In this document: piece by piece, positions 1 to 64,000 of the stretch
How positions within the stretch are numbered: position 1 is the stretch's first letter
Layout of the letters: the number at the start of each line of letters is the position of its first letter
NCBI RefSeq assembly: GCF_900091595.1
Contig: NZ_FMCW01000018.1
Coordinates: 62,001 to 126,000 of the forward strand
Source: Micromonospora haikouensis
Lineage (GTDB): Bacteria; Actinomycetota; Actinomycetes; Mycobacteriales; Micromonosporaceae
Length of the DNA stretch: 64,000 bases
Direction of reading: 5' to 3'
Notes under the pieces: generated by a model
Told to the model about the DNA's origin: nothing
Database searches by the model: none
Seen by the model: the letters and a program-made list of their open reading frames with translations, nothing else
Made by a program: the position numbers and the translations under genes

Positions 1-1
1 C

Positions 2-1657
2 CCGGTCGACCACCAGGGCGGCGACGTGCTCGCCGTGCCCGACACCTGGTACGTCGACACCACCGGCGAGCCCGGCCGGTCCTACGCGTACGCCGTGGCC
101 GCCGTGCCCGAGGTGACCGTCACCGGTGAGCTGGGCGACCCGGTCGTCGCCGCCGCGCTGCCGGCCGCCGACGGCCCGCCGCCGACGGTGGATGTGCGCG
201 TCGACGCCGCCGCGCCGGGCACGCCGCTGCACCGTCCCTGGCAGCCGATGATCGGCAGCGAGCGGCTGTCGCAGCTGCTGTGCGCCGACACCAGCGGCGG
301 CCGGGAGATCGGGGCGGAGCTGCTGGCGGCCCTGCGCCGCGTCCGCGCGGAGGTGGGCGTCGAGGCCGTGCGGGCGCACGCGATCCTGCACGACGACCTG
401 GGCGTCTACCGGGAGGTCGACGGCCGGCCGGTGCACGACTTCACCGGCGTGGACCGCGTCTACGACCTGCTGCTCTCGGCCGGGCTGCGGCCGGTCGTGG
501 AGATCGGCTTCATGCCCCGCGACCTGGCCCGCGACCCGGAGCGGACGGTGTTCGCCTACCGGGGGGTCATCTCGCCGCCGAAGGACTGGGACCGCTGGGC
601 GGAGCTGGTCCGCGCGCTCGTCGCGCACCTGCTCGACCGGTACGGCGAGGCGGTGCTCGGCTGGGACTTCGAGGTGTGGAACGAGGCCAACCTGGAGGTG
701 TTCTGGGCCGGCACCCGCGAGGAGTGGATGCGGCTGTACGAGGTCACCGCCCGCGCGGTCAAGGACGTCGACCCCCGCATCGCCGTGGGCGGGCCGTCGT
801 CGGCCGCCGCCGGCTGGGTCGACGCCCTGCTGGAACACGCCGCGCAAACGGGCACGCCGGTCGACTTCGTCTCCACCCACACGTACGGCAGCCCGCCGCT
901 GGACCTGCGGCCCACCCTGCGCCGGCTCGGTTTCCCGCACGCCCGGCTGCTGTGGACGGAGTGGGGCGTCACGCCCACCCACTTCCACCCGGTCAACGAC
1001 GGCGCGTCGGCGGCGACGTTCCTGCTCGGCGGCATGCGGTCGGCCGCCGGGCGGGTCGACGCCCTGTCCTACTGGGTGGCCAGCGACCACTTCGAGGAGC
1101 TGGGCCGGCCGCCCCGGCTGCTGCACGGCGGGTTCGGCCTGATCACCGTCGGCGGCATCGCCAAGCCCCGCTACCACGCCCTGCGGATGCTCGCCCGGCT
1201 CGGCGACACGGAGCTGCCGGTGCGGGCGTCCGGCGACGGCGCGGACGGCCTGGTGCAGGCGTGGGCGAGCCGGCACGCCGACGGCGGCCTCGCCGTGCTG
1301 GTCTGGGTGTCGACGCTCGACCAGTCGAAGCGCGACGGCGATCCGGCGCTGGCCCGCCGGGTCCGGTTGGGCGTGGCCGGCGGGACCGGCGGCGGCGTGA
1401 CGGTGACCCGGCTCGACCGCGAGCACGGCGACGTCACCACCCTCGCGGGCCGGCTCGGCGTCGGGGACTGGCCGACCGACGGGCAGTGGGACGCGCTGCG
1501 GGCCGCCGACGCGCTGCCGGCGGAGCCCGTCGAGCCGGACGTGGCCGGCGGGGTGGCGACGGTGGAGCTGCTGGTGCCCCAGCCGGGCGCCGTGCTCGTC
1601 GAGTTCGCGCCGCCTGAGCCGGCGGGCCGAGCCGCTGCGCCGGCGACGACGGGCTGA
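2..1657 (+). CDS. Glycoside hydrolase family 39 (beta-xylosidase-like), 5' end outside window
   Basis: Retaining glycosidase of the GH39 TIM-barrel type, the family of beta-xylosidases and alpha-L-iduronidases. The frame is open from the window edge, so the N-terminus is missing; the GTG at 26 is not a convincing start because sequence before it is still coding-like. The acid/base glutamate is in WNEAN (codon 683-685) and the nucleophile glutamate in WTEWG (codon 959-961), with the HTYGSPP segment between them as is usual in this family. A beta-sandwich-like region follows the barrel. The last codons run into a 36-bp tandem repeat. No secretion signal can be assessed because the start is missing. 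Substrate specificity is inferred only at family level. Confidence 0.85.
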   Translation, partial: PVDHQGGDVLAVPDTWYVDTTGEPGRSYAYAVAAVPEVTVTGELGDPVVAAALPAADGPPPTVDVRVDAAAPGTPLHRPWQPMIGSERLSQLLCADTSGGREIGAELLAALRRVRAEVGVEAVRAHAILHDDLGVYREVDGRPVHDFTGVDRVYDLLLSAGLRPVVEIGFMPRDLARDPERTVFAYRGVISPPKDWDRWAELVRALVAHLLDRYGEAVLGWDFEVWNEANLEVFWAGTREEWMRLYEVTARAVKDVDPRIAVGGPSSAAAGWVDALLEHAAQTGTPVDFVSTHTYGSPPLDLRPTLRRLGFPHARLLWTEWGVTPTHFHPVNDGASAATFLLGGMRSAAGRVDALSYWVASDHFEELGRPPRLLHGGFGLITVGGIAKPRYHALRMLARLGDTELPVRASGDGADGLVQAWASRHADGGLAVLVWVSTLDQSKRDGDPALARRVRLGVAGGTGGGVTVTRLDREHGDVTTLAGRLGVGDWPTDGQWDALRAADALPAEPVEPDVAGGVATVELLVPQPGAVLVEFAPPEPAGRAAAPATTG

Positions 1658-1745
1658 GGCGGGCCGAGCCGGCGGCCCGTGACGTCGGGCTGAGGCGGGC
1701 CGAGCCGGCGGCCCGTGACGTCGGGCTGAGGCGGGCCGAGCCGTC
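1615..1745. repeat. 36-bp tandem repeat, about 2.5 good copies plus one diverged copy
   Basis: Units begin TGAGGCGGGCCGAGCC at 1655, 1691 and 1727, exactly 36 bp apart; the third is cut short. A diverged copy starting near 1615 lies inside the end of the GH39 gene. Each unit supplies a TGA in the same frame, so the repeat carries the stop codon. There are no spacers, so this is not a CRISPR array. Confidence 0.9.
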
Positions 1746-1764
1746 GGCTCGGGGCGGGGCGGGG

Positions 1765-2457
1765 TCACACGGCGAGCGCGGCCCGGACGGCGTGCTCGGC
1801 GGTGGCCCCGCCGTCGCCGGTCGAGGTGACCCGGCCCGACTCCAGCACGTAGTAGCGCTGGGCGACCCGCAGGGCGAAGCCGAGGTGCTGCTCCACGAGG
1901 AGCACCTGGATGCCGGCGCGGGCGGTCAGCTCGACGACGCGGTCCTGGATCTCGGCGACCACCGAGGGCTGGATGCCCTCGGTGGGCTCGTCGAGCAGCA
2001 GCAGCTTCGGCCGGGTGACCAGCGCCCGGGCGATGGCGAGCTGCTGGCGCTGGCCGCCGGAAAGCAGCCCGGCCCGGCGGCGCAGCAGCGGGCGCAGCGC
2101 CGGGAACAGGTCGAGCGCCTCGGCGGTGGCCGCCGCGCCGTCGCGCCGGCCGTCGGCGACCAGCCGCAGGTTCTCCCCCGCCGTCAGGTGCGGGAAGCAC
2201 TGCTGGCCCTGCGGCACGTACGCCATGCCCCGGGCGACCCGCTGGTGCGGGGCGAGCCGGGTGACGTCCTCCCCGGCCAGCTCGACGGTGCCGGCGCGGG
2301 GCCGGAGCAGGCCCACCGCGACCCGCAGCAGGGTGCTCTTGCCGGCCCCGTTGTGGCCCAGCACGGCGGCGACGCCGTCGGCGGGGACGGCGAGGTCCAC
2401 GCCGTGCAGCACCTCGCTGCGTCCGTACCCGGCGTGCACGCCGCGCAGTGTCAACAT
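1765..2457 (-). CDS. urtE: Urea ABC transporter ATP-binding protein UrtE
   Basis: One of the two cytoplasmic ATPases of the urea ABC importer (branched-chain amino acid transporter type, LivF-like). Walker A is GHNGAGKST, the signature is LSGGQRQQ, and Walker B is LLLLDEPTEG with a downstream H-loop (VEQHLG). The 230-residue length is normal for UrtE. The start is the ATG whose first base is the last base of the urtD stop (TGATG), so the genes are translationally coupled. A GTG one codon upstream is also possible. It is the last gene of urtABCDE. Assignment to urea rather than amino acids rests on operon content and the nearby urease. Confidence 0.93.
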   Translation of the reverse strand: MLTLRGVHAGYGRSEVLHGVDLAVPADGVAAVLGHNGAGKSTLLRVAVGLLRPRAGTVELAGEDVTRLAPHQRVARGMAYVPQGQQCFPHLTAGENLRLVADGRRDGAAATAEALDLFPALRPLLRRRAGLLSGGQRQQLAIARALVTRPKLLLLDEPTEGIQPSVVAEIQDRVVELTARAGIQVLLVEQHLGFALRVAQRYYVLESGRVTSTGDGGATAEHAVRAALAV

Positions 2458-3218
2458 CACGCCTCCGTGGGAGCGTCGACGGGGTGGCCGAGGTAGACCT
2501 CCTGCACCCGGGGGTCGGCCTGGACCTGGGCGACGGTGCCCTCGCTGAGCACGCGCCCGGCGTGCAGCACGGTCACGGTGCGGGCGAAACGGCGCAGGAA
2601 GTCCATGTCGTGTTCGATGACGACGACGGTGCGGTCCCGGCTGACGGTCTCCAGCAGGGCGCCGGTGGCGTCGCGCTCGTCGTGGCTCATCCCGGCGACC
2701 GGCTCGTCGAGCAGCAGCAGCCGGGCGTCGGAGACGAGCAGCATGCCGATCTCCAGCCACTGTTTCTGCCCGTGGGCGAGGGTGCCGGCGAGGTGGTCGG
2801 CCCGGTCGGCGAGGCCGATGGTGTCCAGGGCTGCGACGACCTCGTCGGGCAGCCGTCGCCGGCGGCGGGCCAGCGTCCACCAGCTCCGGCCGGCCCCGGC
2901 GGCGATGTCGAGGTTCTGCGCGACGGTCAGCTCCTCGAACACGGCGGCGGTCTGGAAGGTGCGGCCGACGCCGAGGCGGGCGATGCGGTGCACGTCCCGG
3001 CCGAGCAGTTCCCGGTCGCCGAAGCGGACCGAGCCGGTGGCCCGGACCAGGCCGGTGACGGCGTCGACGAGGGTGGTCTTGCCCGCGCCGTTGGGCCCGA
3101 TGAGGAAGCGCAGGTCGCCGGCGGGCACGTCCAGGTCGACGCCGTCGACGGCGGTGAAGCCGTCGAAGCTGACCCGCAGGCCCCGCACGCGCAGGCCGTC
3201 GTTCTGTGCGTCGGTCAT
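2457..3218 (-). CDS. urtD: Urea ABC transporter ATP-binding protein UrtD
   Basis: Second ATPase of the urea importer (LivG-like, 253 residues). Walker A is GPNGAGKTT near residues 37-45, the signature region reads LAHGQKQW, which is the form typical of UrtD, and Walker B is LLLLDEPVAGM. The ATG start overlaps the urtC stop by one base (TGATG). The much longer open frame upstream is a shadow of urtC. It pairs with UrtE beneath the UrtB/UrtC permeases. Confidence 0.93.
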   Translation of the reverse strand: MTDAQNDGLRVRGLRVSFDGFTAVDGVDLDVPAGDLRFLIGPNGAGKTTLVDAVTGLVRATGSVRFGDRELLGRDVHRIARLGVGRTFQTAAVFEELTVAQNLDIAAGAGRSWWTLARRRRRLPDEVVAALDTIGLADRADHLAGTLAHGQKQWLEIGMLLVSDARLLLLDEPVAGMSHDERDATGALLETVSRDRTVVVIEHDMDFLRRFARTVTVLHAGRVLSEGTVAQVQADPRVQEVYLGHPVDAPTEA

Positions 3219-4399
3219 GCCGCCGGCACCTCCGTCCGGGTCCGGCCGCCGCGGGCGGGCGGGACGCGGCGCCACCAGGGCGGCCGGTCGGGCGTCGCGC
3301 GTCGGGTGCGCCGCAGCGCCCACAGCGACGCCAGGCCGCCGGGGAGGAACGCGACCACCAGCACGAACAGCAGCCCCTGCAGGTACGTCCAGGTGCCCGG
3401 GAACCGCTCGGACAGCGCGGTACGCGCCCAGGCGACCGCGACCGCGCCGAGCACCGGGCCGAGCAGGGTGGCCCGCCCGCCGACGGCGACGCCGATGACG
3501 AACTCGATGGACGGCACGATGCCGATCAGGGCGGGCGAGATGATGCCGACGGCGGGGACGAACAGCGCCCCGGCGAGGCCGGCCATGCCGGCGGCCACCA
3601 CGTACGCGACGACCTTGACGGTGGCCGGGTCGTAGCCGAGGAACCGGACCCGCTCCTCCCCGTCGCGCACCGCCACCAGCAGCTCGCCGTAGCGGCTGTG
3701 GATGAGCTGGCGGGCCAGCGCGAGCAGCCCCAGCAGCGCGGCGGCGATCAGGAAGTAGACGGTGCGCTGGTTGACCGGGTCGTCGAGGTCGTAGCCGAAG
3801 AAGCCCTGGATGTCGGTGAGGCCGTTGGTGCCGCCGGTGGTGCCCTGCTGGCCGACCAGCAGGATCACCATGGCGGCGGCGAGGGCCTGGCTGAGGATGG
3901 CGAAGTAGGCGCCCCGCACGCGGCGGCGGAAGACCAGCGAGCCGAGCCCGAAGGCGACGACCATGGGCAGCAGCACGGTGGCGGGCAGGGCGAACCAGGG
4001 GCTGGCGAACGGCCGCCACCACCACGGCAGCTCGTCGAGCTGCCCGTACAACTGCATGAAGTCGGGCAGCGCGCCGGGGCCCGCGTCGGCGAGCTTGAGG
4101 TGCATGGCCATCGCGTAGCCGCCGAGGCCGAAGAAGACGCCCTGGCCGAGGGTGAGCATGCCGCCGCGCCCCCAGGCGATGCCGATGCCGACGGCGACCA
4201 TCGCGACGCACAGGTACTTGGCCAGCAGCGCCAGCCGGAAGTCCGACAGCACCAGGGGGGCCGCGCCGAACAGCAGCGCCGCGCCGGCGGCGAAGCCGAG
4301 CGCCGCGCGGGCCCGGCCGCCGGCGCGGCGTGCGGGCGGCGGCGGTGCCGGCGCGGCGGGCTCGTCGGCGGCGGTGGCCGGGCCGGTCACGGTGGTCAT
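3215..4399 (-). CDS. urtC: Urea ABC transporter permease UrtC
   Basis: Inner-membrane permease subunit (LivM-like, 394 residues). An Ala/Pro-rich cytoplasmic N-terminus of about 40 residues is followed by hydrophobic segments and the conserved WGRGGMLTLGQGVFFGLGGYA stretch of this permease class. The ATG at 4399 is chosen over an upstream in-frame start because AGGAG lies just before it and it overlaps the urtB stop as ATGA. It forms the translocation pore with UrtB. Confidence 0.93.
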   Translation of the reverse strand: MTTVTGPATAADEPAAPAPPPPARRAGGRARAALGFAAGAALLFGAAPLVLSDFRLALLAKYLCVAMVAVGIGIAWGRGGMLTLGQGVFFGLGGYAMAMHLKLADAGPGALPDFMQLYGQLDELPWWWRPFASPWFALPATVLLPMVVAFGLGSLVFRRRVRGAYFAILSQALAAAMVILLVGQQGTTGGTNGLTDIQGFFGYDLDDPVNQRTVYFLIAAALLGLLALARQLIHSRYGELLVAVRDGEERVRFLGYDPATVKVVAYVVAAGMAGLAGALFVPAVGIISPALIGIVPSIEFVIGVAVGGRATLLGPVLGAVAVAWARTALSERFPGTWTYLQGLLFVLVVAFLPGGLASLWALRRTRRATPDRPPWWRRVPPARGGRTRTEVPAA

Positions 4400-5283
4400 G
4401 CGAGGCTCCTGGTACGCAGGGTGAACAGGCCCTGTGGCCGCCACTGGAGGAACGCGACGATCGCCACGAAGACGATCACCTTGGCGACGCTGAGGGTGGT
4501 GAGGTATTCACCGGTGGCCTGGAGCACGCCGAGGGCGAAGGCGACGATCACGCTGCCCTTGAGCTGGCCGATCCCGCCGACCACGACCACCAGGAAGGCG
4601 TCGATGATGAGGTTGGTGCCCATGGTCGGGCCGATCGGCCCGAGCAGGGTCAGCGCGACCCCGGCGACGCCGGCCAGGCCGGAGCCGACGAAGAAGGTGG
4701 TGCGGTCGACCCGGGCGGTGGCGATGCCGGAGACGGCGGCGAGGTCGCGGTTCTGCACGACGGCGCGGATGCGGCGGCCCAGCGGGGTGAGCCGCAGCGC
4801 GAGGGTCAGCGCCACCACGGCGGCCACGGCGAGGCCGAGGATGAACAGCCGGTTGTTGGCGACGGTGATGCCGCCGGGCAGCGCCACGTTGCCGGTGAGC
4901 AGGGCGGGCGCGCGGGTCTGCACGTTGGGGCTGCCGAAGATGTCCCGGGCCGCCTGCTGGAGCATCAGCGACACGCCCCAGGTGACGAGCAGGGTGTCCA
5001 GGGGCCGGGCGTAGAGGCGGCGGATGAGCAGCACCTCCAGCAGCACCCCGAGCGCGCCGGCCACCGCGAAGGCGACGGGCAGGGCGACCAGCAGCGACCA
5101 GCCGGCCGAGGTGATCGTCTGCTGGAGCACGTAGGTGGTGTAGGCGCCGGCCATGATGAACTCGCCGTGGGCCATGTTGATGACGTTCATCTGGCCGAAG
5201 GTGAGCGCGAGCCCGAGCGCGACGAGCAGCAGGACCGCGCCGATGCTGACGCCGGTGAAGAGCTGTCCGAACAGGACTGTCAC
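4396..5283 (-). CDS. urtB: Urea ABC transporter permease UrtB
   Basis: Inner-membrane permease subunit (LivH-like, 295 residues) with about eight hydrophobic segments. The N-terminal ALGLALTFGQMNVINMAHGE stretch is diagnostic of the LivH/UrtB family. It starts with GTG at 5283, preceded by CGGAG at suitable spacing. A gap of about 57 bp separates it from urtA, the largest within the operon, consistent with higher expression of the binding protein. Confidence 0.93.
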   Translation of the reverse strand: MTVLFGQLFTGVSIGAVLLLVALGLALTFGQMNVINMAHGEFIMAGAYTTYVLQQTITSAGWSLLVALPVAFAVAGALGVLLEVLLIRRLYARPLDTLLVTWGVSLMLQQAARDIFGSPNVQTRAPALLTGNVALPGGITVANNRLFILGLAVAAVVALTLALRLTPLGRRIRAVVQNRDLAAVSGIATARVDRTTFFVGSGLAGVAGVALTLLGPIGPTMGTNLIIDAFLVVVVGGIGQLKGSVIVAFALGVLQATGEYLTTLSVAKVIVFVAIVAFLQWRPQGLFTLRTRSLA

Positions 5284-5340
5284 GGTTGCTCCGAGGAGGG
5301 GTGGGGCCCGGGCGGCGCGGGGGCCGCCCGGGCCGGGTGG

Positions 5341-6585
5341 TCAGCTCAGGCCGGTCGCCCAGGGGTAGCTCTTGAGGTACGGGTCGGGCTTGATCGGCTG
5401 GCCGGAGTTCCACACCTCGGTGATCAGCCCGTCCGCGCCGACCTTGCCGATCCGGGCGGTCTTGGCGATGTGCTGGGTCGGGCCGTCCACGGTGACCAGG
5501 CCCTCGGGCGCCTCGTAGGTGATGCCGCCAGCGGCGGCGCGGACCTTCTCCACGTCGAAGGAGCCGGCCTTGGTGACCATCTCCTTCCACAGGTACACGG
5601 CGACGTACGCGGCCTCCATCGGGTCGCTGGTCGGCTTGTCCGCGCCGTACTTCGCCTTGTACGCGGCGACGAACTTCGCGTTCGCCCCGCCCGGGGTGGT
5701 CTGGTAGTAGTTCCAGGCGGTCAGCTGGTCCTTGAGATATTGCGTGCCGATGCCCTTGACCTCCTCCTCGGCGATCGACACGGACACCACGGGCATGCTG
5801 GTCGCGTTGAGCCCGGCGGACGTGTATTCCTTGAAGAACGCCACGTTGCTGTCGCCGTTGAGGGTGTTGAACACCGCGTCGGCCTTCGCCGACTTCACCT
5901 TGTTGACGATGGTGCCGAACTCGGTGGAGCCGAGCGGGGCGTAGTCCTCGCCGAGGACGGTCATCCCGTTGGCCTTCGCGTACGCCTTTATGATCTTGTT
6001 GGCCGTGCGGGGGAAGACGTAGTCGCTGCCCACGAGGTAGACCGACTTCTTGCCCTGCGCCTTGAGGTAGTCCAGGCCGGGGACGATCTGCTGGTTGGTC
6101 GTCGCCCCGGTGTAGAAGATGTAGGGCGACTGTTCCAGGCCCTCGTACTGCACCGGATAGAACAGCAGCGCCTTGTTCTTCTCGAACACCGGCTTGACGG
6201 CCTTGCGGCTGGCCGAGGTCCAGCAGCCGAAGACGGCGGCGACGCGGTCCTCGGAGATGAGCTTCTCGGCCTTCTCGGCGAAGGTCGGCCAGTCCGAGGC
6301 GCCGTCCTCGCCGACCGGCACGATCTTCTTGCCGAGGACGCCGCCGGCCGCGTTGATTTCCTCCACGGCGAGCATGATCGAGTCGCGGACGGTGACCTCG
6401 CTGATGGCCATGGTGCCGGAGAGCGAGTTGAGCAGGCCCACCTTGACGGTGTCGCCCGAGACGTCGGCGCTGACGCCCGTTCCCGACGTGCTGTCGGAGG
6501 TCTTGCTGCCGCACGCGGCCAGCGCGGCTGCGACGACGAAGGCCATGGTGCCGGCCAGGATGCGGCGGCCCCGGAACAGTGACAT
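5341..6585 (-). CDS. urtA: Urea ABC transporter substrate-binding lipoprotein UrtA
   Basis: Extracytoplasmic urea-binding protein, first gene of urtABCDE. The 414-residue product has a lipoprotein signal: charged start MSLFRGRR, a hydrophobic core and the lipobox LAAC, so it should be lipid-anchored outside the membrane. The mature part is a type I periplasmic-binding fold with UrtA features such as the [25 protein letters not shown] and YPVQYEGLE segments. The ATG at 6585 follows GGGGAG. The open frame runs further upstream but nothing there looks coding. A GlnR-like site lies about 210-235 bp upstream. Confidence 0.95.
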
Positions 6586-6650
6586 GCAATCTCCCCTGCG
6601 GTGAGCGTGGAGCGACGACCACCGGCCCTGTCGGGCCGGGCTGCATTGCC

Positions 6651-6671
6651 ATTGGCGATTGGTGATTGGTG
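6651..6671. repeat. Three tandem 7-mers ATTGG[C/T]G
   Basis: ATTGGCG-ATTGGTG-ATTGGTG, three consecutive heptamers 66-86 bp upstream of the urtA start. The regular 7-bp step and closeness to the start make a regulator-binding or leader element possible. No known regulator can be named from this motif. Confidence 0.75.
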
Positions 6672-6791
6672 AAGCGGTGCGGTCACGGGTGTCGCGTCGG
6701 GCGGAAAGGCCGGCCGGCGGGTGGGACGCCGGCCGATCATCCGCAGTGGACGTCGGGCAGGCAAAGCCTCGACTCGATTCATTGCGGCCAC

Positions 6792-6818
6792 GTTTCCCGG
6801 CCCTTAATTGCCTGTTTC
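6792..6818 (-). promoter_or_regulatory. Candidate GlnR binding site upstream of urtA
   Basis: On the minus strand there are two GAAAC half-sites (6818-6814 and 6796-6792) separated by exactly 17 bp, with TTAAG in the middle. The actinobacterial GlnR consensus is gTnAC-n6-GAAAC-n6-gTnAC-n6-GAAAC, so GAAAC motifs recur every 22 bp, which is what is seen. The central box matches gTnAC at two of its four fixed positions, and the fourth box is not recognisable. Urea transport is a typical GlnR target. Confidence 0.55.
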
Positions 6819-7032
6819 CCGAACGGCCGGTAAGGCCAGCTGAGCGGAGGAAAGCAGCAAAAGCCGCCACCATCTCCGGAGGATTCACGGAGAATGGAGA
6901 CGGCCCACATCAGACAATTGGAAGAACGGTCGCCTGCGCCCCGTAATCACATTTCGACTAAACGGCCGGCGAGCCAGTTACTTCCTGCGTGAAGGATTTT
7001 AGCGGGGTCCCCCGGCCGGCTGTCAAGCGCCC

Positions 7033-8169
7033 CTACAGCTCCGCCAGCACCGCGAAGTCGAGCCCGTCGGCCTCGGCCAGGTAGATCCGCTGGCGCACGT
7101 GCCGCCCCCGCAGCCGCAGCTCCCCCCGCGGCCCCTGGTACGACACCGCGTCGGCGGCGGCCCCGATCGCCCGCACGTCCAGCGTGCGGGCCCGGGCGAT
7201 CAGCGCCGCCAGCAGCATCACGCCCTCGTAGCAGGACTCCCCCAGGCTGCCCAGCGGCGGCGCCTCCACCCCGAACCGGCGGGCGAACGCCCCGTGGAAG
7301 TCGAGGTTCTCCCGGGTGACCAGGCCGGCGAAGAACCCGGCCGTGCTGTACAACCGGCGGGTCGCGCCCGCCCCGCTGGCCAGCAGCATGTTCTCGTCCA
7401 TCAGCGTGCTCAGCCGCAGGCAGCGCTCGTCCAGCCCGCTGCGGGCGAACGCCCGGTTGAACCGCACCGCGTCCGCGCCGACCAGCAGCATCAGCACCCC
7501 GTCTGCCTCGGACTGCTCGACGGCGCGCAGGACGGGGCCGAAGTCGTCGGTGCCCAGCGGCAGGAACCGCTGCCCGCACACCCGCGCCCCGCTGCGCAGC
7601 GCGTACCGCTGGGCGGCACGGGCCGTGCGGCGCGGCCACACGTAGTCGTTGCCCACCACGTACCACCGGCGCACGCCCTGCTCGCCGGCCAGCAGCCGCA
7701 TCGCCGGCCAGAGCTGCGCGTCGGGCGTCTCGCTGGTGAGGAAGACCCCCTCGGTGCGCTCGCCGCCCTCGTAGAGCGCCGTGTAGACGTACGGCACCCG
7801 GTGCGCGACGCGCGGGGCCACCGCCTGCCGCACCGACGAGATGTGCCAGCCGGTCACCCCCTGCACCGCGCCGGTCGACACCAGCGCCTCCACCTCGGCG
7901 GCCACCTCGGCCGGCGGGGCGCCGCCGTCGACGGGCACCAGGCGCAGCTCGCGGCCGAGCACCCCGCCGGCGCGGTTGATCTCCTCCATCGCGAGCTGGG
8001 CGCAGAGCTCGCAGGTCGGGCCGAACATCCCGGCGGGCCCCCGCATCGGGTAGACCAGCGCGACGCTGACCACCGACCGGTCCACGGTGAGCCAGGGCGC
8101 GGGAAGGTGGAGCGTCTGCCCCGGCTGGGGATGCGGCGCACCAGCCGGGCGCCCTGCCGGCACGGACAT
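7033..8169 (-). CDS. UrtA/AmiC-like type I periplasmic-binding-fold protein without signal peptide
   Basis: About 378 residues with the substrate-binding fold shared by UrtA and the amide sensor AmiC (segments ALVYPMRGPAGMFGP, EEINRAGGVLGRELRLV, GVTGWHISSVRQAV). Unlike UrtA it has no signal peptide or lipobox; the N-terminus is Pro/Gly-rich, so it is probably cytoplasmic and senses rather than imports. The start is uncertain: ATG at 8169 or GTG at 8202, neither with a good Shine-Dalgarno. It diverges from a MarR gene and lies upstream of urtABCDE on the same strand. A role as urea/amide sensor is inferred from fold, location and lack of export signal. Confidence 0.75.
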   Translation of the reverse strand: MSVPAGRPAGAPHPQPGQTLHLPAPWLTVDRSVVSVALVYPMRGPAGMFGPTCELCAQLAMEEINRAGGVLGRELRLVPVDGGAPPAEVAAEVEALVSTGAVQGVTGWHISSVRQAVAPRVAHRVPYVYTALYEGGERTEGVFLTSETPDAQLWPAMRLLAGEQGVRRWYVVGNDYVWPRRTARAAQRYALRSGARVCGQRFLPLGTDDFGPVLRAVEQSEADGVLMLLVGADAVRFNRAFARSGLDERCLRLSTLMDENMLLASGAGATRRLYSTAGFFAGLVTRENLDFHGAFARRFGVEAPPLGSLGESCYEGVMLLAALIARARTLDVRAIGAAADAVSYQGPRGELRLRGRHVRQRIYLAEADGLDFAVLAEL

Positions 8170-8233
8170 GACGACATGATTGCCGCCGGCCGGTGCCCAC
8201 ACCAGACCCGGTCAGGATGCGGGACCTTTTCGG

Positions 8234-8239
8234 TACGAT
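8234..8239 (+). promoter_or_regulatory. Probable -10 box of the MarR gene
   Basis: TACGAT, 27 bp before the MarR ATG and followed by a GGGGGAGAG ribosome-binding site. No good -35 hexamer is visible. The 97-bp gap also has to hold the start signals of the divergent binding-protein gene. Confidence 0.4.
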
Positions 8240-8266
8240 GACAGCCCCACCGAACGGGGGAGAGTC

Positions 8267-8743
8267 ATGCCCGAGGTGCCCGCGACGCCCGTCGACCTGC
8301 TGCGTGCGCTGACCCGTGCCGAGCGGCTGCTCGCCCGGCGGGTCGGCGGTGTCCTGGCCGCCGAGGGCCTCACCGTGGAGGCCTGGCGGGTGCTGTGCCT
8401 GCTCGCCGACGGGCAGGGGCACCCGATGAGCGAGGTCGCCACCGAGGAGTCCCTGCCACCGGGGACGCTGACCAAGCTGGTCGACCAGCTCGTCGACCAG
8501 AACCTGGTCTACCGGCGGATCGACCCGCAGGACCGGCGGCGCATCCGCGCGTACCTGACCGCCCGGGGCCGCCGCGAGCAGGAACGCGTCGACGCCCTGG
8601 TCCGGGCGGACCTGGCCGACCTGGCCACCGACGACGACCTCGCGCTGGCCGGGGCGCTGGCCGCGCTGGTCGACCGGCTGGGCGCCGGCCGCCGCCCGGT
8701 CGGCGCGGGGACCGGCCCGCGCCCCCGCGTCGCGACCCGCTGA
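8267..8743 (+). CDS. MarR family transcriptional regulator
   Basis: 158-residue winged-helix regulator of the MarR family. The helix-turn-helix and wing are recognisable: WRVLCLLADG, MSEVATEESLPPGTLTKLVDQLVDQNLV, then R-x-DPQDRRRIRAYLT. The ATG at 8267 follows GGGGGAGAG; an upstream in-frame start has no ribosome site. Divergent from the UrtA/AmiC-like gene and convergent with ureD, so it probably controls itself and the divergent gene. The ligand is unknown. Confidence 0.88.
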   Translation: MPEVPATPVDLLRALTRAERLLARRVGGVLAAEGLTVEAWRVLCLLADGQGHPMSEVATEESLPPGTLTKLVDQLVDQNLVYRRIDPQDRRRIRAYLTARGRREQERVDALVRADLADLATDDDLALAGALAALVDRLGAGRRPVGAGTGPRPRVATR

Positions 8744-8790
8744 CGCCCGCAGCCGCCGCCCCGGGCCGGCCACATCCCGCGCCCGTCCGC

Positions 8791-9612
8791 TCAGGCCAGG
8801 GTGAGCCGCTCGCGCAGGGTGTGCGCGTCGGCGGCGGTGGCGGTGAGCAGCGCCGCCGGGCCGCCGGCCAGCGCCAGCCAGGCCACCGCGCCGCCGTCGC
8901 CGCTCGCCGGCCGCGCCCGGGGGACGGGCAGGCCGCCGGACCGCACCCCGACGCCGGGCGGCATCCCGACGCCGGGTGCCGCCCCGGGACCCGGCTGCGC
9001 GGCGGGACCGGGCGGGACGTCGGGGCCCACCAGCAGCAGCGAGCCCGTCGCCGGGGCCCCACCGAGCACGGCGGGCCCCGCCCAGCCGGGCGCGGACGGG
9101 CCGACCGCCGTCGACTGCCGCAGCAGCGGCCGACCGCCGTGGTCGACCGACGTGCGGACGACGGCGTCGCCCGGCGACTCGCCGTACCGGCCGCAGATCA
9201 GCTCGTCGCGCCAGGTGAGCCGAGCCCCGGCGGCCAGCTCGACCCGCGACTCGGCGACGTGGTCGCAGCCGGCCGCCGCGACGAGCTGCTCCGGCACCCA
9301 GTGCAGAATGCCCCCGTCGTGCACCACCGCGTGCACCCGCATCCGGGACGCCGCCGTCCCGGGGCGGCCGGGCAGCGCCACCGAGGCGGCCACGCTGCCG
9401 ACGCGCAGCGCCGCCCCGGGGCCCACCTCCACCTCCAGCAGCAGGTCGTCGCCGCCCAGCGGGCCCGCCGCGCCGCCCACCACGTACACCGTGGCGACCC
9501 CGCCCTCGGCGGCGGTGGAGCGCAGCAGCAGCGGCGACTCGCCGCGCAGCTCCGTGAGGCGGGTCCCGCCGCGACCGTCGGCCCGCGCCACCACCCGGGC
9601 CCGCGCGCGCAT
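8791..9612 (-). CDS. ureD: Urease accessory protein UreD (UreH)
   Basis: 273-residue scaffold protein that works with UreF and UreG to deliver nickel to urease. Recognisable UreD segments include LRSTAAEGGVATVYVVGGAAGPLGGDD and the WRDELICGRYGE stretch. Between about residues 200 and 240 there is a low-complexity Pro/Gly segment (PGPGAAPGVGMPPGVG) not usual for the family. The ATG overlaps the ureG stop by one base (TGATG). Last gene of the urease operon. Confidence 0.9.
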   Translation of the reverse strand: MRARARVVARADGRGGTRLTELRGESPLLLRSTAAEGGVATVYVVGGAAGPLGGDDLLLEVEVGPGAALRVGSVAASVALPGRPGTAASRMRVHAVVHDGGILHWVPEQLVAAAGCDHVAESRVELAAGARLTWRDELICGRYGESPGDAVVRTSVDHGGRPLLRQSTAVGPSAPGWAGPAVLGGAPATGSLLLVGPDVPPGPAAQPGPGAAPGVGMPPGVGVRSGGLPVPRARPASGDGGAVAWLALAGGPAALLTATAADAHTLRERLTLA

Positions 9613-10337
9613 CAGGCGACGGCCACGGCGGCCCGGTGGTGGGCCAGCTCGTGCCGGATCCACCCGGCCACCCGGGTCGCCTCCGGGTCGCCGACGATGG
9701 ACAGGAAGACCGTCGGCAGGTCGCCGCGCCGGGCCCGCGCGTCGCGGTCCATCACGTCGAGGTCCGCGCCGACCATCGGCGCGAGGTCCGTCTTGTTGAT
9801 CACCAGGAGGTCGGCGGCGGTGACCCCGGGCCCGCCCTTGCGCGGCACCTTGTCGCCGCCGGCCACGTCGACCACGAAGATCTGCCGGTCGATCAGCCCC
9901 CGGCTGAACGTGGCCGTCAGGTTGTCCCCGCCGCTCTCCACGAGCACCAGGTCCAGCGGACCGACCGCCTCGCACAGCTCGTCGATCGCGTCGAGGTTCG
10001 CGCCGATGTCGTCGCGGATCGCCGTGTGCGGGCAGCAGCCCGTCTCCACCGCCCGGATCCGGGCCGGGTCGAGCACGCCGGCCCGGCGCAGGAAGTCCGC
10101 GTCCTCGGTGGTGTAGATGTCGTTGGTGACCACGCCGAGGCGCAGCTCGGTGGCGAACGCCCGGCACAGCGCGGCCACCAGGGCGGTCTTGCCCGAGCCG
10201 ACCGGCCCGCCGATGCCGATGCGCAGCGGCCGGGCCGCCGCCGGCAGCGGGGCGTGCGGGTCGACCCCGGGCTCGGGGTGGGTGTGGGGGACGTCCTCGT
10301 CGTGCGACGAGGTCAGGGGAACGGATTCAGGACGCAA
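9612..10337 (-). CDS. ureG: Urease accessory GTPase UreG
   Basis: SIMIBI-class GTPase that powers nickel insertion into urease. P-loop [12 protein letters not shown], Asp/Glu switch region [15 protein letters not shown] metal-binding motif ([12 protein letters not shown]) and the NKTDLAP guanine-specificity motif are all present. The N-terminus carries a His/Asp-rich stretch ([12 protein letters not shown]), a likely nickel store as in other His-tailed UreG proteins. I place the start at TTG 10337: a strong GGGAGG lies nine bases before it, giving an 11-bp overlap with ureF. The alternative ATG at 10373 has no ribosome site and would overlap ureF by 47 bp. Confidence 0.9.
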
Positions 10338-11001
10338 AGAGACGCACCTCCCAGGTGGTGTGGACTTCGGCATGGATGTCGGTGAGGGGGGCCGCGCCGG
10401 CCGGCAGCCACTCCGGCGGCCCGTCGGCGGCGGCCACCGCCCGCGCCGCCGTGGCGTCGACGTCGGCCGTCAGGGCGGCGAGCAGCCCGTGCACGCGGTA
10501 CGGGTCGAGGCCGAGCAGCCGCACCGCCGCGCTCGCCGGGCCGGTCACCGACCCGTACGCGGCGGCGGTCGCCAGCTCGGCCGGGTCGAGGCCGGCGGCC
10601 GCCCCGACCAGCCCGAGCACCAGCGGCTGGTGCGGCCCGGTCGGGTCGGCGGGCAGGGCGGCGAAGGGCCCGCCCGGCCACAGCGCCCGCCCGGCGCGCA
10701 GCAGGGCCCGGCCCTGCCGGCGGGAGACCGCGCGCAGCGCCGGGGCGGCCGTGCGGGCGTCCAGCTCGGCGTCGAGCCGGGCCAGCGCGGGGCCGGGGTC
10801 ACCGGCCGCCGCCCGGTGCGCCGCCACCGCGAACGCGGCGGCGACCAGCCCGCCGGTGGCCAGCCGACCGACCAGGAAGCCACGCAGCGACGCCAGGTCG
10901 GTGACCAGCCCGGCGGCGACGGCGGCCTCCAGCCCGCTGGAGTGGGCGTGCGCGCCGGCCGGGAACCGCCCGTCGGCGAGCAGGAGCAGCATGCTCGTCA
11001 T
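10327..11001 (-). CDS. ureF: Urease accessory protein UreF
   Basis: 224-residue helical urease chaperone that bridges UreD and UreG. Family marks are [19 protein letters not shown] at the N-terminus and the [17 protein letters not shown] segment. It starts at ATG 11001, five bases after ureC ends; ATG 10992 is a second possibility. Operon position between ureC and ureG is as in other actinobacteria. Confidence 0.9.
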
Positions 11002-11006
11002 CGTCG

Positions 11007-12710
11007 TCAGAACAGGTGGTAGAGCTGGGCCATCGGCAGCTCCGTCACCGGGTCCGGCTCGACCACCTCGCCGTCGATGCGCACGGTGAAGGTGTCCGGG
11101 TCGACCTCGATGCGCGGCATGGCCCCGTTCTCGGGCAGGTCGGCCTTGCCCCGCGACCGCACGTCCGCGACGGGGACCAGCGGCCGGCGCACGTCGAGGC
11201 GCAGCCCGGCCTCCAGCGCCGCCGGGGCCACGAACGCGAGGCTGGTCGCCGCCGGCACCACGCCGTGCGCGCCGAACATCGGCCGGGGCAGCACCGGCTG
11301 CGGCGTCGGGATCGACGCGTTCGCGTCACCCATCTGCGCGTACGCGATCATGCCGCCCTTGAGCACCAGGTGCGGGCGTACGCCGAAGAAGGCCGGGTTC
11401 CACAGCACCAGGTCGGCGAGCTTGCCCGGCTCCACCGACCCGATCTCGCGTTCCAGGCCGTTGGCCATCGCCGCGCAGATGGTGTACTTCGCGACGTAGC
11501 GGCGGGCCCGGCGGTTGTCGGCGCGCCCGTCGCCGGGCAGCGCCCCCACCCGCCGCTTCATCACGTGGGCGCTCTGCCAGGTGCGGGTGATCACCTCGCC
11601 GATGCGCCCCATCGCCTGCGAGTCGGAGCCGATGATGGAGATCGCGCCGAGGTCGTGCAGCAGGTCCTCGGCGGCCATCGTCGACGGGCGGATCCGGCTC
11701 TCGGCGAACGCCAGGTCCTCCGGCACCGCCGGGTTGAGGTGGTGGCAGACCATCAGCATGTCGAGATGCTCGGCGAGGGTGTTGCGGGTGTACGGGCGGG
11801 TCGGGTTCGTCGACGACGGCAGCACGTTCGGCTCGCTGGCGACGGTGATGATGTCCGGCGCGTGGCCGCCGCCCGCCCCCTCCGTGTGGTACGAGTGGAT
11901 GGCCCGGCCGGCGATCGCGCGCAGCGTGTCGGCGACGAACCCGGCCTCGTTGAGGGTGTCGGTGTGGATGGAGACCTGCACGCCGGAGGCGTCGGCCACC
12001 CGCAGGCAGGCGTCGATGGCCGCCGGGGTGGTCCCCCAGTCCTCGTGCAGCTTGAAGCCGCCCGCGCCGGCCCGCAGCTGCTCCCACAGCGCCTCCTCGG
12101 AGACGGTGTTGCCCTTGCCGAGCAGCAGCACGTTCACCGGGAACGCGTCCAGCGCCTCGTGCATCCGGGCCAGGTGCCAGGCGTTCGGGGTGACCGTGGT
12201 GGCGCGGGTGCCCTCGGCCGGGCCGGTGCCCCCGCCCACGAGGGTGGTGATGCCGCTGGTCAGCGCCTCGTGCACGAGCTGCGGGCAGATGAAGTGCACG
12301 TGGGTGTCGACCGCCCCGGCGGTGAGGATGCGCCCGTTGCCGGCGATCACCTCGGTCGCCGGGCCGATCACCAGGTCCGGGTGGACGCCCGGCATCGTGT
12401 CCGGGTTGCCGGCCCGGCCGAGCGCGACGATCCGGCCGTCGCGCAGCCCGACGTCGGCCTTGACCACGCCCCAGTGGTCGAGCACCACCGCGCCGGTGAT
12501 CACCGTGTCGAGGGCGCCCTCGGCGCGGGTGGCCCGGGACTGGCCCATCGACTCCCGGATCACCTTGCCGCCGCCGAAGACCATCTCGTCGCCGCCGACG
12601 CAGTGGTCGACCTCCACCTCGATGAGCAGGTCGGTGTCGGCGAGCCGGATCCGGTCGCCCGTGGTGGGCCCGTACAGGTCGAGGTAGCGCCGCCGGTCCA
12701 GTTCGCTCAC
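11007..12710 (-). CDS. ureC: Urease alpha subunit UreC
   Basis: Catalytic subunit of nickel urease (urea + water to ammonia and carbamate), 567 residues, normal length. Active-site elements are intact: nickel ligands H137/H139 (HVH), carbamylated lysine K220 in [11 protein letters not shown]249 and H275, catalytic flap histidine in MVCHHL (H323), and the aspartate in [10 protein letters not shown]. The GTG start overlaps the ureB stop as GTGA. The enzyme is cytoplasmic and pairs with UreA and UreB. Confidence 0.97.
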
Positions 12711-13078
12711 CGGTCCGACCTCCCGTCCGGTGCGGTGGCTGCCTCCGGCGCCGCGGTGGCGCGCGGGGCCGCGTCCAGCGGGCCGGCGACCTCGCCGCGC
12801 AGGCCGGCGACGATGCGGGCCCCGCCCAGCGGCACCAGCTCCACCTGGCGGCTGACCCCCGGCTCGAACCGCACGGACGTGCCGGCGGGCACGGCGAGCC
12901 GCTGGCCGTACGCGGCGGCGCGGTCGAAGCGCAGGCCGGGGTTGGCCTCGGCGAAGTGGTAGTGCGAGCCGACCTGCACCGGCCGGTCGGCGGTGTTGAC
13001 CACCAGCAGGGTGGTCACCGGCAGGCCGGCGTTGATCTCGACCGGGCCGTCGCCGGGCAGCACCTCCCCGGGGATCAT
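12707..13078 (-). CDS. ureB: Urease beta subunit UreB
   Basis: 123-residue structural subunit of urease. It opens with [16 protein letters not shown] and contains the [11 protein letters not shown] and [12 protein letters not shown] segments typical of UreB. An Ala/Arg-rich extension of about 20 residues follows the core. The ATG overlaps the ureA stop as ATGA. Confidence 0.95.
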
Positions 13079-13377
13079 GGGATCGGGTGGTGCACCGTCA
13101 CCAACTTGGTGCCGTCCGGGAACGTCGCCTCCACCTGCACCTCCTTCAGCAGCTCGGGGACACCGTCGAGCACGTCGTCGCGGCCGAGCACGCCGCGACC
13201 GGCCGACATCAGGTCCACGACCGACCGCCCGTCGCGCGCGCCCTCCAGCAGGAACGCGGTGATGATGGCGACGGCTTCGGGATAGTTGAGGCGCAGGCCG
13301 CGCTCGCGGCGGCGACGGGCGACGTCCGCCGCGACGTGCACGAGCAGGCGATCCTGCTCGTGGGGGCTGAGGAACAC
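13075..13377 (-). CDS. ureA: Urease gamma subunit UreA
   Basis: 100-residue gamma subunit, first gene of ureABCFGD. It begins [19 protein letters not shown] and carries the [14 protein letters not shown] and [15 protein letters not shown] blocks of the family. It uses a GTG start with GGAGG five bases upstream. No ureE is found between ureC and ureF, as usual in actinobacteria. No GlnR-like GAAAC pair is seen within about 280 bp upstream. Confidence 0.95.
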
Positions 13378-13655
13378 GGAAACCTCCGGGCGGTCCGGCG
13401 TGCACGCTCCCGCAGTCGCGGCGCTTATCGACGGGCGCCGGACGAGAGAGGGTCACACGTGACCGCCGCCGGCCGTCGGCGGTTCGCCCCGGGACCCCAC
13501 CGGCCCCGGCCCGATCCTACGGCCGCGCAGCGGTGTGGGGGCTGGGAACGGACCGCACCGCCAACCGCTGACCAGACCGTAGAGGATCGCCGGGCACGGT
13601 CGCAACGGCCGGGGCGGCGACATGGCGCGGCTCACCGCCCCACCCCACCCCGGCG

Positions 13656-16600
13656 TCAGCGGCGCAGGCGGATCGTGTAGGTGCGCGACTGCGAGCCGTC
13701 CTCGCTGGTCACCGACACGGTCGCCGTACGGCTGCCGGCCCTCGGCTGGCGCACGACGACGGTGGCGTACGGGTCGGCGGCCACGGCGGTGACGCACGGC
13801 AGCCCACCCCGGCGGGTCATGGTGTAGGACAGCTTCTCCGGATCGAAGCCGGCCAGCGGCACCCCGTCGAGGGCGATGCTGGCGGCGGAGGCGTCCGACG
13901 ACGTGCCGGGCGCGGCGGCGAAGACCTCGATCTCGCTGGCGGTGATGTGCCGGTCCGGGTGGGCCGTGAGCACGATCCGCACCGCGTCCGTGGCGGCGGT
14001 CACCGGCACGTCGACGGCGGGGGCGCTCGCCGTGCCCGTCGGGACGTCCACCGGCGCGCCGGCGTCGATCCAGCCGCCCTGCGGGTCGCGGACCTGCGCC
14101 CGCAGGCTCTGCGGATAGCTGTCGGAGCCGTCGCGGTAGAAGTGGACGACGACCCGGGTGAGCCTCCGGCGCTCCGGCAGGGTGACGGTGAGCGTGTCGG
14201 AGGGGTTCTTCGTCCCCGACCGCCAGTTCGACCACGCCTTGTCCGTCAGCACGCCGTTGGCCAGGCCGTCCGGCGAGTAGCCGGGCTCGGTGAAGGTGGC
14301 GGCGACGCCCGCCGGGGCCGCCCGCTCCTCGACCGGCGGGGTCACCTGCACCCGCACGCTCGCCGCGAGGGTGCGCCCGTCGCCGGCGTCGGCCTGCCCG
14401 GCGAGGGTGACGACGCCGGGGGCGTCGAACGCGCCGGCCGGCAGCGGCTGCCAGCGCACCGGGCGCTGCACCGTCGCGCCCCGCCGGGCCACCGCGGTGA
14501 CCGTGGCCGGCAGCGTCGGTTCGCCGCCGACGGCGGCCTTCGCCCGGGTGGGCCGCGTCGCCACGAGGGTGTCGACCACGACCGTCGCCCGGGCGACGTG
14601 GGCGCGCCCGAGGGCGTCGGTGGCGCGGCCGGTGACCCGCACGGTGCCGGGCCGCTGCCACCTCGACGCGGCGGGCAGCTTCCAGGTGACCGGCAGCGTC
14701 CCCCGGGCGTCGTCGCGCCGGACCGGGACGACGGTGTCCGGCAGCGCCGGGACGACCCCGGGGACCGTGAACGCGTCGGTGGGCGCGATCCGCAGGACCG
14801 TCTCGTCGGTCACCCGCCAGCGCTGGTTGGCCCCCGAGTTGGCCAGCCAGGAGGTGACCGACGCGCCGTCGCCGGTGGCCTGGCCGCCGACCTCCAGCAG
14901 GCGGCGGGAGCCGACGTTGACGAGGGTGTACGTGCCGTCGCCGGTGGTGGACAGGATCCACTGTGCCTGCGGGCCCGGCGCGGCGACGGCGGGGACGAGG
15001 GTGACGGCCTGGTCGACGACGGCGACCTGGCGGGTGCCGTCGGCGGTGGCGACGGCGTATCGGGCCCGATTGCTGGTGCCCCCGGCGAGCCGGGTGAGCC
15101 GCCACAGCTGGTCCGCGCTCGCCGGGTCGGTGGTGCGGATGACCGCGCCGGAGGCGGTGCCGCCGGCCGGGGCGAGGGAGCGGCCGCTCTGCACGCCGGT
15201 GAGGCGGTAGACGTGGCCGTCGCGCACCAGCGCCGCGCCGGGGGCGACCCCGGAGACGCCGGTGACCAGGAACGTCGTCACCGACTGGGCGGGCACGTCC
15301 ACCCGGGCGGCGCGGCCGCGCACGGCGACGGGGGCGCCGCGCCGCAGCGCCCCGTCCGCGCTGGTGACGACGGGGGTCACGGTCGCGTTGGCGGCGACGG
15401 CGCCGAACGCCGACAGGTCGAGCGCGACGGTACGGGCGGCGGTGCTGTCGTTGACGTGCACGACGGTGGCCCGCCCGCCGGTGGCCACGGCGGCGACGCT
15501 GGAGGTGTCGTTCACGGCGACGAGCCGGTCGCCAGGGCGGATGTGGTGGGTGAAGTTGCGGACGGTGTCGAACTTGGTGTTCGTGTAGATCGGGCAGGTC
15601 CGCAGGGTGTCGGCGGCGGTGCAGTCGAACGGGAGCTGGATGCTGCCCCAGTTGGAGCCCTGCGGGAACTCGCCGCCGGGCTTCATGTTGTCGTAGTCCT
15701 CGACCGGCTGCCAGAACACCCACGCCGACGGTTCCAGCTCGCGCAGGTCGTCGACCATGTGCCGGGCCATCCCGAGGCCGGGGGCCATGCTGGTGAGGCT
15801 GTGCCCGTCGCCCCAGGAGCCCTCCACCTCGCTCATCCACAGCGGCTTGTCCTCGCCCTTGGCGATGTCGCGGGCGGTGGTGCGCTGGCCCGTGCCGTAG
15901 GTGTGCACGTTGAGCTGGTCGACGAGGCCGCGTACGTCGTCGGGGTAGGCGTTCCAGTTCGTGGCGAACGTGCCGGGGTTGGTCTCGTCCATGGCGGACA
16001 CGCGGGTCCCGCTGCCGGCGGCGCGCAGCTCGGCGGCGACCGCCCGGACGACCTGCTGCTGGAGGCCGGGGCCGGCGTGGGCGCCCTCCTGCCGACCGCC
16101 GACCGGGTTGCCGTCGGCACCCAGCCGGGTGCTCCAGTAGGTGGTGTTCGGCTCGTTGAGCGGGTCGATCGTGTCGACGGTGATGCCGTGCGCGGCCTCC
16201 AGGCGCTGGGTGACCCGCACGAGATAGGTCGCGAAGTCGTCGACCCGGTCGGCGCGGATCTGGTCGGCGGCGGGGTCGAAGCCGCCGGAGACGTACCCGC
16301 TGACGGTCTGGAACCACGGCGGCGAGTTGCTGAAGGTCTCCCACCGGGTGACGTCGTTCTTGATCCGGTCGACCCACCAGCGCTGCGCGCGGTCGGCGTC
16401 CGGGTTCCAGTGCTGCGGGTTGTCCGGGTCCCACCAGTCGGCGTCGGCGCGGGTGGTGCCGTCGGGGGCCCGCCACCAGCCGGGCACCGCGCCGCCGGGG
16501 CGCAGGTAGTCGGGGACGTCGGGGGCGTTGCCGCCGCCGATGTTGTAGCGGGCGATGTTGAGGTTGAGGCCCTGCTCGCCGAAGACGAGGTCGGCCAGGC

Positions 16601-16883
16601 GCTGCCGGATCTCCTCGGGGTAGCCGCCGGTGGCGTTGGCGAACCAGACGAGGCTGGTGCCCCACCCCTGGAACTCCTGCCCCTGGTAGGACGGGTCGGG
16701 GCGGACGGTGACCACCGGGAGCGCGGCGGCCCCCGGCGCGGCCGCGCCCCCGGCCCCGGCGGCGGATCCGGTTGCCGGCGCGGCGGAGGCGGGGCCGGCG
16801 CCGGGCGCGACGGCGACGCCGAGGGTGACGACGGCCGCCGTGACCGCGGCGGCCAGCCCTCGGCGGGACGGGTGTCTGCTCAT
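13656..16883 (-). CDS. Secreted GH30 glycosidase (endo-beta-1,6-galactanase-like), multidomain
   Basis: 1075 residues. Sec signal peptide (RHPSRRGLAAAV, then a hydrophobic stretch to about residue 35), so secreted. GH30-type catalytic domain from about 56 to 590: substrate-site EFQGWGTSLVW, acid/base E244 in PLNEPNTTYW, nucleophile E352 in WMSEVEGSW. After it come a ricin-like beta-trefoil (about 595-735), two bacterial Ig-like repeats (about 740-880), an F5/8 type C carbohydrate-binding domain (about 885-1010) and a C-terminal beta-sandwich repeat. The ATG follows GGAGGAGA. Divergent from a LacI gene with a palindromic operator between them. Beta-1,6-galactan as substrate is an inference from resemblance to that GH30 branch. 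Confidence 0.85.
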   Translation of the reverse strand: MSRHPSRRGLAAAVTAAVVTLGVAVAPGAGPASAAPATGSAAGAGGAAAPGAAALPVVTVRPDPSYQGQEFQGWGTSLVWFANATGGYPEEIRQRLADLVFGEQGLNLNIARYNIGGGNAPDVPDYLRPGGAVPGWWRAPDGTTRADADWWDPDNPQHWNPDADRAQRWWVDRIKNDVTRWETFSNSPPWFQTVSGYVSGGFDPAADQIRADRVDDFATYLVRVTQRLEAAHGITVDTIDPLNEPNTTYWSTRLGADGNPVGGRQEGAHAGPGLQQQVVRAVAAELRAAGSGTRVSAMDETNPGTFATNWNAYPDDVRGLVDQLNVHTYGTGQRTTARDIAKGEDKPLWMSEVEGSWGDGHSLTSMAPGLGMARHMVDDLRELEPSAWVFWQPVEDYDNMKPGGEFPQGSNWGSIQLPFDCTAADTLRTCPIYTNTKFDTVRNFTHHIRPGDRLVAVNDTSSVAAVATGGRATVVHVNDSTAARTVALDLSAFGAVAANATVTPVVTSADGALRRGAPVAVRGRAARVDVPAQSVTTFLVTGVSGVAPGAALVRDGHVYRLTGVQSGRSLAPAGGTASGAVIRTTDPASADQLWRLTRLAGGTSNRARYAVATADGTRQVAVVDQAVTLVPAVAAPGPQAQWILSTTGDGTYTLVNVGSRRLLEVGGQATGDGASVTSWLANSGANQRWRVTDETVLRIAPTDAFTVPGVVPALPDTVVPVRRDDARGTLPVTWKLPAASRWQRPGTVRVTGRATDALGRAHVARATVVVDTLVATRPTRAKAAVGGEPTLPATVTAVARRGATVQRPVRWQPLPAGAFDAPGVVTLAGQADAGDGRTLAASVRVQVTPPVEERAAPAGVAATFTEPGYSPDGLANGVLTDKAWSNWRSGTKNPSDTLTVTLPERRRLTRVVVHFYRDGSDSYPQSLRAQVRDPQGGWIDAGAPVDVPTGTASAPAVDVPVTAATDAVRIVLTAHPDRHITASEIEVFAAAPGTSSDASAASIALDGVPLAGFDPEKLSYTMTRRGGLPCVTAVAADPYATVVVRQPRAGSRTATVSVTSEDGSQSRTYTIRLRR

Positions 16884-16954
16884 GTGGACGGTCTCCTCCG
16901 ACGGGTGGTGGTGAGCCGGTGGATCATGCCGCGTTCCTGCGGCGGGCGCGCTAC

Positions 16955-16978
16955 CTCGATGTTTACGCAAACATCGAG
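16955..16978. promoter_or_regulatory. LacI-type operator between GH30 and lacI-family gene
   Basis: Inverted repeat CTCGATGTTT-ACGC-AAACATCGAG: 10-bp arms match perfectly around a 4-bp centre. The TTTACGCAAA core is typical of LacI/GalR operators. It lies 72 bp upstream of the GH30 start and 130 bp upstream of the regulator start, so one site could control both. Confidence 0.85.
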
Positions 16979-17107
16979 TGTTGCGATGCTCCCAGTCGGC
17001 CCGTGGCCCGTCAAGCACGGCCGGCATACTGGGCTGCGCCGCGTGAGCACCGCGGCGGAGCCGGCGCGAGGCGCCGGCCGCAGGCGGGGCGAGAGGAGCG
17101 AGGCGGG

Positions 17108-18181
17108 ATGAGTCGGTCCGGCCCCGACGGGGCGACCCAGGAGCCCACCGGCGCGGGCCGCCCCCGCGCCGGCCGGCGGCGGGGCGTCTCGATGGCCGAC
17201 GTGGCGCGGCTGGCCGGCGTCTCCGCGCAGACCGTCTCCCGCGTCTCCACCGGTCACCCCGGCGTCGTCGACAGCACGCGGGAGCAGGTCCTCGCCGCCA
17301 TGCGGCAGCTCGGCTACCGCCCCAACAGCGCCGCCCGCGCGCTCAAGTACGGCGAGTTCCGCACCATCGGCGTCATCCTGTTCACCCTGTCGAGCACGGG
17401 CAACAGCCGCACCCTGGAGGCGATCGCCACCCACGCCGCCGACGCCGGCTACGTGATCACCCTCATCCCCGTCGGGGCCCCCACCCAGGACCGCCTGCTC
17501 GGGGCCTTCACCCGGCTCGGCGAACTCGCCGTCGACGCGGTCATCGTCATCATGGAGGTGCACCTGCTGGACGCGGCGACCGTCGCCGTCCCACCCGGCG
17601 TGCACGTCGTCGTGGTCGACTCCGACGCCGGCGACCGCTACCGCGTCGTCGACACCGACCAGGCCGACGGGGCCCGCCAGGCCGTGCACCACCTGCTCGA
17701 CCTCGGGCACCGCACCGTGTGGCACGTCGCGGGGCCCCGGGAGTCGTTCGCCGCGCAGCGGCGCGCGCTGGCCTGGCGTACGATGCTGCAGGAGCGCGGC
17801 CGCCCGACGCCGCAGGTGCGCCGCGGCGACTGGTCGGCGGAGTCCGGCTACCGCGCCGGCCTCGACCTGGCCGGCGACCCCGACTGCACGGCGGTCTTCG
17901 TCGCCAACGACCAGATGGCCCTCGGGGTGCTGCGCGCGCTGCACGACCGGGGCCGGTCCGTGCCCCGCGACGTCAGCGTCGTGGGCTTCGACGACATCGC
18001 CGACGCGGGAGCGTTCATCCCGCCCCTGACCACCGTCCACCAGGACTTCGCGGAGGTCGGCCGCCGCTGCGTCGAGGCGGTGCTGCGCCAGGTCCGCACC
18101 GGCGTGCCGGAGACCGGCACGACCCTGGTCTCCACCCGCCTCGTGGTACGCGAGAGCACCGCGCCCCCGCCGGGCGGCTGA
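17108..18181 (+). CDS. LacI family transcriptional regulator
   Basis: 357 residues. The N-terminal helix-turn-helix reads MADVARLAGVSAQTVSRVSTG, followed by the hinge helix VLAAMRQLGYRPNSAARAL, which reads the operator minor groove. The remainder is the sugar-binding periplasmic-type fold, ending with the FVANDQMALGVLRALHDRG and VGFDDIADAG segments. The ATG at 17108 follows GAGAGGAGCGAGG. Divergent from the GH30 gene, so it most likely represses that gene and itself until an oligosaccharide binds. Confidence 0.93.
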   Translation: MSRSGPDGATQEPTGAGRPRAGRRRGVSMADVARLAGVSAQTVSRVSTGHPGVVDSTREQVLAAMRQLGYRPNSAARALKYGEFRTIGVILFTLSSTGNSRTLEAIATHAADAGYVITLIPVGAPTQDRLLGAFTRLGELAVDAVIVIMEVHLLDAATVAVPPGVHVVVVDSDAGDRYRVVDTDQADGARQAVHHLLDLGHRTVWHVAGPRESFAAQRRALAWRTMLQERGRPTPQVRRGDWSAESGYRAGLDLAGDPDCTAVFVANDQMALGVLRALHDRGRSVPRDVSVVGFDDIADAGAFIPPLTTVHQDFAEVGRRCVEAVLRQVRTGVPETGTTLVSTRLVVRESTAPPPGG

Positions 18182-18235
18182 GCCGGTGGCCCGGCGGAGC
18201 CCCTCCCAGCGCCGCCTCCAGGCGCGCTCTCGCCC

Positions 18236-19159
18236 TCAGCCGGCCCCGGCGAACCGCCGCAGCTTGTCCGGGTTCACCACGATGAGCACCCGCTCGATCC
18301 CCCGGTCGGAGCAGTCCAGGGCGACGAGGGACTGCGGGCTGCCGTCGGCGTTCGTCACCAGCAGAGAACCGCCGCCGTTGACCTCGACGAACCGGAACCC
18401 GGCGGTGTGCCAGTACTTGCGCAGGACGTTGTCCAGGAACGTGGTCACCCGCCCGACGCCGGCCAGCTCCTTGCGCACGGCGTTGACCCGGCCGCCGCCG
18501 TCGGACCACGCCCGCACGTCTTCGGCGAGCAGCCGCTCCAGGGCGGCCACGTCGCCCTCCCGGGCGGCGTCGAGGAACGCCTCGACCAGCTCGCGCCGCC
18601 GCGCCGCCGACACTGGCGACGAGCGCTGCGACGCCAGGTGCCGGCGCGCCCTGCTGACCAACTGCCGGGCGTTGACCTCGGAGGTGTCGAGCACCTCGCC
18701 GACCTGCCGGTGGGAGTAGTCGAACGCCTCGCGCAGCACGTACGCGGCCCGCTCGGTCGGCGTGAGCCGCTCCAGCAGCAGCAGGACCGCCAGGTCCAGC
18801 GCCTCGGCCCGCTCCGCGCCCAGCGCCGGATCGGCGCTGGTGTCCACCGGCTCGGGCAGCCACGGACCCACGTACCGCTCGCGGACTGCGCGCGCCGACG
18901 TGGCGGCGTTGATGGCCAGCCGGGTCGTGGTCGTGGTGAGGAACGCCGCCGGGTTGCGCACCGCCCCGCGTTCGGCCGACTGCCAGCGCAGCCACGCGTC
19001 CTGCACCACGTCCTCAGCCTCGGCGACACTGCCCAGCATCCGGTAGGCGATGCCGAACAGGCGCGGCCGCACCGCCACGAACTCGGCCAGCCCGTCCCCG
19101 GGCCCCGCCGGGGACGGGACGGCCGTCGTCGCCGCGTTGTGCGTCTCGTCGACCGTCAC
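18236..19159 (-). CDS. ECF41-type sigma factor (SigJ-like) with SnoaL-like C-terminal domain
   Basis: 307-residue extracytoplasmic-function sigma factor. Region 2 (FGIAYRMLGSVAEAEDVVQDAWLRW) and region 4 (RLTPTERAAYVLREAFDYSHRQVGEVL) are clear. After them an NTF2/SnoaL-like domain contains the ECF41 hallmark DGGG (DGGGRVNA), which tunes sigma activity in place of an anti-sigma factor. It starts with GTG overlapping the oxidoreductase stop (GTGA). Partner gene and upstream promoter fit ECF41 autoregulation. Confidence 0.92.
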   Translation of the reverse strand: MTVDETHNAATTAVPSPAGPGDGLAEFVAVRPRLFGIAYRMLGSVAEAEDVVQDAWLRWQSAERGAVRNPAAFLTTTTTRLAINAATSARAVRERYVGPWLPEPVDTSADPALGAERAEALDLAVLLLLERLTPTERAAYVLREAFDYSHRQVGEVLDTSEVNARQLVSRARRHLASQRSSPVSAARRRELVEAFLDAAREGDVAALERLLAEDVRAWSDGGGRVNAVRKELAGVGRVTTFLDNVLRKYWHTAGFRFVEVNGGGSLLVTNADGSPQSLVALDCSDRGIERVLIVVNPDKLRRFAGAG

Positions 19160-19896
19160 GAGGCCAATCTAGCCGGCGTCGCCGCCGCGCGCGTTTCGGC
19201 GGGCCCGAGCGGCACCAGCGAGTGTTCCCCCAGCGCCGCACCGAAGTACGTCGCACCCGGATCGGTCACCACCTCGCGGGAGTCGCCGCTCGCGGCGAGG
19301 ACGGAGCGGCCCAGTTCGTCGAGGCGGAACCGTTCCGGGCCGGCGACCTCGACGACGCCGTCCACCGGCGCGCCGACGGCGACCTCCCGCAGCGCCGCGA
19401 CCACGTCGTCGGCCGCCACGGGCTGGATGAACACCGGCGCGAGACGCACCACGTCGCCGTCACCGCCGGCGTCGACGATGGTCCGGACGAACTCGACGAA
19501 CTGCGTCGCGCGCACGATCGAGTACGGGATGCCGGAGGCGACGACGAGTTCCTCCTGGGCGACCTTCGCCCGCATGTAACCGCTGTCGGGGATCCGGTCG
19601 ACGCCGACGATCGACAGCACCACGTGGTGCCGCACGCCGGCCTCGGCCGCGGCGGCGAGGAGGTTGCCGGTCGAGGTGCGGAAGAACTCCAGCACGGGCG
19701 CGTCCTCGAACGAGGGCGAGTTCGACACGTCGACCACGACGTCCGCGCCGTCGAGCACCCCGGCCAGCCCCTCGCCGGTCAGGGTGTTCACCCCCGTGGC
19801 CGGGGAGGCGGCGACGGCCTCGTGGCCCTGCCGGTCGAGCGCGGCCACGAGCCGGGAGCCGATGAGCCCGGTACCGCCGACGACGACGATCTTCAT
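19156..19896 (-). CDS. NmrA-like NAD(P)-binding oxidoreductase/epimerase
   Basis: 246 residues, atypical short-chain dehydrogenase fold. The nucleotide-binding motif GGTGLIG is at residues 7-13, and RATQFVEFVRTI and FIQPVAADDVV are NmrA/SDR-a features. It is the first gene of a two-gene operon with the ECF41 sigma factor. ECF41 factors are commonly encoded next to such oxidoreductases, epimerases or carboxymuconolactone decarboxylases. Substrate unknown. Confidence 0.85.
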   Translation of the reverse strand: MKIVVVGGTGLIGSRLVAALDRQGHEAVAASPATGVNTLTGEGLAGVLDGADVVVDVSNSPSFEDAPVLEFFRTSTGNLLAAAAEAGVRHHVVLSIVGVDRIPDSGYMRAKVAQEELVVASGIPYSIVRATQFVEFVRTIVDAGGDGDVVRLAPVFIQPVAADDVVAALREVAVGAPVDGVVEVAGPERFRLDELGRSVLAASGDSREVVTDPGATYFGAALGEHSLVPLGPAETRAAATPARLAS

Positions 19897-19951
19897 GATC
19901 GGTCACTTCCCTTCGCGTACGCGGCGCGGCGCGCCGCCCTGTCACCCGTAC

Positions 19952-19978
19952 GACCGGACAGGTCCCCGAACCGTGACA
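19952..19978 (-). promoter_or_regulatory. Candidate ECF41-dependent promoter
   Basis: On the minus strand TGTCACG (-35) and GGTC (-10) are separated by exactly 16 bp and end 56 bp upstream of the oxidoreductase start. The published ECF41 consensus as I recall it is TGTCACA-n16-CGTC, so six of seven and three of four positions agree. This implies the operon is autoregulated by its own sigma factor. Confidence 0.65.
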
Positions 19979-20081
19979 CCCGCCCCCGGCCGCCATGGCG
20001 CGTGACCGGCCGGCGGCGGTGCGTGACGGGTTGCTACGGTGTGCGGGACGGTCACCGGTGTGTCCCCTGGGGAGGGTCGGC

Positions 20082-20483
20082 ATGTGGGCGGACGAGGCCG
20101 CGCTGGACGCGGCGACCCGCCGGCTCGACGAGTGGGAGTCGTCGATCGCCGACCGGGCCGCCCGCGCGCAGGCGCTGTCGGCGCGGGCGCGGGCCCTGAC
20201 CGGCACCGCCCGCAGCCCCGACCGCGCGGTCGAGGTCACCGTCGACGCCACGGGCCTGCTGGTCGACCTGCGGCTCGACGAGCAGACCCGGCAGCACCCG
20301 GCGGCACACACCGCCCGGCAGATCGTCGCCACGACCCGGGCCGCGCACGCCGACCTGCTGCGGCAGCTCACCGAGGCGACCACGCAGACCCTCGGCGACG
20401 ACGACCCGGCCAGGCGGGCCATCATCGACGGCCACCGGCGGCGGCTCGACCCCGGCCAGGGCCCGCCCGATGGCCGCCGGTGA
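20082..20483 (+). CDS. YbaB/EbfC-family small protein
   Basis: 133 residues, mostly helical, with the central EVTVDATGLLVDLRLDE segment of YbaB-like proteins in actinobacterial WXG/ESX-type clusters. The ATG follows GGGGAGGG at good spacing. It overlaps the next gene by 14 bp and so heads a co-transcribed cassette of EspC-like protein, toxin and immunity candidates. DNA binding is known for classical YbaB but not established for this subgroup. Confidence 0.75.
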   Translation: MWADEAALDAATRRLDEWESSIADRAARAQALSARARALTGTARSPDRAVEVTVDATGLLVDLRLDEQTRQHPAAHTARQIVATTRAAHADLLRQLTEATTQTLGDDDPARRAIIDGHRRRLDPGQGPPDGRR

Positions 20484-20790
20484 CGGCATCCGGGTCGACC
20501 CCGGCGACCTGACCGCCCACGCCGCCCACCTGGAACGCTGCGCCGGCAGCCTCGACACCGCCCGGCAGGCCGGGCAGCACGTCCGGCTGGACGCCGACGC
20601 GTACGGCCAGCTGTGCGCGATCATGCCGGTGCTGCTCGACGGCCTCCAGCAGACCCTGGTCGACGGCGTCGACGCCGCAGCCCGGTCGGTACGCGACACC
20701 GCCACCAGGCTGCGCTCCGGCGCCGACAGCTACCGGGCCGCCGACGCCCGCGCCGAGCAACGGCTGCACCGGGTGCGAGACGCCCGGTGA
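20470..20790 (+). CDS. EspC-like/WXG100-type secretion-associated protein
   Basis: 106 residues, a predicted helical hairpin: IRVDPGDLTAHAAHLERCAGSL at the start and a second long helix ending in YRAADARAEQRLHRV. The pattern fits EspC/DUF2580-like partners of type VII secretion substrates. The start overlaps the YbaB-like gene and the stop overlaps the toxin start (GTGA). It probably acts as the secretion partner of the next protein. Confidence 0.7.
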   Translation: MAAGDGIRVDPGDLTAHAAHLERCAGSLDTARQAGQHVRLDADAYGQLCAIMPVLLDGLQQTLVDGVDAAARSVRDTATRLRSGADSYRAADARAEQRLHRVRDAR

Positions 20791-21980
20791 CCGGCAACCC
20801 GCTCGTCGCCGCCCCGGCGGGCGGCGCGCCCAAGGCGTGGGCCGGCATCTGGATCTGCGAGGACATCGAGCTCATCGCGCAGGGCGTACGCGACGGCAGC
20901 TGGATCGACGGCAGCCTCGGCGTGGTCAGCGCCGGCCTCGACGCCCTCGCCTTCGTCTCCGACCCGGTCGGCGCCCTGCTCCAATACGGCATCGCCTGGC
21001 TCATCGAGCACGTCAAGCCCCTCAGCGAGGCGCTGGACTGGCTCGCCGGCGATCCGGCGCAGATCACCGCGCACGCCCAGACCTGGCGCAACGTCGCCGC
21101 GTCGCTGCGCGACGACGCCGCCGAGCTGACCCACGCCGTACGCACCGAGGTCGCCGGCTGGGGCGGCGACGCCGGCCCCGCCTACCGGTCCTGGGCCGCC
21201 GGGCAGCACCAGGCGATCACCGGTCTCGCCCAGGCCGCCGACACCCTGGCCGCCATCACCGAGGGCGCCGCCGGCCTCGTCGCCGCCGTCCGGCTCCTGG
21301 TCCGCGACGCCATCGCCACCTGCGTCTCCCGCCTCATCGTGTACGCGGGAGAACTCGTCGCCACCGCCGGCCTCGCCACACCGGTGGTCGTGGAGCAGGT
21401 CACCACCACGGTGGCGTCGTGGGCGGCGCGGATCGCCCGGCTGCTACGCGGGCTGCTGGCCAGCCTGCGGCGGCTGATGCCGCAGATCCGGCGGCTCGGC
21501 GAGCTGATCGAGAAGCTGAAGCAGGCCCTGGGACGCCTGCTCAGCGGCGGTCGAGCAGGCCGAAGGGACCCGTCGCAGCCACTGCCGCCTCACAGCCCCG
21601 AGCCGCCGCGTCTCGATGAAGAGCGGCGGATCCACGAACTCGGCATGGATCCGGCGACGGGCAAGTTCCGGCCCAGTGAGGCCGAGACGGCTGCCCGGCT
21701 GGAGCGCGAACTGGACGTCACTCTGACCCGTGCACCCGAAGGCTCATCCGCCGACTGGGTCGATGGCAGCGGGCGCACGTACGACGCAGTAGGCAACTTC
21801 CCAGGCCAATACTTCGACCGGCAGTGGCCTCAGCTGCAGTATCAGATCGAGCGACACCTGACCAAGGCCGACCTCGTGCCGGTTGACGTCTCGCAATTCT
21901 CCGGGGAGCAGGTCGCTAGGATCGAGCAGTTCATAGCCGATCGGGGCTTGGGCCCGCGAGTGTTCATTGTGGGGAAGTGA
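20787..21980 (+). CDS. Polymorphic toxin with CdiA-type C-terminal nuclease domain
   Basis: 397 residues, GTG start overlapping the upstream stop (GTGA). Residues 1-250 form the delivery part: hydrophobic and helical, with a WGG turn at 125-127 as in WXG-like secretion substrates. A Pro-rich linker (about 262-275) leads to a C-terminal domain (about 283-397) with DWVDGSGRTYDAVG, HLTKADLVPVDVS and a closing RVFIVG, which resembles the CdiA C-terminal tRNase-type domain. Base usage becomes less GC-rich from the linker on, as expected of an exchangeable toxin tip. Cleavage target is inferred. Confidence 0.78.
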   Translation: MTGNPLVAAPAGGAPKAWAGIWICEDIELIAQGVRDGSWIDGSLGVVSAGLDALAFVSDPVGALLQYGIAWLIEHVKPLSEALDWLAGDPAQITAHAQTWRNVAASLRDDAAELTHAVRTEVAGWGGDAGPAYRSWAAGQHQAITGLAQAADTLAAITEGAAGLVAAVRLLVRDAIATCVSRLIVYAGELVATAGLATPVVVEQVTTTVASWAARIARLLRGLLASLRRLMPQIRRLGELIEKLKQALGRLLSGGRAGRRDPSQPLPPHSPEPPRLDEERRIHELGMDPATGKFRPSEAETAARLERELDVTLTRAPEGSSADWVDGSGRTYDAVGNFPGQYFDRQWPQLQYQIERHLTKADLVPVDVSQFSGEQVARIEQFIADRGLGPRVFIVGK

Positions 21981-22303
21981 TGGCTGGCCTCATCGTGCTG
22001 AAGCCCGGCGTCGACTGGACGGTGACGGGCGGCCTGTTCGACTGGACGCTGGAGTTCCTCATCCCGAGGCTCTCCGACAGGACGGTCGCGGACCAGCTCC
22101 AAGAAGTCGTCGACAACAACCTCGGCTCGGTCTGGGTTCACGAACTGCCGCCAGATGCGCAGGCGGAGATCGTCAGCCACTGGCGGCAGGGCCTGGTGGC
22201 CGCAGGAAAGCAGGATCTGCCTGAGAGCGAGCACAAGGCCGACGTGATTCACCGCCTCCAGGAGCTGGTGGATGCCACCTACACCGCCGGTTATCCAGGA
22301 TGA
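21980..22303 (+). CDS. Candidate immunity protein for the adjacent toxin
   Basis: 107 residues, ATG sharing its A with the toxin stop (TGATG); GTG 21977 is an alternative start. No recognised family. It is acidic, with a WTVTGGLFDWTLEFLIPRLSD start and a helical C-terminal half. Size, tight coupling to the toxin and position immediately 3' of it are the reasons for the immunity call; nothing in the sequence proves it. Confidence 0.6.
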   Translation: MAGLIVLKPGVDWTVTGGLFDWTLEFLIPRLSDRTVADQLQEVVDNNLGSVWVHELPPDAQAEIVSHWRQGLVAAGKQDLPESEHKADVIHRLQELVDATYTAGYPG

Positions 22304-22318
22304 GGTGAGGCCGACGCA

Positions 22319-22735
22319 TTGAAGACGGTGGGGTTCTTCCGGGAACTCGGCCCGGACCCGGTCGAGGTCTATGCCGAGAGCATCCGTGCTCACTTGGCTC
22401 CGGATCCACTCCCCGACACCGATCGCGTGACAAGCTACCTGCGCGACGGGCACGAGTTGATCGACGTAATGGGCGCAGAGCTGGACGTCCTCGGCAGCGG
22501 CCGACACCTCGTCGGCGGGGCGTCGGTCATGACCGACGGCGAATGGCTCTGGCGCGACGACCTCCGGTTCTACGTAGCGACCTACCACGTACGCCTCCCG
22601 GACGACTTCCTCGCCCACATCAGCGCGAACGACCATCACGTTCCTGACCTTCGGATCGAGGACCCTCGCGCGGCGGGCAAGGAAGCGATGCGCATCCTTG
22701 GCTACCATCGGCCACCGGCCGCATCGCTCCACTGA
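22319..22735 (+). CDS. Unrecognised protein, possible second immunity gene
   Basis: 138 residues from a TTG preceded by GAGGTGAGG; GTG 22328 is an alternative. No family recognised. Acidic N-terminal half (GPDPVEVYAESIRAHLAPDP), a DGEWLWRDDLRFYVATYHV core and a His-rich C-terminus. It follows the candidate immunity gene by 15 bp and ends the cassette, as orphan or accessory immunity genes often do. Confidence 0.6.
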   Translation: MKTVGFFRELGPDPVEVYAESIRAHLAPDPLPDTDRVTSYLRDGHELIDVMGAELDVLGSGRHLVGGASVMTDGEWLWRDDLRFYVATYHVRLPDDFLAHISANDHHVPDLRIEDPRAAGKEAMRILGYHRPPAASLH

Positions 22736-23052
22736 ACAGCGTCCACCCGTGACCGGTGGTCGACATTCAGGCGATGAAGCGCATCGCCCAGGCGTTTGGG
22801 CTTCGGGGCCGGGCGACGGATGGCGTCGGGCAGCCCAGATTCGGAGACCGGGCCACCCGGAACCGGATCGCCGCACGCCCCCTCGACGCGCCGGCCGAAG
22901 ACCACGGACAGGGTGTCCCTGACTATCGGTTGCGCACGTAGCCCGGTCGGGCACGGAGGTCACGATCCTGACCGCTCCAACTGACAGGCACCGCCCCTCC
23001 GTCGGCATCGCCAGGCGGGGTGACTGCCTCCCGTCGAATAGGGAGCTGAGTC

Positions 23053-23169
23053 ATGTACGACATCACCATGCCCGGTGCGCTCTCGGCGGGGGCGACCACG
23101 CCCCAGCCCGGTCCGGTCATCAAGAGAAAAGCGTCAAAGTTGATCTCTACAATGACCCGAATCTCTTGA
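23053..23169 (+). CDS. Possible small peptide gene (38 residues)
   Basis: ATG preceded by AGGGAGCTGAGTC. The product begins MYDITMPGALSAGATTPQPG and ends in a basic stretch. The second half of the frame is the inverted-repeat part of the dispersed repeat, so the C-terminus is shared with noncoding DNA. It could be a real leader peptide, the stump of a gene truncated by repeat insertion, or chance. Confidence 0.3.
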   Translation: MYDITMPGALSAGATTPQPGPVIKRKASKLISTMTRIS

Positions 23170-23280
23170 TCACCGGGCCACGCTGGGCCGAGCCGGGCGG
23201 GGTTGGAGCCGGGATGGGCGTGGGGTGGCAGGGGTAGCAGGGGTAGCCGGTGATGTCGTAGACGACTCAGCTCCGTAGGG
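23113..23280 (+). repeat. Dispersed intergenic repeat, copy 1
   Basis: Left part: inverted arms CCGGTCATCAAGAG (23113-23126) and CTCTTGATCACCGG (23163-23176), one mismatch, around a conserved 36-bp loop. A variable G-rich stretch follows, then a conserved block CGTAGACGACTCAGCTCC (23257-23274). Copy 2 is at 33081-33230 in the same orientation. Copy 1 lies between convergent genes. Confidence 0.85.
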
Positions 23281-23365
23281 GCCGGTGCACCGCATCAGCC
23301 GTCACGGCTCACAGCTCCCGGTTACACCGGTCGCGCCGGTCGCGCCCAGGCCAACCCCGGTCCGA

Positions 23366-25504
23366 CTAGGATCGCGGCAGGAACGGGCTGGGTGACCCGC
23401 TCCACGACACGTGCAGCGCCTCTCGGGCGCGGGTGGCCGCGACGAAGAGCAGGCAGCGTTCGCGCAACAGGTCACTGTCGTGCTGCACCTGGTCGACCTC
23501 GCTGGGCGTGACCTCCTTGGTGAAGGGGACCACCTTCGCCGTCACCCCCACCACCGCGACGCAGCGGAACTCGAGGCCCTTCATCGCGTGCAGCGTGGCG
23601 AGGCGTACGCCGTCGGCGTCCGCGCCGGGCTGGTCGCGTACCCGGACGGCGGGGATGCCGGCGGCGGTCAGCTCGTCGTACACGGTGTTGAGCAGCAGGT
23701 TGAACCGCGCGCAGATGGCGATCTCGCCGGGCTGGACGCCCTGGTCGAGCCACTTGCCCACCCGCGTCACCAGCGCCGCGACCTCGGCCTGCTGCGTGTC
23801 GTGCCCCTGCGCGTGCGGCCGGGTGCCGTGCAGCAGCGACCGGTAGCCGGCGAGGCTGTCCTCGCCCTCGCCCCCGAGGTCGTCGACCCGGGACCCGACC
23901 AGCACGCCGGCGGCCCAGGACAGGATCTCCTCCGTGTTGCGGTAGTTGATGCGCAGCCGGCTGCTGCGCCCCGTGACGGAGATGCCGAGGGCGCTCAGCG
24001 ACACCCGGGAGTCGTAGATCCGCTGGTGCGGGTCGCCGGTGACGAACAGGTCGTCCGGTCCGGGCGCGACGGCGGCGCGCAGCACCCGCCACTGCGCGGG
24101 GTGCAGGTCCTGGGCCTCGTCGACCACCACGTGGTCGAAACCGTGGACGCTCAGGTCGACGCCGTCGAGCAGCTGCGCGGCCCGCGCGCACACCTGCAGG
24201 TGCGTCAGGTTGCCGGCGGCCGACAGTTCGGCCAGGAACATCTCGACGGCGTCCCACACCTGGTCGCGTTGCCGGGTGCCCAGCGCCGTCCCGCGGCCCC
24301 GCCGGCTGGCCGCGCGGTAGTCGTCGCGGCTGCGCACGTCCTGGGCGAGGACGACGTGCCGGAACTCCTGCGCGAGGAACTGCTCGGGCCAGGGCAGGTC
24401 GAGCCGCCGGCACACCCGCCGCCACACCTGCCGTTCGTCGGCGTCCCCGATCGGTGCCGCGACCCGGCCGGCGAGCGCGCGCACGCTGCGGCTGGCGAAG
24501 GCGTTCACCGTGGTCACCTCGACCCGCGCCAACTGCTCGTCGTCGCCGAGGAGCAGCGCCAGGTGCTCCCGCAGGGTCGCGGCCAGGGCATTGGTGTACG
24601 TGGTGAGCAGCACGCGACTGTCGGGCGTACGGGAAAGGAGGTGTTTGACCCGGTGCAGCGCGACCACCGTCTTGCCGGTGCCCGGCCCGCCCGTCACCTG
24701 CGCCGGCCCCTTGTAGGACACCCGGTAGGCGACGCGCCGCTGCGACGGGTGCAGGAACACCCGCCAGGCGGCGAACGGCTTGTCGAGGATCTCGGCCAGC
24801 TCGTCGGGCCGGGTCACCAGCGTGATCCGGCTGGCGGTGTTGGCGATCGCCATCGCCAGGCTCTCGCTGGGCTCGGTCGGGGCGTCGGCGGGCCGGCGTT
24901 CGACGACCAGGTCCCGGTAGACCTCGTCGGGCGAGAAGCCCTCGGCGAGATACTGCAGCACCTCGAACTGGTCCTCGGGCAGCAGCGTGCCGAACGCCTC
25001 CAACTGCGGCTTGTCGACGATCGTCCGGACGGCCCGCAGCACCTGGTCGTCGATGCCGAGGTTCCGCAGCGCCGTGTCCGAGTGTTTGGCGAACAACAAC
25101 GTCGGCGCCCCGGCCGCCGCCTTCTCCAGCGCCGGGGTCAGCTGCTCGATGGCGGTGACGTTGCGGACCTCCAGCGCCCGCGTCGCCGTGTTGACGGTGT
25201 AGAGGCGCTTCGCCGCCCAGGTGTACGCGTCGTCGTGCGGCACGACGTTGAGCAGCAGAAACGTGTCGCTGCCGTCGTCGGGGGCGAGCACGACCCCGCG
25301 CCAGAAGTCGTTGATCCTGATCGTACGCATGCGCGGGTCCCGGGCGTTGTGCACCGACTCCAGGTGCAGGCCCTTGTCGGCACGCAGCTCGGCGATGGTG
25401 AGCTGCTGGAACTTCTCCATCGCCTTGCGTACGCCGGCCTTGACCGGCTTCTCCAGGACGTCGAAGCTGTGCCAGAAGCTGTTGGCGAAGGCGAGCTGCG
25501 GCAC
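23366..25504 (-). CDS. UvrD/Rep-family helicase with N-terminal RelE-like domain
   Basis: 712 residues. Residues 1-110 resemble a RelE/ParE toxin fold (LAFANSFWHSFDVLEKPV, HNARDPRMRTIRINDFWRGVV). SF1 helicase motifs follow: Walker A GGPGTGKT (272-279), Walker B VVDEAQD (460-466), GDPHQRIY (490-497), INYRNT (519-524), LHAMKGLEF and FVAATRARE. All key ATPase residues are present. It lies 42 bp downstream of the DUF262/DUF1524 nuclease gene on the same strand, so the two are probably one operon. Association of a UvrD-like helicase with a GmrSD-type nuclease suggests a phage-defence role; that is inference. Confidence 0.85.
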   Translation of the reverse strand: MPQLAFANSFWHSFDVLEKPVKAGVRKAMEKFQQLTIAELRADKGLHLESVHNARDPRMRTIRINDFWRGVVLAPDDGSDTFLLLNVVPHDDAYTWAAKRLYTVNTATRALEVRNVTAIEQLTPALEKAAAGAPTLLFAKHSDTALRNLGIDDQVLRAVRTIVDKPQLEAFGTLLPEDQFEVLQYLAEGFSPDEVYRDLVVERRPADAPTEPSESLAMAIANTASRITLVTRPDELAEILDKPFAAWRVFLHPSQRRVAYRVSYKGPAQVTGGPGTGKTVVALHRVKHLLSRTPDSRVLLTTYTNALAATLREHLALLLGDDEQLARVEVTTVNAFASRSVRALAGRVAAPIGDADERQVWRRVCRRLDLPWPEQFLAQEFRHVVLAQDVRSRDDYRAASRRGRGTALGTRQRDQVWDAVEMFLAELSAAGNLTHLQVCARAAQLLDGVDLSVHGFDHVVVDEAQDLHPAQWRVLRAAVAPGPDDLFVTGDPHQRIYDSRVSLSALGISVTGRSSRLRINYRNTEEILSWAAGVLVGSRVDDLGGEGEDSLAGYRSLLHGTRPHAQGHDTQQAEVAALVTRVGKWLDQGVQPGEIAICARFNLLLNTVYDELTAAGIPAVRVRDQPGADADGVRLATLHAMKGLEFRCVAVVGVTAKVVPFTKEVTPSEVDQVQHDSDLLRERCLLFVAATRAREALHVSWSGSPSPFLPRS

Positions 25505-25546
25505 GGACGGGACCTCCGGGGCGGTGGATCGGGTCAGGCGGATCGG

Positions 25547-28087
25547 CTAGGCGAGGGCGGCTTCGTCGGGGGCGCTGAGCTGCGCCTGGTCGTAGAACCA
25601 GCGCAGGTGGTCGAGCAGGGCCTCGCGGGCGTCGGCGTCGGCGAGGACCGTCAACGGAAAGCCCGGCCGCAAAGTCAGCTTGGCAGCGGCGATCCTGACG
25701 CCCGGCAACTGGTTCAACCGCTGCCGCAGCTCCTCCCGCAGGGTCACGTCGTCGAACGGCGTGCGGACGCTGAGGTGCTGGAAGACCACCTCGAACTTTC
25801 CGCCCGGGTAGATCACGGCCGGCCAGATGCTGCCCAGTTCGTGTTCCCTACGCCGGGCCATCAGGAAGCAGGATGTCTCCCCGCCGGTGCCGTAGGACAG
25901 GGTCCCGCCCAGCGTGGTCCATTCCTCGAGCAGCACGAGCACGGCGGTGGTGACGGCCGGGCTCTGCCGGGCGGTGAGCTGCTCGATGAACCGGTCGGCG
26001 TAGGTCCCGCCCTGGCCCGGCCCGGGTCGGGGGGCACGTTCGGGCAGTTCCTCCGGCGTGATGCCGGCGAGCTGCGCCAACTCCTCGACGGTGATGCGCT
26101 GGGCCTGGTCGGCGCGGCCGTACTGGTCGAACGTCACGCCCTCGGATCGGAGCACGTCACGCGGGTCGTCGGTGCGGTCGGGTTCGAGCCACTTGAAGTT
26201 GCCCGCGACGATCCCGCCGGCCTGGAGCACCCGGTGGGCGTTCAGGGTCGGGTGGTTGGCCAGCCGGTTCCCCACCGGCTGCGCCGCCGTGCCGATCAGG
26301 GCGGCCAGGTCGCCGTAGGTGGTCCACGAGCCGGCCGGCAGCTCGGCGAGGGCCTTCGCCAGCACGTCCCAGGGCACGTCGGACTGGTTGCCGCTTTCCT
26401 CGGTGGGGCCCGGCCAGCTGGTGATGATCCGGTCGGCGAGGGTGTCGGCCCGCGCCAGGATCTCCGAGCGGCCCCACCGCTGCCGGTCGGCGATGTCCCG
26501 GCTCAGCTGGACACCGCTCTTCGCCAGGGCAGTCCGCTTGGCCGCGAACGGCTTGTTGCTCAACTCCGAGTTGTAGCCGGTGAGGGTCAGGTTGCCCAGG
26601 GTGTGCACGAGCGCGTCGTGCGCCTCGCCGGGGGTCTCGTCCGTGTCGAGGTCGGCGGCGAGCATCTGCGCCCACTCGTCGCTGAGGGTCTGCGGCAGCA
26701 CGTGTTCGATGGTCAGCTTCTCCAGCGCCACCGGCTCCTTGCTGCCGTGGGACTCCTCCAGCCAGCGCAGCACCAGGCTGCGCTGGCTGGCCCGGCCGTT
26801 GAGATAGAACGGGATGGTCCGCACCAGGGCACGCAGGCTCGCGTCGGTGGCCCAGTGCTTGCGGCCCGTCGACAGGTACTTCCGCACCGCCTCGTGGACC
26901 GGCAGGTCCCGGTCCATCTCGGTGACCACGGCGAGCAGGATGCGGTTGATGTTCATCGTGCTCCGGCCGATCAGCAGCCGCCGGACGAAGAAGCTCTCCA
27001 GGTACAGCATCGCGGCGGCGATCTGCGCGGAGGTCGCGGTGCCCTGGTCCCGTCGGTCGAGCAGGTGCAGCAGCACCGGGTAGACGGTGGTGGTGCCCCA
27101 CGCGCTGAGCCGCTCCAGCCGCTGCCGTACGCCCGGGTCGTGTTCCTCGGCGGGGTGCAGGATCACCCGCAGCAGCGCGCCGAGCCGGCTGAACCGCTGC
27201 ACCTCGGCTTCGACGGCCGCTTCGGTGTGCAGCTTCTCGAGGCGGGCCTGCTGGCTCGAGTACGTGTCGGTCTGCTTGACCTTAGGGTCGCGGTGGACCA
27301 GGTCGAGCCAGAAGAGCAGGACCAGCTCCGTCGGGGTGAACCGCTGCTGCAGCGGCAGCCAGAGCGACTCGTAGACGGCCTGTCCCCGGTTGGGCAGCCG
27401 CATGAAGATGTAGTTGCGCAGCAGGTCGGCCTGGGTGAGCGTGAGCCCGGTGTTGTTCAGCGACTCGAAGATCCGGTAGACGTTGTCGCCGGTTCTGGCG
27501 GTGATCGCCACCAACGCCAGGCCGGTGATCACGGCGCTCTCGATCTGCTGGACGGTGATCGGTTCCTCGGCGGCGCCGAGGTTGTCCAGCGCCTTGGCGA
27601 AGAACTGGTACGCCCGGCCCACCGCGTTGTCCCCGCCGGCCTGCGGCGTGGACTTCACGCAGGCCACGTACGCGTCCCGGTCGGCCTGGGTGGGGACCAG
27701 CTTCAACCAGCGCTGCTCCTCGAACGGGTTGGTCAGATACTGCTGGTCGAGCCGGAGCCGGTGCTTCTCGCCCTCGTGCTCGGCCCGGTGGTCGCGGATG
27801 GCGCAGAGCAGGATGGTCAGCGTGGTGAGCCGCTGCTGACCATCCACCACGAGGTATTCGGCGACGCCGACCGGCCCCATGGTCGGGCTCGGCGCGAGCA
27901 CCAGCGAGCCGATGAAGTGGGTGGCGTCCGGGTGGTCGACCCGGTCCCTGGCGAGCTGGCAGACGTCGTCCCAGATCCGTTTGAGTTGAATCTCGGTCCA
28001 CGAGTAGGTCCGCTGGTAGAGCGGCACGTGATACTGCTTCGCCCCCTCCAGCAGAGCCTGCAACGTGGTTTCCTGCGCCGTGACCAT
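25547..28087 (-). CDS. GmrSD-like nuclease: DUF262 + DUF1524 HNH + alkyltransferase-like domain + C-terminal domain
   Basis: 846 residues. DUF262 (about 10-400) has the VPLYQRTYSW entry (21-30) and the VVDGQQRLTTL nucleotide-binding motif (DGQQR 82-86). A DUF1524 HNH-type nuclease follows with IEHVLPQTL (His 462) and LGNLTLTGYNSELS (497-510). Residues 571-635 form an MGMT/ATL-like module (GSWTTYGDLAALIG) in which the usual PCHRV active site reads NAHRV (616-620), so the alkyl-acceptor Cys is absent. A further unassigned domain fills 690-846. The ATG at 28087 follows GGGGA; the frame upstream is noncoding. First gene of an operon with the UvrD helicase. Related GmrSD and BrxU enzymes cut modified phage DNA. 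Confidence 0.85.
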   Translation of the reverse strand: MVTAQETTLQALLEGAKQYHVPLYQRTYSWTEIQLKRIWDDVCQLARDRVDHPDATHFIGSLVLAPSPTMGPVGVAEYLVVDGQQRLTTLTILLCAIRDHRAEHEGEKHRLRLDQQYLTNPFEEQRWLKLVPTQADRDAYVACVKSTPQAGGDNAVGRAYQFFAKALDNLGAAEEPITVQQIESAVITGLALVAITARTGDNVYRIFESLNNTGLTLTQADLLRNYIFMRLPNRGQAVYESLWLPLQQRFTPTELVLLFWLDLVHRDPKVKQTDTYSSQQARLEKLHTEAAVEAEVQRFSRLGALLRVILHPAEEHDPGVRQRLERLSAWGTTTVYPVLLHLLDRRDQGTATSAQIAAAMLYLESFFVRRLLIGRSTMNINRILLAVVTEMDRDLPVHEAVRKYLSTGRKHWATDASLRALVRTIPFYLNGRASQRSLVLRWLEESHGSKEPVALEKLTIEHVLPQTLSDEWAQMLAADLDTDETPGEAHDALVHTLGNLTLTGYNSELSNKPFAAKRTALAKSGVQLSRDIADRQRWGRSEILARADTLADRIITSWPGPTEESGNQSDVPWDVLAKALAELPAGSWTTYGDLAALIGTAAQPVGNRLANHPTLNAHRVLQAGGIVAGNFKWLEPDRTDDPRDVLRSEGVTFDQYGRADQAQRITVEELAQLAGITPEELPERAPRPGPGQGGTYADRFIEQLTARQSPAVTTAVLVLLEEWTTLGGTLSYGTGGETSCFLMARRREHELGSIWPAVIYPGGKFEVVFQHLSVRTPFDDVTLREELRQRLNQLPGVRIAAAKLTLRPGFPLTVLADADAREALLDHLRWFYDQAQLSAPDEAALA

Positions 28088-28520
28088 CCCGCACCCGTCC
28101 CCTTTGGACCCACCCTTGAGCCGGCAAGACAACCAGATCGATGCAGCCGGGGGCAACACGCACGGCAGGTTGCCGCGTCGGATAGCCGACAGCGGGTGGC
28201 GGTCACCCGATCGGGCGGCGCGACGGGCCCGATCGACCGCGCCCGTTGACCGAAAGTGCATAGCCGGAAAGGAACACCGACGGGCGTTCCGGCACATCTC
28301 GCAGAATGCATTCAATTAGCTCGAATGAATTATGTATCCGACCATTGCCGCAACCATCGCGGCCCCGGGGCGCGTGGGTATCCATTCACGACATGTCGCA
28401 CCATTGACGACGCCGCACGTCTCAACAACGAAACGATTCCGTGGCGAATATGGCGGCGAATGCATCCGGCCTCGTATTCATAGATCCAGATCAGGATACT
28501 GAATGCTCCGAGGAGGAACG
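28088..28520. other. Divergent intergenic region, AT-richer
   Basis: 433 bp between the nuclease operon (minus) and the acyltransferase (plus). It is clearly less GC-rich than its surroundings (around 28300-28350 and 28430-28500). It probably holds both promoters. Short frames here have no ribosome site or family match; no clear operator is seen. Confidence 0.5.
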
Positions 28521-29780
28521 ATGTCCACTGAAGCCGACGCGGCGCATTCAGCGCCCGCACGACCCGCCGGCCCGGAACGGCCGGCGTCACCACCGCCCGT
28601 CGGCGGGCCGGACCACGCCGGCCCGCCCGACCGGCCGCGCACCAGGTTCCGTGGCGACATCGAGGGAATCCGGGCGGTCGCCGTGGTGACGGTGATGCTG
28701 TTCCACGCCGGCGTGCCGGCGCTCTCCGGCGGCTTCGTCGGCGTCGACGTCTTCTTCGTCATCTCGGGCTATCTCATCACCACCCAACTGTTGTCCGAAC
28801 AGCACCGGACCGGCGGGGTCGCGCTGATGGGCTTCTACGCCCGCCGGGCCAAGCGGCTGCTGCCGGCGGCCAACGTGGTGCTGCTGACCGCAGCGGTGTT
28901 CGTGTTCCTGATGGTGCCCCGTGGCCGGTGGGGTCAGATCGGCGGCGACATCGTCGCCGGGGCGTCCTACCTGTTGAACTGGCGGCTGGCCGAACGCTTC
29001 GCGAACCCCGACCCGACGATGCCGCCGTCCCCCGTACAGCATTTCTGGTCGCTTGCCGTCGAGGAGCAGTACTACCTGATCTGGCCGTTGCTGATCCTGC
29101 TGGCGGTGGCGCTGGCCAAGGTGTCCGGCGCCCGACTGAAGCCGGTGCTGGCGACGGCGCTGGGCCTGCTGGCCGCCGGCTCGCTGGCCTGGTCGGTGAC
29201 CACCACCGTCGGCGCGCAGTCCCCGGCGTTCTTCCAGACCACCACCCGGATCTGGGAGCTGGCCGTCGGCGCGGGCGTCGCCATGTCGGTCGGGGCGTGG
29301 GCCCGGCTGCCCAGGCCGGTCGCTGTCGTGCTGGGCTGGGCCGGGCTGGCGGCGGTGCTGGTGGCCTGCCTGTCCTTCACCCCGATGATGGACTTCCCCG
29401 GCTACACGGCCGCCCTGCCGGTGCTGGGCACCGCGGCGGTCATCGCGGCCGGCTGCGCCGCCCCGGCCAGGGGCGGGGTGGGGACCGCGCTCGGGGTCGC
29501 GCCGCTGCGCTGGATCGGCGCGCTGTCGTACTCGCTGTATCTGTGGCACTGGCCGATGATCGCGATCGCGGCCACCTACTGGGGACCGCTGTCGACGTCC
29601 ACCGGCCTGCTGGTGATCGCGCTGTCGACCGTCCCGGCCTGGCTGACCTTCCACTTCGTGGAAAACCGCATCAGATACTCCCGGCGGGTCTCGCAGTCGC
29701 CACGGCTCACCCTGGGCATCGGGGCCGGTTTCTCCGCGCTGGGCGCGCTGGCCGGCGTCGCGCTGCTGCTGGCGGGCTGA
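28521..29780 (+). CDS. OafA/YrhL-type membrane acyltransferase
   Basis: 419 residues, acyltransferase family 3. A 40-residue Pro-rich cytoplasmic N-terminus is followed by RFRGDIEGIRAVAVVTVMLFHAG, whose His is the catalytic one, then GGFVGVDVFFVISGYLI and about ten hydrophobic segments. SVEEQYY-type (LAVEEQYYLIWP) and SLYLWHWP motifs are present. ATG follows GAGGAGGAACG. Unlike many OafA homologues it ends right after the last membrane helix and lacks the C-terminal SGNH domain. It probably transfers an acyl group to a cell-surface glycan or small molecule; the acceptor is unknown. Confidence 0.88.
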   Translation: MSTEADAAHSAPARPAGPERPASPPPVGGPDHAGPPDRPRTRFRGDIEGIRAVAVVTVMLFHAGVPALSGGFVGVDVFFVISGYLITTQLLSEQHRTGGVALMGFYARRAKRLLPAANVVLLTAAVFVFLMVPRGRWGQIGGDIVAGASYLLNWRLAERFANPDPTMPPSPVQHFWSLAVEEQYYLIWPLLILLAVALAKVSGARLKPVLATALGLLAAGSLAWSVTTTVGAQSPAFFQTTTRIWELAVGAGVAMSVGAWARLPRPVAVVLGWAGLAAVLVACLSFTPMMDFPGYTAALPVLGTAAVIAAGCAAPARGGVGTALGVAPLRWIGALSYSLYLWHWPMIAIAATYWGPLSTSTGLLVIALSTVPAWLTFHFVENRIRYSRRVSQSPRLTLGIGAGFSALGALAGVALLLAG

Positions 29781-29786
29781 CCGGGT

Positions 29787-29818
29787 CCGGCGCCGACCGT
29801 CCACCCGGTCGGCGCCGG
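29787..29818. terminator. Intrinsic terminator after the acyltransferase
   Basis: Hairpin with 13-bp perfect arms CCGGCGCCGACCG (29787-29799) and CGGTCGGCGCCGG (29806-29818) and a 6-base loop, starting six bases after the stop codon. There is no T-run, as is common in high-GC actinobacteria. Confidence 0.8.
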
Positions 29819-29948
29819 GCCGATGGCCGCGACGTCAGACCGACGGAAAATGGTACGGCCCAGAATGTCTGATCCTGGCCCCGTCGCTCGTCGGTAGGAC
29901 GAATGCCGCCCGGCGGCCTGCCGAGCGGTTCCGGCCATGGAGGTTGAC

Positions 29949-30887
29949 ATGACGTACGCCTTTGACGCGGAGCTGGCGCCGTGGGTGCCGATGCTGCCCG
30001 TCCTCGATCTTCGTGACCCGGCCGCCGCGCGCGAGGTCGGACGGGCCATCGCCGCCCAGCTTCCCCCGCCCGACCTGACCGGCCTCACCGTGCTCGACCG
30101 CACGGTGCCCGGCCCGGCCGGCGCTCCCGCCGTCCCGGTGCGGATCTACACCCCGCAGCCGTTGGCGGCGTCGGCACCGGCCGTCCTGCATCTGCACGGC
30201 GGCGGCTTCGTGCTCGGCGACCTGGCGCTCGAACACGCCGACGCCGCCGAGTTCGCCTCCGGCATCGGGGCCGTGGTGATCGCCGTCGACTACCGCCTCG
30301 CGCCGGAGGCGCCCTTCCCGGCGGCGCTGGAGGACAGCTACGCGGTGCTGTGCTGGCTGGCCGGCAACACCGACGAACTCGGCGTGGACCCCACCCGCCT
30401 GGGCATCTACGGCCGCAGCGCCGGTGGCGGGATCGCCGCCGGCCTCACCCTGCTGACCCGCGACCGTGGCGGCCCGCGGCTGGCCATGCAGTATCTCGAC
30501 GTCCCGGTGCTCGACGACCGGCTCGACAGCGTGTCCATGCGCGCCTACGTCGACACCCCGATCTGGAATCGCCCCAGCGCCGAGCTGGGCTGGGCCCACT
30601 ACCTCGGGGACGGCGTCAGGCCCGGCGACCCGGGCGTGTCACCGTACGCCGCCCCGGCCCGCGCGGAGGATCTCGCCGGGCTGCCGCCGGCGTTCGTCTC
30701 AGGCTGCCAGTTCGATCCGGTACGCGACGAGGGGATGCGCTATGCGCAGCGGCTGGCCCACGCCGGCGTGCCGACCGAGGCGCACCTCTACCCGGCCACG
30801 TTCCACGGCTCCGCGCTGGTGACCGAGGCGGCGGTGTCGCGGCGAATGCGGCGGGACGCGGTGGCCGCCTTCCGCCGGATGCTCTGA
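29949..30887 (+). CDS. Alpha/beta hydrolase, hormone-sensitive-lipase family esterase
   Basis: 312 residues. Oxyanion-hole motif HGGGF, nucleophile elbow GRSAGG (Ser), acid in CQFDPVRDEG (Asp) and catalytic His in TFHGSA are all present, so it should be active on short-chain esters. The start is ATG 29949, with GGAGGT five bases before it; the upstream ATG at 29937 overlaps this ribosome site. No signal peptide. Placed after the acyltransferase terminator, so probably its own transcript. Confidence 0.9.
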   Translation: MTYAFDAELAPWVPMLPVLDLRDPAAAREVGRAIAAQLPPPDLTGLTVLDRTVPGPAGAPAVPVRIYTPQPLAASAPAVLHLHGGGFVLGDLALEHADAAEFASGIGAVVIAVDYRLAPEAPFPAALEDSYAVLCWLAGNTDELGVDPTRLGIYGRSAGGGIAAGLTLLTRDRGGPRLAMQYLDVPVLDDRLDSVSMRAYVDTPIWNRPSAELGWAHYLGDGVRPGDPGVSPYAAPARAEDLAGLPPAFVSGCQFDPVRDEGMRYAQRLAHAGVPTEAHLYPATFHGSALVTEAAVSRRMRRDAVAAFRRML

Positions 30888-30933
30888 CCCGCAGCCGGAT
30901 CGCATGGGCCCGGAGCGGCCGGGAGCCGTCCGC

Positions 30934-31815
30934 TCAGCCGTGGTGCGCCTCCTCGCCGATCTTGACGATCAGCCGCCGCGACTCCTCCTCGCCCAGCGCC
31001 AGCGCCTCCAGGCCCGCCCAGGCCCTCTCGTACGGGGCCCACTCCGCCGGCCGGTCGAGATAGAGCGCACCGGTCAGCGACTCCTGGTAGACCACCGGCG
31101 GGTCGGGGTCGACACGCAGGCCGAGCGGGAAGTCCAGCAGCACGAACGAGCCGGCGACCGCCCCGTCGTGCGCCCCGGCGGCGAGCGGCAGCACCCGGAT
31201 CGACACGTGCGGCAGCCGGCTCGCCTCCACCAGGTGCCGGAGTTGCCCGGCCATGACCTCCGCGCCGCCCACCACCCGCAGCAGCGCCGCCTCGCAGAGC
31301 ATCACCTCGAACCGGGGCGGCCGGGGCAGCCGCCGTCGGAGCAGGCCCTGCCGCAGCAGCCGCGCCTCGACCGGCCGGTCCCGCTCCTCGTCGGTCGCGC
31401 CGGGCCGGGGCGGGCACGTCGCGGCAGCGTACGCCCGGGTCTGCAACAGCGCGGGCACCAGCGCCCCGGCGTGCACGCGCAGCCGGCACGCGGCGGACTC
31501 CAGGCCGCCGTGGAGGTCGAACCAGTCGGGCACGGGATCGCCGTAGGCGTGCCACCAGCCCCTCCCCCGCGTCTCGCCGGCCAGGGCGACCAGCGCGGCG
31601 GTCAGCTCGCGCCGCGCCCCGTACAGCTCGCACATGGCCCGCACGTCGACCCCGCGCGCCGGGCCGAGGCCGCTCTCGATGCGCCACACCTTCTGCCGGC
31701 TGCACTCCAGCGCCTCGGCCACGCCGTCCAGCGTCATGCACGCCTCGGTGCGCAAGTCCCGCAGCGCCCGCCCGAGCTGCCGACGCGGCACCGACGAGCC
31801 TGTGGCCTCAACCAT
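30934..31815 (-). CDS. XRE-family regulator with DUF5753 domain
   Basis: 293 residues. N-terminal helix-turn-helix (ALRDLRTEACMTLDGVAEALECSRQKVWRIESG) and a C-terminal DUF5753 sensor domain (LVPALLQTRAYAAA to YQESLTGALYLD). Such proteins are abundant in filamentous actinobacteria. ATG follows GGGAGGG. It overlaps by 8 bp the small basic gene upstream. In this class the regulator often pairs with a small partner protein (usually DUF397); here the partner is different. Confidence 0.9.
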   Translation of the reverse strand: MVEATGSSVPRRQLGRALRDLRTEACMTLDGVAEALECSRQKVWRIESGLGPARGVDVRAMCELYGARRELTAALVALAGETRGRGWWHAYGDPVPDWFDLHGGLESAACRLRVHAGALVPALLQTRAYAAATCPPRPGATDEERDRPVEARLLRQGLLRRRLPRPPRFEVMLCEAALLRVVGGAEVMAGQLRHLVEASRLPHVSIRVLPLAAGAHDGAVAGSFVLLDFPLGLRVDPDPPVVYQESLTGALYLDRPAEWAPYERAWAGLEALALGEEESRRLIVKIGEEAHHG

Positions 31816-32080
31816 CGGAACCCTCCCCGCGCCGCTGGGCGGGCAACTGCGACCGGTAGCGGTCCGCGCGCTGGTTCGGCCGGTCCGCCGCCCGCCGCCG
31901 CTCGGGCCACCCGTGGCCGACCGCGCCGTCACACCGCGAGGTCGCCACCCCATCGGGTACGACCGCCTCGACCACCCGCCGCCGCCAGCGCCCCGGCCCG
32001 TCCGCGTCGGGCACCACCTGCCCGGTCAGGTCCACCGCGACCTTCCCGGCCCGCAAGAACCACTTCCACCGCCTACCCAT
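31808..32080 (-). CDS. Small Arg-rich hypothetical protein
   Basis: 90 residues starting MGRRWKWFLRAGKVAVDL, no known family. A strong GGGGAGG precedes the ATG, and the stop lies inside the start region of the XRE gene (8-bp overlap), which supports real translation and coupling. The N-terminal third looks conserved in style (basic, hydrophobic) while the Arg-rich tail is low complexity. Possible partner of the XRE regulator. Confidence 0.6.
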   Translation of the reverse strand: MGRRWKWFLRAGKVAVDLTGQVVPDADGPGRWRRRVVEAVVPDGVATSRCDGAVGHGWPERRRAADRPNQRADRYRSQLPAQRRGEGSDG

Positions 32081-32121
32081 GCCGCCTCCCCTTCATCACG
32101 CCGTCGAAGTTTACAACCAAA

Positions 32122-32162
32122 CAAGTCTTTCAAGGCATAGACTTTAAACAAGGCATAGCTTG
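32122..32162. promoter_or_regulatory. Candidate operator/promoter region of the GntR gene
   Basis: AT-rich island with a direct repeat CAAGGCATAG at 32131-32140 and 32149-32158 (18-bp period), the second reading CAAG-GCATAG-CTTG, plus an inverted pair AAGTCT/AGACTT around the first. It lies 35 bp upstream of the GntR gene and 42 bp upstream of the small Arg-rich gene, where a shared operator would be expected. Confidence 0.55.
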
Positions 32163-32196
32163 CACCACGTGAAGCCGGCCGTGATGGAGTCGGCGC

Positions 32197-32433
32197 ATGG
32201 TGCCGTACGTGCCGCTGTGGCGAAGGATCCGGCAGGACATCCTGGACAGGATCAACGCCGGGATCCTGAAGCCCGGTGACAAGCTGCCGACGACCAAGGA
32301 GCTTGCCGATCAGTACGACACCTCGGGTGTGACGGTCAGGAAAGCCATCGACATCCTGATCGAGTCGGGCGTCCTGGAAGGTAGGCAGGGCATCGGCGTC
32401 TTCGTTGCCGACGACTCGGGACAGCAGTCGTAG
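32197..32433 (+). CDS. Short GntR-family (YtrA-like) regulator
   Basis: 78 residues, only the winged-helix domain: VPLWRRIRQDILDRINAGILKPGDKLPTTKELADQY, then SGVTVRKAIDILIESGVLEGRQGIGVFV. There is no ligand-binding domain, as in YtrA-like or plasmid/ICE-type GntR proteins. ATG follows GGAG. Direct repeats just upstream are likely its operator. Neighbours give no clear target. Confidence 0.85.
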   Translation: MVPYVPLWRRIRQDILDRINAGILKPGDKLPTTKELADQYDTSGVTVRKAIDILIESGVLEGRQGIGVFVADDSGQQS

Positions 32434-32475
32434 AGTGTCGCCAGGATCCTGAGGCCACAGCCTCCCGGACTCGCC

Positions 32476-33041
32476 TCAACCACCCTCAGCCCTTTCGCCG
32501 GCGGGATCTCGGATCCGGGAGAAGACGACGGCGTCAGCACGCCGGTCAGGAAAGGTCAGGAAGCTGCGCAGCACCCCCTCCTGCTCGAATCCGGCAGCGG
32601 CGAGGACCCGCCGGGACGCCTCGTTGTCCGGCTCGACCCACGCCTCCACCCGCGCGATGCCCGCGACATCCAGCGCCCACGAAGTAGCCAGCGTCGCCGC
32701 TCGCCTGGCATACCCATGCCCCCGCGCCGAGGGGATGAGCCAGTACCCGAGGCCGGCGACACCCGGCTGTGGTCGCAGCATGACCACAACCGAACCGACG
32801 GCCTGACCGGTCACGGCATCGGCGACCGCGAGCGAGATCCCTTGACCGCCCTCCACCCGGCTCCACTGTCTGCGAACGAACGCACCCGCCGCATCCACTG
32901 AGAATCCTTTGGAACCGTGGTGGCCTCGGGAATCCGCGGATCCAGGGCAGCCACCCGGAGGCAATCCAGATCATCCTCGCGCCACGGACGAAGGCGCACG
33001 ACCCCGTCAGTGAGTTCCACCGCAGGATAACCAAGCCCCAT
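32476..33041 (-). pseudogene. GNAT acetyltransferase, interrupted by a frameshift
   Basis: The N-terminal part (from ATG 33041: VELTDGVVRLRPWREDDLDCL to ATTVPK) and C-terminal part (QGISLAVADAVTGQAVGSV, the acetyl-CoA loop YWLIPSARGHGYARRA, then EPDNEASRRVLAAAGFEQEG) lie in different frames. The switch is at about 32905-32912 (CCAAAGG on the coding strand) and is repaired by one added base. The two parts together have the usual length and motif order of RimJ/RimL-type acetyltransferases. Either a recent mutation or a sequencing error. Confidence 0.8.
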
Positions 33042-33080
33042 CCCGCCAACGCTACCGCCGCAACCGCCCCCACTTGCCCC

Positions 33081-33230
33081 CGTGATCAAGAGAAAAGCGT
33101 CAGAGTTGATCTCGACGGTGACGCAAACCTCTTGATCACCGGCCCGGGACGCGGTGGGCACCGGCGCCCGGCGCGACAGAGGCCGGGGTGGGTGACGGGG
33201 TGATGACGTAGACGACTCAGCTCCATAGGA
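33081..33230 (+). repeat. Dispersed intergenic repeat, copy 2
   Basis: Same architecture as the copy at 23113: arms GTGATCAAGAG (33082-33092) and CTCTTGATCAC (33129-33139) around a near-identical loop containing AGAAAAGCGTCA, a variable GC-rich part, then CGTAGACGACTCAGCTCC (33207-33224). The middle differs in length (the copies span 150 and 168 bp), so the two ends are what is conserved. Confidence 0.85.
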
Positions 33231-33267
33231 CCCGTCCCCACTACGTCGACCGTCGTCTTCCACAACA

Positions 33268-33299
33268 ACGGGGAGGGACGATGATCCGTCCCTCCCCGT
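33268..33299. terminator. Intrinsic terminator of the YGQPA-repeat membrane protein gene
   Basis: 13-bp perfect arms ACGGGGAGGGACG (33268-33280) and CGTCCCTCCCCGT (33287-33299), 6-base loop, 15 bases beyond the stop at 33315. On the minus strand it is followed by TTGTTGTGG. Confidence 0.8.
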
Positions 33300-33314
33300 A
33301 TCGCTCGAACCGCC

Positions 33315-34223
33315 TCAGGACAGGAACTTGTCCAGGGCCGCCTCGATGGTGCCGCTGTCCGGCGAGGCGTACGACTTCATGGTGATCTTGTTGTACGAGA
33401 TGAAGCTCGGGCACCGGTTGGCCGGGGCGTTCACGGTGCCGCCGTCGCCGATCTTCTCCGCGGTCTTCGCCGCGTAGAAGGTCATCGTGTAGCGCGACGA
33501 GATGTAGGAGATCGTGACCTGCTTGCCGGAGTTGTCCTTGTAGTCGCACTTCTTGGGCGTGCCCTCGCTGCCCTCGTCGACCTTGAGGCAGGCGACCACC
33601 GACACCGACGTGAAGTCGGCCGACTTCGCGTAGTACGGCTTGGCCGAGCTGACCGACTTCGTCGACCAGAACGTGGGCCGCTCGATGGAGTTCGCGAAGG
33701 TGTACGCCTTGGCCCCGGACGGACCGCTGTAGGTCGCCGCGTTCAGGATCGGGCTACCGTCGCAGACCCCGGACAGGTCGCTGGAGTAGCGCGCCGTCAG
33801 CGCGTTGTTGTTGTTCGGCTGTTCCTGGGACTCGGCCGGCTCGGGGGTGGCCGAAGTCTCCGTGCCGGGCTGGGGGTTGCCGTTGCTCGGGGCCGCCGTC
33901 GCGGGGCCGGACGCGATCGGGGTGGGGTCTTCGTCGTCACCGACGAGGGCGAGCCCGATGCCGGCGCCGCAGATCGCGAGGACGACGACCACGGCACCGG
34001 CGGCCAGGCCGATGATCAGGCCCCGGTTCGACTTCTGCGGCGGCGGCATGGGGGCACCGAACTGCGGCGGCCCCGGCTGGCCGTAGGCGGGCTGGCCGTA
34101 GGCGGGCTGGCCGTAGGCGGGCTGGCCATACGCGGGGTACCCGGCGGGCTGGGCGGGCGGCCCGCTCCACGGGGTGACGTTCGGATCCGGCTGCCCTCCG
34201 TACGGAGGGTGATTGCTGCTCAT
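33315..34223 (-). CDS. Membrane-anchored protein with Pro/Tyr repeat N-terminus, function unknown
   Basis: 302 residues. An N-terminal cytoplasmic segment contains four YGQPA repeats (15-bp DNA repeats around 34076-34137). One membrane helix (GLIIGLAAGAVVVVLAICGAG, about 69-90) follows, then a Ser/Thr/Pro/Asn linker and an extracytoplasmic C-terminal domain of about 160 residues with four Cys in two spaced pairs (SGVCDGS, VVACLK, KKCDY, ANRCPS). The tail domain resembles no family I can name. Architecture is common for actinobacterial surface proteins. Terminator directly downstream. Confidence 0.8.
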   Translation of the reverse strand: MSSNHPPYGGQPDPNVTPWSGPPAQPAGYPAYGQPAYGQPAYGQPAYGQPGPPQFGAPMPPPQKSNRGLIIGLAAGAVVVVLAICGAGIGLALVGDDEDPTPIASGPATAAPSNGNPQPGTETSATPEPAESQEQPNNNNALTARYSSDLSGVCDGSPILNAATYSGPSGAKAYTFANSIERPTFWSTKSVSSAKPYYAKSADFTSVSVVACLKVDEGSEGTPKKCDYKDNSGKQVTISYISSRYTMTFYAAKTAEKIGDGGTVNAPANRCPSFISYNKITMKSYASPDSGTIEAALDKFLS

Positions 34224-34536
34224 CTGAAGCCCTTATCACTGTCGACGGGTGCCCAGGCACTGGATCATCGATCAGGGTAGTGAGCGGCACAAACCGGAGG
34301 GCCGCCCATGATCGGCAACGGGCCCCGGCGGAACACTCGGCGTGACGCCGAACTACTTTCCGTGCAGCAACCGACGGCGTTCACCGACCCCTGAAGGGTC
34401 CCGGCAATGGGACGCGGGCTGCAAGGAAGGGGGAAACCCCGCAGGGGATCACGCTTTACGGACAATCAAGCCACGCGGATCGAATCTGTGACCAAGATCA
34501 CTGAACTGACGTGGCGGGTGACCGGGCCAGCCGCGA
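34224..34536. other. Intergenic region with alternative hairpins
   Basis: 313 bp upstream of the YGQPA-repeat gene. It contains GACCC-CTGAA-GGGTC (34386-34400) and GTCCC-GGCAAT-GGGAC (34398-34413), which share three bases and cannot form together, an enclosing GCAGC/GCTGC pair, and CCCC-GCA-GGGG (34437-34447). This may be a structured 5' leader for the minus-strand gene, or the terminator of the NTF2-like gene. No known riboswitch consensus is recognised. Confidence 0.4.
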
Positions 34537-34905
34537 TCAGGCCGACTCGCGGACGTCCATGCGTTCCACCAGCCCGCCCCGGATGGTGTAGACGTGCTGC
34601 ACCAGCTGGTCGGCCAGCACCTCGCCGTCGAGGGACCTGACGACCTGGTGCACCTCGACCCGCACCCGCCCGTCGGGCTCCGCGACGATGGCCCGCGGCT
34701 CGACCCGGGGATCGATGGTGTCGAACTGGCGTCGCCAGTAGCGCCCCACCTCCGCCGGCCCGACGAGGCGGACGCCGTCGATCATGTTGGGCCAGTCGAC
34801 CCGGGGGCTCAGGACGGCGACGATCTCGTCGATGTCACGCGCGTTGAAGGAGGCGTAGAGGCGACGGAGCAGGTCCGCCACGTCCGGTTGGTCACTCGTC
34901 GTCAT
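34537..34905 (-). CDS. NTF2/SnoaL-like protein
   Basis: 122 residues with the cone-shaped NTF2-like fold pattern: DLLRRLYASFNARDIDEIVAVLSPRVDWPN, GRYWRRQFDTIDPRVEP, EVLADQLVQHVYTIRGGLVERMDVRE. Most relatives are small-molecule-binding or isomerase-like proteins of unknown role. Sits alone between two terminator-like regions. No partner is evident. Confidence 0.85.
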   Translation of the reverse strand: MTTSDQPDVADLLRRLYASFNARDIDEIVAVLSPRVDWPNMIDGVRLVGPAEVGRYWRRQFDTIDPRVEPRAIVAEPDGRVRVEVHQVVRSLDGEVLADQLVQHVYTIRGGLVERMDVRESA

Positions 34906-34933
34906 GCCCTCATTCTCCGACGGTCAGGACGCG

Positions 34934-34973
34934 CAGCGGTGGCCCGCCCGACGGATCGGGCGGGCCACCGCTG
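34934..34973. terminator. Strong terminator of the pectin operon
   Basis: Perfect 17-bp arms CAGCGGTGGCCCGCCCG (34934-34950) and CGGGCGGGCCACCGCTG (34957-34973) with loop ACGGAT, 17 bases past the pectate lyase stop. The stem is long enough to act in both directions. Confidence 0.9.
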
Positions 34974-34990
34974 GTCCCCCGTCGAACGGC

Positions 34991-36361
34991 TCAGCTGCCG
35001 ATGGCGGACTGCGGCCCGGCGTACGTCTTGACCAGGCTCGGCACCTGGGACGCCGGGTGCAGGGTGTAGGAGTAGAAGCTGCCCGGGTTGAACGCCGAGC
35101 CGCCGGTCTGCTGCTTGCCCGAGGAGTTGACCACGATGCTGCCGGACTGGCGCAGCTCGGCGGTGTCGTCCCGGTAGAACGGGTCCTTCACGCCGTCGAA
35201 GTAGCTGTTCTCCAGGACCATCTTCGTGGCGCCGCGCGAATAGTTGCCGTAGCCCGTGACGCTCTGCAGGTAGTTGTTGTAGAGGTGGGCGTACGCCACG
35301 TTGTCGGTGCTGGGGTTGCGCGAGTTGGTGTGGTGGATCCAGTTGTGGTGGATGGTCATCCGGGCGGTGACGTTGGTGGTCCAGCCGATGCCGAACGCCT
35401 TGTTGCCCTCGGCGATGACGTTCCACGACACGGTCAGGTTCGTGGTGTCCTTGCGGCTGTCGATCAGGCCGTCGTTCATCCGCACGATCTGGTTGTGGTC
35501 GATCCAGATCCTGTTCGCGGTGTCCATCTGGATGCCGTCGTAGTCGAAGTCCTTGTCGTCCGGGTCGTCCGAGGCCATCCGGGTGTCGCGGATGGTCAGG
35601 TTCCGGATGATGACGTTGCTGGTGCCCGCGGCGAGGAAGAACCCGCCGTTGACGATCTGGCCGGTGGTGCCGACGCCCACGATCGTCTTGTTGGACTTGA
35701 CCGGGATCTCCTTGCCGTACGGGCTCACGCTGATCGCCGCGTTGACCCGGATGACGTACGCCGCGCTGGAGCTGGCGTACCTCTCCAGGTCGGCCTGGTT
35801 GGTCACGGTGACCGTGGTGCCGCCCGCGCCGCCGGTGGTACCGGCCGCCCCGGCGAACCCGTCGGGGCTGTTGGCGTACGGCACGCCACTGGTCGGGGGC
35901 GGGGTGGTCGGCGGCGGGGCGCCGGTGGTGGGCGTGACCCCTCCGGTGCAGGCGGTGCCGTTGAGCGCGAAGCTCGTCGGCACCGGGTTGCTGCCGCTCT
36001 GCGTCGCGCTGAACCCGAAGGCGGCCGTGCCGTTGGTGGGAATCGCCGCGTTGTAGCCGACGTTGGTCGCGGTGATGGTGGACGTCCCGGTGGGGATCGT
36101 CGCGTTCCACGCCTGGGTCACCTGCTGGCCGGCGGTGAACGTCCAGGTCAGCTTCCACCCGTTGACGGCGTCACCCAGGTTGGTGATCGTCACGTCGCCG
36201 TTGAAGCCGCCGTCCCACGTGCTGGCCACCCGGTAGTCGACGCGGCAGCCCGCCGCGGCCTGCGCGGAGACCGCCGTCACCGCGCCCACCGCCGCGAGCG
36301 CGGCGGTCGTGCCCAGCACCAGCGCGGAGCGCCAGGTGCCGCGCGCCTTCTTCGTCGTCAT
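34991..36361 (-). CDS. Secreted pectate lyase (PL1) with N-terminal CBM2
   Basis: 456 residues. Signal peptide (KKARGTWRSALVLGTTAAL to AQAAA), CBM2 cellulose-binding domain (about 37-136: CRVDYRVASTWDGGFNGD, closing ACTG), Thr/Pro linker, then a family 1 polysaccharide lyase domain with parallel beta-helix repeats. PL1 marks include GVGTTGQIVNGG, NVIIRNLTIRD, WIDHNQIVRMNDGLID and SWNVIAEGNK. It cleaves polygalacturonate by beta-elimination. ATG follows GGAG, 41 bp after the pectinesterase gene, so the two form an operon. Confidence 0.93.
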   Translation of the reverse strand: MTTKKARGTWRSALVLGTTAALAAVGAVTAVSAQAAAGCRVDYRVASTWDGGFNGDVTITNLGDAVNGWKLTWTFTAGQQVTQAWNATIPTGTSTITATNVGYNAAIPTNGTAAFGFSATQSGSNPVPTSFALNGTACTGGVTPTTGAPPPTTPPPTSGVPYANSPDGFAGAAGTTGGAGGTTVTVTNQADLERYASSSAAYVIRVNAAISVSPYGKEIPVKSNKTIVGVGTTGQIVNGGFFLAAGTSNVIIRNLTIRDTRMASDDPDDKDFDYDGIQMDTANRIWIDHNQIVRMNDGLIDSRKDTTNLTVSWNVIAEGNKAFGIGWTTNVTARMTIHHNWIHHTNSRNPSTDNVAYAHLYNNYLQSVTGYGNYSRGATKMVLENSYFDGVKDPFYRDDTAELRQSGSIVVNSSGKQQTGGSAFNPGSFYSYTLHPASQVPSLVKTYAGPQSAIGS

Positions 36362-36402
36362 CGGGTCTCCGGAAGAGTGGGGAAGGTGGTTGCCGGCCGG
36401 GG

Positions 36403-37803
36403 TCACATCGGGTTCCAGCCGTCGGAGCCCGCGAGATACTTCTGCGGCGTGTAGTTGGCCGCCTGGGCGTCGCTGAGCTGCGGACGGTTGCTGTTGACGC
36501 CCGCACCGGAGCCGGTGTTCTTGTATTCCAGGAAGCGGGCGTTCTTCCAGGAGTTGCCCGACATGTCCGTCCAGGGCTGCGCGGTCTTGATGGTCGCGCT
36601 CAGCGACGACTCCCGGTAGAGGACCTGGGCGGTCGGCCCCCACGGCCGGCCGAGGGTGGTGGTGTTGTTGGTCGCGCCGGTGATCGTCGAGCGGTAGATC
36701 AGCATCCCGTACGTCTTGCCGGCGGCCGTGCGGGCGGCCGTGATCGGCCCGCCGGTGGACCGCTTCTCGTAGATCGAGGCCCGGTCGAGCACGATGGTGC
36801 CGCCGCCGAAGATGAAGTCGACGGTGCCCTCCACGTAGGAGTCGACCACGTAGGCACGGGTGTTGTCGTTGACCAGGAAGGTGTCCTGGTCGCCGAGCAG
36901 CCGCACGTTGCGCAGCACCGCCCGGTCGGCGTTGAGGTGCAGGGCGACCGCCTGCTGGTCGCTGTTGTTCCAGTTCTCGACGTAGTCGTTGGAGATCGTC
37001 AGGTTCTCGGCGACGAAGTTGGCCCCGTAGACGAACATGCTCGCGCTGTTGAAGGTGCCGTGGGTGGCGGCGTAGTTGTTGTAGACCAGCACGGTGTTCG
37101 ACGGCGACGAGCCCAGGCCCCGCAGGGTGATGTGGGGCTTGTTGGCCGGCACCGTGACGACCTCGCGGTAGGTGCCCGGCTTGATGGTGATGGTGACCCG
37201 CGAGCTGTTGTTCGTCGGCACCGCGTTGATCGCGGCCTGGACCGTGCGGTAGGTGCCGGTGCCGTCGGCCGCCACGGTCGGCGTCCCGGCCGGCGGCGGG
37301 GTCGTCGGCGGCGGAGTCGTCGGCGGTGGGGTCGTCGGCGGGGCCGTGGTCGGGGGCGCGGTGGTGGGCGCGGTCGTCCCGGTGCAGGTGGTGCCGTTGA
37401 GGGTGAAGGCGGTCGGCGCGGGGTTGCTGGAGTTGTTCCAGGACCCGTTGAAGCCGACGTCCACCGCGCCGTTGGTCGGGATCGACGCGGCGTAGTCCGC
37501 GTTCGTCGCGACCACGTTGCCGCTGGCCGGGCTCGCGGTGAAGCCCCAGGACTGGGTCACGGCCTGACCTGCGGTGAACGACCAGCCGAGACGCCAGCCG
37601 TTGATGGCGTCCCCCAGGTTCTTGATCGTGATGTTGGCGCTGAAGCCGCCGGCCCACTGACTGGTCACCGCATAGGTGACCTGGCAGCCGGCGGCGGCCT
37701 GCGCGGAGCTGGTCGTCGCGACGCCCGCGACGACCGTGGTGGCGGTGGTGAGGGCGGCGGCGGCCACCGACAATGCTCGCCGCCGACTCGACAGAACTCT
37801 CAC
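36403..37803 (-). CDS. Secreted pectinesterase (CE8) with N-terminal CBM2
   Basis: 466 residues from GTG 37803, which follows GGGAGAG. Signal peptide (SSRRRALSVAAAALTT to AQAAA), CBM2 (CQVTYAVTSQWAGGFSAN to TTCTG), Thr/Pro linker with PPTTPPP repeats, then a pectin methylesterase domain. All family motifs are present: GTYREVV, QAVALHL, GDQDTFL (catalytic Asp), VDFIFGGG (second Asp) and LGRPW. It demethylates pectin, producing the substrate for the pectate lyase encoded next. The two CBM2 domains are close relatives. Confidence 0.94.
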   Translation of the reverse strand: MRVLSSRRRALSVAAAALTTATTVVAGVATTSSAQAAAGCQVTYAVTSQWAGGFSANITIKNLGDAINGWRLGWSFTAGQAVTQSWGFTASPASGNVVATNADYAASIPTNGAVDVGFNGSWNNSSNPAPTAFTLNGTTCTGTTAPTTAPPTTAPPTTPPPTTPPPTTPPPAGTPTVAADGTGTYRTVQAAINAVPTNNSSRVTITIKPGTYREVVTVPANKPHITLRGLGSSPSNTVLVYNNYAATHGTFNSASMFVYGANFVAENLTISNDYVENWNNSDQQAVALHLNADRAVLRNVRLLGDQDTFLVNDNTRAYVVDSYVEGTVDFIFGGGTIVLDRASIYEKRSTGGPITAARTAAGKTYGMLIYRSTITGATNNTTTLGRPWGPTAQVLYRESSLSATIKTAQPWTDMSGNSWKNARFLEYKNTGSGAGVNSNRPQLSDAQAANYTPQKYLAGSDGWNPM

Positions 37804-38021
37804 GCTGACTCTCCCAGGGGTCCTGGTCTGCTGGTGGACACGGGCGACGGCGACCGCCACGGACGGGTGTGGGCAGGCCGTCGCTGCCGACGCCGGAGAT
37901 CGGCGTCGGCAGCGTGACAGGGCGATCCGCGTGGACGGGGGCGGACCCGGTCCAGCCACACACCCTTCCATCCATCACTACCGATATTACGGGGCCATAT
38001 CGTGGCACGGCACGGACGTGC

Positions 38022-38037
38022 TGTAAAGCGCTTTCCA
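38022..38037. promoter_or_regulatory. LacI-type operator upstream of the pectin operon
   Basis: TGTAAAGCGCTTTCCA, centred on the perfect palindrome AAAGCGCTTT (38025-38034). This is the classic LacI/GalR operator form. It lies 220 bp upstream of the pectinesterase start. It differs from the operator at 16955, so a different, probably distant, LacI-family protein should act here. Confidence 0.7.
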
Positions 38038-38100
38038 CACCTCGCGTACTGGGCGAGATGTTCGCCGATGCGGCGGCCCGGCGAGCCTCCCGCCGGGCGA

Positions 38101-38595
38101 TCAGGAGGCGGGGCGTTCCACCTGGGACCGCACCCGTAGGAACATGTCCTCGGGCTTGTTGCGTTCCCCGAACCCCCGGAAGACCACCATGCCGATGGTG
38201 TGTCGGTCGGCCCACGCGCACAGGTCGACGTACTTGCCCTCGTAGCCGCCCTCGGGGAGCTTCTCGACGCCCTTGCCGCAGCGCACCTCACCGCCCAGCG
38301 GGCCGGGTGGCACGGGCTGGACGCCCCCCACCCACGGCCACCAGGCGAACAGTTCGTCCAGCGCCCGCGCGGGATCCGCCACCTTTCCGGCCACCGCGCC
38401 GACGACCGCCGACTTCGACCGGTAGGCGGTCTCGTAGCCGACGGCCACGGTGCCGGTCGACCCACCCCCGACGAGGGTCTCCAGGGCTGCGGTGTTCTGC
38501 GCCGCCTGCTCGTGCGGGATCCCGCGCTGCGACTGGCCCCACTGGTCCACGGTGACGGCCGGCGGCCGAGACAGCCACGTCCGCCCGTACGCCAC
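38101..38595 (-). CDS. Hypothetical protein
   Basis: 164 residues from GTG 38595, which follows GGGGGTGGAG; an upstream GTG at 38655 is possible. No family recognised. It has a VAYGRTWLSRPPAVTVDQWGQSQ start, a central AWWPWVGG segment and a C-terminal block with EVRCGKGVEKLPEGGYEGKYVDLCAWAD. No signal peptide or clear membrane segment. Two Cys (RCGKG, DLCAW) may pair. Divergent from the DUF2071 gene. Confidence 0.6.
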   Translation of the reverse strand: MAYGRTWLSRPPAVTVDQWGQSQRGIPHEQAAQNTAALETLVGGGSTGTVAVGYETAYRSKSAVVGAVAGKVADPARALDELFAWWPWVGGVQPVPPGPLGGEVRCGKGVEKLPEGGYEGKYVDLCAWADRHTIGMVVFRGFGERNKPEDMFLRVRSQVERPAS

Positions 38596-38683
38596 TACTC
38601 CACCCCCGATGTCGACAGTGGATCCTAGCCCGCGGCGTGGTGCGGGCGGACACACGCCGCATAAGCCATCCTAGGAGGATGGC

Positions 38684-39441
38684 ATGGGAGGATGGGGCGT
38701 GGACATCGAGCCGGTCGACGCCGCCCCCGTCCGGGCGTTCCCCCGGGCGAGCCTGCGGCAACGCTGGACGGACCTGACCTTCGTGCACTGGGCGGTCGCG
38801 CCGGAGCTCGTCGCGCCGCTGCTGCCCGCCGACACCCGCCCCGACACCCTCGACGGGGCGGCCCACGTCGGCCTCGTCGGCTTCCGGATGGTCGGGCTGG
38901 GCCTCGGCCGGGGGCCGGGGGTGCCCTACCTCGGCACCTTCTGGGAGACCAACGTCCGGCTCTACTCCGTCGACGACGCCGGGCGGCGGGCCGTGGTGTT
39001 CCGGTCGCTCGACGCGTCCCGGCTGGTTCCCGTGCTCGTCGCCCGGGCGAGCCTGCGGCTGCCGTACCTGTGGTCCAGGATGCGGCTGGACCGCGACGGC
39101 GACACCCTCACGTACCGCTGCCGGCGCCGCTGGCCCGGCCCGGCCGGCGCGGCGAGCCGCATGGTGGTCCGGGTCGGCGACCCGATCGCCGACCCGACGC
39201 CGCTGGAACACTTCCTCACCGCCCGCTGGGGCTGCACACCCTGGCGTACGGGCGCACACTGCGCCTGCCGAACTGGCACCCCCGCTGGCCGCTGCACCGG
39301 GCCGAGCTGCTGAGCCTGGACGACGAGCTGGTCGCCGCCGCCGGGCTGCCCGCGCCCACCGAGGCGCCGGTGAGCGTGCTCTACTCCCCCGGCGTGCCGG
39401 TCGTGTTCGGCCTGCCCACCCTCGCGCGCCGGCCCGGCTGA
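38684..39441 (+). pseudogene. DUF2071 (acetoacetate-decarboxylase-like) gene with one-base frameshift
   Basis: ATG 38684 follows AGGAGG. The first frame gives RQRWTDLTFVHWAVAPELVAPLLP to PLEHFLTARWG, and the second frame continues LHTLAYGRTLRLPNWHPRWPL to the stop at 39441. Joined they make a full-length DUF2071 protein of about 252 residues. The break is in the G run at 39228-39231: one extra G restores the frame. Probably a sequencing or assembly error, or a very recent mutation. Confidence 0.85.
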
Positions 39442-39493
39442 CGGGCCGGCAGGGGCCCGCCGCCGGACCGGCGCGCGACGAGAGGGGGTGGGG

Positions 39494-40387
39494 TCAGAAC
39501 CGGCCCCAGTCGTCGGCGGCCGGCCGCCACACGTCGATGTTGCGGGGGTCCACCGACATGCGGCGGGCCCGGTGGGTCTCGTGCTCCTCGGGCGTGAAGA
39601 CCCGGTGCCGGTCGCACAGCTCGTAGCGCGGCCCGTGCACCGGGTCGTGCATGTAGAAGGCGATCGACGTCGACGCGGAGTGGTTGACCAGGTCCGAGGC
39701 GATGGGCACCTGCTTGTACTGGGCCCGCGCCCGGCCGCGCATCACGTGGTCGAAGCTCTTCATCATGAAGCACAGGTGCGCGACGTAGAACTCCTTGTTG
39801 CGCTGGATCGCCAGGCTGTGGTGGTAGCGGTCCTCGCTGCGCAGGAAGGCCGTCACGTCGCCGACGTAGTCGGAGACGAGGAAGCCGAGCACCTCGGTGT
39901 AGAAGCGCAGGGTCTCCTCGTACTTCTCGGTGGCGAGGAACGGGTGCACCAGGTCCAGCGGGCGCAGCTCGATCAGCGGCGGCTCGGCGTACTCGGCGAA
40001 CTCGGTGAACAGCTCGACGATCAGGCCGTTGGGGTCCTTGACGGCGAAGCCGCGCTGGACGAGGCCCTTGACCCGGTCGGCCAGCTCCAGCACCTCGTGC
40101 CCGGCCGCGGTGACCCGCTCCCGCAGGTCGTCGAGGACCGCGTCGGACTCGACGCTGAACCCGACCGCCGTGGTCCAGGAGACCTCCCGCTGCGGCGCGG
40201 CGACCAGCTCGATGCTGTGGTGCTCGATGTCGGCGCGCAGGAAGGCGTACTCGTCGTCGTGCTGCTCCAGCTGCAGGCCGACGTGGTACTGGAGGAACTC
40301 GATGGAGGCGGCCAGGTCCGGCACCTCGATCCGGGCGTACTCCATGCCGTACGGCCCGCGGCGGCGGGCGGCGGCCTCGGTGGTCAT
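39494..40387 (-). CDS. Extradiol-dioxygenase-type VOC protein (catechol 2,3-dioxygenase-like)
   Basis: 297 residues with two vicinal-oxygen-chelate modules, as in type I extradiol ring-cleavage dioxygenases. First module starts YARIEVPDLAASIEFLQYHVGL; second has FYTEVLGFLVSDYVG. Candidate iron ligands are HHSLAIQ/H-VAHLCF in the second module and the Glu in GPRYELCDR. ATG follows GAGAGGGG. Last gene of the Rieske operon, overlapping the Dabb gene (ATGA). Probable ring-cleavage step after dihydroxylation; substrate unknown. Confidence 0.85.
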   Translation of the reverse strand: MTTEAAARRRGPYGMEYARIEVPDLAASIEFLQYHVGLQLEQHDDEYAFLRADIEHHSIELVAAPQREVSWTTAVGFSVESDAVLDDLRERVTAAGHEVLELADRVKGLVQRGFAVKDPNGLIVELFTEFAEYAEPPLIELRPLDLVHPFLATEKYEETLRFYTEVLGFLVSDYVGDVTAFLRSEDRYHHSLAIQRNKEFYVAHLCFMMKSFDHVMRGRARAQYKQVPIASDLVNHSASTSIAFYMHDPVHGPRYELCDRHRVFTPEEHETHRARRMSVDPRNIDVWRPAADDWGRF

Positions 40388-40713
40388 CTGCTACCCCTCT
40401 CGGTGTGCTGGTGGTCCCCGGCGGTGGGGAAGCTGACGATGGCCTGGCGCTCGACGACCGGACGCCAGCGTTCCCGGACGAACCGCTCGTGCGAGTCGCT
40501 GTGCAGGTAGTCGAGCAGGTCCTGCTCGGTGGGGAACTCCACGACGAAGCCGTGGCTCATGGTGTCGTCGCGGGTGCTGACGTTGGCCCCGCTGCGCCAG
40601 TTGCGCATCGCCGGATACTGCGACGGGAACGTCTCCAGCTCGGCCAGGACGGACTCGGCCGCGCCGGGCGGCAGGTCGTCGCGGAAGCGGAAAACGAGCA
40701 TGTGGGTGATCAT
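40384..40713 (-). CDS. Dabb (stress-responsive alpha/beta barrel) protein
   Basis: 109 residues, dimeric alpha/beta-barrel type: MITHMLVFRFRDDLPPGA, NWRSGANVS, DYLHSDSHERFVRERWRPVV. The family contains small enzymes and binding proteins often found in aromatic and polyketide pathways. It sits 10 bp after the dioxygenase beta subunit and overlaps the VOC gene, so it belongs to the pathway. Confidence 0.88.
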   Translation of the reverse strand: MITHMLVFRFRDDLPPGAAESVLAELETFPSQYPAMRNWRSGANVSTRDDTMSHGFVVEFPTEQDLLDYLHSDSHERFVRERWRPVVERQAIVSFPTAGDHQHTERGSR

Positions 40714-40723
40714 GGCGGCCGGC

Positions 40724-41260
40724 TCAGAGGATGAAGCTGAGTCGGGCGCCGGGGTCCATGGACTCCATCACCGGCACGGCCCGCCGCACCCGGAACCGCA
40801 GCCCGTCGGCCTCGACCTTGAGCACGTGCTCGTAGCGGCCCACGTAGGTGTAGGCGCCGCCGTCGCGGTAGCGGTGGATGACGAAGTTCGCGGTGATCCA
40901 GACGGTCTCGGCGCCGGCCTCCAGCAGGATGACGTTGGACACCATGCGGTGGGTGCGCGAGTGCGGGTTCTCGGCGTGCGCCTTGCGGCTCTTGAGCCGC
41001 TTGACCCGGGCCCGGATCAGCTCGTAGTCGTCGGCGACGAAGTAGCCGGCGGTGGTGGCGTCCCAGCCGGCCCAGTCGGTGGTCGGCACCTCCAGCCGGC
41101 CGCCGGGCTCGAAGAGGGTCAACCACTCGTCGAGGCGCCACTCGTCGAGCAGCTGGGCCTCGCGGTAGAGGAACTCCTCCACCTCGGCGCGGGTGACCTC
41201 GCGCGACTCCACACTCACCACTCCCCCACGGCTGCCGTTGGTCGACGTCACGGCGCTCAC
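40724..41260 (-). CDS. Aromatic-ring-hydroxylating dioxygenase, beta subunit
   Basis: 178 residues. The NTF2-like small subunit of Rieske non-heme dioxygenases: VEEFLYREAQLLDEWRLDEWLTLFE, RTHRMVSNVILLEAG and YVGRYEHVLKVEADGLRFRVR. GTG start overlaps the alpha-subunit stop (GTGA); the ATG-less N-terminus of about 16 residues may be shorter if a later GTG is used. Structural partner of the alpha subunit. Confidence 0.92.
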   Translation of the reverse strand: MSAVTSTNGSRGGVVSVESREVTRAEVEEFLYREAQLLDEWRLDEWLTLFEPGGRLEVPTTDWAGWDATTAGYFVADDYELIRARVKRLKSRKAHAENPHSRTHRMVSNVILLEAGAETVWITANFVIHRYRDGGAYTYVGRYEHVLKVEADGLRFRVRRAVPVMESMDPGARLSFIL

Positions 41261-42636
41261 TCCCCCGCCCTGGCGGCGGCCGGGCCGCTCGCCGGGGCAC
41301 CGGCCGGCGGCGCGCCGGCCACGCTGGTGGACGCGCCGACGACGTGCGCCCAGTGCCGCCAGAAGCTGCGCATCGCGCCCTCGTCGATCGAGCGCCCCTG
41401 GTTGCCCTGCTTCTCGTTGGCCATGCCGCGCGACATGTCGCTCCAGTCGTGGGCGGGGTCGGCCGCGTCGGCGGTGGCGATGATGCCGCGCTGCACCGCC
41501 TCGTACGCCTCGATGTCGTCGGGGGTGGCCAGGCCGCCCGGCCCGACGAAGCTGACCATCGTCTTGATCCGCAGCGCGCGCACCGACTCGGGCTCGCCGA
41601 CCTCGACGAACTGCCACGCCCGCACGTCGGTGCGGTCGGCGGCGACCGGTTCGAGCTGCCGGATGGTCAGCGCCTCCAGGTCGAACAGCAACAGGTTGGG
41701 GAAGACGAACAGGATGCGGCTGGCGTCGGCCACCTCGGCGGCGAGCTCGGGCCCGAGGCGGGCCTCCAGCTCGCGCCGCTTGACGACGGTGCGCTCCTTC
41801 TCCTCCTCGCCGAAGCGGGGCTCCCAGACCATGCCGATGCGGCCGTTGTGTCCGGTGAGGACGAGCAGGCCGTGGCCGCCGCCGAGGTCGTAGGCGTACT
41901 GGTCGTCGTCGGTGACGGCGAAGCCGGTCTCGCGCAGGTAGCCGACGAACGTGTTGTGCGTCGGGGCGAAGTGGTAGCCGTCCATGGCGTTCTCGACGGC
42001 CAGCTTCCAGTTGCCCTTGACGCTGTAGAGCTGCACCCCGGGCAGGGTGGTCATGCCGCGCTCGCCGATCTTGGCCGTGAGCGACATGTAGTGTGCCGCC
42101 GGGCCGAGGTGGGTCAGCAGGTCGGGCACGTCGGGGTCGAAGGCGATGAAGACGAAGCCCTCGTGGATCTGCAGACGGGGCACCTGACGCAGCGCCATCG
42201 ACGCCCGGAAGGCCGGGTCGTCGGGGTACGCGTCGTCGCCGGGCAGCGCGGCCAGTTCGCCGGAGTTGCTGAACGCCCAGGCGTGGTAGAAGCACTGGAA
42301 GAACTTGGTGTTGCCCTCGCTGTGCCGGCACAGCACGGTGCCCCGGTGGGTGCAGGAGTTGAAGAACACCCGCACCTCGCCGTCGGCGTCGCGGCAGAAG
42401 ATCAGCGGACGCCCGCCCAGCGTGCGGGTCTTGAAGTCGCCCGCCTTCGGGATCTCCGTCTCGTGACCGAGGTAGAGCCAGGTGTGCCCCCAGATCCGCG
42501 CGATCTCCTCGGCGAACACCTCCGGCTCGCGGTACGCCGAGCGGTGCACGCGGAACCGCAGCGCCTCCCAGTCCTCGTCGATCATCGCGCCGTCACCGGG
42601 TGCACCGAGCGGGCGTACCGGCGTCTGCTGCGCCAT
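41257..42636 (-). CDS. Aromatic-ring-hydroxylating dioxygenase, alpha subunit
   Basis: 459 residues. Rieske [2Fe-2S] ligands C95, H97, C115, H118 (CTHRG and CFYHAW), then the mononuclear iron site with H221 and H226 in DGYHFAPTHNTF. Catalyses cis-dihydroxylation or related oxygenation of an aromatic ring, fed by the ferredoxin and reductase encoded at 48.7-50 kb. ATG 42636 follows GGTGAGGTG; the upstream frame is noncoding. An Ala/Pro-rich tail of about 25 residues is extra. Divergent from acetamidase. Confidence 0.93.
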   Translation of the reverse strand: MAQQTPVRPLGAPGDGAMIDEDWEALRFRVHRSAYREPEVFAEEIARIWGHTWLYLGHETEIPKAGDFKTRTLGGRPLIFCRDADGEVRVFFNSCTHRGTVLCRHSEGNTKFFQCFYHAWAFSNSGELAALPGDDAYPDDPAFRASMALRQVPRLQIHEGFVFIAFDPDVPDLLTHLGPAAHYMSLTAKIGERGMTTLPGVQLYSVKGNWKLAVENAMDGYHFAPTHNTFVGYLRETGFAVTDDDQYAYDLGGGHGLLVLTGHNGRIGMVWEPRFGEEEKERTVVKRRELEARLGPELAAEVADASRILFVFPNLLLFDLEALTIRQLEPVAADRTDVRAWQFVEVGEPESVRALRIKTMVSFVGPGGLATPDDIEAYEAVQRGIIATADAADPAHDWSDMSRGMANEKQGNQGRSIDEGAMRSFWRHWAHVVGASTSVAGAPPAGAPASGPAAARAGE

Positions 42637-42658
42637 CACCTCACCGCCTTCTACGTCA

Positions 42659-42677
42659 TGCGAGACAGCGTCTCGCA
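42659..42677. promoter_or_regulatory. Palindromic operator candidate upstream of the Rieske operon
   Basis: TGCGAGAC-AGC-GTCTCGCA, perfect 8-bp arms, 22 bp upstream of the alpha-subunit ATG, where a bound repressor would block transcription or the leader. Likely target of one of the cluster's IclR proteins, though that is inference. Confidence 0.65.
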
Positions 42678-42901
42678 CCACGATGCTGCTATCCGGGCCC
42701 GCCACCTGTCAAGAGCAGGAGATACTCCGGCACCGGGTTACTCGCTGTTAATACGGGCGCAACACGCAACGGCGGTTTCGTTGGCCACGATGCCGAACGT
42801 CGACAGGGCGCGGCCACGCCGCTGCACCGCGAGCACGGGCCCCCTGCGCCGCACGCCGCCCATCGCACCGCCAGCCGGTGTCACCCCTCCCGGAGGATCC
42901 C

Positions 42902-44008
42902 ATGCTCCAGCCGCACGAAGGCCCAATCGCTGGAACCCACTACCTGCCCAGCACGCCCGACACCTGCCTGTGGGGGCGGCTGCCCGCCCGGCGGCACGAA
43001 CCCGTCCTGCGGATCCGCTCCGGCGAGACGGTGACGATCGACACGCTCAGCCACGAGGGGATCCTGGAGGACCAGGGCCGCGACCCGGTCGCGTACCTCA
43101 AGCAGTTCGACGTACCCGCCGACGGGGTCCTCGCCGACGCCCGCGACCTGGCCGCCTCCGACGTCGCCCACGACTACGACGCCGACGGGCCGCACGTGGT
43201 CACCGGGCCCATCGCGGTCGACGGGGCCGAACCGGGCGACGTGCTCCGCGTCGAGGTCCTCGACCTGCTCATCCGGGCCCCGTACGGCTTCGTCAGCAGC
43301 CGCCACGGCTATGGCGCGCTGCCCGGCGAGTTCCCGCTCACCCCGACCGACACCGGCGCGGGCGGTGACGTCCCCCGCGAGTACGGCAGCGTCTGCCACT
43401 TCACCGAGGTCGTCAGCAGCGGTGGCCGGCTGTACGGGACGCTGCCGTACGGCGACGGGCGCGCCGCCCGCTTCCCCCTCGCCCCGTTCCTCGGCCTGAT
43501 GGGCGTGGCGGTGGACACCGACGACCCGGTGCACTCCGTGCCGCCCGGCGCGTTCGGCGGCAACCTCGACATCAACGAGCTCCAGATCGGCTCCGCCCTC
43601 TACCTGCCCGTGCAGCTGCCCGGGGCCGGCTTCTACGCCGGCGACCCGCACTACGCCCAGGGCGACGGCGAGGTGGCGCTGACCGCCCTGGAGGCGCCGC
43701 TGCGGGCCACGTTGCGGCTGTCGGTCGTCCCGCAGGCGCAGGCGGGGGCGCTGGGCGTCGCCGACGGCCCCTTCGCCGAGACCGCCACCCACTGGCTGCC
43801 CGTCGGCCTGCACAGCGACCTCGACGAGGCGATGCGCCGGGCCGTACGCGCCGCCGTCGCCTTCCTCGCCCGCACCCAGGGCATGCCGCCGCAGACCGCC
43901 CTGGCCTACCTGAGCGCCGCCGCCGACTTCGAGGTCAGCCAGGTCGTCGACGGGGTGAAGGGCATCCACTGCCTGATCCGCAAGGCGGACTTCCCGGCCC
44001 ACGTCTGA
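42902..44008 (+). CDS. Acetamidase/formamidase family protein (FmdA-like)
   Basis: 368 residues, FmdA/AmdA family hydrolases that release ammonia from short amides. Family segments: GETVTIDTLSHEG, VTGPIAVDGAEPGDVLRVEVLD, GVAVDTDD, PGAFGGNLDINEL, LYLPVQLPGAGFYAGDPHYAQGDGEV. ATG follows CGGAGG. Divergent from the Rieske operon with a 265-bp shared promoter region. It may supply nitrogen or act on an aromatic amide upstream of the ring oxygenase. Confidence 0.92.
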   Translation: MLQPHEGPIAGTHYLPSTPDTCLWGRLPARRHEPVLRIRSGETVTIDTLSHEGILEDQGRDPVAYLKQFDVPADGVLADARDLAASDVAHDYDADGPHVVTGPIAVDGAEPGDVLRVEVLDLLIRAPYGFVSSRHGYGALPGEFPLTPTDTGAGGDVPREYGSVCHFTEVVSSGGRLYGTLPYGDGRAARFPLAPFLGLMGVAVDTDDPVHSVPPGAFGGNLDINELQIGSALYLPVQLPGAGFYAGDPHYAQGDGEVALTALEAPLRATLRLSVVPQAQAGALGVADGPFAETATHWLPVGLHSDLDEAMRRAVRAAVAFLARTQGMPPQTALAYLSAAADFEVSQVVDGVKGIHCLIRKADFPAHV

Positions 44009-44415
44009 GCCGCCCGCCCGTCCGCCTCCCGGCAGCGCCGCCGGGGCGGGCGGGCGAGCGGGTGGGTGGGCCCGCAGAGCCGCCCGGCAGGTGACGTACC
44101 GTCACGCGCCGCCGCCCTGCGGCCACGAGTCCCCCGGCGCCCTTTGCTCTGCACCCGGATACGCAACGGTTGACCCGCCGTGACGGGCCGCTTCACCCCC
44201 GGACATCGGCGTCCGAGATTCCGCCTGGTGGGTGGGGTGCTGCGTGGGTGGGTGCAGAGCAAAGCGAGCGCGCGACGTTGTCCGGGGTCGAAGGAGCGCC
44301 ACGGAGCGTGAAGGCGGCGACCCCACCGGCAGACGGCACCAGCATGCACACGCACCGTGGCCGGCACCGGTGGGCGAGCCGGGGTGGGCTCCACCCCCGG
44401 TGCCCGCTGCGGCCC
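44009..44415. other. Intergenic region between convergent genes
   Basis: 407 bp between the acetamidase and PfkB kinase stops. It contains an inverted-repeat element at 44142-44264 and Cys/His-codon-rich but non-coding-looking GC sequence elsewhere. No supported gene. Confidence 0.6.
44142..44264. repeat. Inverted-repeat element with CTTTGCTCTGCACCC ends, copy 1
   Basis: Perfect 15-bp terminal inverted repeats (44142-44156 and 44250-44264), 123 bp overall, no reading frame for a transposase. A second copy is at 53332-53459. It lies between convergent genes and could form a long stem acting as a two-way terminator, or be a MITE-like element. No target-site duplication is evident. Confidence 0.9.
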
Positions 44416-45339
44416 CTACGAGGCCGCCGGCACCTCGGCGCGACGGGGCGCGGCGGCCATCGCGCCCGGCCGGGTCACGGTCACCGCCGCCACCCGGCTC
44501 GCCCAACGGGCCGCCTCGTCGATCGCCGCGCCGTCGAGCAGGGCGTCGGCCAGCGCCGCGCAGAAGGTGTCCCCCGCGCCGGTGGCGTCCACCGCGTCGA
44601 CGCGCTCGGCCGGCACCAGCCACTCCCGGTCGGCGGTGACCACCAGCGCGCCGTCCGCGCCGAGGGTCACCACCACCGGCCCCCGCGTCCCCAACGACCG
44701 GGCCAGCGCGGGCAGCCCGGCCATCGCCGCCGGATCTGCCGGGCCGGGTGGGGACGCCGCGGCCGGAGCCCCGGCCAGGGCCGCCAGCTCGCCCCGGTTC
44801 GGCACCAGGATGTCGACCCGGGCCAGGGTCGCCGCGTCCACCGGTCGGGCCGGGGCCGGGTTGAGCACCACCAGGCCACCCGCCGCGGCCACCGCGGCGG
44901 CGACCACCTCGGCGCCGACCTCCTGCTGCAACAGCACCGCGCGGGCCGAGGCGATCAGGTCGTACGACGGCGCGAGGTGCTCGGGCGCGAGCCACATGTT
45001 GGCCCCGGAGCTGACCGCGATGGTGCTGTCGCCGTCGGCGGTGACCAGCACGATCGCCTGACCGGTCGGGCGGGGTGCGCGCAGCACCCCGGTCGTGTCC
45101 ACGCCCTCGGCGGCGAGCAGCCCGGTGAGCCACTCCCCCTCCGGGTCGTCGCCGACCGCGCCGACCATGGCGACGCGGCGGCCCAGCCGGGCGGCGGCGA
45201 CCGCCTGGTTGGCGCCCTTGCCGCCACCGGCACGCCGGTGGTCGGCGGTGCCGAGCACGGTCTGTCCGGGCGCGGGCAGCTCGGCCAGGGGCACCACCAC
45301 GTCGACGTTGAGGCTGCCCACCACCACGATGTCGGTCAC
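44416..45339 (-). CDS. PfkB-family sugar kinase (ribokinase-like)
   Basis: 307 residues. VVGSLNVDVVVPLAELPAPGQTV at the N-terminus, GGGKGANQAVAAARLG substrate/Mg site, NPAPARP, and the C-terminal PfkB signature DATGAGDTFCAALADALL with the catalytic Asp. Closest in pattern to ribokinase, but an actual substrate is not evident. GTG start seven bases after the cupin gene; last gene of the eight-gene operon. Confidence 0.88.
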   Translation of the reverse strand: MTDIVVVGSLNVDVVVPLAELPAPGQTVLGTADHRRAGGGKGANQAVAAARLGRRVAMVGAVGDDPEGEWLTGLLAAEGVDTTGVLRAPRPTGQAIVLVTADGDSTIAVSSGANMWLAPEHLAPSYDLIASARAVLLQQEVGAEVVAAAVAAAGGLVVLNPAPARPVDAATLARVDILVPNRGELAALAGAPAAASPPGPADPAAMAGLPALARSLGTRGPVVVTLGADGALVVTADREWLVPAERVDAVDATGAGDTFCAALADALLDGAAIDEAARWASRVAAVTVTRPGAMAAAPRRAEVPAAS

Positions 45340-45346
45340 GGCGGCC

Positions 45347-45721
45347 TCAGTCCTGCCCGGGACGCCAGGCGTGCGCCAGGAAGTCCGCCCGGGGCGGCGC
45401 GAAGACGTCCAGGTTGATGCAGGGGCCCTCGGTCGGCTCGACGTAGTGCTCCGCGCCGCGCGGCACGAGCAGCATCGAGCCCGCCCCCATCGGGTTCGCC
45501 ACCCCGTCGACGTAGTAGTTGCACCGGCCGCCGAGGATCAGCACGAGCTGGTCGAAGTCGTCGTGGTGGTGCGGGTTGAGCGTCATGCCCACGCTCAGTT
45601 CGTGCCAGGCCAGCACGACCTCGTCGGTGGCGTACACCTTGCGGCGCACCCCGGGCCGCACGTCGGTGGCCGGGATGTCGTCCCAGTTCACCGCGATGCC
45701 GTAGAGCTGCGGGTTGAGCAT
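45347..45721 (-). CDS. Single-domain cupin protein
   Basis: 124 residues, one beta-barrel cupin. Metal-site motif 1 reads LNPHHHDDFDQLVLILGG (His cluster and Gln) and motif 2 PRGAEHYVEP (His). Likely binds a divalent metal; could be an isomerase or small-molecule oxygenase in the pathway. ATG preceded by GGGAG, 26 bp after the aldolase. Confidence 0.88.
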   Translation of the reverse strand: MLNPQLYGIAVNWDDIPATDVRPGVRRKVYATDEVVLAWHELSVGMTLNPHHHDDFDQLVLILGGRCNYYVDGVANPMGAGSMLLVPRGAEHYVEPTEGPCINLDVFAPPRADFLAHAWRPGQD

Positions 45722-45747
45722 GTCAGCGCTCCCTTTCCGGGTGGGGG

Positions 45748-46542
45748 TCAGCCGGCGAGCCGGCGCAGGCCGGCGCCGAGCAGTTGCAGGTCCGAGCCGA
45801 CCACCAGGTAGCCGGCGTCGGTGAGGCCGTACCGGCCCAGGGCCTCGGCCGTGCGGTCGGCCGCCCAGCCGCCCAGCGCGGCCCCGGTCCCCCGGGCCGC
45901 CTCGGCGACGTCGCCGGTGCGCCGCAGCAGCGGCGTCGGGTCGTCGGTGCTGGCGAGGCCGAGGCTGACCGCCAGGTCGGTGGTGCCGACGAACCCGACG
46001 TCCACGCCGGCCAGCAGGTCGGGCAGGGGGTCGTCGGTGGTCGCCGTCTCGATCTGGGCGACCAGCAGCGGCGGGTCTGCGGCCTCCGCCGCCAGGTACC
46101 GGTCGAGGCCGCCGACGCCGTAGCCGGCCGCCGGGTGGGCGAGGCTGATGCTGCGTCGCCCGTGCGGGGCGTACCGGCTGGCCGCGCGCAGCGCCTCCAC
46201 CTCGGCCCGGCTGCGGACGGTGGAGAGCTGGACCCCGACGGCGCCGGCCTCCAGCAGCCGGTTGACCTGGCCCGGGTCGACCGCCGGCACCCGGACCAGC
46301 GCCGGCAGGCCGAGCGCGGCGGCGAACCGGAGCTGGTCGGCGGCGGTGCGCTCGTCCAGCGCGGAGTGCTCCAGGTCGACCACGACGAAGTCGAGCCCCG
46401 CCTGGGTGGCCAGGGCCACCACGTCGGGGCCGGGCAGCTTGAGGAACGTGCCGACGAGCCGCCCGCCACCGCGCAGCGCCGCCCGCAGTCGCCTGCGGGA
46501 GCGGTGCACGCCGACGGGCGGCTCGGCATCGGTGGCGGGCAT
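45748..46542 (-). CDS. HpcH/HpaI-family aldolase
   Basis: 264 residues, TIM-barrel class II pyruvate aldolase family: FLKLPGPDVVALATQAGLDFVVVDLEHS, VRVPAVDPGQVNRLLEAGAVGVQ, QIETATTDD (metal-ligand Glu), VDVGFVGTTDLAVSLGL. Typically cleaves 4-hydroxy-2-oxo acids from ring cleavage to pyruvate and an aldehyde, fitting the terminal step of a meta pathway. Overlaps the amidohydrolase stop (TGATG). Confidence 0.88.
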   Translation of the reverse strand: MPATDAEPPVGVHRSRRRLRAALRGGGRLVGTFLKLPGPDVVALATQAGLDFVVVDLEHSALDERTAADQLRFAAALGLPALVRVPAVDPGQVNRLLEAGAVGVQLSTVRSRAEVEALRAASRYAPHGRRSISLAHPAAGYGVGGLDRYLAAEAADPPLLVAQIETATTDDPLPDLLAGVDVGFVGTTDLAVSLGLASTDDPTPLLRRTGDVAEAARGTGAALGGWAADRTAEALGRYGLTDAGYLVVGSDLQLLGAGLRRLAG

Positions 46543-47702
46543 CAGCGGTTCAGGCCCCGCCACGGCACGGTCGGCACCTGCTCGCCGGCGAGCAGCACCA
46601 GGCTCGGCTCCAGCCGCGGCGCGACGATCCGGTTGCCGGCGGCGTCGGGCAGCTCGGCCTCCTCGGCGTCGGCGAGGACCGTGACATGGGCCGGGCCGCC
46701 CTCGACGAGGCTGCCGTAGCCCTCGGCGTCGAGGCCGGTCAGGCGGGCCGGGGCGGATGTCACCCGGGGCACGATCTGCTCCATGGTCATGCCCATGGCC
46801 CGCAGCTTGGCCATGCTGGTGACCAGGTCGAACACCGGGCCGCGCCAGTTGCGGCCGCTGGTGTCGGAGGTGATCACGTCGGGCAGGAAGCCCTGCTCGA
46901 TGGCCGGGCGGGCCACGGCGAAGCTCAGGTTGCTCTTGCCGTGGGCCGACTCGAACAGCACGCCGCGCTCGCGGGCGGCGTACACCTCGGGCAGGACCTT
47001 GCCGTCGCCGAGGATGCCGTACGGCTTGCCGGTGTAGCAGTGGGCCACGACGTCGCCGGGGCGCAGCAGGTCGAGGATCACCGGCAGCGGCTCCGGGGTC
47101 TCCCCGATGTGGATCATCAGCGGGAGCCCGGCCTCGGCCGACAGCGCCAGGGAGCGCTTGAGCAGCGTCCGCCACTCCAGCCCCACGACGTCCTCGGAGA
47201 GGCGGATCTTGAAGCCACGGACCCGGTGCGGGTTGGCGGCGGCGATCTCCAGGGCGTCCTCCGGCACCAGCGTGCCCGGGTTGAGCAACTCGCCGAACCG
47301 GAAGTCGATCAGGCCGAGGACCGAGACGTTGAGGAAGTTGACCAGCCGCATCCGGGCCGGGGCGGCGACGAAGCGCTCGAACGCGGCGAAGGTGGACGCG
47401 CCGACGGTGCCGGCGTCGCAGGCCGCGACGACGCCCCGGTGCAGGTGCGCCTCGTCCGGCGGCGCGCCGACCTTGGAGACCTCGGCGAAGATGTGGGTGT
47501 GCGCCTCGACCAGGCCCGGCAGCACGTACTGCCCGGAGCAGTCGACGACCTGCCGGCCCTGCGCGGCGAGGCCGGGGGCGATCCGGGCCACCCGGTCGCC
47601 GGTCACCGCGACGTCGGTCACCTGGCTGGCGCCGGTGGCGGCGTCGAACACCTCGCCGCCGGCCAGCACCAGGTCGTAGCGCGGGGAACTGTCGTCAGTC
47701 AT
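46542..47702 (-). CDS. Amidohydrolase/deacetylase-family metallohydrolase
   Basis: 386 residues, dihydroorotase-like amidohydrolase fold. Metal ligands: VEAHTHIF (HxH), the Lys in GFKIRLSED, IHIGETPEPL and AHCYTGKP (His), and the Asp in ITSDTSGRN. It should hydrolyse an amide, lactam or similar bond of a pathway intermediate. ATG overlaps the FAH gene stop (ATGA). Exact substrate unknown. Confidence 0.87.
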   Translation of the reverse strand: MTDDSSPRYDLVLAGGEVFDAATGASQVTDVAVTGDRVARIAPGLAAQGRQVVDCSGQYVLPGLVEAHTHIFAEVSKVGAPPDEAHLHRGVVAACDAGTVGASTFAAFERFVAAPARMRLVNFLNVSVLGLIDFRFGELLNPGTLVPEDALEIAAANPHRVRGFKIRLSEDVVGLEWRTLLKRSLALSAEAGLPLMIHIGETPEPLPVILDLLRPGDVVAHCYTGKPYGILGDGKVLPEVYAARERGVLFESAHGKSNLSFAVARPAIEQGFLPDVITSDTSGRNWRGPVFDLVTSMAKLRAMGMTMEQIVPRVTSAPARLTGLDAEGYGSLVEGGPAHVTVLADAEEAELPDAAGNRIVAPRLEPSLVLLAGEQVPTVPWRGLNR

Positions 47703-48676
47703 GGCATCAGACTCTCTGTACGAAGCGGCAGCGACGGGCGGGCGTCGCCGGGAAGGGGGTCGGGCTCGGCCGCTGGGGCCGGGGTCTCGGCTGCCGGGGC
47801 CGGGGTGTCGGCGCGGAACCGGGTGCGCAGCGGCAGCACCCCGGCGACGGTGACCTCGACCAGGTCGCCGGGGCTCAGGAAGCAGCCCCGGTCCTGGCCG
47901 GTGCCGGTGGGGGTGCCGGTGAGCACCACGTCGCCCGGCTCCAGCACCACGTACCGGGAGATCCAGGCGAGCAGGTCGGGCACCGGGAAGATGAGGTCGG
48001 CGGTGCTGGCCTGCTGGCGCAGCTCCCCGTTGACCGTGGTCCGTACGCCGATGGCGTCGCGGTCGGCGACCGCGTCCAGGCCGAGCACCGAGGCGCCGAG
48101 CGCGCCGAAGCCGGGGAAGCTCTTGGCCAGGGTGGGGCTGCCGGAGGCGACCATCACGTCGCGGCAGGTCAGGTCGTTGGCGGCGGTGATCCCGGCGACG
48201 TGCGCCCAGGCCCGCTCGGCGGGCGTGTGGTGCATCCGCGCACCGATGACCAGGGCGACCTCGCCCTCGTAGTCGGACTGCGCGCTGACCGAGGTGGGCA
48301 GCGGCACGGTGTCGTCGGGGCCGGAGCCGGCGTTGGGCGACTTGAGGTAGAGCACGGGCTGGGTGGGCAGGGGCCGCCCGGTGGTGCGCGCCTTGCAGTG
48401 GTAGTTGAGGCCCACCCCCCACACGGCCGGCGTCCCGCCCAGCGGGGCGACGACGTCGCCCGCGAGGGCGTCCAGCGGCAGCCGGCGGCGCACGGCCGCG
48501 ACGCGGGCCGGGGCGAGCCCGGCGCCCGCGCGCAGCAGCGCGGCCACGTCGGCGTACGGCAGATCGAGCAGCTCGACGTCGCCGTCGCCGGTGAGCCGGC
48601 CCAGCCCGTGCCGGGTGGCGACCAGATGCGTGCCGTCGCCGGCGGTGTGCCGGGCGTCGTCGCGGGGGGCGGTCAT
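47699..48676 (-). CDS. Fumarylacetoacetate-hydrolase-family protein
   Basis: 325 residues. FAH/HpcE fold: GVGLNYHCKARTTGRPLP, VLYLKSPNAGSGPDDTV, DYEGEVALVIGARM with the metal-binding E-x-E/D pattern, ANDLTCRDVM, and GDVVLTGTPTGTG. Such enzymes act as 2-hydroxypenta-2,4-dienoate hydratases or decarboxylases after extradiol cleavage. The C-terminal 45 residues are Ala/Pro-rich with a repeated PAPAAE. ATG overlaps the reductase stop (ATGA). Confidence 0.88.
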   Translation of the reverse strand: MTAPRDDARHTAGDGTHLVATRHGLGRLTGDGDVELLDLPYADVAALLRAGAGLAPARVAAVRRRLPLDALAGDVVAPLGGTPAVWGVGLNYHCKARTTGRPLPTQPVLYLKSPNAGSGPDDTVPLPTSVSAQSDYEGEVALVIGARMHHTPAERAWAHVAGITAANDLTCRDVMVASGSPTLAKSFPGFGALGASVLGLDAVADRDAIGVRTTVNGELRQQASTADLIFPVPDLLAWISRYVVLEPGDVVLTGTPTGTGQDRGCFLSPGDLVEVTVAGVLPLRTRFRADTPAPAAETPAPAAEPDPLPGDARPSLPLRTESLMP

Positions 48677-49653
48677 GCCGCGTCCGAGGAGTGTCCGGGC
48701 ACCGTGCCCAGCGCCGGGTTGACCAGGGGGGCCAGGTTGTTGACGGCGGCGGCGGCCTCGCCGAAGCCGACGGAGATCAGCCGCACCTTGCCCTCGTAGT
48801 CGGTGATGTCGCCGGCGGCGAAGACGCGCGGCAGGTTGGTGCGCATCGACCGGTCGACGGCGACGTAGCGCCGGTGCATCTCCAGGCCCCAGCGTTCCAT
48901 GGCGCTGAGGTCGGCGATGAAGCCGAGGGCGGCCACCACCGCCTGCGCGGGCAGCTCCTCGCGGCCCTCGCCGCGCACCTCGGCGATCGTCACGGAGGTG
49001 ACGTTCTGCTCCCCGGCGATGCCGCACACCTCGTACGGGGTGACCACGCGCACGGTGGACGCCTCCAGTTGGGCGACGCTGTGCTCGTGAGCGCGGAACT
49101 GCGGCCGGCGGTGCACCAGGGTGACGCTGCGGGCGTGCGGCTCCAGCGCGAGGGCCCAGTCGACGGCGGAGTCGCCGCCCCCGACCACGACGACCTCCTG
49201 GCCGGCGAGCTCGTCGAGGCGGGGCACGAAGTAGCGCAGGCCCCGGCCGAGGTAGTCGCTGCCGACGGGCAGCTCGCGGGGGGTGAAGGTGCCGATGCCG
49301 GCGGTGAGCAGGACGGCCTTGGCGCGCACCTGGGTGCCGGCGTCGGTGCCGATGAGCACGTGGTCCTCGGCGGTCGTCAGATCGACGGCGCTCTCGCCGA
49401 GCAGGAACGTCGGCTTGGCGGTGGCGGCCTGGGTGAGCAGGGCGTCGACGAGTTCCTGGCCGCGCACCGAGGGCAGGCCGGCGATGTCGTAGATGGCCTT
49501 CTCGGGGTAGAGGGCGGCGATCTGGCCGCCGGGTTCGGGCAGCGAGTCGATCACCGCCACGCTCATCCCGCGGAAGCCGGCGTAGTAGGTGGCGTACAGG
49601 CCCGCGGGGCCGGCGCCGACGATCGCGAGGTCGACCTCGTGCAGCTCGCCCAT
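48673..49653 (-). CDS. Ferredoxin--NADP reductase, thioredoxin-reductase-like type
   Basis: 326 residues, FAD and NAD(P) oxidoreductase. FAD site IVGAGPAGLYATYYAGFRG, PEPGGQIAALYPEK, NAD(P) site VVVGGGDSAVDWALAL and C-terminal FAD site VFAAGDITDYEGKVRLISVGFGEAA. No CxxC redox pair, as in type-2 ferredoxin-NADP reductases. With the ferredoxin it forms the electron supply of the Rieske oxygenase. Overlaps the ferredoxin stop (TGATG). Confidence 0.92.
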   Translation of the reverse strand: MGELHEVDLAIVGAGPAGLYATYYAGFRGMSVAVIDSLPEPGGQIAALYPEKAIYDIAGLPSVRGQELVDALLTQAATAKPTFLLGESAVDLTTAEDHVLIGTDAGTQVRAKAVLLTAGIGTFTPRELPVGSDYLGRGLRYFVPRLDELAGQEVVVVGGGDSAVDWALALEPHARSVTLVHRRPQFRAHEHSVAQLEASTVRVVTPYEVCGIAGEQNVTSVTIAEVRGEGREELPAQAVVAALGFIADLSAMERWGLEMHRRYVAVDRSMRTNLPRVFAAGDITDYEGKVRLISVGFGEAAAAVNNLAPLVNPALGTVPGHSSDAA

Positions 49654-49964
49654 CAGGTGGCGCTCCCCGCGACGGCCGGGTGGTCGCGGCCGACCCGACC
49701 GATCTTGCGGGCCCCGCCGGGGCTGCCGATCTCGCCGAAGAACTCGGCGTTGATCGGGCCGAAGTGGGCCCGGTCGGCCGGCAGGTCCTCCAGGTGGAAG
49801 ATCGACGTGACGGGGCAGACCGGCTCGCAGCGCCCGCAGTCGACGCACTCGTCCGGGTTGATGTACATCATCCGGTCGCCCTCGTAGATGCAGTCCACGG
49901 GGCACTCCTCGACGCAGGACCGATCCTGCACGTCCACACACTCGTCGGTGACCACGTAGGTCAT
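49653..49964 (-). CDS. 7Fe ferredoxin (FdxA-like)
   Basis: 103 residues with the [3Fe-4S]/[4Fe-4S] Cys pattern: CVDVQDRSCVEECPVDCIYEG, then CVDCGRCEPVCP. The spacing before the first cluster (C-x7-C) is typical of 7Fe ferredoxins. ATG follows GGAGG. First gene of the eight-gene operon with a good promoter upstream. A partner for the reductase and Rieske oxygenase is inferred from gene order. Confidence 0.93.
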   Translation of the reverse strand: MTYVVTDECVDVQDRSCVEECPVDCIYEGDRMMYINPDECVDCGRCEPVCPVTSIFHLEDLPADRAHFGPINAEFFGEIGSPGGARKIGRVGRDHPAVAGSAT

Positions 49965-50059
49965 CGGTCCTCCAGCGGTTGGGTCGGCCGTCCGCATCCG
50001 CACCGCTGACCGTCGCGCTGACGTCGCCGGATGCGGGGCGATGTCGTTGATGTCAGGTC

Positions 50060-50089
50060 ACGCTAGAGAAGCCATCCCGAGTATGTCAA
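50060..50089 (-). promoter_or_regulatory. Promoter of the ferredoxin operon
   Basis: On the minus strand TTGACA (50089-50084), an 18-bp spacer and TAGCGT (50065-50060), about 95 bp upstream of the ferredoxin ATG. The -35 is a perfect consensus hexamer and lies inside a palindrome (50081-50094). Confidence 0.7.
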
Positions 50090-50094
50090 CATAC
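50081..50094. promoter_or_regulatory. Palindrome over the -35 box of the ferredoxin operon
   Basis: GTATGT-CA-ACATAC, perfect 6-bp arms, covering the -35 hexamer of the ferredoxin promoter and lying 44-57 bp before the divergent M20-like gene. This is a typical repressor position; the nearby IclR proteins are the natural candidates. Confidence 0.6.
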
Positions 50095-50137
50095 GAGACG
50101 TCATCTTGAATGAAGTCACGGCGGCGGGAGCGCGGGG

Positions 50138-51454
50138 ATGGACGACGAGGTGCCGGCGGCACTGCGACGGGCGGCCGAGGAGGCGATCGACGAGGCGGGC
50201 GTCCTCGACGCGCTGGCCGCGCTGGGGGCGGAGCACAGCCCGTACGGCCGGGAACGGGCCACGGCCCACCGGCTCGCCGACTGGGCCGCCGCGCGCTGGC
50301 CGGAGCTGTCCTGGCGGGTCGACCCCCTGGACCCGACGGCGGCGCTGCCCGACAGCGCCAACCTGGTCGGCTCCTCCGCCCTCGGCACCGCGCCGGAGCT
50401 GCTCCTCTACTCGCACCTGGACACGTCGCTGACCGGCGGGGCCGAGTTCGACGCGCCGATCACCGGCCTGGACGCCCCCGCGCCCGAGCCGATCAGGCCG
50501 GCCGGGACGGGCGCCGAGCGGGTGGTCAGCGGCTTCGGCCTCGGGGTGGCCCGCGCGGCGACCGCCGCCGCCCTGGTCGGCTTCGCCGCGGCGGCCGGCG
50601 CGTGCCGGGCCGCCGGCCGGCCGCACCGGCTGACCCTGCTGCTCGCCGCCGCCGGCACCCACCGCACCGACCCCGACGCCGGCCCCACCGCCGGCGGGGT
50701 GGCCCACCACCTGGACCGGCACCCGCTGCCGACCGCCGCCGTGGTGGCCAAGAGCGGCCCGCCGGGCGTGCTCACCGCCGAGCCGGGGGCCATGTTCGTC
50801 CGGGTACGGCTGACCAGCCGGTTCCATCCGGCGTTGTTCCGCGACGCCGCCGTCCCGCCGGGGGGCCTGCTGGCGCACCTCGGCCGGGTGGTCGCGGCGC
50901 TGGAGGCGTTCCGCGCCGCGCACCTGGCCAGTCGCGCCGGGCGCGGCGGCCAGGTCGGGGCGGAGGTGGGCATCGGCGCGGTGCGGGCCGGCCAACCGGG
51001 CAAGCCCGACCTGCTGCCCGGGCGGCTCGACTTCCACCTCTACCTGGTGACGGTCCCCGGCGACGAGCCGGCGGAGATCGCCGACGCCCTGGCCGCGACG
51101 CTGGCCGAGAGGCTGCGCGGCACCCCGCTGGGCGACTGCGGGGTGAGCGTGACCGGCTGGCCCGTCCACCCGGCCGCCGCCACCGATCCCGACGCCCCGA
51201 TCTGCCACTGGGCCGACGCCGCCTGGCGGGCCGCGCACGGCCACGCGCCCCAGCCGATCCGGGGCTGGACGGGGTCGACCGACGGGGTGGTGCTGCGCGG
51301 GCGGGGGGTGCCGACCGTCCGGCTGGGCCCGCCGTCGCTGCCGGCGGACCCGGGCGACCCTCGGCGGGACCGCTACGCGGTGGCCGAGCTGACACGTTTC
51401 GCCCGGATTTATGCCGACATCGCGCTACGAAGCCGGCAGATATCGACAGCCTGA
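50138..51454 (+). CDS. Degenerate M20-peptidase-like protein
   Basis: 438 residues. Overall M20 layout: LLLYSHLDTS at the first metal-ligand position, a lid-like central insertion and GSTDGVVLRGRGVPTVRLGP near the end. But the second-shell motif (normally GxxDxKG) reads GFGLGVARAATA, and the usual DEE catalytic block reads AGTHRTDPD. It may therefore be inactive as a standard peptidase or have a changed mechanism. ATG preceded by GGGAGCGCGGGG. Divergent from the ferredoxin operon and followed by IclR. Confidence 0.65.
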   Translation: MDDEVPAALRRAAEEAIDEAGVLDALAALGAEHSPYGRERATAHRLADWAAARWPELSWRVDPLDPTAALPDSANLVGSSALGTAPELLLYSHLDTSLTGGAEFDAPITGLDAPAPEPIRPAGTGAERVVSGFGLGVARAATAAALVGFAAAAGACRAAGRPHRLTLLLAAAGTHRTDPDAGPTAGGVAHHLDRHPLPTAAVVAKSGPPGVLTAEPGAMFVRVRLTSRFHPALFRDAAVPPGGLLAHLGRVVAALEAFRAAHLASRAGRGGQVGAEVGIGAVRAGQPGKPDLLPGRLDFHLYLVTVPGDEPAEIADALAATLAERLRGTPLGDCGVSVTGWPVHPAAATDPDAPICHWADAAWRAAHGHAPQPIRGWTGSTDGVVLRGRGVPTVRLGPPSLPADPGDPRRDRYAVAELTRFARIYADIALRSRQISTA

Positions 51455-51503
51455 TGTGCCATATGCCATGATACTGTCTCACTTCACGCAACGAGGGATC
51501 CAG

Positions 51504-52358
51504 ATGGCGGACGACAGCCCCTCGCCGGGGAAGAACGCGGACCAGAGCGCCCCGGCGATCCAGACCGTGCAGCGCGCGGCGGTCATCCTCAACGCGTTCA
51601 CCGCGGCGCGCCCACGACTCAGCCTCAACGAACTGACCGCCAGCCTCGGCACCAGCAAGGCGACGGCCCACCGCTACACCAAGGCGCTGCGCGAGAGCAA
51701 CCTGCTGCGCTACGACGAGCGGGAGGGACTCTACTCGCTCGGCCCGCAGATCCTGACCCTCTCCGCCGCCGCGCGCGCCGCGATGCCGGTGATCAGCATC
51801 GCCGGCCCGCACATGCAGCAGCTCGTCCGCGAGATCGACGAGACCGTGGTGCTCAGCGTCTGGGACGGCGACACGGCCGTGGTCGTCCGCGCCGACGACA
51901 ACACCGACCGGGTCATCCGCGTCAGCGTCCGCACCGGCTCCCGGCTCTCGCGCACCGAGTCCGCCCAGGGCCGGGTCTTCTGCGCCTTCCTGCCCGAGGA
52001 CGACGTGGTCGGGCTGGCCGACGAGCTGGCCGCCTCGGCCGAGCTGCGCCGGGAGGTCGACAAGATCCGCCGCACCGGCATCTCGGCGAACACGCCGTCG
52101 GCCAACGGCGTGCGCAGCATCGCCGCGCCCATCTTCCGCGGCAGCACGCTGATCGCCGCGATGGCCATCGTCGGCACCACCACCTCCGTGCCGGAGGGCA
52201 CCGACACCCCGCTCGCCATCGCCCTGCAGCGCGTCGCCGCCCTGGTCACCGCCGAGCTGGGCAGCACCGGCACCGGCCACCACCCCGCGCCGGAGAACGG
52301 CAACGGCCACCGTTCCCGTCCCCCGGCGGCACGCGGGAGCGCCGGCCGGGTCAGCTGA
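51504..52358 (+). CDS. IclR-family regulator 1
   Basis: 284 residues. Winged helix (AIQTVQRAAVILNAFTAARPRLSLNELTASLGTSKATAHRY) then the GAF-like IclR effector domain (VLSVWDGDTAVVVRADD, SAQGRVFCAFLPE, GVRSIAAPIFRG). ATG 51504 follows CGAGGGA. Tail-to-tail with IclR 2, overlapping its 3' end by 8 bp. Sits downstream of the M20-like gene and probably controls the aromatic operons. Confidence 0.92.
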   Translation: MADDSPSPGKNADQSAPAIQTVQRAAVILNAFTAARPRLSLNELTASLGTSKATAHRYTKALRESNLLRYDEREGLYSLGPQILTLSAAARAAMPVISIAGPHMQQLVREIDETVVLSVWDGDTAVVVRADDNTDRVIRVSVRTGSRLSRTESAQGRVFCAFLPEDDVVGLADELAASAELRREVDKIRRTGISANTPSANGVRSIAAPIFRGSTLIAAMAIVGTTTSVPEGTDTPLAIALQRVAALVTAELGSTGTGHHPAPENGNGHRSRPPAARGSAGRVS

Positions 52359-53118
52359 CGGCCGCGCCGAGCCCCTCGGACAACTCGCGCGCGATGCGCA
52401 GCAGGGTGTCCGCCGCCGCGGCCTCCGCCGCACCGGAGAGCACCGCGTCCGTGCCGAGCACGCCCAACGCGGCCACCACCTGGGTACGCTCGAACACCGG
52501 CGCGGCCAGCACCCGCACCCCGAAGTCCTCCGGCGAGTTGACGGCGAACCCGTCGCGGCGCACCTGCTCGACCACCGCCCGCAGCCCGGCCGACAGGCGC
52601 AGCTGGCGGGCCACCACGGGGGCCTCGGCGGGTGGCAGGTACGCGCAGAACACCCGGCCCTGCGCCGAGCGCACCAGGTCCAGCGGCGAGCCCGTACGCA
52701 CGCTCAGCCGCACGTCGCCGCTGACGTTGTCCATGCAGCGGACCACGATCGGGCTCTCGCCGTTCCACACGCTGAGCACCGAGGTCTGGTTGGTGAGCCG
52801 GGTCAGCCGGTCCAGGTAGGGCTCGGCGGCGGTGACGATGGGCAGCGCCGCGCGGGCGGCGGCCTCCATCGCCAGCACCTGCGGGCCCAGCGTGTACGTG
52901 GCGGTGGCCGTGTCGAAGCGCAGCAGGTTGGCCGCGCGCAGCGCGCGGGCGTACCGGTGGGCGGTGGCCCGGCTGATCGCGAGGTCGGCGGTCAGCTCGG
53001 CCAGCGTGAGCCGGGGCCGCTCGGCGGAGAACGCCTTCAGGATGGTGGCGGCCCGCTGCACGGTCTGGATCGCCGGCGCGTCGCCGTGATGTTCCTCCAC
53101 CCCGACCCCGACCGCCAT
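52351..53118 (-). CDS. IclR-family regulator 2
   Basis: 255 residues, clearly paralogous to IclR 1: shared APAIQTVQRAA, ATAHRY and SAQGRVFCAYLP segments. N-terminal winged helix, then effector domain (VLSVWNGESPIVVRCMDN, GVRVLAAPVFERTQ). ATG 53118 has only a weak ribosome site. The 3' ends of the two regulator genes overlap, which makes their transcripts antisense at the end. Confidence 0.9.
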   Translation of the reverse strand: MAVGVGVEEHHGDAPAIQTVQRAATILKAFSAERPRLTLAELTADLAISRATAHRYARALRAANLLRFDTATATYTLGPQVLAMEAAARAALPIVTAAEPYLDRLTRLTNQTSVLSVWNGESPIVVRCMDNVSGDVRLSVRTGSPLDLVRSAQGRVFCAYLPPAEAPVVARQLRLSAGLRAVVEQVRRDGFAVNSPEDFGVRVLAAPVFERTQVVAALGVLGTDAVLSGAAEAAAADTLLRIARELSEGLGAAVS

Positions 53119-53501
53119 CGCGTCACCTCGCGCATCCCCGTCGTCTCCGCAGGATGCGCACTCTACCCAGCGCGACGGGAGGGGCGCGAACGTGGCGGAG
53201 GGGCGGCGTGGCCGCCGCCCCTCCGCCACACTCTCCGACTACGGTGCGCGATATAGGGGTGCCAGGCCGCCGAGGCCCGGCCGGCGCTGACGCTGCGTCA
53301 CGCCCCGCGAGACCGGACCACGCACCCCGCACCCTTTGCTCTGCACCCACCGAGGCAACACGGCCGTCACGCTGCAATTCTGCGGAGTGCCACCAACAGC
53401 AACCGGCAGCGGTCAACTACTCTCAGCGACCGCTGCGTCCGTGGGTGCAGAGCAAAGGGGCCAGCCGGCGACATCGGCCCAGGCGCGGCGACCACGCCCA
53501 G
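53119..53501. other. Intergenic region with inverted-repeat element
   Basis: 383 bp between the IclR 2 start and the stop of the NTF2-like gene (both minus strand). It holds the inverted-repeat element (53332-53459); the rest (53119-53331) probably contains the IclR 2 promoter. No supported gene. Confidence 0.6.
53332..53459. repeat. Inverted-repeat element with CTTTGCTCTGCACCC ends, copy 2
   Basis: Perfect 19-bp terminal inverted repeats, CCCTTTGCTCTGCACCCAC at 53332-53350 and its complement at 53441-53459, 128 bp overall. Same ends as 44142-44264; the interiors differ apart from short GCAAC and GTCACG pieces. It begins 43 bp past the stop of the NTF2-like gene, consistent with a terminator function. 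Confidence 0.9.
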
Positions 53502-53912
53502 TCACTGCTCGACGGCGAGCTGCCGGTGCACCTCGCCGCTGTCCCAGTAGTCGACCCGGTGCGCGACCAGGCCGTCGGCGTCGACCCGGAACCGGAACAT
53601 CCCGCGCACGCGCACCGGGGCCCGGCCCGCGGAGACGAGCCGGAACGACATCCGGTACGCCAGCGCGGCCCGGTCCCCCTCGACGATCAGCTCCTCCACC
53701 TCGTAGCGGAGGTCGGCGAACTCGGCCAGGAAGCCGTCGAGCCGCTCCCGGTAGCCGGCCCGGCCGACCACCCCGCGACCGAGCCCGGCGGTGTGCTCGT
53801 TGACGAAGCCGACGCTGACGCAGGCGGCGACGGCGTCGGCGTCGTGGGCGTTCAGCGCGGCCAGGTAGCGCAGCACCGCGGCCCGGGTCCCCGCCGCGGT
53901 CAGTTCCCCCAC
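53502..53912 (-). CDS. NTF2/SnoaL-like protein
   Basis: 136 residues: VLRYLAALNAHDADAVAACVSVGFVNEH, FAEFADLRYEVEELIVEGDRAALAYRM, RGMFRFRVDADGLVAHRVDYWDSGEV. The fold is that of SnoaL-like cyclases and isomerases. Start is GTG 53912 overlapping the VOC gene by 13 bp, with no clear ribosome site, so translational coupling is likely. Co-transcribed with the VOC gene. Confidence 0.8.
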   Translation of the reverse strand: MGELTAAGTRAAVLRYLAALNAHDADAVAACVSVGFVNEHTAGLGRGVVGRAGYRERLDGFLAEFADLRYEVEELIVEGDRAALAYRMSFRLVSAGRAPVRVRGMFRFRVDADGLVAHRVDYWDSGEVHRQLAVEQ

Positions 53913-54349
53913 AGCCGCCGTACGGTGTCGAACACCTGCTGGTCGTGGGAGATCTCGATGACGTTGCCGTCGGGGTCTTTCAGCGCGCAGATGTAGCCGA
54001 CCGGCGGCGGCATCTGGCGGGGCTCCCAGTGCAGGCAGCCCAGCTCGCGGGCCCGCGCGGCGATCTCGTCGACGTCCGAGCGCTGCGGCACCTCGATGCC
54101 GATGTGCGCGAACGGGTGGAGCAGGCCGAGCTGGCCGCCCTTGTCCTTGTTGAACGAGACGAGCACCAGCACGAACGGCGTCTCGACCTGCTTGTCGTTG
54201 GAGAGCCACACGCTCTCCCCGTCGGCGTCGGCGAACCGCTCCACCACCACCAGCGGGGTGAGCGTGGTGTAGAACGCGATCGCCTTGTCGAGGTCGCCGG
54301 TGGGCAGTGCCACGTGCGTCCATCGGGCTTGGGTCAGGCCGGTCCCCAT
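53900..54349 (-). CDS. VOC/glyoxalase-fold protein
   Basis: 149 residues, one VOC module pair: RWTHVALPTGDLDKAIAFYTTLTPLVVVER, HIGIEVPQRSDVDEIAARARELG, CALKDPDGNVIEISHDQ. Metal-ligand positions (His of WTHVAL, His of FAHIGI, Glu of VIEIS) are present. ATG 54349 follows GGAGGT. Divergent from the aldo/keto reductase. Function not assignable beyond fold. Confidence 0.87.
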   Translation of the reverse strand: MGTGLTQARWTHVALPTGDLDKAIAFYTTLTPLVVVERFADADGESVWLSNDKQVETPFVLVLVSFNKDKGGQLGLLHPFAHIGIEVPQRSDVDEIAARARELGCLHWEPRQMPPPVGYICALKDPDGNVIEISHDQQVFDTVRRLWGN

Positions 54350-54534
54350 GAGTACCTCCACCGTGCCGGAATGTCCATAACAACGCTGTCACCAGCCTAT
54401 TCGTCCCCCGGTCGCGGCGGCGATGTGCCGGGGACACAAACCCGTCCGGGCCGATTCGACCCGGCGGGACAGTGCCGGGGGTCGGGTCGGCGTGCCAGCG
54501 TGGTCACACACACCAGCAGGAGGACGATCAGATC

Positions 54535-55560
54535 ATGCGCTACCGCAGGCTCGGCGGCACGGGCGTCGAGGTCAGCACGCTCTGCCTCGGCACGATGATG
54601 TTCGGCGCGTGGGGCAACACCGACGAGAAGGAGTGCCACCGGATCGTCGCCGAGGCGCTCGACGCCGGGGTCAACCTGGTCGACACCGCCGACGTGTACG
54701 CGCATGGCGAGACCGAGGAGATCGTCGGCCGGGCGCTGCGCGGGCGGCGCGACGACGTGGTGCTGGCCACCAAGTTCCACGAGCCGATGGGCACCGACCG
54801 CAACCGGCGGGGCAACTCCCGGCGGTGGATCACGCAGGCGGTCGAGGACAGCCTGCGCCGACTGGGCACCGACTGGATCGACGTCTACCAGGTGCACCGC
54901 CCCGACCCGCGCACCGACGTCGACGAGACCCTCGGCGCCCTGTCCGACCTGGTCCGGCAGGGCAAGGTACGCCTCATCGGCACCTCCGCGTTCCCCGCCG
55001 AGCAGATCGTCGAGGCGCAGTGGGTCGCGCAGCAGCGCCAGCGGGAACGCTTCACCACCGAGCAGCTGGCGTACTCGATCCTGGCCCGGGGCGCCGAGGC
55101 CGGCGTGCTGCCGACCTGCGAGCGGCACCGGCTCGGGGTGATGGTCTTCAGCCCGCTCAACGGCGGCTGGCTGACGGGCAAGTACCGCGCGGGCAGCGTG
55201 CCGGCGGACTCCCGCGCCGGGCGCAACGGCGACCACTTCGACTTCCGCGACGCCGCCGCCCGCGACCGCAAGCTCGACCTGGTCGGCGAGCTGGACGCGC
55301 TGGCCCGGGAGAGCGGCCTGACGCTGATCGAGCTGGCACTGGGCTTCGTGCTCAGCCACCCGGCCGTGACCAGCGCCGTCATCGGCCCCCGCACCCTGGA
55401 GCAGCTGCGTAGCCAGCTCGGCGCGGGCCAGCTCGACGGGCTCCCGGCCGACGTGCTGGACCGCATCGACGCGCTGGTGCCGCCGGGCCACAACGTCAAC
55501 CCGGCCGACGCCGGGTACCAGCCGCCGGCGCTGACCGACCCGGCCCTGCGGCGGCGCTGA
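54535..55560 (+). CDS. Aldo/keto reductase
   Basis: 341 residues, NADPH-dependent (alpha/beta)8 barrel. MRYRRLGGTGVEVSTLCLGTMMFG, the catalytic tetrad in LVDTADVYAHGETEE (Asp, Tyr), TKFHEP (Lys) and VYQVHRPDP (His), and the C-terminal cofactor site AVIGPRTLEQL. ATG 54535 after AGGAGG. Likely cytosolic reductase of unknown carbonyl substrate; the divergent VOC gene may be related in function. Confidence 0.93.
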   Translation: MRYRRLGGTGVEVSTLCLGTMMFGAWGNTDEKECHRIVAEALDAGVNLVDTADVYAHGETEEIVGRALRGRRDDVVLATKFHEPMGTDRNRRGNSRRWITQAVEDSLRRLGTDWIDVYQVHRPDPRTDVDETLGALSDLVRQGKVRLIGTSAFPAEQIVEAQWVAQQRQRERFTTEQLAYSILARGAEAGVLPTCERHRLGVMVFSPLNGGWLTGKYRAGSVPADSRAGRNGDHFDFRDAAARDRKLDLVGELDALARESGLTLIELALGFVLSHPAVTSAVIGPRTLEQLRSQLGAGQLDGLPADVLDRIDALVPPGHNVNPADAGYQPPALTDPALRRR

Positions 55561-55606
55561 CGCCACAGGCGGCCGTCGCCCCGGCCGCGAGGGCGGCATC
55601 GCTGGA

Positions 55607-55612
55607 TAGGGT
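55607..55612 (+). promoter_or_regulatory. -10 box of a leaderless transcript
   Basis: TAGGGT six bases upstream of the GTG at 55619, the spacing expected when transcription begins at the start codon. No ribosome site is seen. Confidence 0.55.
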
Positions 55613-55618
55613 GCCCCC

Positions 55619-56113
55619 GTGGCCCTCTCGACACCGCCGGCCATCCCCGCCGGGACGTTTGCCGCCCGCCCGCAGCCGGTGCTTCCCGCTGCGGGCGGGC
55701 TGTTCCTGCGCCCGTGGGCGCCCTGCGACGCGGCGGTCTTCTTCGCCGCCTACGCGGACCCGGAGATTCGGCACTGGCACACTCGTCAGCCTGCCTCCCA
55801 GGAGCAGGTCCACGAATGGTTCGATCAGTATCGTCAGGCGTGGGCGCGGGAAACCGGTGCCAGTTGGGCAGTGACCCGCAGCGACGGCGAGGTGCTGGGA
55901 CGTATCGCCATGGGTGGCCTGAACCTCGATGACGGTGTCGCGGGGTGCGCCTACTGGGTGCTTCCCGCCGCCAGGGGAGCGGGGGTGGCCTCGCGCGCAC
56001 TGACCGGCCTGAGCGCCTGGGCACTGGGCGAGGGCAGCGACGCCGTCCACTCCGACGGCCGGCACGACATGCACCTCCACGCCCGCATCCGAGGTGACGA
56101 GCAACTCGCCTGA
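55619..56113 (+). pseudogene. GNAT acetyltransferase with internal in-frame deletion
   Basis: 164 residues. The N-terminal GNAT part is good (FLRPWAPCDAAVFFAAYADPEI, TRSDGEVLGRIAMGGLN, acetyl-CoA loop LPAARGAGVASRAL), but after WALGEG the protein jumps to HSDGRHDMHLHARI, which is the usual extreme C-terminus. The intervening 35-40 residues of the family (the His/Glu/Asn-rich strand and the AGF-x-EG turn) are missing without loss of frame. Probably a decayed enzyme. Leaderless start. Confidence 0.65.
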
Positions 56114-56475
56114 CGCACTCCACCGGGCGGCTCGCGGCGGGAACACCGGACGTAACCCCATTGGCGACCGACGATCACCGTCGGCTCCTTTGCTTGCCCG
56201 TGTGAGCGGTCACATGTTAACTTTCCCGAGGAGCTACCGGGCTGCTCCAGCCAGCTTATCGGGATCCCCGCCGGTCTCGGAGCGATGCGTATTACCGCGT
56301 CGAGCCGTGGCCATTCGGGAATTCCGCGCAGCGCTGAGGACAGGTCGCATTCCCGCCCCGTAATCGCAGGTGACCACCACCAAGATGTCACCAGTGCACC
56401 CACCCATGCCTGCCGAATGGCATATCAATTCGCAGGCGGCACGACGACGTCCACCGTCCCGAAGATGGAGAGTCA
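56114..56475. other. Promoter region of the GH27 gene
   Basis: 362 bp between the GNAT remnant and GH27, with several AT-richer patches (around 56210-56225 and 56380-56430). It contains GTTAAC at 56216-56221 but no convincing operator palindrome. No supported gene. Confidence 0.5.
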
Positions 56476-58128
56476 ATGCGCGCACGTACGAGATGGTTCG
56501 CCGCCCTTGGCGTCGCACTCCTGGGAGCAGTCGGATTGACCGTGGTCGACACGGTTGCCGCGCCGCAACCAGCTCAGGCGTTGGACAACGGGGTGGGCCG
56601 CACCCCGCCGATGGGCTGGAACAGCTGGAACACGTTCGGCTGCAACATCAGCGAGGCGCTGATCCGGCAGATGGCCGACGCCATGGTCAACTCCGGCATG
56701 CGGGACGCCGGCTACCAGTACGTCGTCGTCGACGACTGCTGGATGAACCCCAACCGCGACTCGGCCGGCAACCTGCAGGGCGATCCGACCCGTTTCCCCA
56801 GCGGCATGAAGGCCCTGGGTGACTACATCCACAGCAAGGGCCTCAAGTTCGGCATCTACCAGGCGCCGCTGGACAAGACCTGCGCCCAGTACTTCAACTC
56901 CTACCCCGGGGCCACCGGCGCCATGGGCCACGAGGCCCAGGACGCCCGCCAGTTCGCCGCCTGGGGCGTCGACTATCTCAAGTACGACTGGTGCTCGCCC
57001 ACCGGCACCATCAACGAGCAGGTCAACCGGTTCGCCATCATGCGCGACGCGCTCGCCGCCACCGGTCGCCCCATTCTCTACAGCATCAACTCGAACAGCA
57101 TCCACGAGAAGACCGGCCCCATGCGCAACTGGGGCGACGTCGCCAACATCTGGCGCACCACCGAGGACATCACCAACGCCTGGAACACCGGCCAGACCAA
57201 CGGCTACCCCATGGGCATCCAGAACATCATCAACGTGACCGTGCCGCTGGCCGGTTACGCGCGTCCGGGTGCGTTCAACGACCCCGACATGATGGAGGTC
57301 GGCCGGGGCGGCATGAACGACACCGAGATGCGCAGCCACTTCGCGATGTGGGCGATCATGGCCTCGCCGCTGATCGCCGGCAACGACATCCGCAACATGG
57401 ACAGCGCCACGCAGACCATCCTCAAGAACGCCAACCTCATCGCGATCAACCAGGACACCCTCGGCCTCCAGGGCACGCAGGTCTCCAACGACGGCACCCG
57501 CCGGGTGCTCGCCAAGCGGCTCGCCAACGGCGACGTGGCGGTGGCCCTGTTCAACCAGGGCAGCTCCACCACCACCGTCTCCACCACCGCCGCCGCGATC
57601 GGCAAGTCCGGCTCCTCGTTCACCCTGCGCGACGCCTGGACGAACGGCACGTCCACCACCACCGGCGCCATCTCCGCCAGCGTGCCGGCCCACGGCACGG
57701 TCGTCTACCGGGTCAGCGGCGGCGGCACCACCACCCCGCCGCCCACCACCACGTTCCGGCTGCGCAGCGAGTCCAGCGGCCGGTGCCTGGACGTCGACAA
57801 CGGCAACACGGCCAACGGCACGGGGGCGCTGATCTGGGACTGTCACAGCAACGCCAACCAGCAGTTCACCCAGTCCGGCCAGGCCCTCCAGGTCCTGGGC
57901 AAGTGCCTGGAGCTGCCCACGAACGCCGCGGCCGGCACGCGGGCCCAGATCTGGGATTGCAACGGCGGCACCAACCAACAGTGGACCTTCAACGGCAACG
58001 GCACCATCAGCAACGTACGGTTCCCGTCGCTCTGCCTGGACGTCAACAACGCCGGCACGACCAACGGCACCACCGTGCTCGCCTGGACCTGCCACACCGC
58101 CGCGAACCAGCGGTGGAGCCGGGCCTGA
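56476..58128 (+). CDS. Secreted alpha-galactosidase (GH27) with ricin-type lectin domain
   Basis: 550 residues. Signal peptide (RARTRWFAALGVALLGAVGL to QPAQA). GH27 domain: PPMGWNSWNTF, VVVDDCW, nucleophile D171 in YLKYDWC, acid/base D231 in WRTTEDI, FNDPDMMEVG, and a beta-sandwich after the barrel. Thr/Pro linker then a ricin B-type beta-trefoil (about 425-550) with three QxW-type repeats (NQQFT, NQQWTF, NQRW). It releases alpha-galactose or related sugars from plant glycans such as galactomannan. Terminator directly downstream. Confidence 0.95.
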   Translation: MRARTRWFAALGVALLGAVGLTVVDTVAAPQPAQALDNGVGRTPPMGWNSWNTFGCNISEALIRQMADAMVNSGMRDAGYQYVVVDDCWMNPNRDSAGNLQGDPTRFPSGMKALGDYIHSKGLKFGIYQAPLDKTCAQYFNSYPGATGAMGHEAQDARQFAAWGVDYLKYDWCSPTGTINEQVNRFAIMRDALAATGRPILYSINSNSIHEKTGPMRNWGDVANIWRTTEDITNAWNTGQTNGYPMGIQNIINVTVPLAGYARPGAFNDPDMMEVGRGGMNDTEMRSHFAMWAIMASPLIAGNDIRNMDSATQTILKNANLIAINQDTLGLQGTQVSNDGTRRVLAKRLANGDVAVALFNQGSSTTTVSTTAAAIGKSGSSFTLRDAWTNGTSTTTGAISASVPAHGTVVYRVSGGGTTTPPPTTTFRLRSESSGRCLDVDNGNTANGTGALIWDCHSNANQQFTQSGQALQVLGKCLELPTNAAAGTRAQIWDCNGGTNQQWTFNGNGTISNVRFPSLCLDVNNAGTTNGTTVLAWTCHTAANQRWSRA

Positions 58129-58147
58129 CCTGACCCCACGCGCCACC

Positions 58148-58197
58148 GGGCGCCCCGGACGCCACCGTCGGCAGACGGCCCGGCATCCGGGGCGCCC
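58148..58197. terminator. Terminator after GH27
   Basis: Outer arms GGGCGCCCCGGA (58148-58159) and TCCGGGGCGCCC (58186-58197) are perfect; an inner CCGTC/GACGG stem (58165-58169, 58174-58178) extends it. It begins 20 bases past the stop. Confidence 0.85.
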
Positions 58198-58232
58198 GCC
58201 TTCCCGTACGCCAATCCGCCACACTGTGCCGC

Positions 58233-59213
58233 ATGAGCGGATCGCAGGTGCCGGTGGTGGAGATGCTGTGGGAGGCGCACGATCCGCACCGCGCGCTCGA
58301 CGCAAGGTTCGGCTTCGGCGACGCGCGGGCGGCGGGCCGCTGGGTCGCCGACGTCCTGGGCGAACACTGGGGCGTACGCGTCGACTCCTGCGAGCGGATC
58401 GTGATGAGCGGCGGCAACGCGCTGGCGTGGGTCGACACGCCGTCCGGTCGGCGGCTCGCGAAGTGGTCGGTGCTGCCCGATCGTTTCCCGCGCCTGGCCG
58501 AGGTGGCCCGACTCACGAGCTGGCTCGACGGCCGGGGCCTGCCGGTCTCGGCGCCGGTTCCCACCGGGGACGGCCGGCTCCAGGTCGAGGCCAACGGTGT
58601 CTCGCTGGGCCTGCAACGGGTGATCGAGGGCGATCTTCTCGACACCACCGACCCCGGTCAGGTGCGGGCAGCCGGCACCGTCCTGGCCCGGCTGCACGAT
58701 GTGCTCGCCGCATACCCGCACGCCGAACGATTCGCCACGCTCGCCGTGGCGTCCCCACCGTTGACACAGCAGATCACCGAATGGCTCGACAGCCGCGCCG
58801 CACCGCTGCCCGCGGTGGCCCGCGACGCGCTGCGCGGACTGGTCGCCGGCGCGCCACCCGACCGGCTGCCACGGCAGCTCGTCCACCTCGACTTCCGCTC
58901 CGCCAACGTCCTGTGTGCCGGCGGCGAGATCACCGCGGTCCTCGACTTCGAGGAAGCCCGGCACGACCACCGGCTCGTCGACCTGGCCCGCGCGACGGTC
59001 CTGCTCGGCACCCGCTACCACGACTGGGGGCCGGTGCCACCTGAGGTCCAGGCCCAGTTTCTCGCCGGCTACCAGGCCGTGCGCCCGCTGACCCCGGCGG
59101 AGTCGGGCTGGTGGGACATCCTGCTGCTCTGGCAGGCCCTCGCGATGGTGCCGCCCGGGGAGGACCCGACCGGGTGGGGACTATCCGCGCTGAGTCGACT
59201 GCCGCGACCCTGA
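58233..59213 (+). CDS. Aminoglycoside-phosphotransferase-family kinase
   Basis: 326 residues, APH/choline-kinase fold. Catalytic loop LVHLDFRSANVLC (HxDxxxxN) and metal site VLDFEEARHDHRLVDLA. The N-lobe (LAWVDTPSGRRLAKWSVL) has the ATP-binding lysine. The family includes resistance enzymes, homoserine kinase II and many unassigned kinases; nothing here points to antibiotic resistance. ATG start with weak upstream ribosome signal. Confidence 0.85.
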   Translation: MSGSQVPVVEMLWEAHDPHRALDARFGFGDARAAGRWVADVLGEHWGVRVDSCERIVMSGGNALAWVDTPSGRRLAKWSVLPDRFPRLAEVARLTSWLDGRGLPVSAPVPTGDGRLQVEANGVSLGLQRVIEGDLLDTTDPGQVRAAGTVLARLHDVLAAYPHAERFATLAVASPPLTQQITEWLDSRAAPLPAVARDALRGLVAGAPPDRLPRQLVHLDFRSANVLCAGGEITAVLDFEEARHDHRLVDLARATVLLGTRYHDWGPVPPEVQAQFLAGYQAVRPLTPAESGWWDILLLWQALAMVPPGEDPTGWGLSALSRLPRP

Positions 59214-59250
59214 GCACGGTCCACTCTCGGCGAGCCGGGCCGGATCGGGT

Positions 59251-59631
59251 GTGGTGCACGATCAGTCGGCCGGCGGGGTGCCGTCCCGGTCGGCGTACTG
59301 GATCGGCGAGATCCCTTACCGCCAACCCGACGACACCTTCATGCCTGACACCATCGACGATTGGCGCGGCAACCGACTCCTGCGGCACCTGGTCGAGCGC
59401 CTCAACGCCGAGCACCCGTTCATCGACCTCAACACCCACAGCCTGTGGGCACTGCTCACCGCACGACGCGGGCTCGTCCACGATCACCCCGCCACCGGAC
59501 GAGCCCTCGCCCACCGTGCCGTCGCCGCTCTCGACAGCGACCGGATCTCGGCGCAGTCCCGCCAGGAACTAACCTCTATCGTCTACAGCCTGCGGACAGA
59601 AGGCATCACCGGCACGGGGACGGGCAGATGA
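59251..59631 (+). CDS. Hypothetical protein coupled to HD hydrolase
   Basis: 126 residues from GTG 59251 or 89 to 96 from later starts (ATG 59341). No family recognised. The core DDWRGNRLLRHLVERLNAEHPFIDLNTHSLWALLTARRGL looks like a folded helical domain. Its stop overlaps the HD-domain start (ATGA), which supports co-translation. Codon use is more relaxed than in upstream genes. Confidence 0.65.
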   Translation: MVHDQSAGGVPSRSAYWIGEIPYRQPDDTFMPDTIDDWRGNRLLRHLVERLNAEHPFIDLNTHSLWALLTARRGLVHDHPATGRALAHRAVAALDSDRISAQSRQELTSIVYSLRTEGITGTGTGR

Positions 59632-60206
59632 GCGAGGACCAGCACGCCGCCGCGATGAGGTTCATCTTCGAGGCCGGCGTCCTGAAACGCGCCGCCCGCA
59701 CCGGCTGGTGGTTCGCCGGGGTCAAGCATCCCGAGACCATCGCCGAGCACTCCCACCGCACCGCCCTGATCGGCATGATCCTCGCCGCCATGGAAGGGGC
59801 CGACCCCGCCCGCGTGACCATGCTCTGCGTCCTGCACGACACCCAGGAAACCCGCACCACCGACCTGCCCCACATCGCCAAGCGCTACCTCACCGCCGCC
59901 CCCAACACCACCATCACCGCCGACCAGGTCGCCGGCTGCCCACCCGCCGTCACCGACACCATCACCGCCGCCGTCACCGAATACGAAGCCGGCGAAACCC
60001 TCGACGCCGTCGTCGCCCGAGACGCCGACAAACTCGAGTGCCTCGTCCAAGCCGTCGAATACCGCCACCAGGGCATCGACAACGTCCAACGCTGGATCGA
60101 CAGCAGCCGCGCCGCGCTCAGGACCGACTCCGCACACCGCCTCGCCGACGCCGCACTGACCGGACAGCCGCTGGCCTGGCTCACGCCCCCCGCACGGCCG
60201 GAGTAG
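59628..60206 (+). CDS. HD-domain hydrolase (HDDC2/YfbR-like)
   Basis: 192 residues. HD motif set: ETIAEHSHRTALIG (His), LCVLHDTQE (HD pair) and VARDADKLECLVQAVEY (Asp). This is the layout of HDDC2/YfbR-type deoxynucleoside 5'-monophosphate phosphohydrolases. The ATG overlaps the upstream stop. Many codons here end in C or A in runs, giving a different base pattern from flanking genes, a possible sign of transfer. Confidence 0.88.
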   Translation: MSEDQHAAAMRFIFEAGVLKRAARTGWWFAGVKHPETIAEHSHRTALIGMILAAMEGADPARVTMLCVLHDTQETRTTDLPHIAKRYLTAAPNTTITADQVAGCPPAVTDTITAAVTEYEAGETLDAVVARDADKLECLVQAVEYRHQGIDNVQRWIDSSRAALRTDSAHRLADAALTGQPLAWLTPPARPE

Positions 60207-60256
60207 CGGCTCCCTCGTCGGTGGGTTCCTTTCCCTGTGCCGCCGCTGCGGGTGCC

Positions 60257-60451
60257 CTACCCCAGGCTCAGGTTGTGCTCCTCCAGGGAGTGCTGGATGA
60301 TCCCGAGGGCCTTCGGCCCCATGCCGTGCAGCCTGGCCAGCTCGGCGCGGGGCACCCCGGCCAGCTCGCGCAGGGTCGTGTAGCCGGCGTTGTTCAGGGC
60401 CCGCGTCGCGGGTGCTCCGATCCGGGGGAGCGCGTCGAGGGCGGAAGTCAC
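60257..60451 (-). CDS. Small helix-hairpin-helix protein
   Basis: 64 residues, one helix-hairpin-helix-like DNA-binding unit: ALPRIGAPATRALNNAGYTTLRELAGVP and LARLHGMGPKALGIIQHSLEE. Same fold class as the tail modules of RNA polymerase alpha and topoisomerases. GTG start with a weak ribosome site. Probably binds DNA non-specifically. Confidence 0.75.
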   Translation of the reverse strand: MTSALDALPRIGAPATRALNNAGYTTLRELAGVPRAELARLHGMGPKALGIIQHSLEEHNLSLG

Positions 60452-60756
60452 GTCGTCGACCCTACGGGCAGGTCAGCGCTATCTCCGGGCTGGGCTCAGG
60501 ATTCCACTCCAGCGAGTCGGGCGGCTCGGTGCCAGAACCGGTCGATGTCGGCTTCGTCTTCACCCTCCCCCGCAACCTTATCGAAGAGTAGCCATACCGG
60601 CGCACTCAGCTACCTCTCAGGTTGAGTGGGTACTTTTCCGACGCAGCGGCTTCCACCATGGACGCCGCTGAATCCGTTGTGGCACAAGGGTTTCCGGTGA
60701 AAGTTCCGCCGAATCCCGCGTGGCGCGCGTGGTGGCTGTCAAGGGAGACGCACGGA
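60452..60756. other. Promoter region of the Spo0M-like gene
   Basis: 305 bp between divergent genes. The open frame upstream of the Spo0M start lacks a ribosome site and looks noncoding. Several A/T-rich patches around 60580-60640. No operator recognised. Confidence 0.5.
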
Positions 60757-61854
60757 GTGTTCAAGAAGATGTTAGGCGCGTTCGGGGTGGGTGGCCCGAG
60801 CGTCGACACGGTCCTGTCCAACCCGAACACCCGCCCGGGGTTGCTGCTCGGCGGGCAGGTGAACCTGACCGGCGGCAGCCACGACGTGGAGATCGACCAC
60901 ATCACCGTCGGCCTGGTCACCCGGGTGGAGGTCGACGGCGCGGAGGAGGGGCACGACGCGCTCGTCGAGTTCCACCGCGTCCAGGTCGCCGGCGGCCTGC
61001 ACCTGCGGGAGGGGCAGCACCTCTCCCTGCCGTTCCAGGTGGCGATGCCGTGGGAGACCCCGGTGACCGACCTGTACGGGCAGCACCTGCACGGCATGAC
61101 GATGGGCCTGCGCACCGAGGTGGCCATCCGCGGCGCGGTCGACAAGGGCGACCTCGACCCGGTGTACGTGCACCCGCTGCCGGCGCAGGAGCGCATCCTG
61201 GAGGCGTTCGGCCGGCTCGGCTTCCAGTTCAAGGCCGCCGACCTCGAACGCGGGCACATCTCCGGGCTGCACCAGACGCTGCCGTTCTACCAGGAGATCG
61301 AATACTTCGCGGCCCCGCAGTACGCCCACGCCGTCAACGAGGTCGAGCTGACCTTCGTCGCCAACGAGCACGGCGTCGACGTCGTGCTGGAGTTCGACAA
61401 GCGCGGCGGCCTGTTCGGTGGCGGCCACGACTCGTACGGTCGCCATCACGTCGCCCACGGCGGCGCCGAGCACGGCGACTGGGCCGCACAGGTCGACGGC
61501 TGGATCCGCCAGGTTCTCGACGGCCACCGGAGCCCGCACGCCGGCCTCGGCTACGCCCCGCCCGTCCAGGGCCACGGCGCTCCCGGCTACCCGCCGCCGC
61601 CCCCGCCGCCCGGCTACGGCCAGCCCGCCTACGGCGCACCGGGTTACGGCCAGCCCGCATACGGCGCGCCCGGCTACGGGCACCCCGGGGGCCACTACAA
61701 GGAGGAGCACCAGGAGCGGCACGACGGGCCCGGCATGGGCGGGATCGCCGCCGGGGTGGTCGGCGGCGCGGCGCTCGGCTTCGCCGGCGGCATGATCGCC
61801 GACGAGGTCTTCGGCGACGACGAGGACGACGACGGCGGCGACGAGGAGGAGTGA
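60757..61854 (+). CDS. Spo0M-like sporulation-control protein
   Basis: 365 residues from GTG 60757 (GGGAG upstream). Arrestin-like Spo0M domain (about 1-240): VFKKMLGAFGVGGPSVDTVL, PGLLLGGQVNLTGGSHDVEID, LPFQVAMPWETPVT. Then a Tyr/Pro/Gly low-complexity region with GYGQPAYGAP repeats (about 265-315), a glycine-rich hydrophobic segment (GGIAAGVVGGAALGFAGGMI) and an acidic tail of Asp/Glu. The C-terminal part may contact membranes or partners. Spo0M proteins influence cell division and development in Bacillus. Confidence 0.88.
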   Translation: MFKKMLGAFGVGGPSVDTVLSNPNTRPGLLLGGQVNLTGGSHDVEIDHITVGLVTRVEVDGAEEGHDALVEFHRVQVAGGLHLREGQHLSLPFQVAMPWETPVTDLYGQHLHGMTMGLRTEVAIRGAVDKGDLDPVYVHPLPAQERILEAFGRLGFQFKAADLERGHISGLHQTLPFYQEIEYFAAPQYAHAVNEVELTFVANEHGVDVVLEFDKRGGLFGGGHDSYGRHHVAHGGAEHGDWAAQVDGWIRQVLDGHRSPHAGLGYAPPVQGHGAPGYPPPPPPPGYGQPAYGAPGYGQPAYGAPGYGHPGGHYKEEHQERHDGPGMGGIAAGVVGGAALGFAGGMIADEVFGDDEDDDGGDEEE

Positions 61855-61960
61855 GCCTCCGGCGGGTCCACTGTGGATCCGCACGCCGTTTCATGATCTA
61901 ATTTGTCAGGTTTGTCCGCATCTGGCCGGGCTGTCCGGCCGGAGTTTCGAAGGAGTGTGC

Positions 61961-62185
61961 ATGCCCGTCACCGCCGACCTCACCAAGCTGGTCGACAAGG
62001 CCTACCAGGACAAGCCCCTCACCGAGATCGTCGACGCCCCGGTGTCCGCCCTCGCCGGGGTCAGCGACGGCGACGCGAAGCTGCTCAAGGACGCCTTCGA
62101 CATCACCACCGTCGGCGACCTCGGCCGCAACCCCTACTTCCGCACCGCCAACGCCCTGGTCGCGCTGACCGGCACCACGAAGTAG
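61961..62185 (+). CDS. Small helix-hairpin-helix-like protein
   Basis: 74 residues: LTKLVDKAYQDKPLTEIVDAP, ALAGVSDGDAKLLKDAFDITTVGDLGRN. The second half resembles a helix-hairpin-helix module. ATG follows GAAGGAG. Followed at once by a strong terminator, so a monocistronic, probably well-expressed gene. Confidence 0.75.
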   Translation: MPVTADLTKLVDKAYQDKPLTEIVDAPVSALAGVSDGDAKLLKDAFDITTVGDLGRNPYFRTANALVALTGTTK

Positions 62186-62191
62186 CGCCAC

Positions 62192-62241
62192 GACGGGTGC
62201 CCGGCGGCCGAGAGCAGTTCTCGGCGCACCGGGCACCCGTC
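62192..62241. terminator. Terminator between convergent genes
   Basis: Perfect 13-bp arms GACGGGTGCCCGG (62192-62204) and CCGGGCACCCGTC (62229-62241), with an inner CCGAGA/TCTCGG stem. It serves the small HhH gene (plus) and the ABC permease gene (minus), whose stops lie 7-20 bp away on each side. Confidence 0.88.
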
Positions 62242-62260
62242 CGTTTCGCTGCCGCCCGCG

Positions 62261-63175
62261 TCAGGTGGTGCCGCGTTGGAACGGCTGGGCCAGCGCCCGG
62301 GGTTCGCGGTGCGCGGTGGCGAACACCAGCATCGCGAGCAGGGCCAGCAGGTACGGCGCGGCGATCAGCAACTGCGAGTTCATGGTGACCCCGAGTGCCG
62401 GCAGTGCCAGCCGCATCGCGTCGGCGAGGCCGAAGACGACGCAGCCGACCAGCGTGCGGCCGAGCCGCCAGGCGCCGAAGATCACGGCCGCGATCACCAG
62501 GTAGCCGCGCCCGGCCGTCATGTTCTGGTTGAACGAGCCGACCTCGCCGACGGCCAGGTACGCGCCGCCGAGCCCGGCGAGCAGCCCGCACCACAGCAGC
62601 GCCTGCCGGCGGCGGCGGTTGACGTGGATCCCGCTCACGTCGGCGGCCTGTGGGTTCTCCCCGACGGCCCGCAGCTCCAGCCCCCACCGGCTGCGCTGCA
62701 CCAGCCACCAGGTCAACGGGATCACCGCCAGCAGCAGATACACCGGCCAGCGCTGCACGAACAGCATCGGGCCGACGATCGGGATGTCCCGCAGCACCGG
62801 CACGCTCACCTGCCACACCTGGTGCCCGGTGAAGGTGCTCACCGTGATCAGGTAGCTGGTCAGGCCCAGCACGAGGGCGTTGAGGACCAGGCCGACGACG
62901 AACGTGTTGATCTGCACCCGGTGCGACAGGTTGCCGTGCACGAACGCCACCGCCACGCCGACGAGCGCGCCCGCGGCCAGGCCGATGGTGGCGCTGCCGG
63001 TGGCGCTGGCCACGGCGATCGACCCGAACGCGGCGCCGAGCATCATCGCCTCGACGGAGATGTTGAGGGTGCCGGCGCGCTGGGCGACGTACTCGCCGCA
63101 GGCGGCGAAGGCCAGGGGGACGGTGAGCCGGGCCCCGCTGGAGAGGATGGTGGCGATGTTGTCGGCGGCGCTCAT
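62261..63175 (-). CDS. ABC transporter permease, BmpA/NupQ-type (nucleoside or simple sugar)
   Basis: 304 residues, inner-membrane permease of the branched-chain/ribose-type superfamily with the nucleoside-transporter (YufQ/NupQ) style: AACGEYVAQRAGTLNISVEAMML, NTFVVGLVLNALVLG, ELRAVGENPQAADVSGIHVN. About eight to nine hydrophobic segments. Overlaps the partner permease stop (ATGA). Substrate could be nucleosides, autoinducers or sugars; the ATPase and binding protein lie outside. Confidence 0.88.
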   Translation of the reverse strand: MSAADNIATILSSGARLTVPLAFAACGEYVAQRAGTLNISVEAMMLGAAFGSIAVASATGSATIGLAAGALVGVAVAFVHGNLSHRVQINTFVVGLVLNALVLGLTSYLITVSTFTGHQVWQVSVPVLRDIPIVGPMLFVQRWPVYLLLAVIPLTWWLVQRSRWGLELRAVGENPQAADVSGIHVNRRRRQALLWCGLLAGLGGAYLAVGEVGSFNQNMTAGRGYLVIAAVIFGAWRLGRTLVGCVVFGLADAMRLALPALGVTMNSQLLIAAPYLLALLAMLVFATAHREPRALAQPFQRGTT

Positions 63176-64000
63176 GCCAGACTGCCTTCCATAGCGTCCT
63201 GCTTGCTCACGGCCGGGTCGGTGGCGGGCGTGGTGGTCGCCGGCTCGCCGGCGCGGCGGCGTTTGCGCAGCATGCCGATCACCACCGGCGGCGCGACGAA
63301 CGCCAGCACCAGCAGCGCCTTGACCACGTCGACGAGGAACGGCGGCACCCCGGTGGCGGCCAGGAAGCTGCCCCCGGCCCGGAGCACGCCGAACAGCACC
63401 GCGACCGGGATGGCCAGCAGCGGGTTGTTCCGGGCGACGAGGGCGACCAGCAGGCCGTCCCAGCCGATGTTGAGGGACATGCCGGGCTGCAACCGGTTGG
63501 TGCCGACGGGGCTGGCCAGCAGCAGCGCCCCGGCCAGGCCGGCGAGGCCGCCGGAGATGGCCAGCGCCATCCCGCCGAGGGCGCCGACGCGCACGCCGGC
63601 ATGCCGGGCCGCCGCCGGGCTGAGGCCGGTCATCGTGAGCCGGAACCCCCAGCGGGTACGCGCCAGCGCGAGGCTGAACACGACCGCGACGACGATGGCC
63701 AGGACGAGGCCGCCGTTGATCTGGAGGTTCGGGTACTCGCCGAGGGAGCTGATCCGCGCGCCCTCGGGCAGCGGGTTGGACTGCGGGGACAGGGTGCCCC
63801 GGCCCAGGCGGGACTCCTGCAGCAGCCACGGGGTGTTCACCGCGAACGAGACGAGCTGCTGGGCCAGGAACGTCATCAGCATCGTGCTGACCACGACGTT
63901 GACGCCGCGGAAGCGGTACATCAGGGCGCTGAGCCCGGCCCACGCGCCCGCGCCGACTGCCGCGGCGGCCAGCACGCTGACGACGAGCAGCGGTCCGGGC
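63172..64000 (-). CDS. ABC transporter permease, NupP-type, 5' end outside window
   Basis: The coding frame stays open to the window edge, so the start is missing. Partner of the permease above: LMYRFRGVNVVVSTMLMTFLAQQLVSF, FRLTMTGLSPAAARHAGVRVG, ISGGLAGLAGALLLASPVG. At least six hydrophobic segments visible. The Arg/Thr-rich cytoplasmic C-terminal tail of about 30 residues is typical. The GTG at 63975 is only the first in-frame start inside the window. Confidence 0.88.
   Translation of the reverse strand, partial: PGPLLVVSVLAAAAVGAGAWAGLSALMYRFRGVNVVVSTMLMTFLAQQLVSFAVNTPWLLQESRLGRGTLSPQSNPLPEGARISSLGEYPNLQINGGLVLAIVVAVVFSLALARTRWGFRLTMTGLSPAAARHAGVRVGALGGMALAISGGLAGLAGALLLASPVGTNRLQPGMSLNIGWDGLLVALVARNNPLLAIPVAVLFGVLRAGGSFLAATGVPPFLVDVVKALLVLAFVAPPVVIGMLRKRRRAGEPATTTPATDPAVSKQDAMEGSLA

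What the first reader, a model, noticed from the sequence alone, without database searches (positions are those of the whole stretch)
23366..28087. Candidate two-gene defence module: RelE-fold/UvrD helicase with a DUF262-DUF1524-ATL nuclease
The upstream gene fuses a GmrSD-type DUF262/HNH nuclease to an alkyltransferase-like domain whose active-site Cys is replaced (NAHRV instead of PCHRV) and to an unassigned C-terminal domain. The downstream gene joins a RelE-like N-terminal fold to a full SF1 helicase. They are 42 bp apart on one strand. An ATL domain could recognise alkylated or hypermodified bases and guide the nuclease. I know of GmrSD and of Gabija-type helicase systems, but not of this exact pair as a described system.
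Basis: partly seen in the sequence, partly recalled or inferred. Interest (0 to 1): 0.8.

Follow-up and report, generated by a model that had tools for sequence, protein, structure and literature searches.

The report
DNA nuclease–helicase pair in Micromonospora
Two neighbouring soil-bacterium genes, a DNA-cutting enzyme with a repair-type DNA reader and a helicase carrying a toxin-like domain, keep turning up together across actinobacteria in several arrangements, often beside known antiviral genes; each part is known but the combination seems to be a new variant of phage defence.

Summary
Gene A (25547-28087, minus) is GmrSD_N + GmrSD_C + an alkyltransferase-like (ATL) domain with Ala at the Cys position + a C-terminal domain. 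Gene B (23366-25504, minus) has a RelE fold (Z 9.6) fused to a UvrD/GajB-like helicase. Both are intact and under purifying selection.

Neither gene is new alone: ATL-bearing GmrSD proteins were reported in 2015, and B is homologous over its whole length (36%) to an ArmD-type protein of ARMADA type II. The partnership looks real: in 189 Streptomyces genomes 17 of 35 full-length A genes have B within 15 kb (0.09 expected), in arrangements that differ between clades (A→B, head-to-head, tail-to-tail, or with genes between).

B is no dedicated partner: 57 of 74 Streptomyces copies have no linked A, and in ten loci B abuts type I-E cas genes. In two relatives an SNF2-methyltransferase pair, A and B lie on one strand in that order (one with an extra helicase gene), so A takes the place of ARMADA's YprA helicase-nuclease. 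I propose a type IV restriction nuclease coupled to an ArmD-like helicase/RNase. No activity was tested, and the window pair has no recognised defence gene nearby.

The parts
25547..28087 (-). Gene A: GmrSD-ATL-C-terminal-domain protein, 846 aa (stop included in coordinates)
   Evidence: dN/dS 0.26-0.34 against three relatives
27404..28057 (-). DUF262/GmrSD_N domain, residues 11-228; DGQQR at 82-86
   Evidence: Pfam PF03235 1.5e-33; motif invariant in 15 of 15
26432..26851 (-). DUF1524/GmrSD_C (HNH-type nuclease) domain, residues 413-552; His462
   Evidence: Pfam PF07510 6.9e-23; His invariant in 15 of 15
26135..26356 (-). ATL-like winged-helix domain, residues 578-651; Ala617 at the Cys position, Pro604 at the Arg-finger position, Tyr591 kept
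   Evidence: Pfam PF01035 1.7e-8; best structural match S. pombe Atl1 3gx4, Z 10.5, rmsd 3.3, 96 residues; best PDB sequence match Atl1 3gva, 4.5e-7
25550..26005 (-). C-terminal domain, about residues 695-846; no Pfam match; also found at the C-terminus of ~380-aa proteins; weak structural resemblance to the T4 MotA C-terminal domain
25505..25546 (.). 42-bp gap between A and B
23366..25504 (-). Gene B: RelE-UvrD (ArmD-like) protein, 712 aa, GTG start
   Evidence: dN/dS 0.17-0.26
25211..25504 (-). RelE-fold domain, residues 1-98; E49, R60, R63, R69, H90, D91 invariant in 20 of 20 homologues
   Evidence: dN/dS 0.10-0.26
24770..25159 (-). Mostly helical linker region, residues 116-245
   Evidence: predicted model
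23399..24742 (-). UvrD/GajB-like SF1 helicase core (Walker A 272-279 with Lys278; DEAQ from 462)
   Evidence: PF00580, PF13361; PADLOC GajB 2.8e-34; motifs
23408..33308 (.). Segment missing in the relative G203, whose flanks match at about 95% nucleotide identity farther out; G203 keeps about 42 nt of the end of B

Best explanation
A and B form a modular anti-phage unit of type IV restriction character. Step 1 (inferred): A binds DNA through its ATL-type winged helix and its C-terminal domain and, gated by nucleotide hydrolysis in the DUF262 domain, cuts foreign, probably modified, DNA with its HNH domain, as GmrSD-family enzymes do. Step 2 (inferred): B, an ArmD/GajB-like UvrD translocase, loads on the ends or single strands so produced, unwinds them and so prevents repair. 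Step 3 (inferred): its RelE-type domain, held inactive until the helicase engages DNA, cleaves mRNA and gives a second, growth-arresting layer. Shown here: the domains, intact catalytic motifs, purifying selection, the RelE and ATL folds, and recurrent physical linkage of A and B in several gene arrangements. In related operons A takes the position that the YprA helicase-nuclease ArmC has in ARMADA type II, so A-B is best seen as a GmrSD-ATL plus ArmD-like recombination of known defence parts.
For: Domains and motifs. B is homologous over 708 residues (36%, 3e-127) to the last of four genes of an E. coli plasmid operon annotated DEAD/DEAH helicase, DNA methyltransferase, DEAD/DEAH helicase, ATP-dependent helicase, the ARMADA II order; I did not compare it with the tested ArmD itself. 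The ARMADA preprint reports that deleting any of four genes, or changing the ArmD Walker A Lys, abolishes protection, while a Walker B change gives partial loss (passages). Linkage: 17 of 35 full A genes in 189 Streptomyces genomes have B within 15 kb (0.09 expected), genome co-occurrence Fisher p 1.6e-5; 18 of 28 named loci with both flanks at least 7 kb. Micromonosporaceae sample, read by hand: 12 of 17 genomes with a full or split A have B (7), a decayed B (2) or an ArmD-like helicase of 39-40% (3) within about 10 kb. Arrangements fall in different B clades. Short GmrSD-ATL proteins without the C-terminal domain: 0 of 9. SNF2-MTase-A-B in G006 and SNF2-MTase-A-helicase-B in G193, all on one strand.
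Against: No activity was tested. 18 of 35 Streptomyces A genes and 57 of 74 B copies have no linked partner by the same rule. B also sits beside type I-E cas genes in ten loci without A. None of 20 scanned neighbours of the window pair matches a PADLOC profile; an SNF2-MTase-YprA trio lies on another contig of the genome. Linkage counts are not corrected for relatedness. The only control with related nucleases is small: 9 short GmrSD-ATL loci, one of them (L093) really a split full-length gene; in the family sample one of 12 short A matches, G147, does lie beside a YprA-ArmD-like pair (by hand). A second control that I had planned, ten short matches in Streptomyces, failed: on inspection none is a GmrSD protein. 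The profile comparison of the RelE domain with YoeB was not significant (probability 0.5%, E 0.12), so RNase activity rests on fold and conserved polar residues only.
Confidence: 0.48

Rival explanations
1. A and B are two independent defence genes that share islands. Each works alone (A as a solitary GmrSD type IV restriction enzyme, B as an accessory helicase of many systems) and their closeness only reflects clustering of defence genes.
For: B occurs without a linked A in 57 of 74 Streptomyces copies and beside cas genes; A occurs without B in 18 of 35; GmrSD enzymes of other species act alone (recalled; PMC4437046 seen only in the search listing). Other defence genes are near A too: by my reading, DrmB in 6, a kinase in 9 and an N6-methyltransferase in 7 of the 28 full named loci.
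Against: B is the most frequent neighbour (18 of 28) and directly adjacent in 8 of 28; short GmrSD-ATL proteins, also defence genes, show 0 of 9; tight spacing recurs in different orientations (29-123 bp same strand, 50 bp head-to-head, 106-114 bp tail-to-tail).
Confidence: 0.27
2. The pair is part of an ARMADA-like operon (SNF2 helicase, PglX-like methyltransferase, exchangeable nuclease slot, ArmD). In the window it is a leftover or portable half that works with, or has lost, an SNF2-methyltransferase partner; self DNA would be marked by the methyltransferase.
For: SNF2-MTase-A-B in G006, SNF2-MTase-A-helicase-B in G193, SNF2-MTase-McrB-McrC-B in G059, and L062 with other-strand genes between; the window genome has an SNF2-MTase-YprA trio without ArmD on contig C54.
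Against: By my reading only four A-B loci (L062, L086, L161, L169) have such an SNF2-MTase pair; the window and L061 do not. The best PADLOC profiles for the G006 SNF2 and MTase proteins are DpdE and DrmMI, so calling them ArmA/ArmB-like is my inference. The C54 trio is only 25-33% identical to the query proteins.
Confidence: 0.18
3. The pair is an alkylation-repair module: the ATL domain flags bulky lesions and the UvrD-type helicase acts as in nucleotide excision repair.
For: ATL fold; UvrD motifs; ATL proteins hand lesions to nucleotide excision repair (recalled).
Against: Fusion to a GmrSD nuclease, loss of the Arg finger in 33 of 33, patchy distribution, defence-gene neighbours in relatives, and B is ArmD/GajB-like with a RelE domain; the NCBIfam UvrD and PcrA equivalog cut-offs are far from met.
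Confidence: 0.04

Closest known systems
GmrSD-family type IV restriction enzymes (GmrSD, BrxU, SspE)
   Same: DUF262 + DUF1524, DGQQR and HNH-region His conserved. Machnicka et al. 2015 (PMC4619093, passages) report PF01035 in several GmrSD homologues, mainly Streptomyces.
   Different: ATL-like domain without Cys or Arg finger, a further C-terminal domain, and a recurrent RelE-helicase neighbour.
ArmD of ARMADA type II (PMC12458937, bioRxiv September 2025; section 5 and passages)
   Same: N-terminal RelE-like domain plus GajB-like UvrD helicase; 36% identity over 708 residues to the protein in that position of an E. coli plasmid operon.
   Different: No ArmA, ArmB or ArmC found beside it in the window; a GmrSD-ATL nuclease instead. 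That paper's main text has no occurrence of GmrSD or DUF262.
Gabija (GajA nuclease + GajB helicase)
   Same: Nuclease plus UvrD-like helicase layout; PADLOC GajB profile 2.8e-34 over parts of B.
   Different: A is not an OLD/TOPRIM nuclease; GajB has no RelE domain (recalled).
Alkyltransferase-like proteins (S. pombe Atl1)
   Same: Best structural match of the domain (Z 10.5); Cys replaced.
   Different: Ala, not Trp as in Atl1, at the Cys position, and no Arg at the Arg-finger position.
ptuXYZ operon (PMC11980606, passages)
   Same: A DUF262 protein and a BECR/RelE-fold RNase in one putative defence operon.
   Different: PtuX lacks DUF1524, PtuY is a PtuA-like ATPase and PtuZ is PIN-like plus BECR fold; no UvrD helicase.

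Membership tests
GmrSD type IV restriction enzymes | DUF262 and DUF1524 in one protein | tested here: met
   PF03235 and PF07510 above cut-off
GmrSD type IV restriction enzymes | DGQQR motif and HNH-region His conserved | tested here: met
   15 of 15
GmrSD type IV restriction enzymes | cleavage dependent on DNA modification | not testable with these tools
   needs biochemistry
Alkyltransferase-like (ATL) proteins | AGT DNA-binding fold | tested here: met
   PF01035; Z 10.5 to Atl1
Alkyltransferase-like (ATL) proteins | active-site Cys replaced | tested here: met
   Ala in 32 and Gly in 1 of 33
Alkyltransferase-like (ATL) proteins | Arg finger for base flipping (feature recalled) | tested here: not met
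   Pro, Ala, Ser or Gly in 33 of 33, position placed by alignment to Atl1
RelE/ParE (BECR) toxins | RelE fold | tested here: met
   Z 9.6 to 2khe, proteins of this kind throughout the 50 rows shown
RelE/ParE (BECR) toxins | sequence-profile match | tested here: not met
   no RelE/ParE-family Pfam match at E up to 0.1 in 20 of 20; none in PDB sequences at E up to 10
RelE/ParE (BECR) toxins | catalytic residues equivalent to YoeB Glu/Arg/His (recalled) | tested here: inconclusive
   E49, R69, H90 invariant in 20 of 20, but E49 is not kept in two ARMADA-linked relatives and the profile comparison with nine YoeB-family proteins is not significant
ARMADA type II | RelE-UvrD protein ArmD | tested here: met
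   full-length homology to an ArmD-type protein of an E. coli plasmid; the tested ArmD itself was not compared
ARMADA type II | ArmA, ArmB and ArmC beside it | tested here: not met
   no SNF2, MTase or YprA gene of these clusters in the 18.5 kb around the pair (L180; MTase also by tblastn); none of 20 neighbours matches PADLOC
Gabija | GajA-type OLD/TOPRIM nuclease partner | tested here: not met
   the neighbour is GmrSD-ATL; no GajA match among 20 scanned neighbours

The most novel reading that the evidence does not exclude
ARMADA-like operons have an exchangeable nuclease slot between the methyltransferase and ArmD, filled by YprA-Vsr (ARMADA II), by GmrSD-ATL (G006, G193, L062) or by McrBC (G059). 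The window pair is the portable slot-plus-ArmD unit able to act alone, with the ATL and C-terminal domains as a new kind of DNA or modification reader that signals to a helicase-RNase giving a second, growth-arresting layer.
Probability: 0.3. Interest if true: 0.72.

Novelty: new variant of a known kind. Interest (0 to 1): 0.55.

Why it matters
If the pair works as proposed, a type IV restriction nuclease is coupled to a helicase with a built-in RNase-type domain: one layer that cuts foreign DNA and one that may stop translation. It would link GmrSD, Gabija and ARMADA mechanistically, give a function to a repair-derived ATL fold without its repair residues, and mark GmrSD-ATL and McrBC as exchangeable parts of ARMADA-like operons.

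Tried and rejected
Full-length helicase searches: P0002 hits every genome (200 of 200), as expected from other UvrD-type helicases, so linkage was counted with the RelE-plus-linker profile A3 instead. Phylum-wide draw (396 genomes): too few carriers to test linkage (a match over both the ATL and the C-terminal domain only in G000; five genomes, G000 included, with a full-length A3 match). Profile comparison with YoeB: not significant. PDB sequence search for the RelE domain: nothing. C-terminal domain: the best structural match beyond the ATL part is T4 MotA (1kaf, Z 6.2, rmsd 3.1, 98 residues), in the range the tool calls common, so not claimed; ~380-aa relatives with this domain match PADLOC PDC-S11 in their N-terminal part, and a PD-(D/E)XK reading of that part is by eye. 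Domain-wise dN/dS showed no consistent acceleration of the ATL or C-terminal domain. The label test on the B tree is not used as evidence of linkage, because loci were chosen by A or by B.

Fetching them showed no GmrSD domain in any of the ten (mostly 466-600-aa proteins with an ATL domain), so I withdrew that control and lowered the best explanation from 0.50 to 0.48 and raised the first rival from 0.25 to 0.27.

Rows dropped or set aside: gene maps were made only for loci of at least 60% GC (61 of 80 named loci and 39 of 40 others). One search then used loci with at least 7 kb on both sides (28 full, 9 short, 6 without ATL); five loci whose central gene was not found were left out, one of them (L077) a GmrSD-ATL without the C-terminal domain; L093 is a split full-length gene counted as short. 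One search used 35 A matches with E below 1e-70 and 74 of the 76 B places with E below 1e-30 (second fragments in G744 and G646 left out). Three further A loci with weaker B matches on the same contig (G721, G731, G692) were counted as unlinked, as was G773 (just over 15 kb). In the family count A fragments in G114 and G181 and the 47% full-length homologue in G070 were left out. My gene caller, trained on the A and B genes themselves, missed one intact methyltransferase in L169 (found).

Full report
What is there. Gene A (25547-28087, minus) encodes 846 residues with GmrSD_N (DUF262), GmrSD_C (DUF1524) and the DNA-binding domain of alkyltransferases, all above the Pfam cut-offs. Gene B (23366-25504, minus) encodes 712 residues with a UvrD-type helicase. 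The gap is 42 bp. The genome is a Micromonospora: a genome of its genus, G138, has the contig length and gene positions of NZ_RAZT01000006.1, Micromonospora musae.

The RelE domain is real although Pfam does not see it. No RelE-type Pfam family matches in any of 20 homologues and no PDB sequence matches, but a model built on 20 sequences from the window and named loci (pLDDT 90.5) matches RelE-type toxins: T. thermophilus RelE Z 9.6, rmsd 2.1 over 87 residues. Glu49, Arg60, Arg63, Arg69, His90 and Asp91 are invariant in 20 of 20; in a second alignment of 11 that includes more distant, ARMADA-linked relatives Arg63 and Arg69 remain invariant and Glu49 does not. By position Glu49, Arg69 and His90 resemble the catalytic set of YoeB (recalled), but a profile comparison was not significant. 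The RelE part is at least as constrained as the helicase (dN/dS 0.10-0.26 against 0.19-0.28).

The ATL domain. Its best structural match is S. pombe Atl1 (Z 10.5), and its best PDB sequence match is the same protein (4.5e-7). Ala replaces the Cys (32 of 33), Tyr591 is kept (32 of 33), but the Arg-finger position is never Arg (33 of 33). It probably binds DNA; flipping of O6-alkylguanine as in Atl1 is not supported by sequence.

The C-terminal domain (about 695-846) has no Pfam match. It recurs at the C-terminus of ~380-aa proteins whose N-terminal part matches the PADLOC candidate PDC-S11 and by eye carries an EVK motif like that of PD-(D/E)XK nucleases. Its weak resemblance to T4 MotA (Z 6.2) is noted only. 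A shared DNA-reading role is my inference.

Who else has it. ATL-bearing GmrSD proteins were reported in 2015, mainly in Streptomyces (PMC4619093, passages). The RelE-UvrD architecture was described in 2025 as ArmD, the fourth gene of ARMADA type II (PMC12458937, section 5 and passages). B aligns with the protein in that position of an E. coli plasmid operon over 708 residues at 36%. I found no paper describing A and B together in the searches; of most listed papers I saw only the listing, and most subscription papers are not held.

Linkage. In a draw of 189 Streptomyces genomes not chosen for either gene, 35 have matches over both the ATL and the C-terminal domain, and 63 have the B-type N-terminus (74 copies); 17 of the 35 have B within 15 kb (0.09 expected under random placement), and the two co-occur in genomes (Fisher p 1.6e-5). 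In 28 named loci with long flanks B is within 10 kb in 18 and adjacent in 8; GmrSD-ATL proteins without the C-terminal domain 0 of 9 (one of the nine is a split full-length gene, and one further short locus was dropped). In the Micromonosporaceae sample (with maps; read by hand) 7 of 17 genomes with a full or split A have an intact B within about 10 kb, 2 a decayed one, 3 an ArmD-like helicase of 39-40% identity, and 5 none; of 12 short A matches there one, G147, has an ArmD-like helicase near. Relatedness was not corrected for, but arrangements differ and map to different B clades: same strand A then B (Micromonosporaceae), head-to-head, tail-to-tail, and B upstream with an SF1-helicase/REase gene and often a ~280-aa gene between (Streptomyces).

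Neighbours in relatives. DISARM genes (DrmA, DrmB, DrmC), kinase, N6-methyltransferase, a PDC-S68 protein and type I R-M genes flank a number of these loci. In G006 an SNF2 helicase, a DrmMI/PglX-type methyltransferase, A and B follow each other on one strand; in G193 the order is SNF2, methyltransferase, A, a 416-aa helicase, B; in L062 genes on the other strand lie between; in G059 McrB-like and McrC genes take A's place. ARMADA type II has YprA in that place. The SNF2 and MTase proteins score best against DpdE and DrmMI profiles, and ARMADA shares these gene types with DISARM, so 'ARMADA-like' is my reading. This exchangeable-slot pattern is the most novel point; it rests on few loci. Ten Micromonosporaceae loci have B next to a cas3-cse1-cse2-cas7-cas5 operon, Pfam-checked in one of them and by clustering in the others.

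In this genome. Of 34 genes called between 7033 and 45339 besides the pair, 20 were scanned against PADLOC and none matches. On one side lies a WXG100/CdiA_C_tRNase polymorphic toxin gene, on the other an acyltransferase gene. G203, the relative with the best match to the left flank, lacks 23408-33308 but keeps about 42 nt of the end of B, which suggests loss there; the segment is variable. An SNF2-MTase-YprA trio without ArmD lies on another contig.

Mechanism. Shown: domains, folds, conservation, linkage. Inferred: A cuts modified or foreign DNA, B acts on the products, and the RelE domain adds an RNase layer. About half of the A genes have no linked B and most B copies no linked A, so A may work alone and B may be a shared accessory. 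I put the partnership with this mechanism at 0.48 (0.50 before the control was withdrawn).

Noticed in passing
L154-L160, L177-L179 (ten Micromonosporaceae loci): RelE-UvrD (ArmD-like) genes lie directly next to cas3 of type I-E cas operons, with a divergent Ser/Thr kinase gene in all ten and a small unknown gene and an N6-methyltransferase gene in nine; they form one clade of the B tree.
   Followed up: partly
L144 (G059) 7535-18001: SNF2 - methyltransferase - McrB-like (DUF4357+AAA) - McrC - RelE-UvrD, all on one strand: McrBC where ARMADA has YprA.
   Followed up: partly
L199 1495-2631 and L201 835-1980: The C-terminal domain of A is also the C-terminus of ~380-aa proteins that match the PADLOC candidate PDC-S11 in their N-terminal part.
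   Followed up: partly
L231-L240 (ten Streptomyces loci): Proteins of mostly 466-600 aa carry a related ATL domain (40-49% identity) but no GmrSD domain: the same ATL type is used in another, unidentified architecture.
   Followed up: no
G000:C54 1346-13214 (L230): SNF2 - methyltransferase - YprA-like trio in the window's own genome, with no RelE-UvrD gene beside it (ARMADA type I-like).
   Followed up: partly
window 20082-22735: WXG100-type polymorphic toxin cluster; the 20787-21980 gene ends in a CdiA_C_tRNase domain, and the relative G203 has a different sequence from inside this gene onward, as in toxin-tip exchange.
   Followed up: partly
L069, L074, L079, L100, L101, L104: Between B and A lies a ~1,950-aa gene (SF1 helicase with MTES_1575 REase domain, Pfam-checked in L104) and, in four of these six loci and in L076 and L082, a ~280-aa gene (no Pfam match in L069) directly upstream of A: possible further partners.
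   Followed up: no
L108, L171, L176: A full A gene (L171), a short one (L176) and an A fragment at a contig end (L108) lie beside a ~2,140-aa YprA-like gene (DEAD+MZB, Pfam-checked in L108) followed by an ArmD-like gene: another association of GmrSD-ATL with ARMADA parts.
   Followed up: partly
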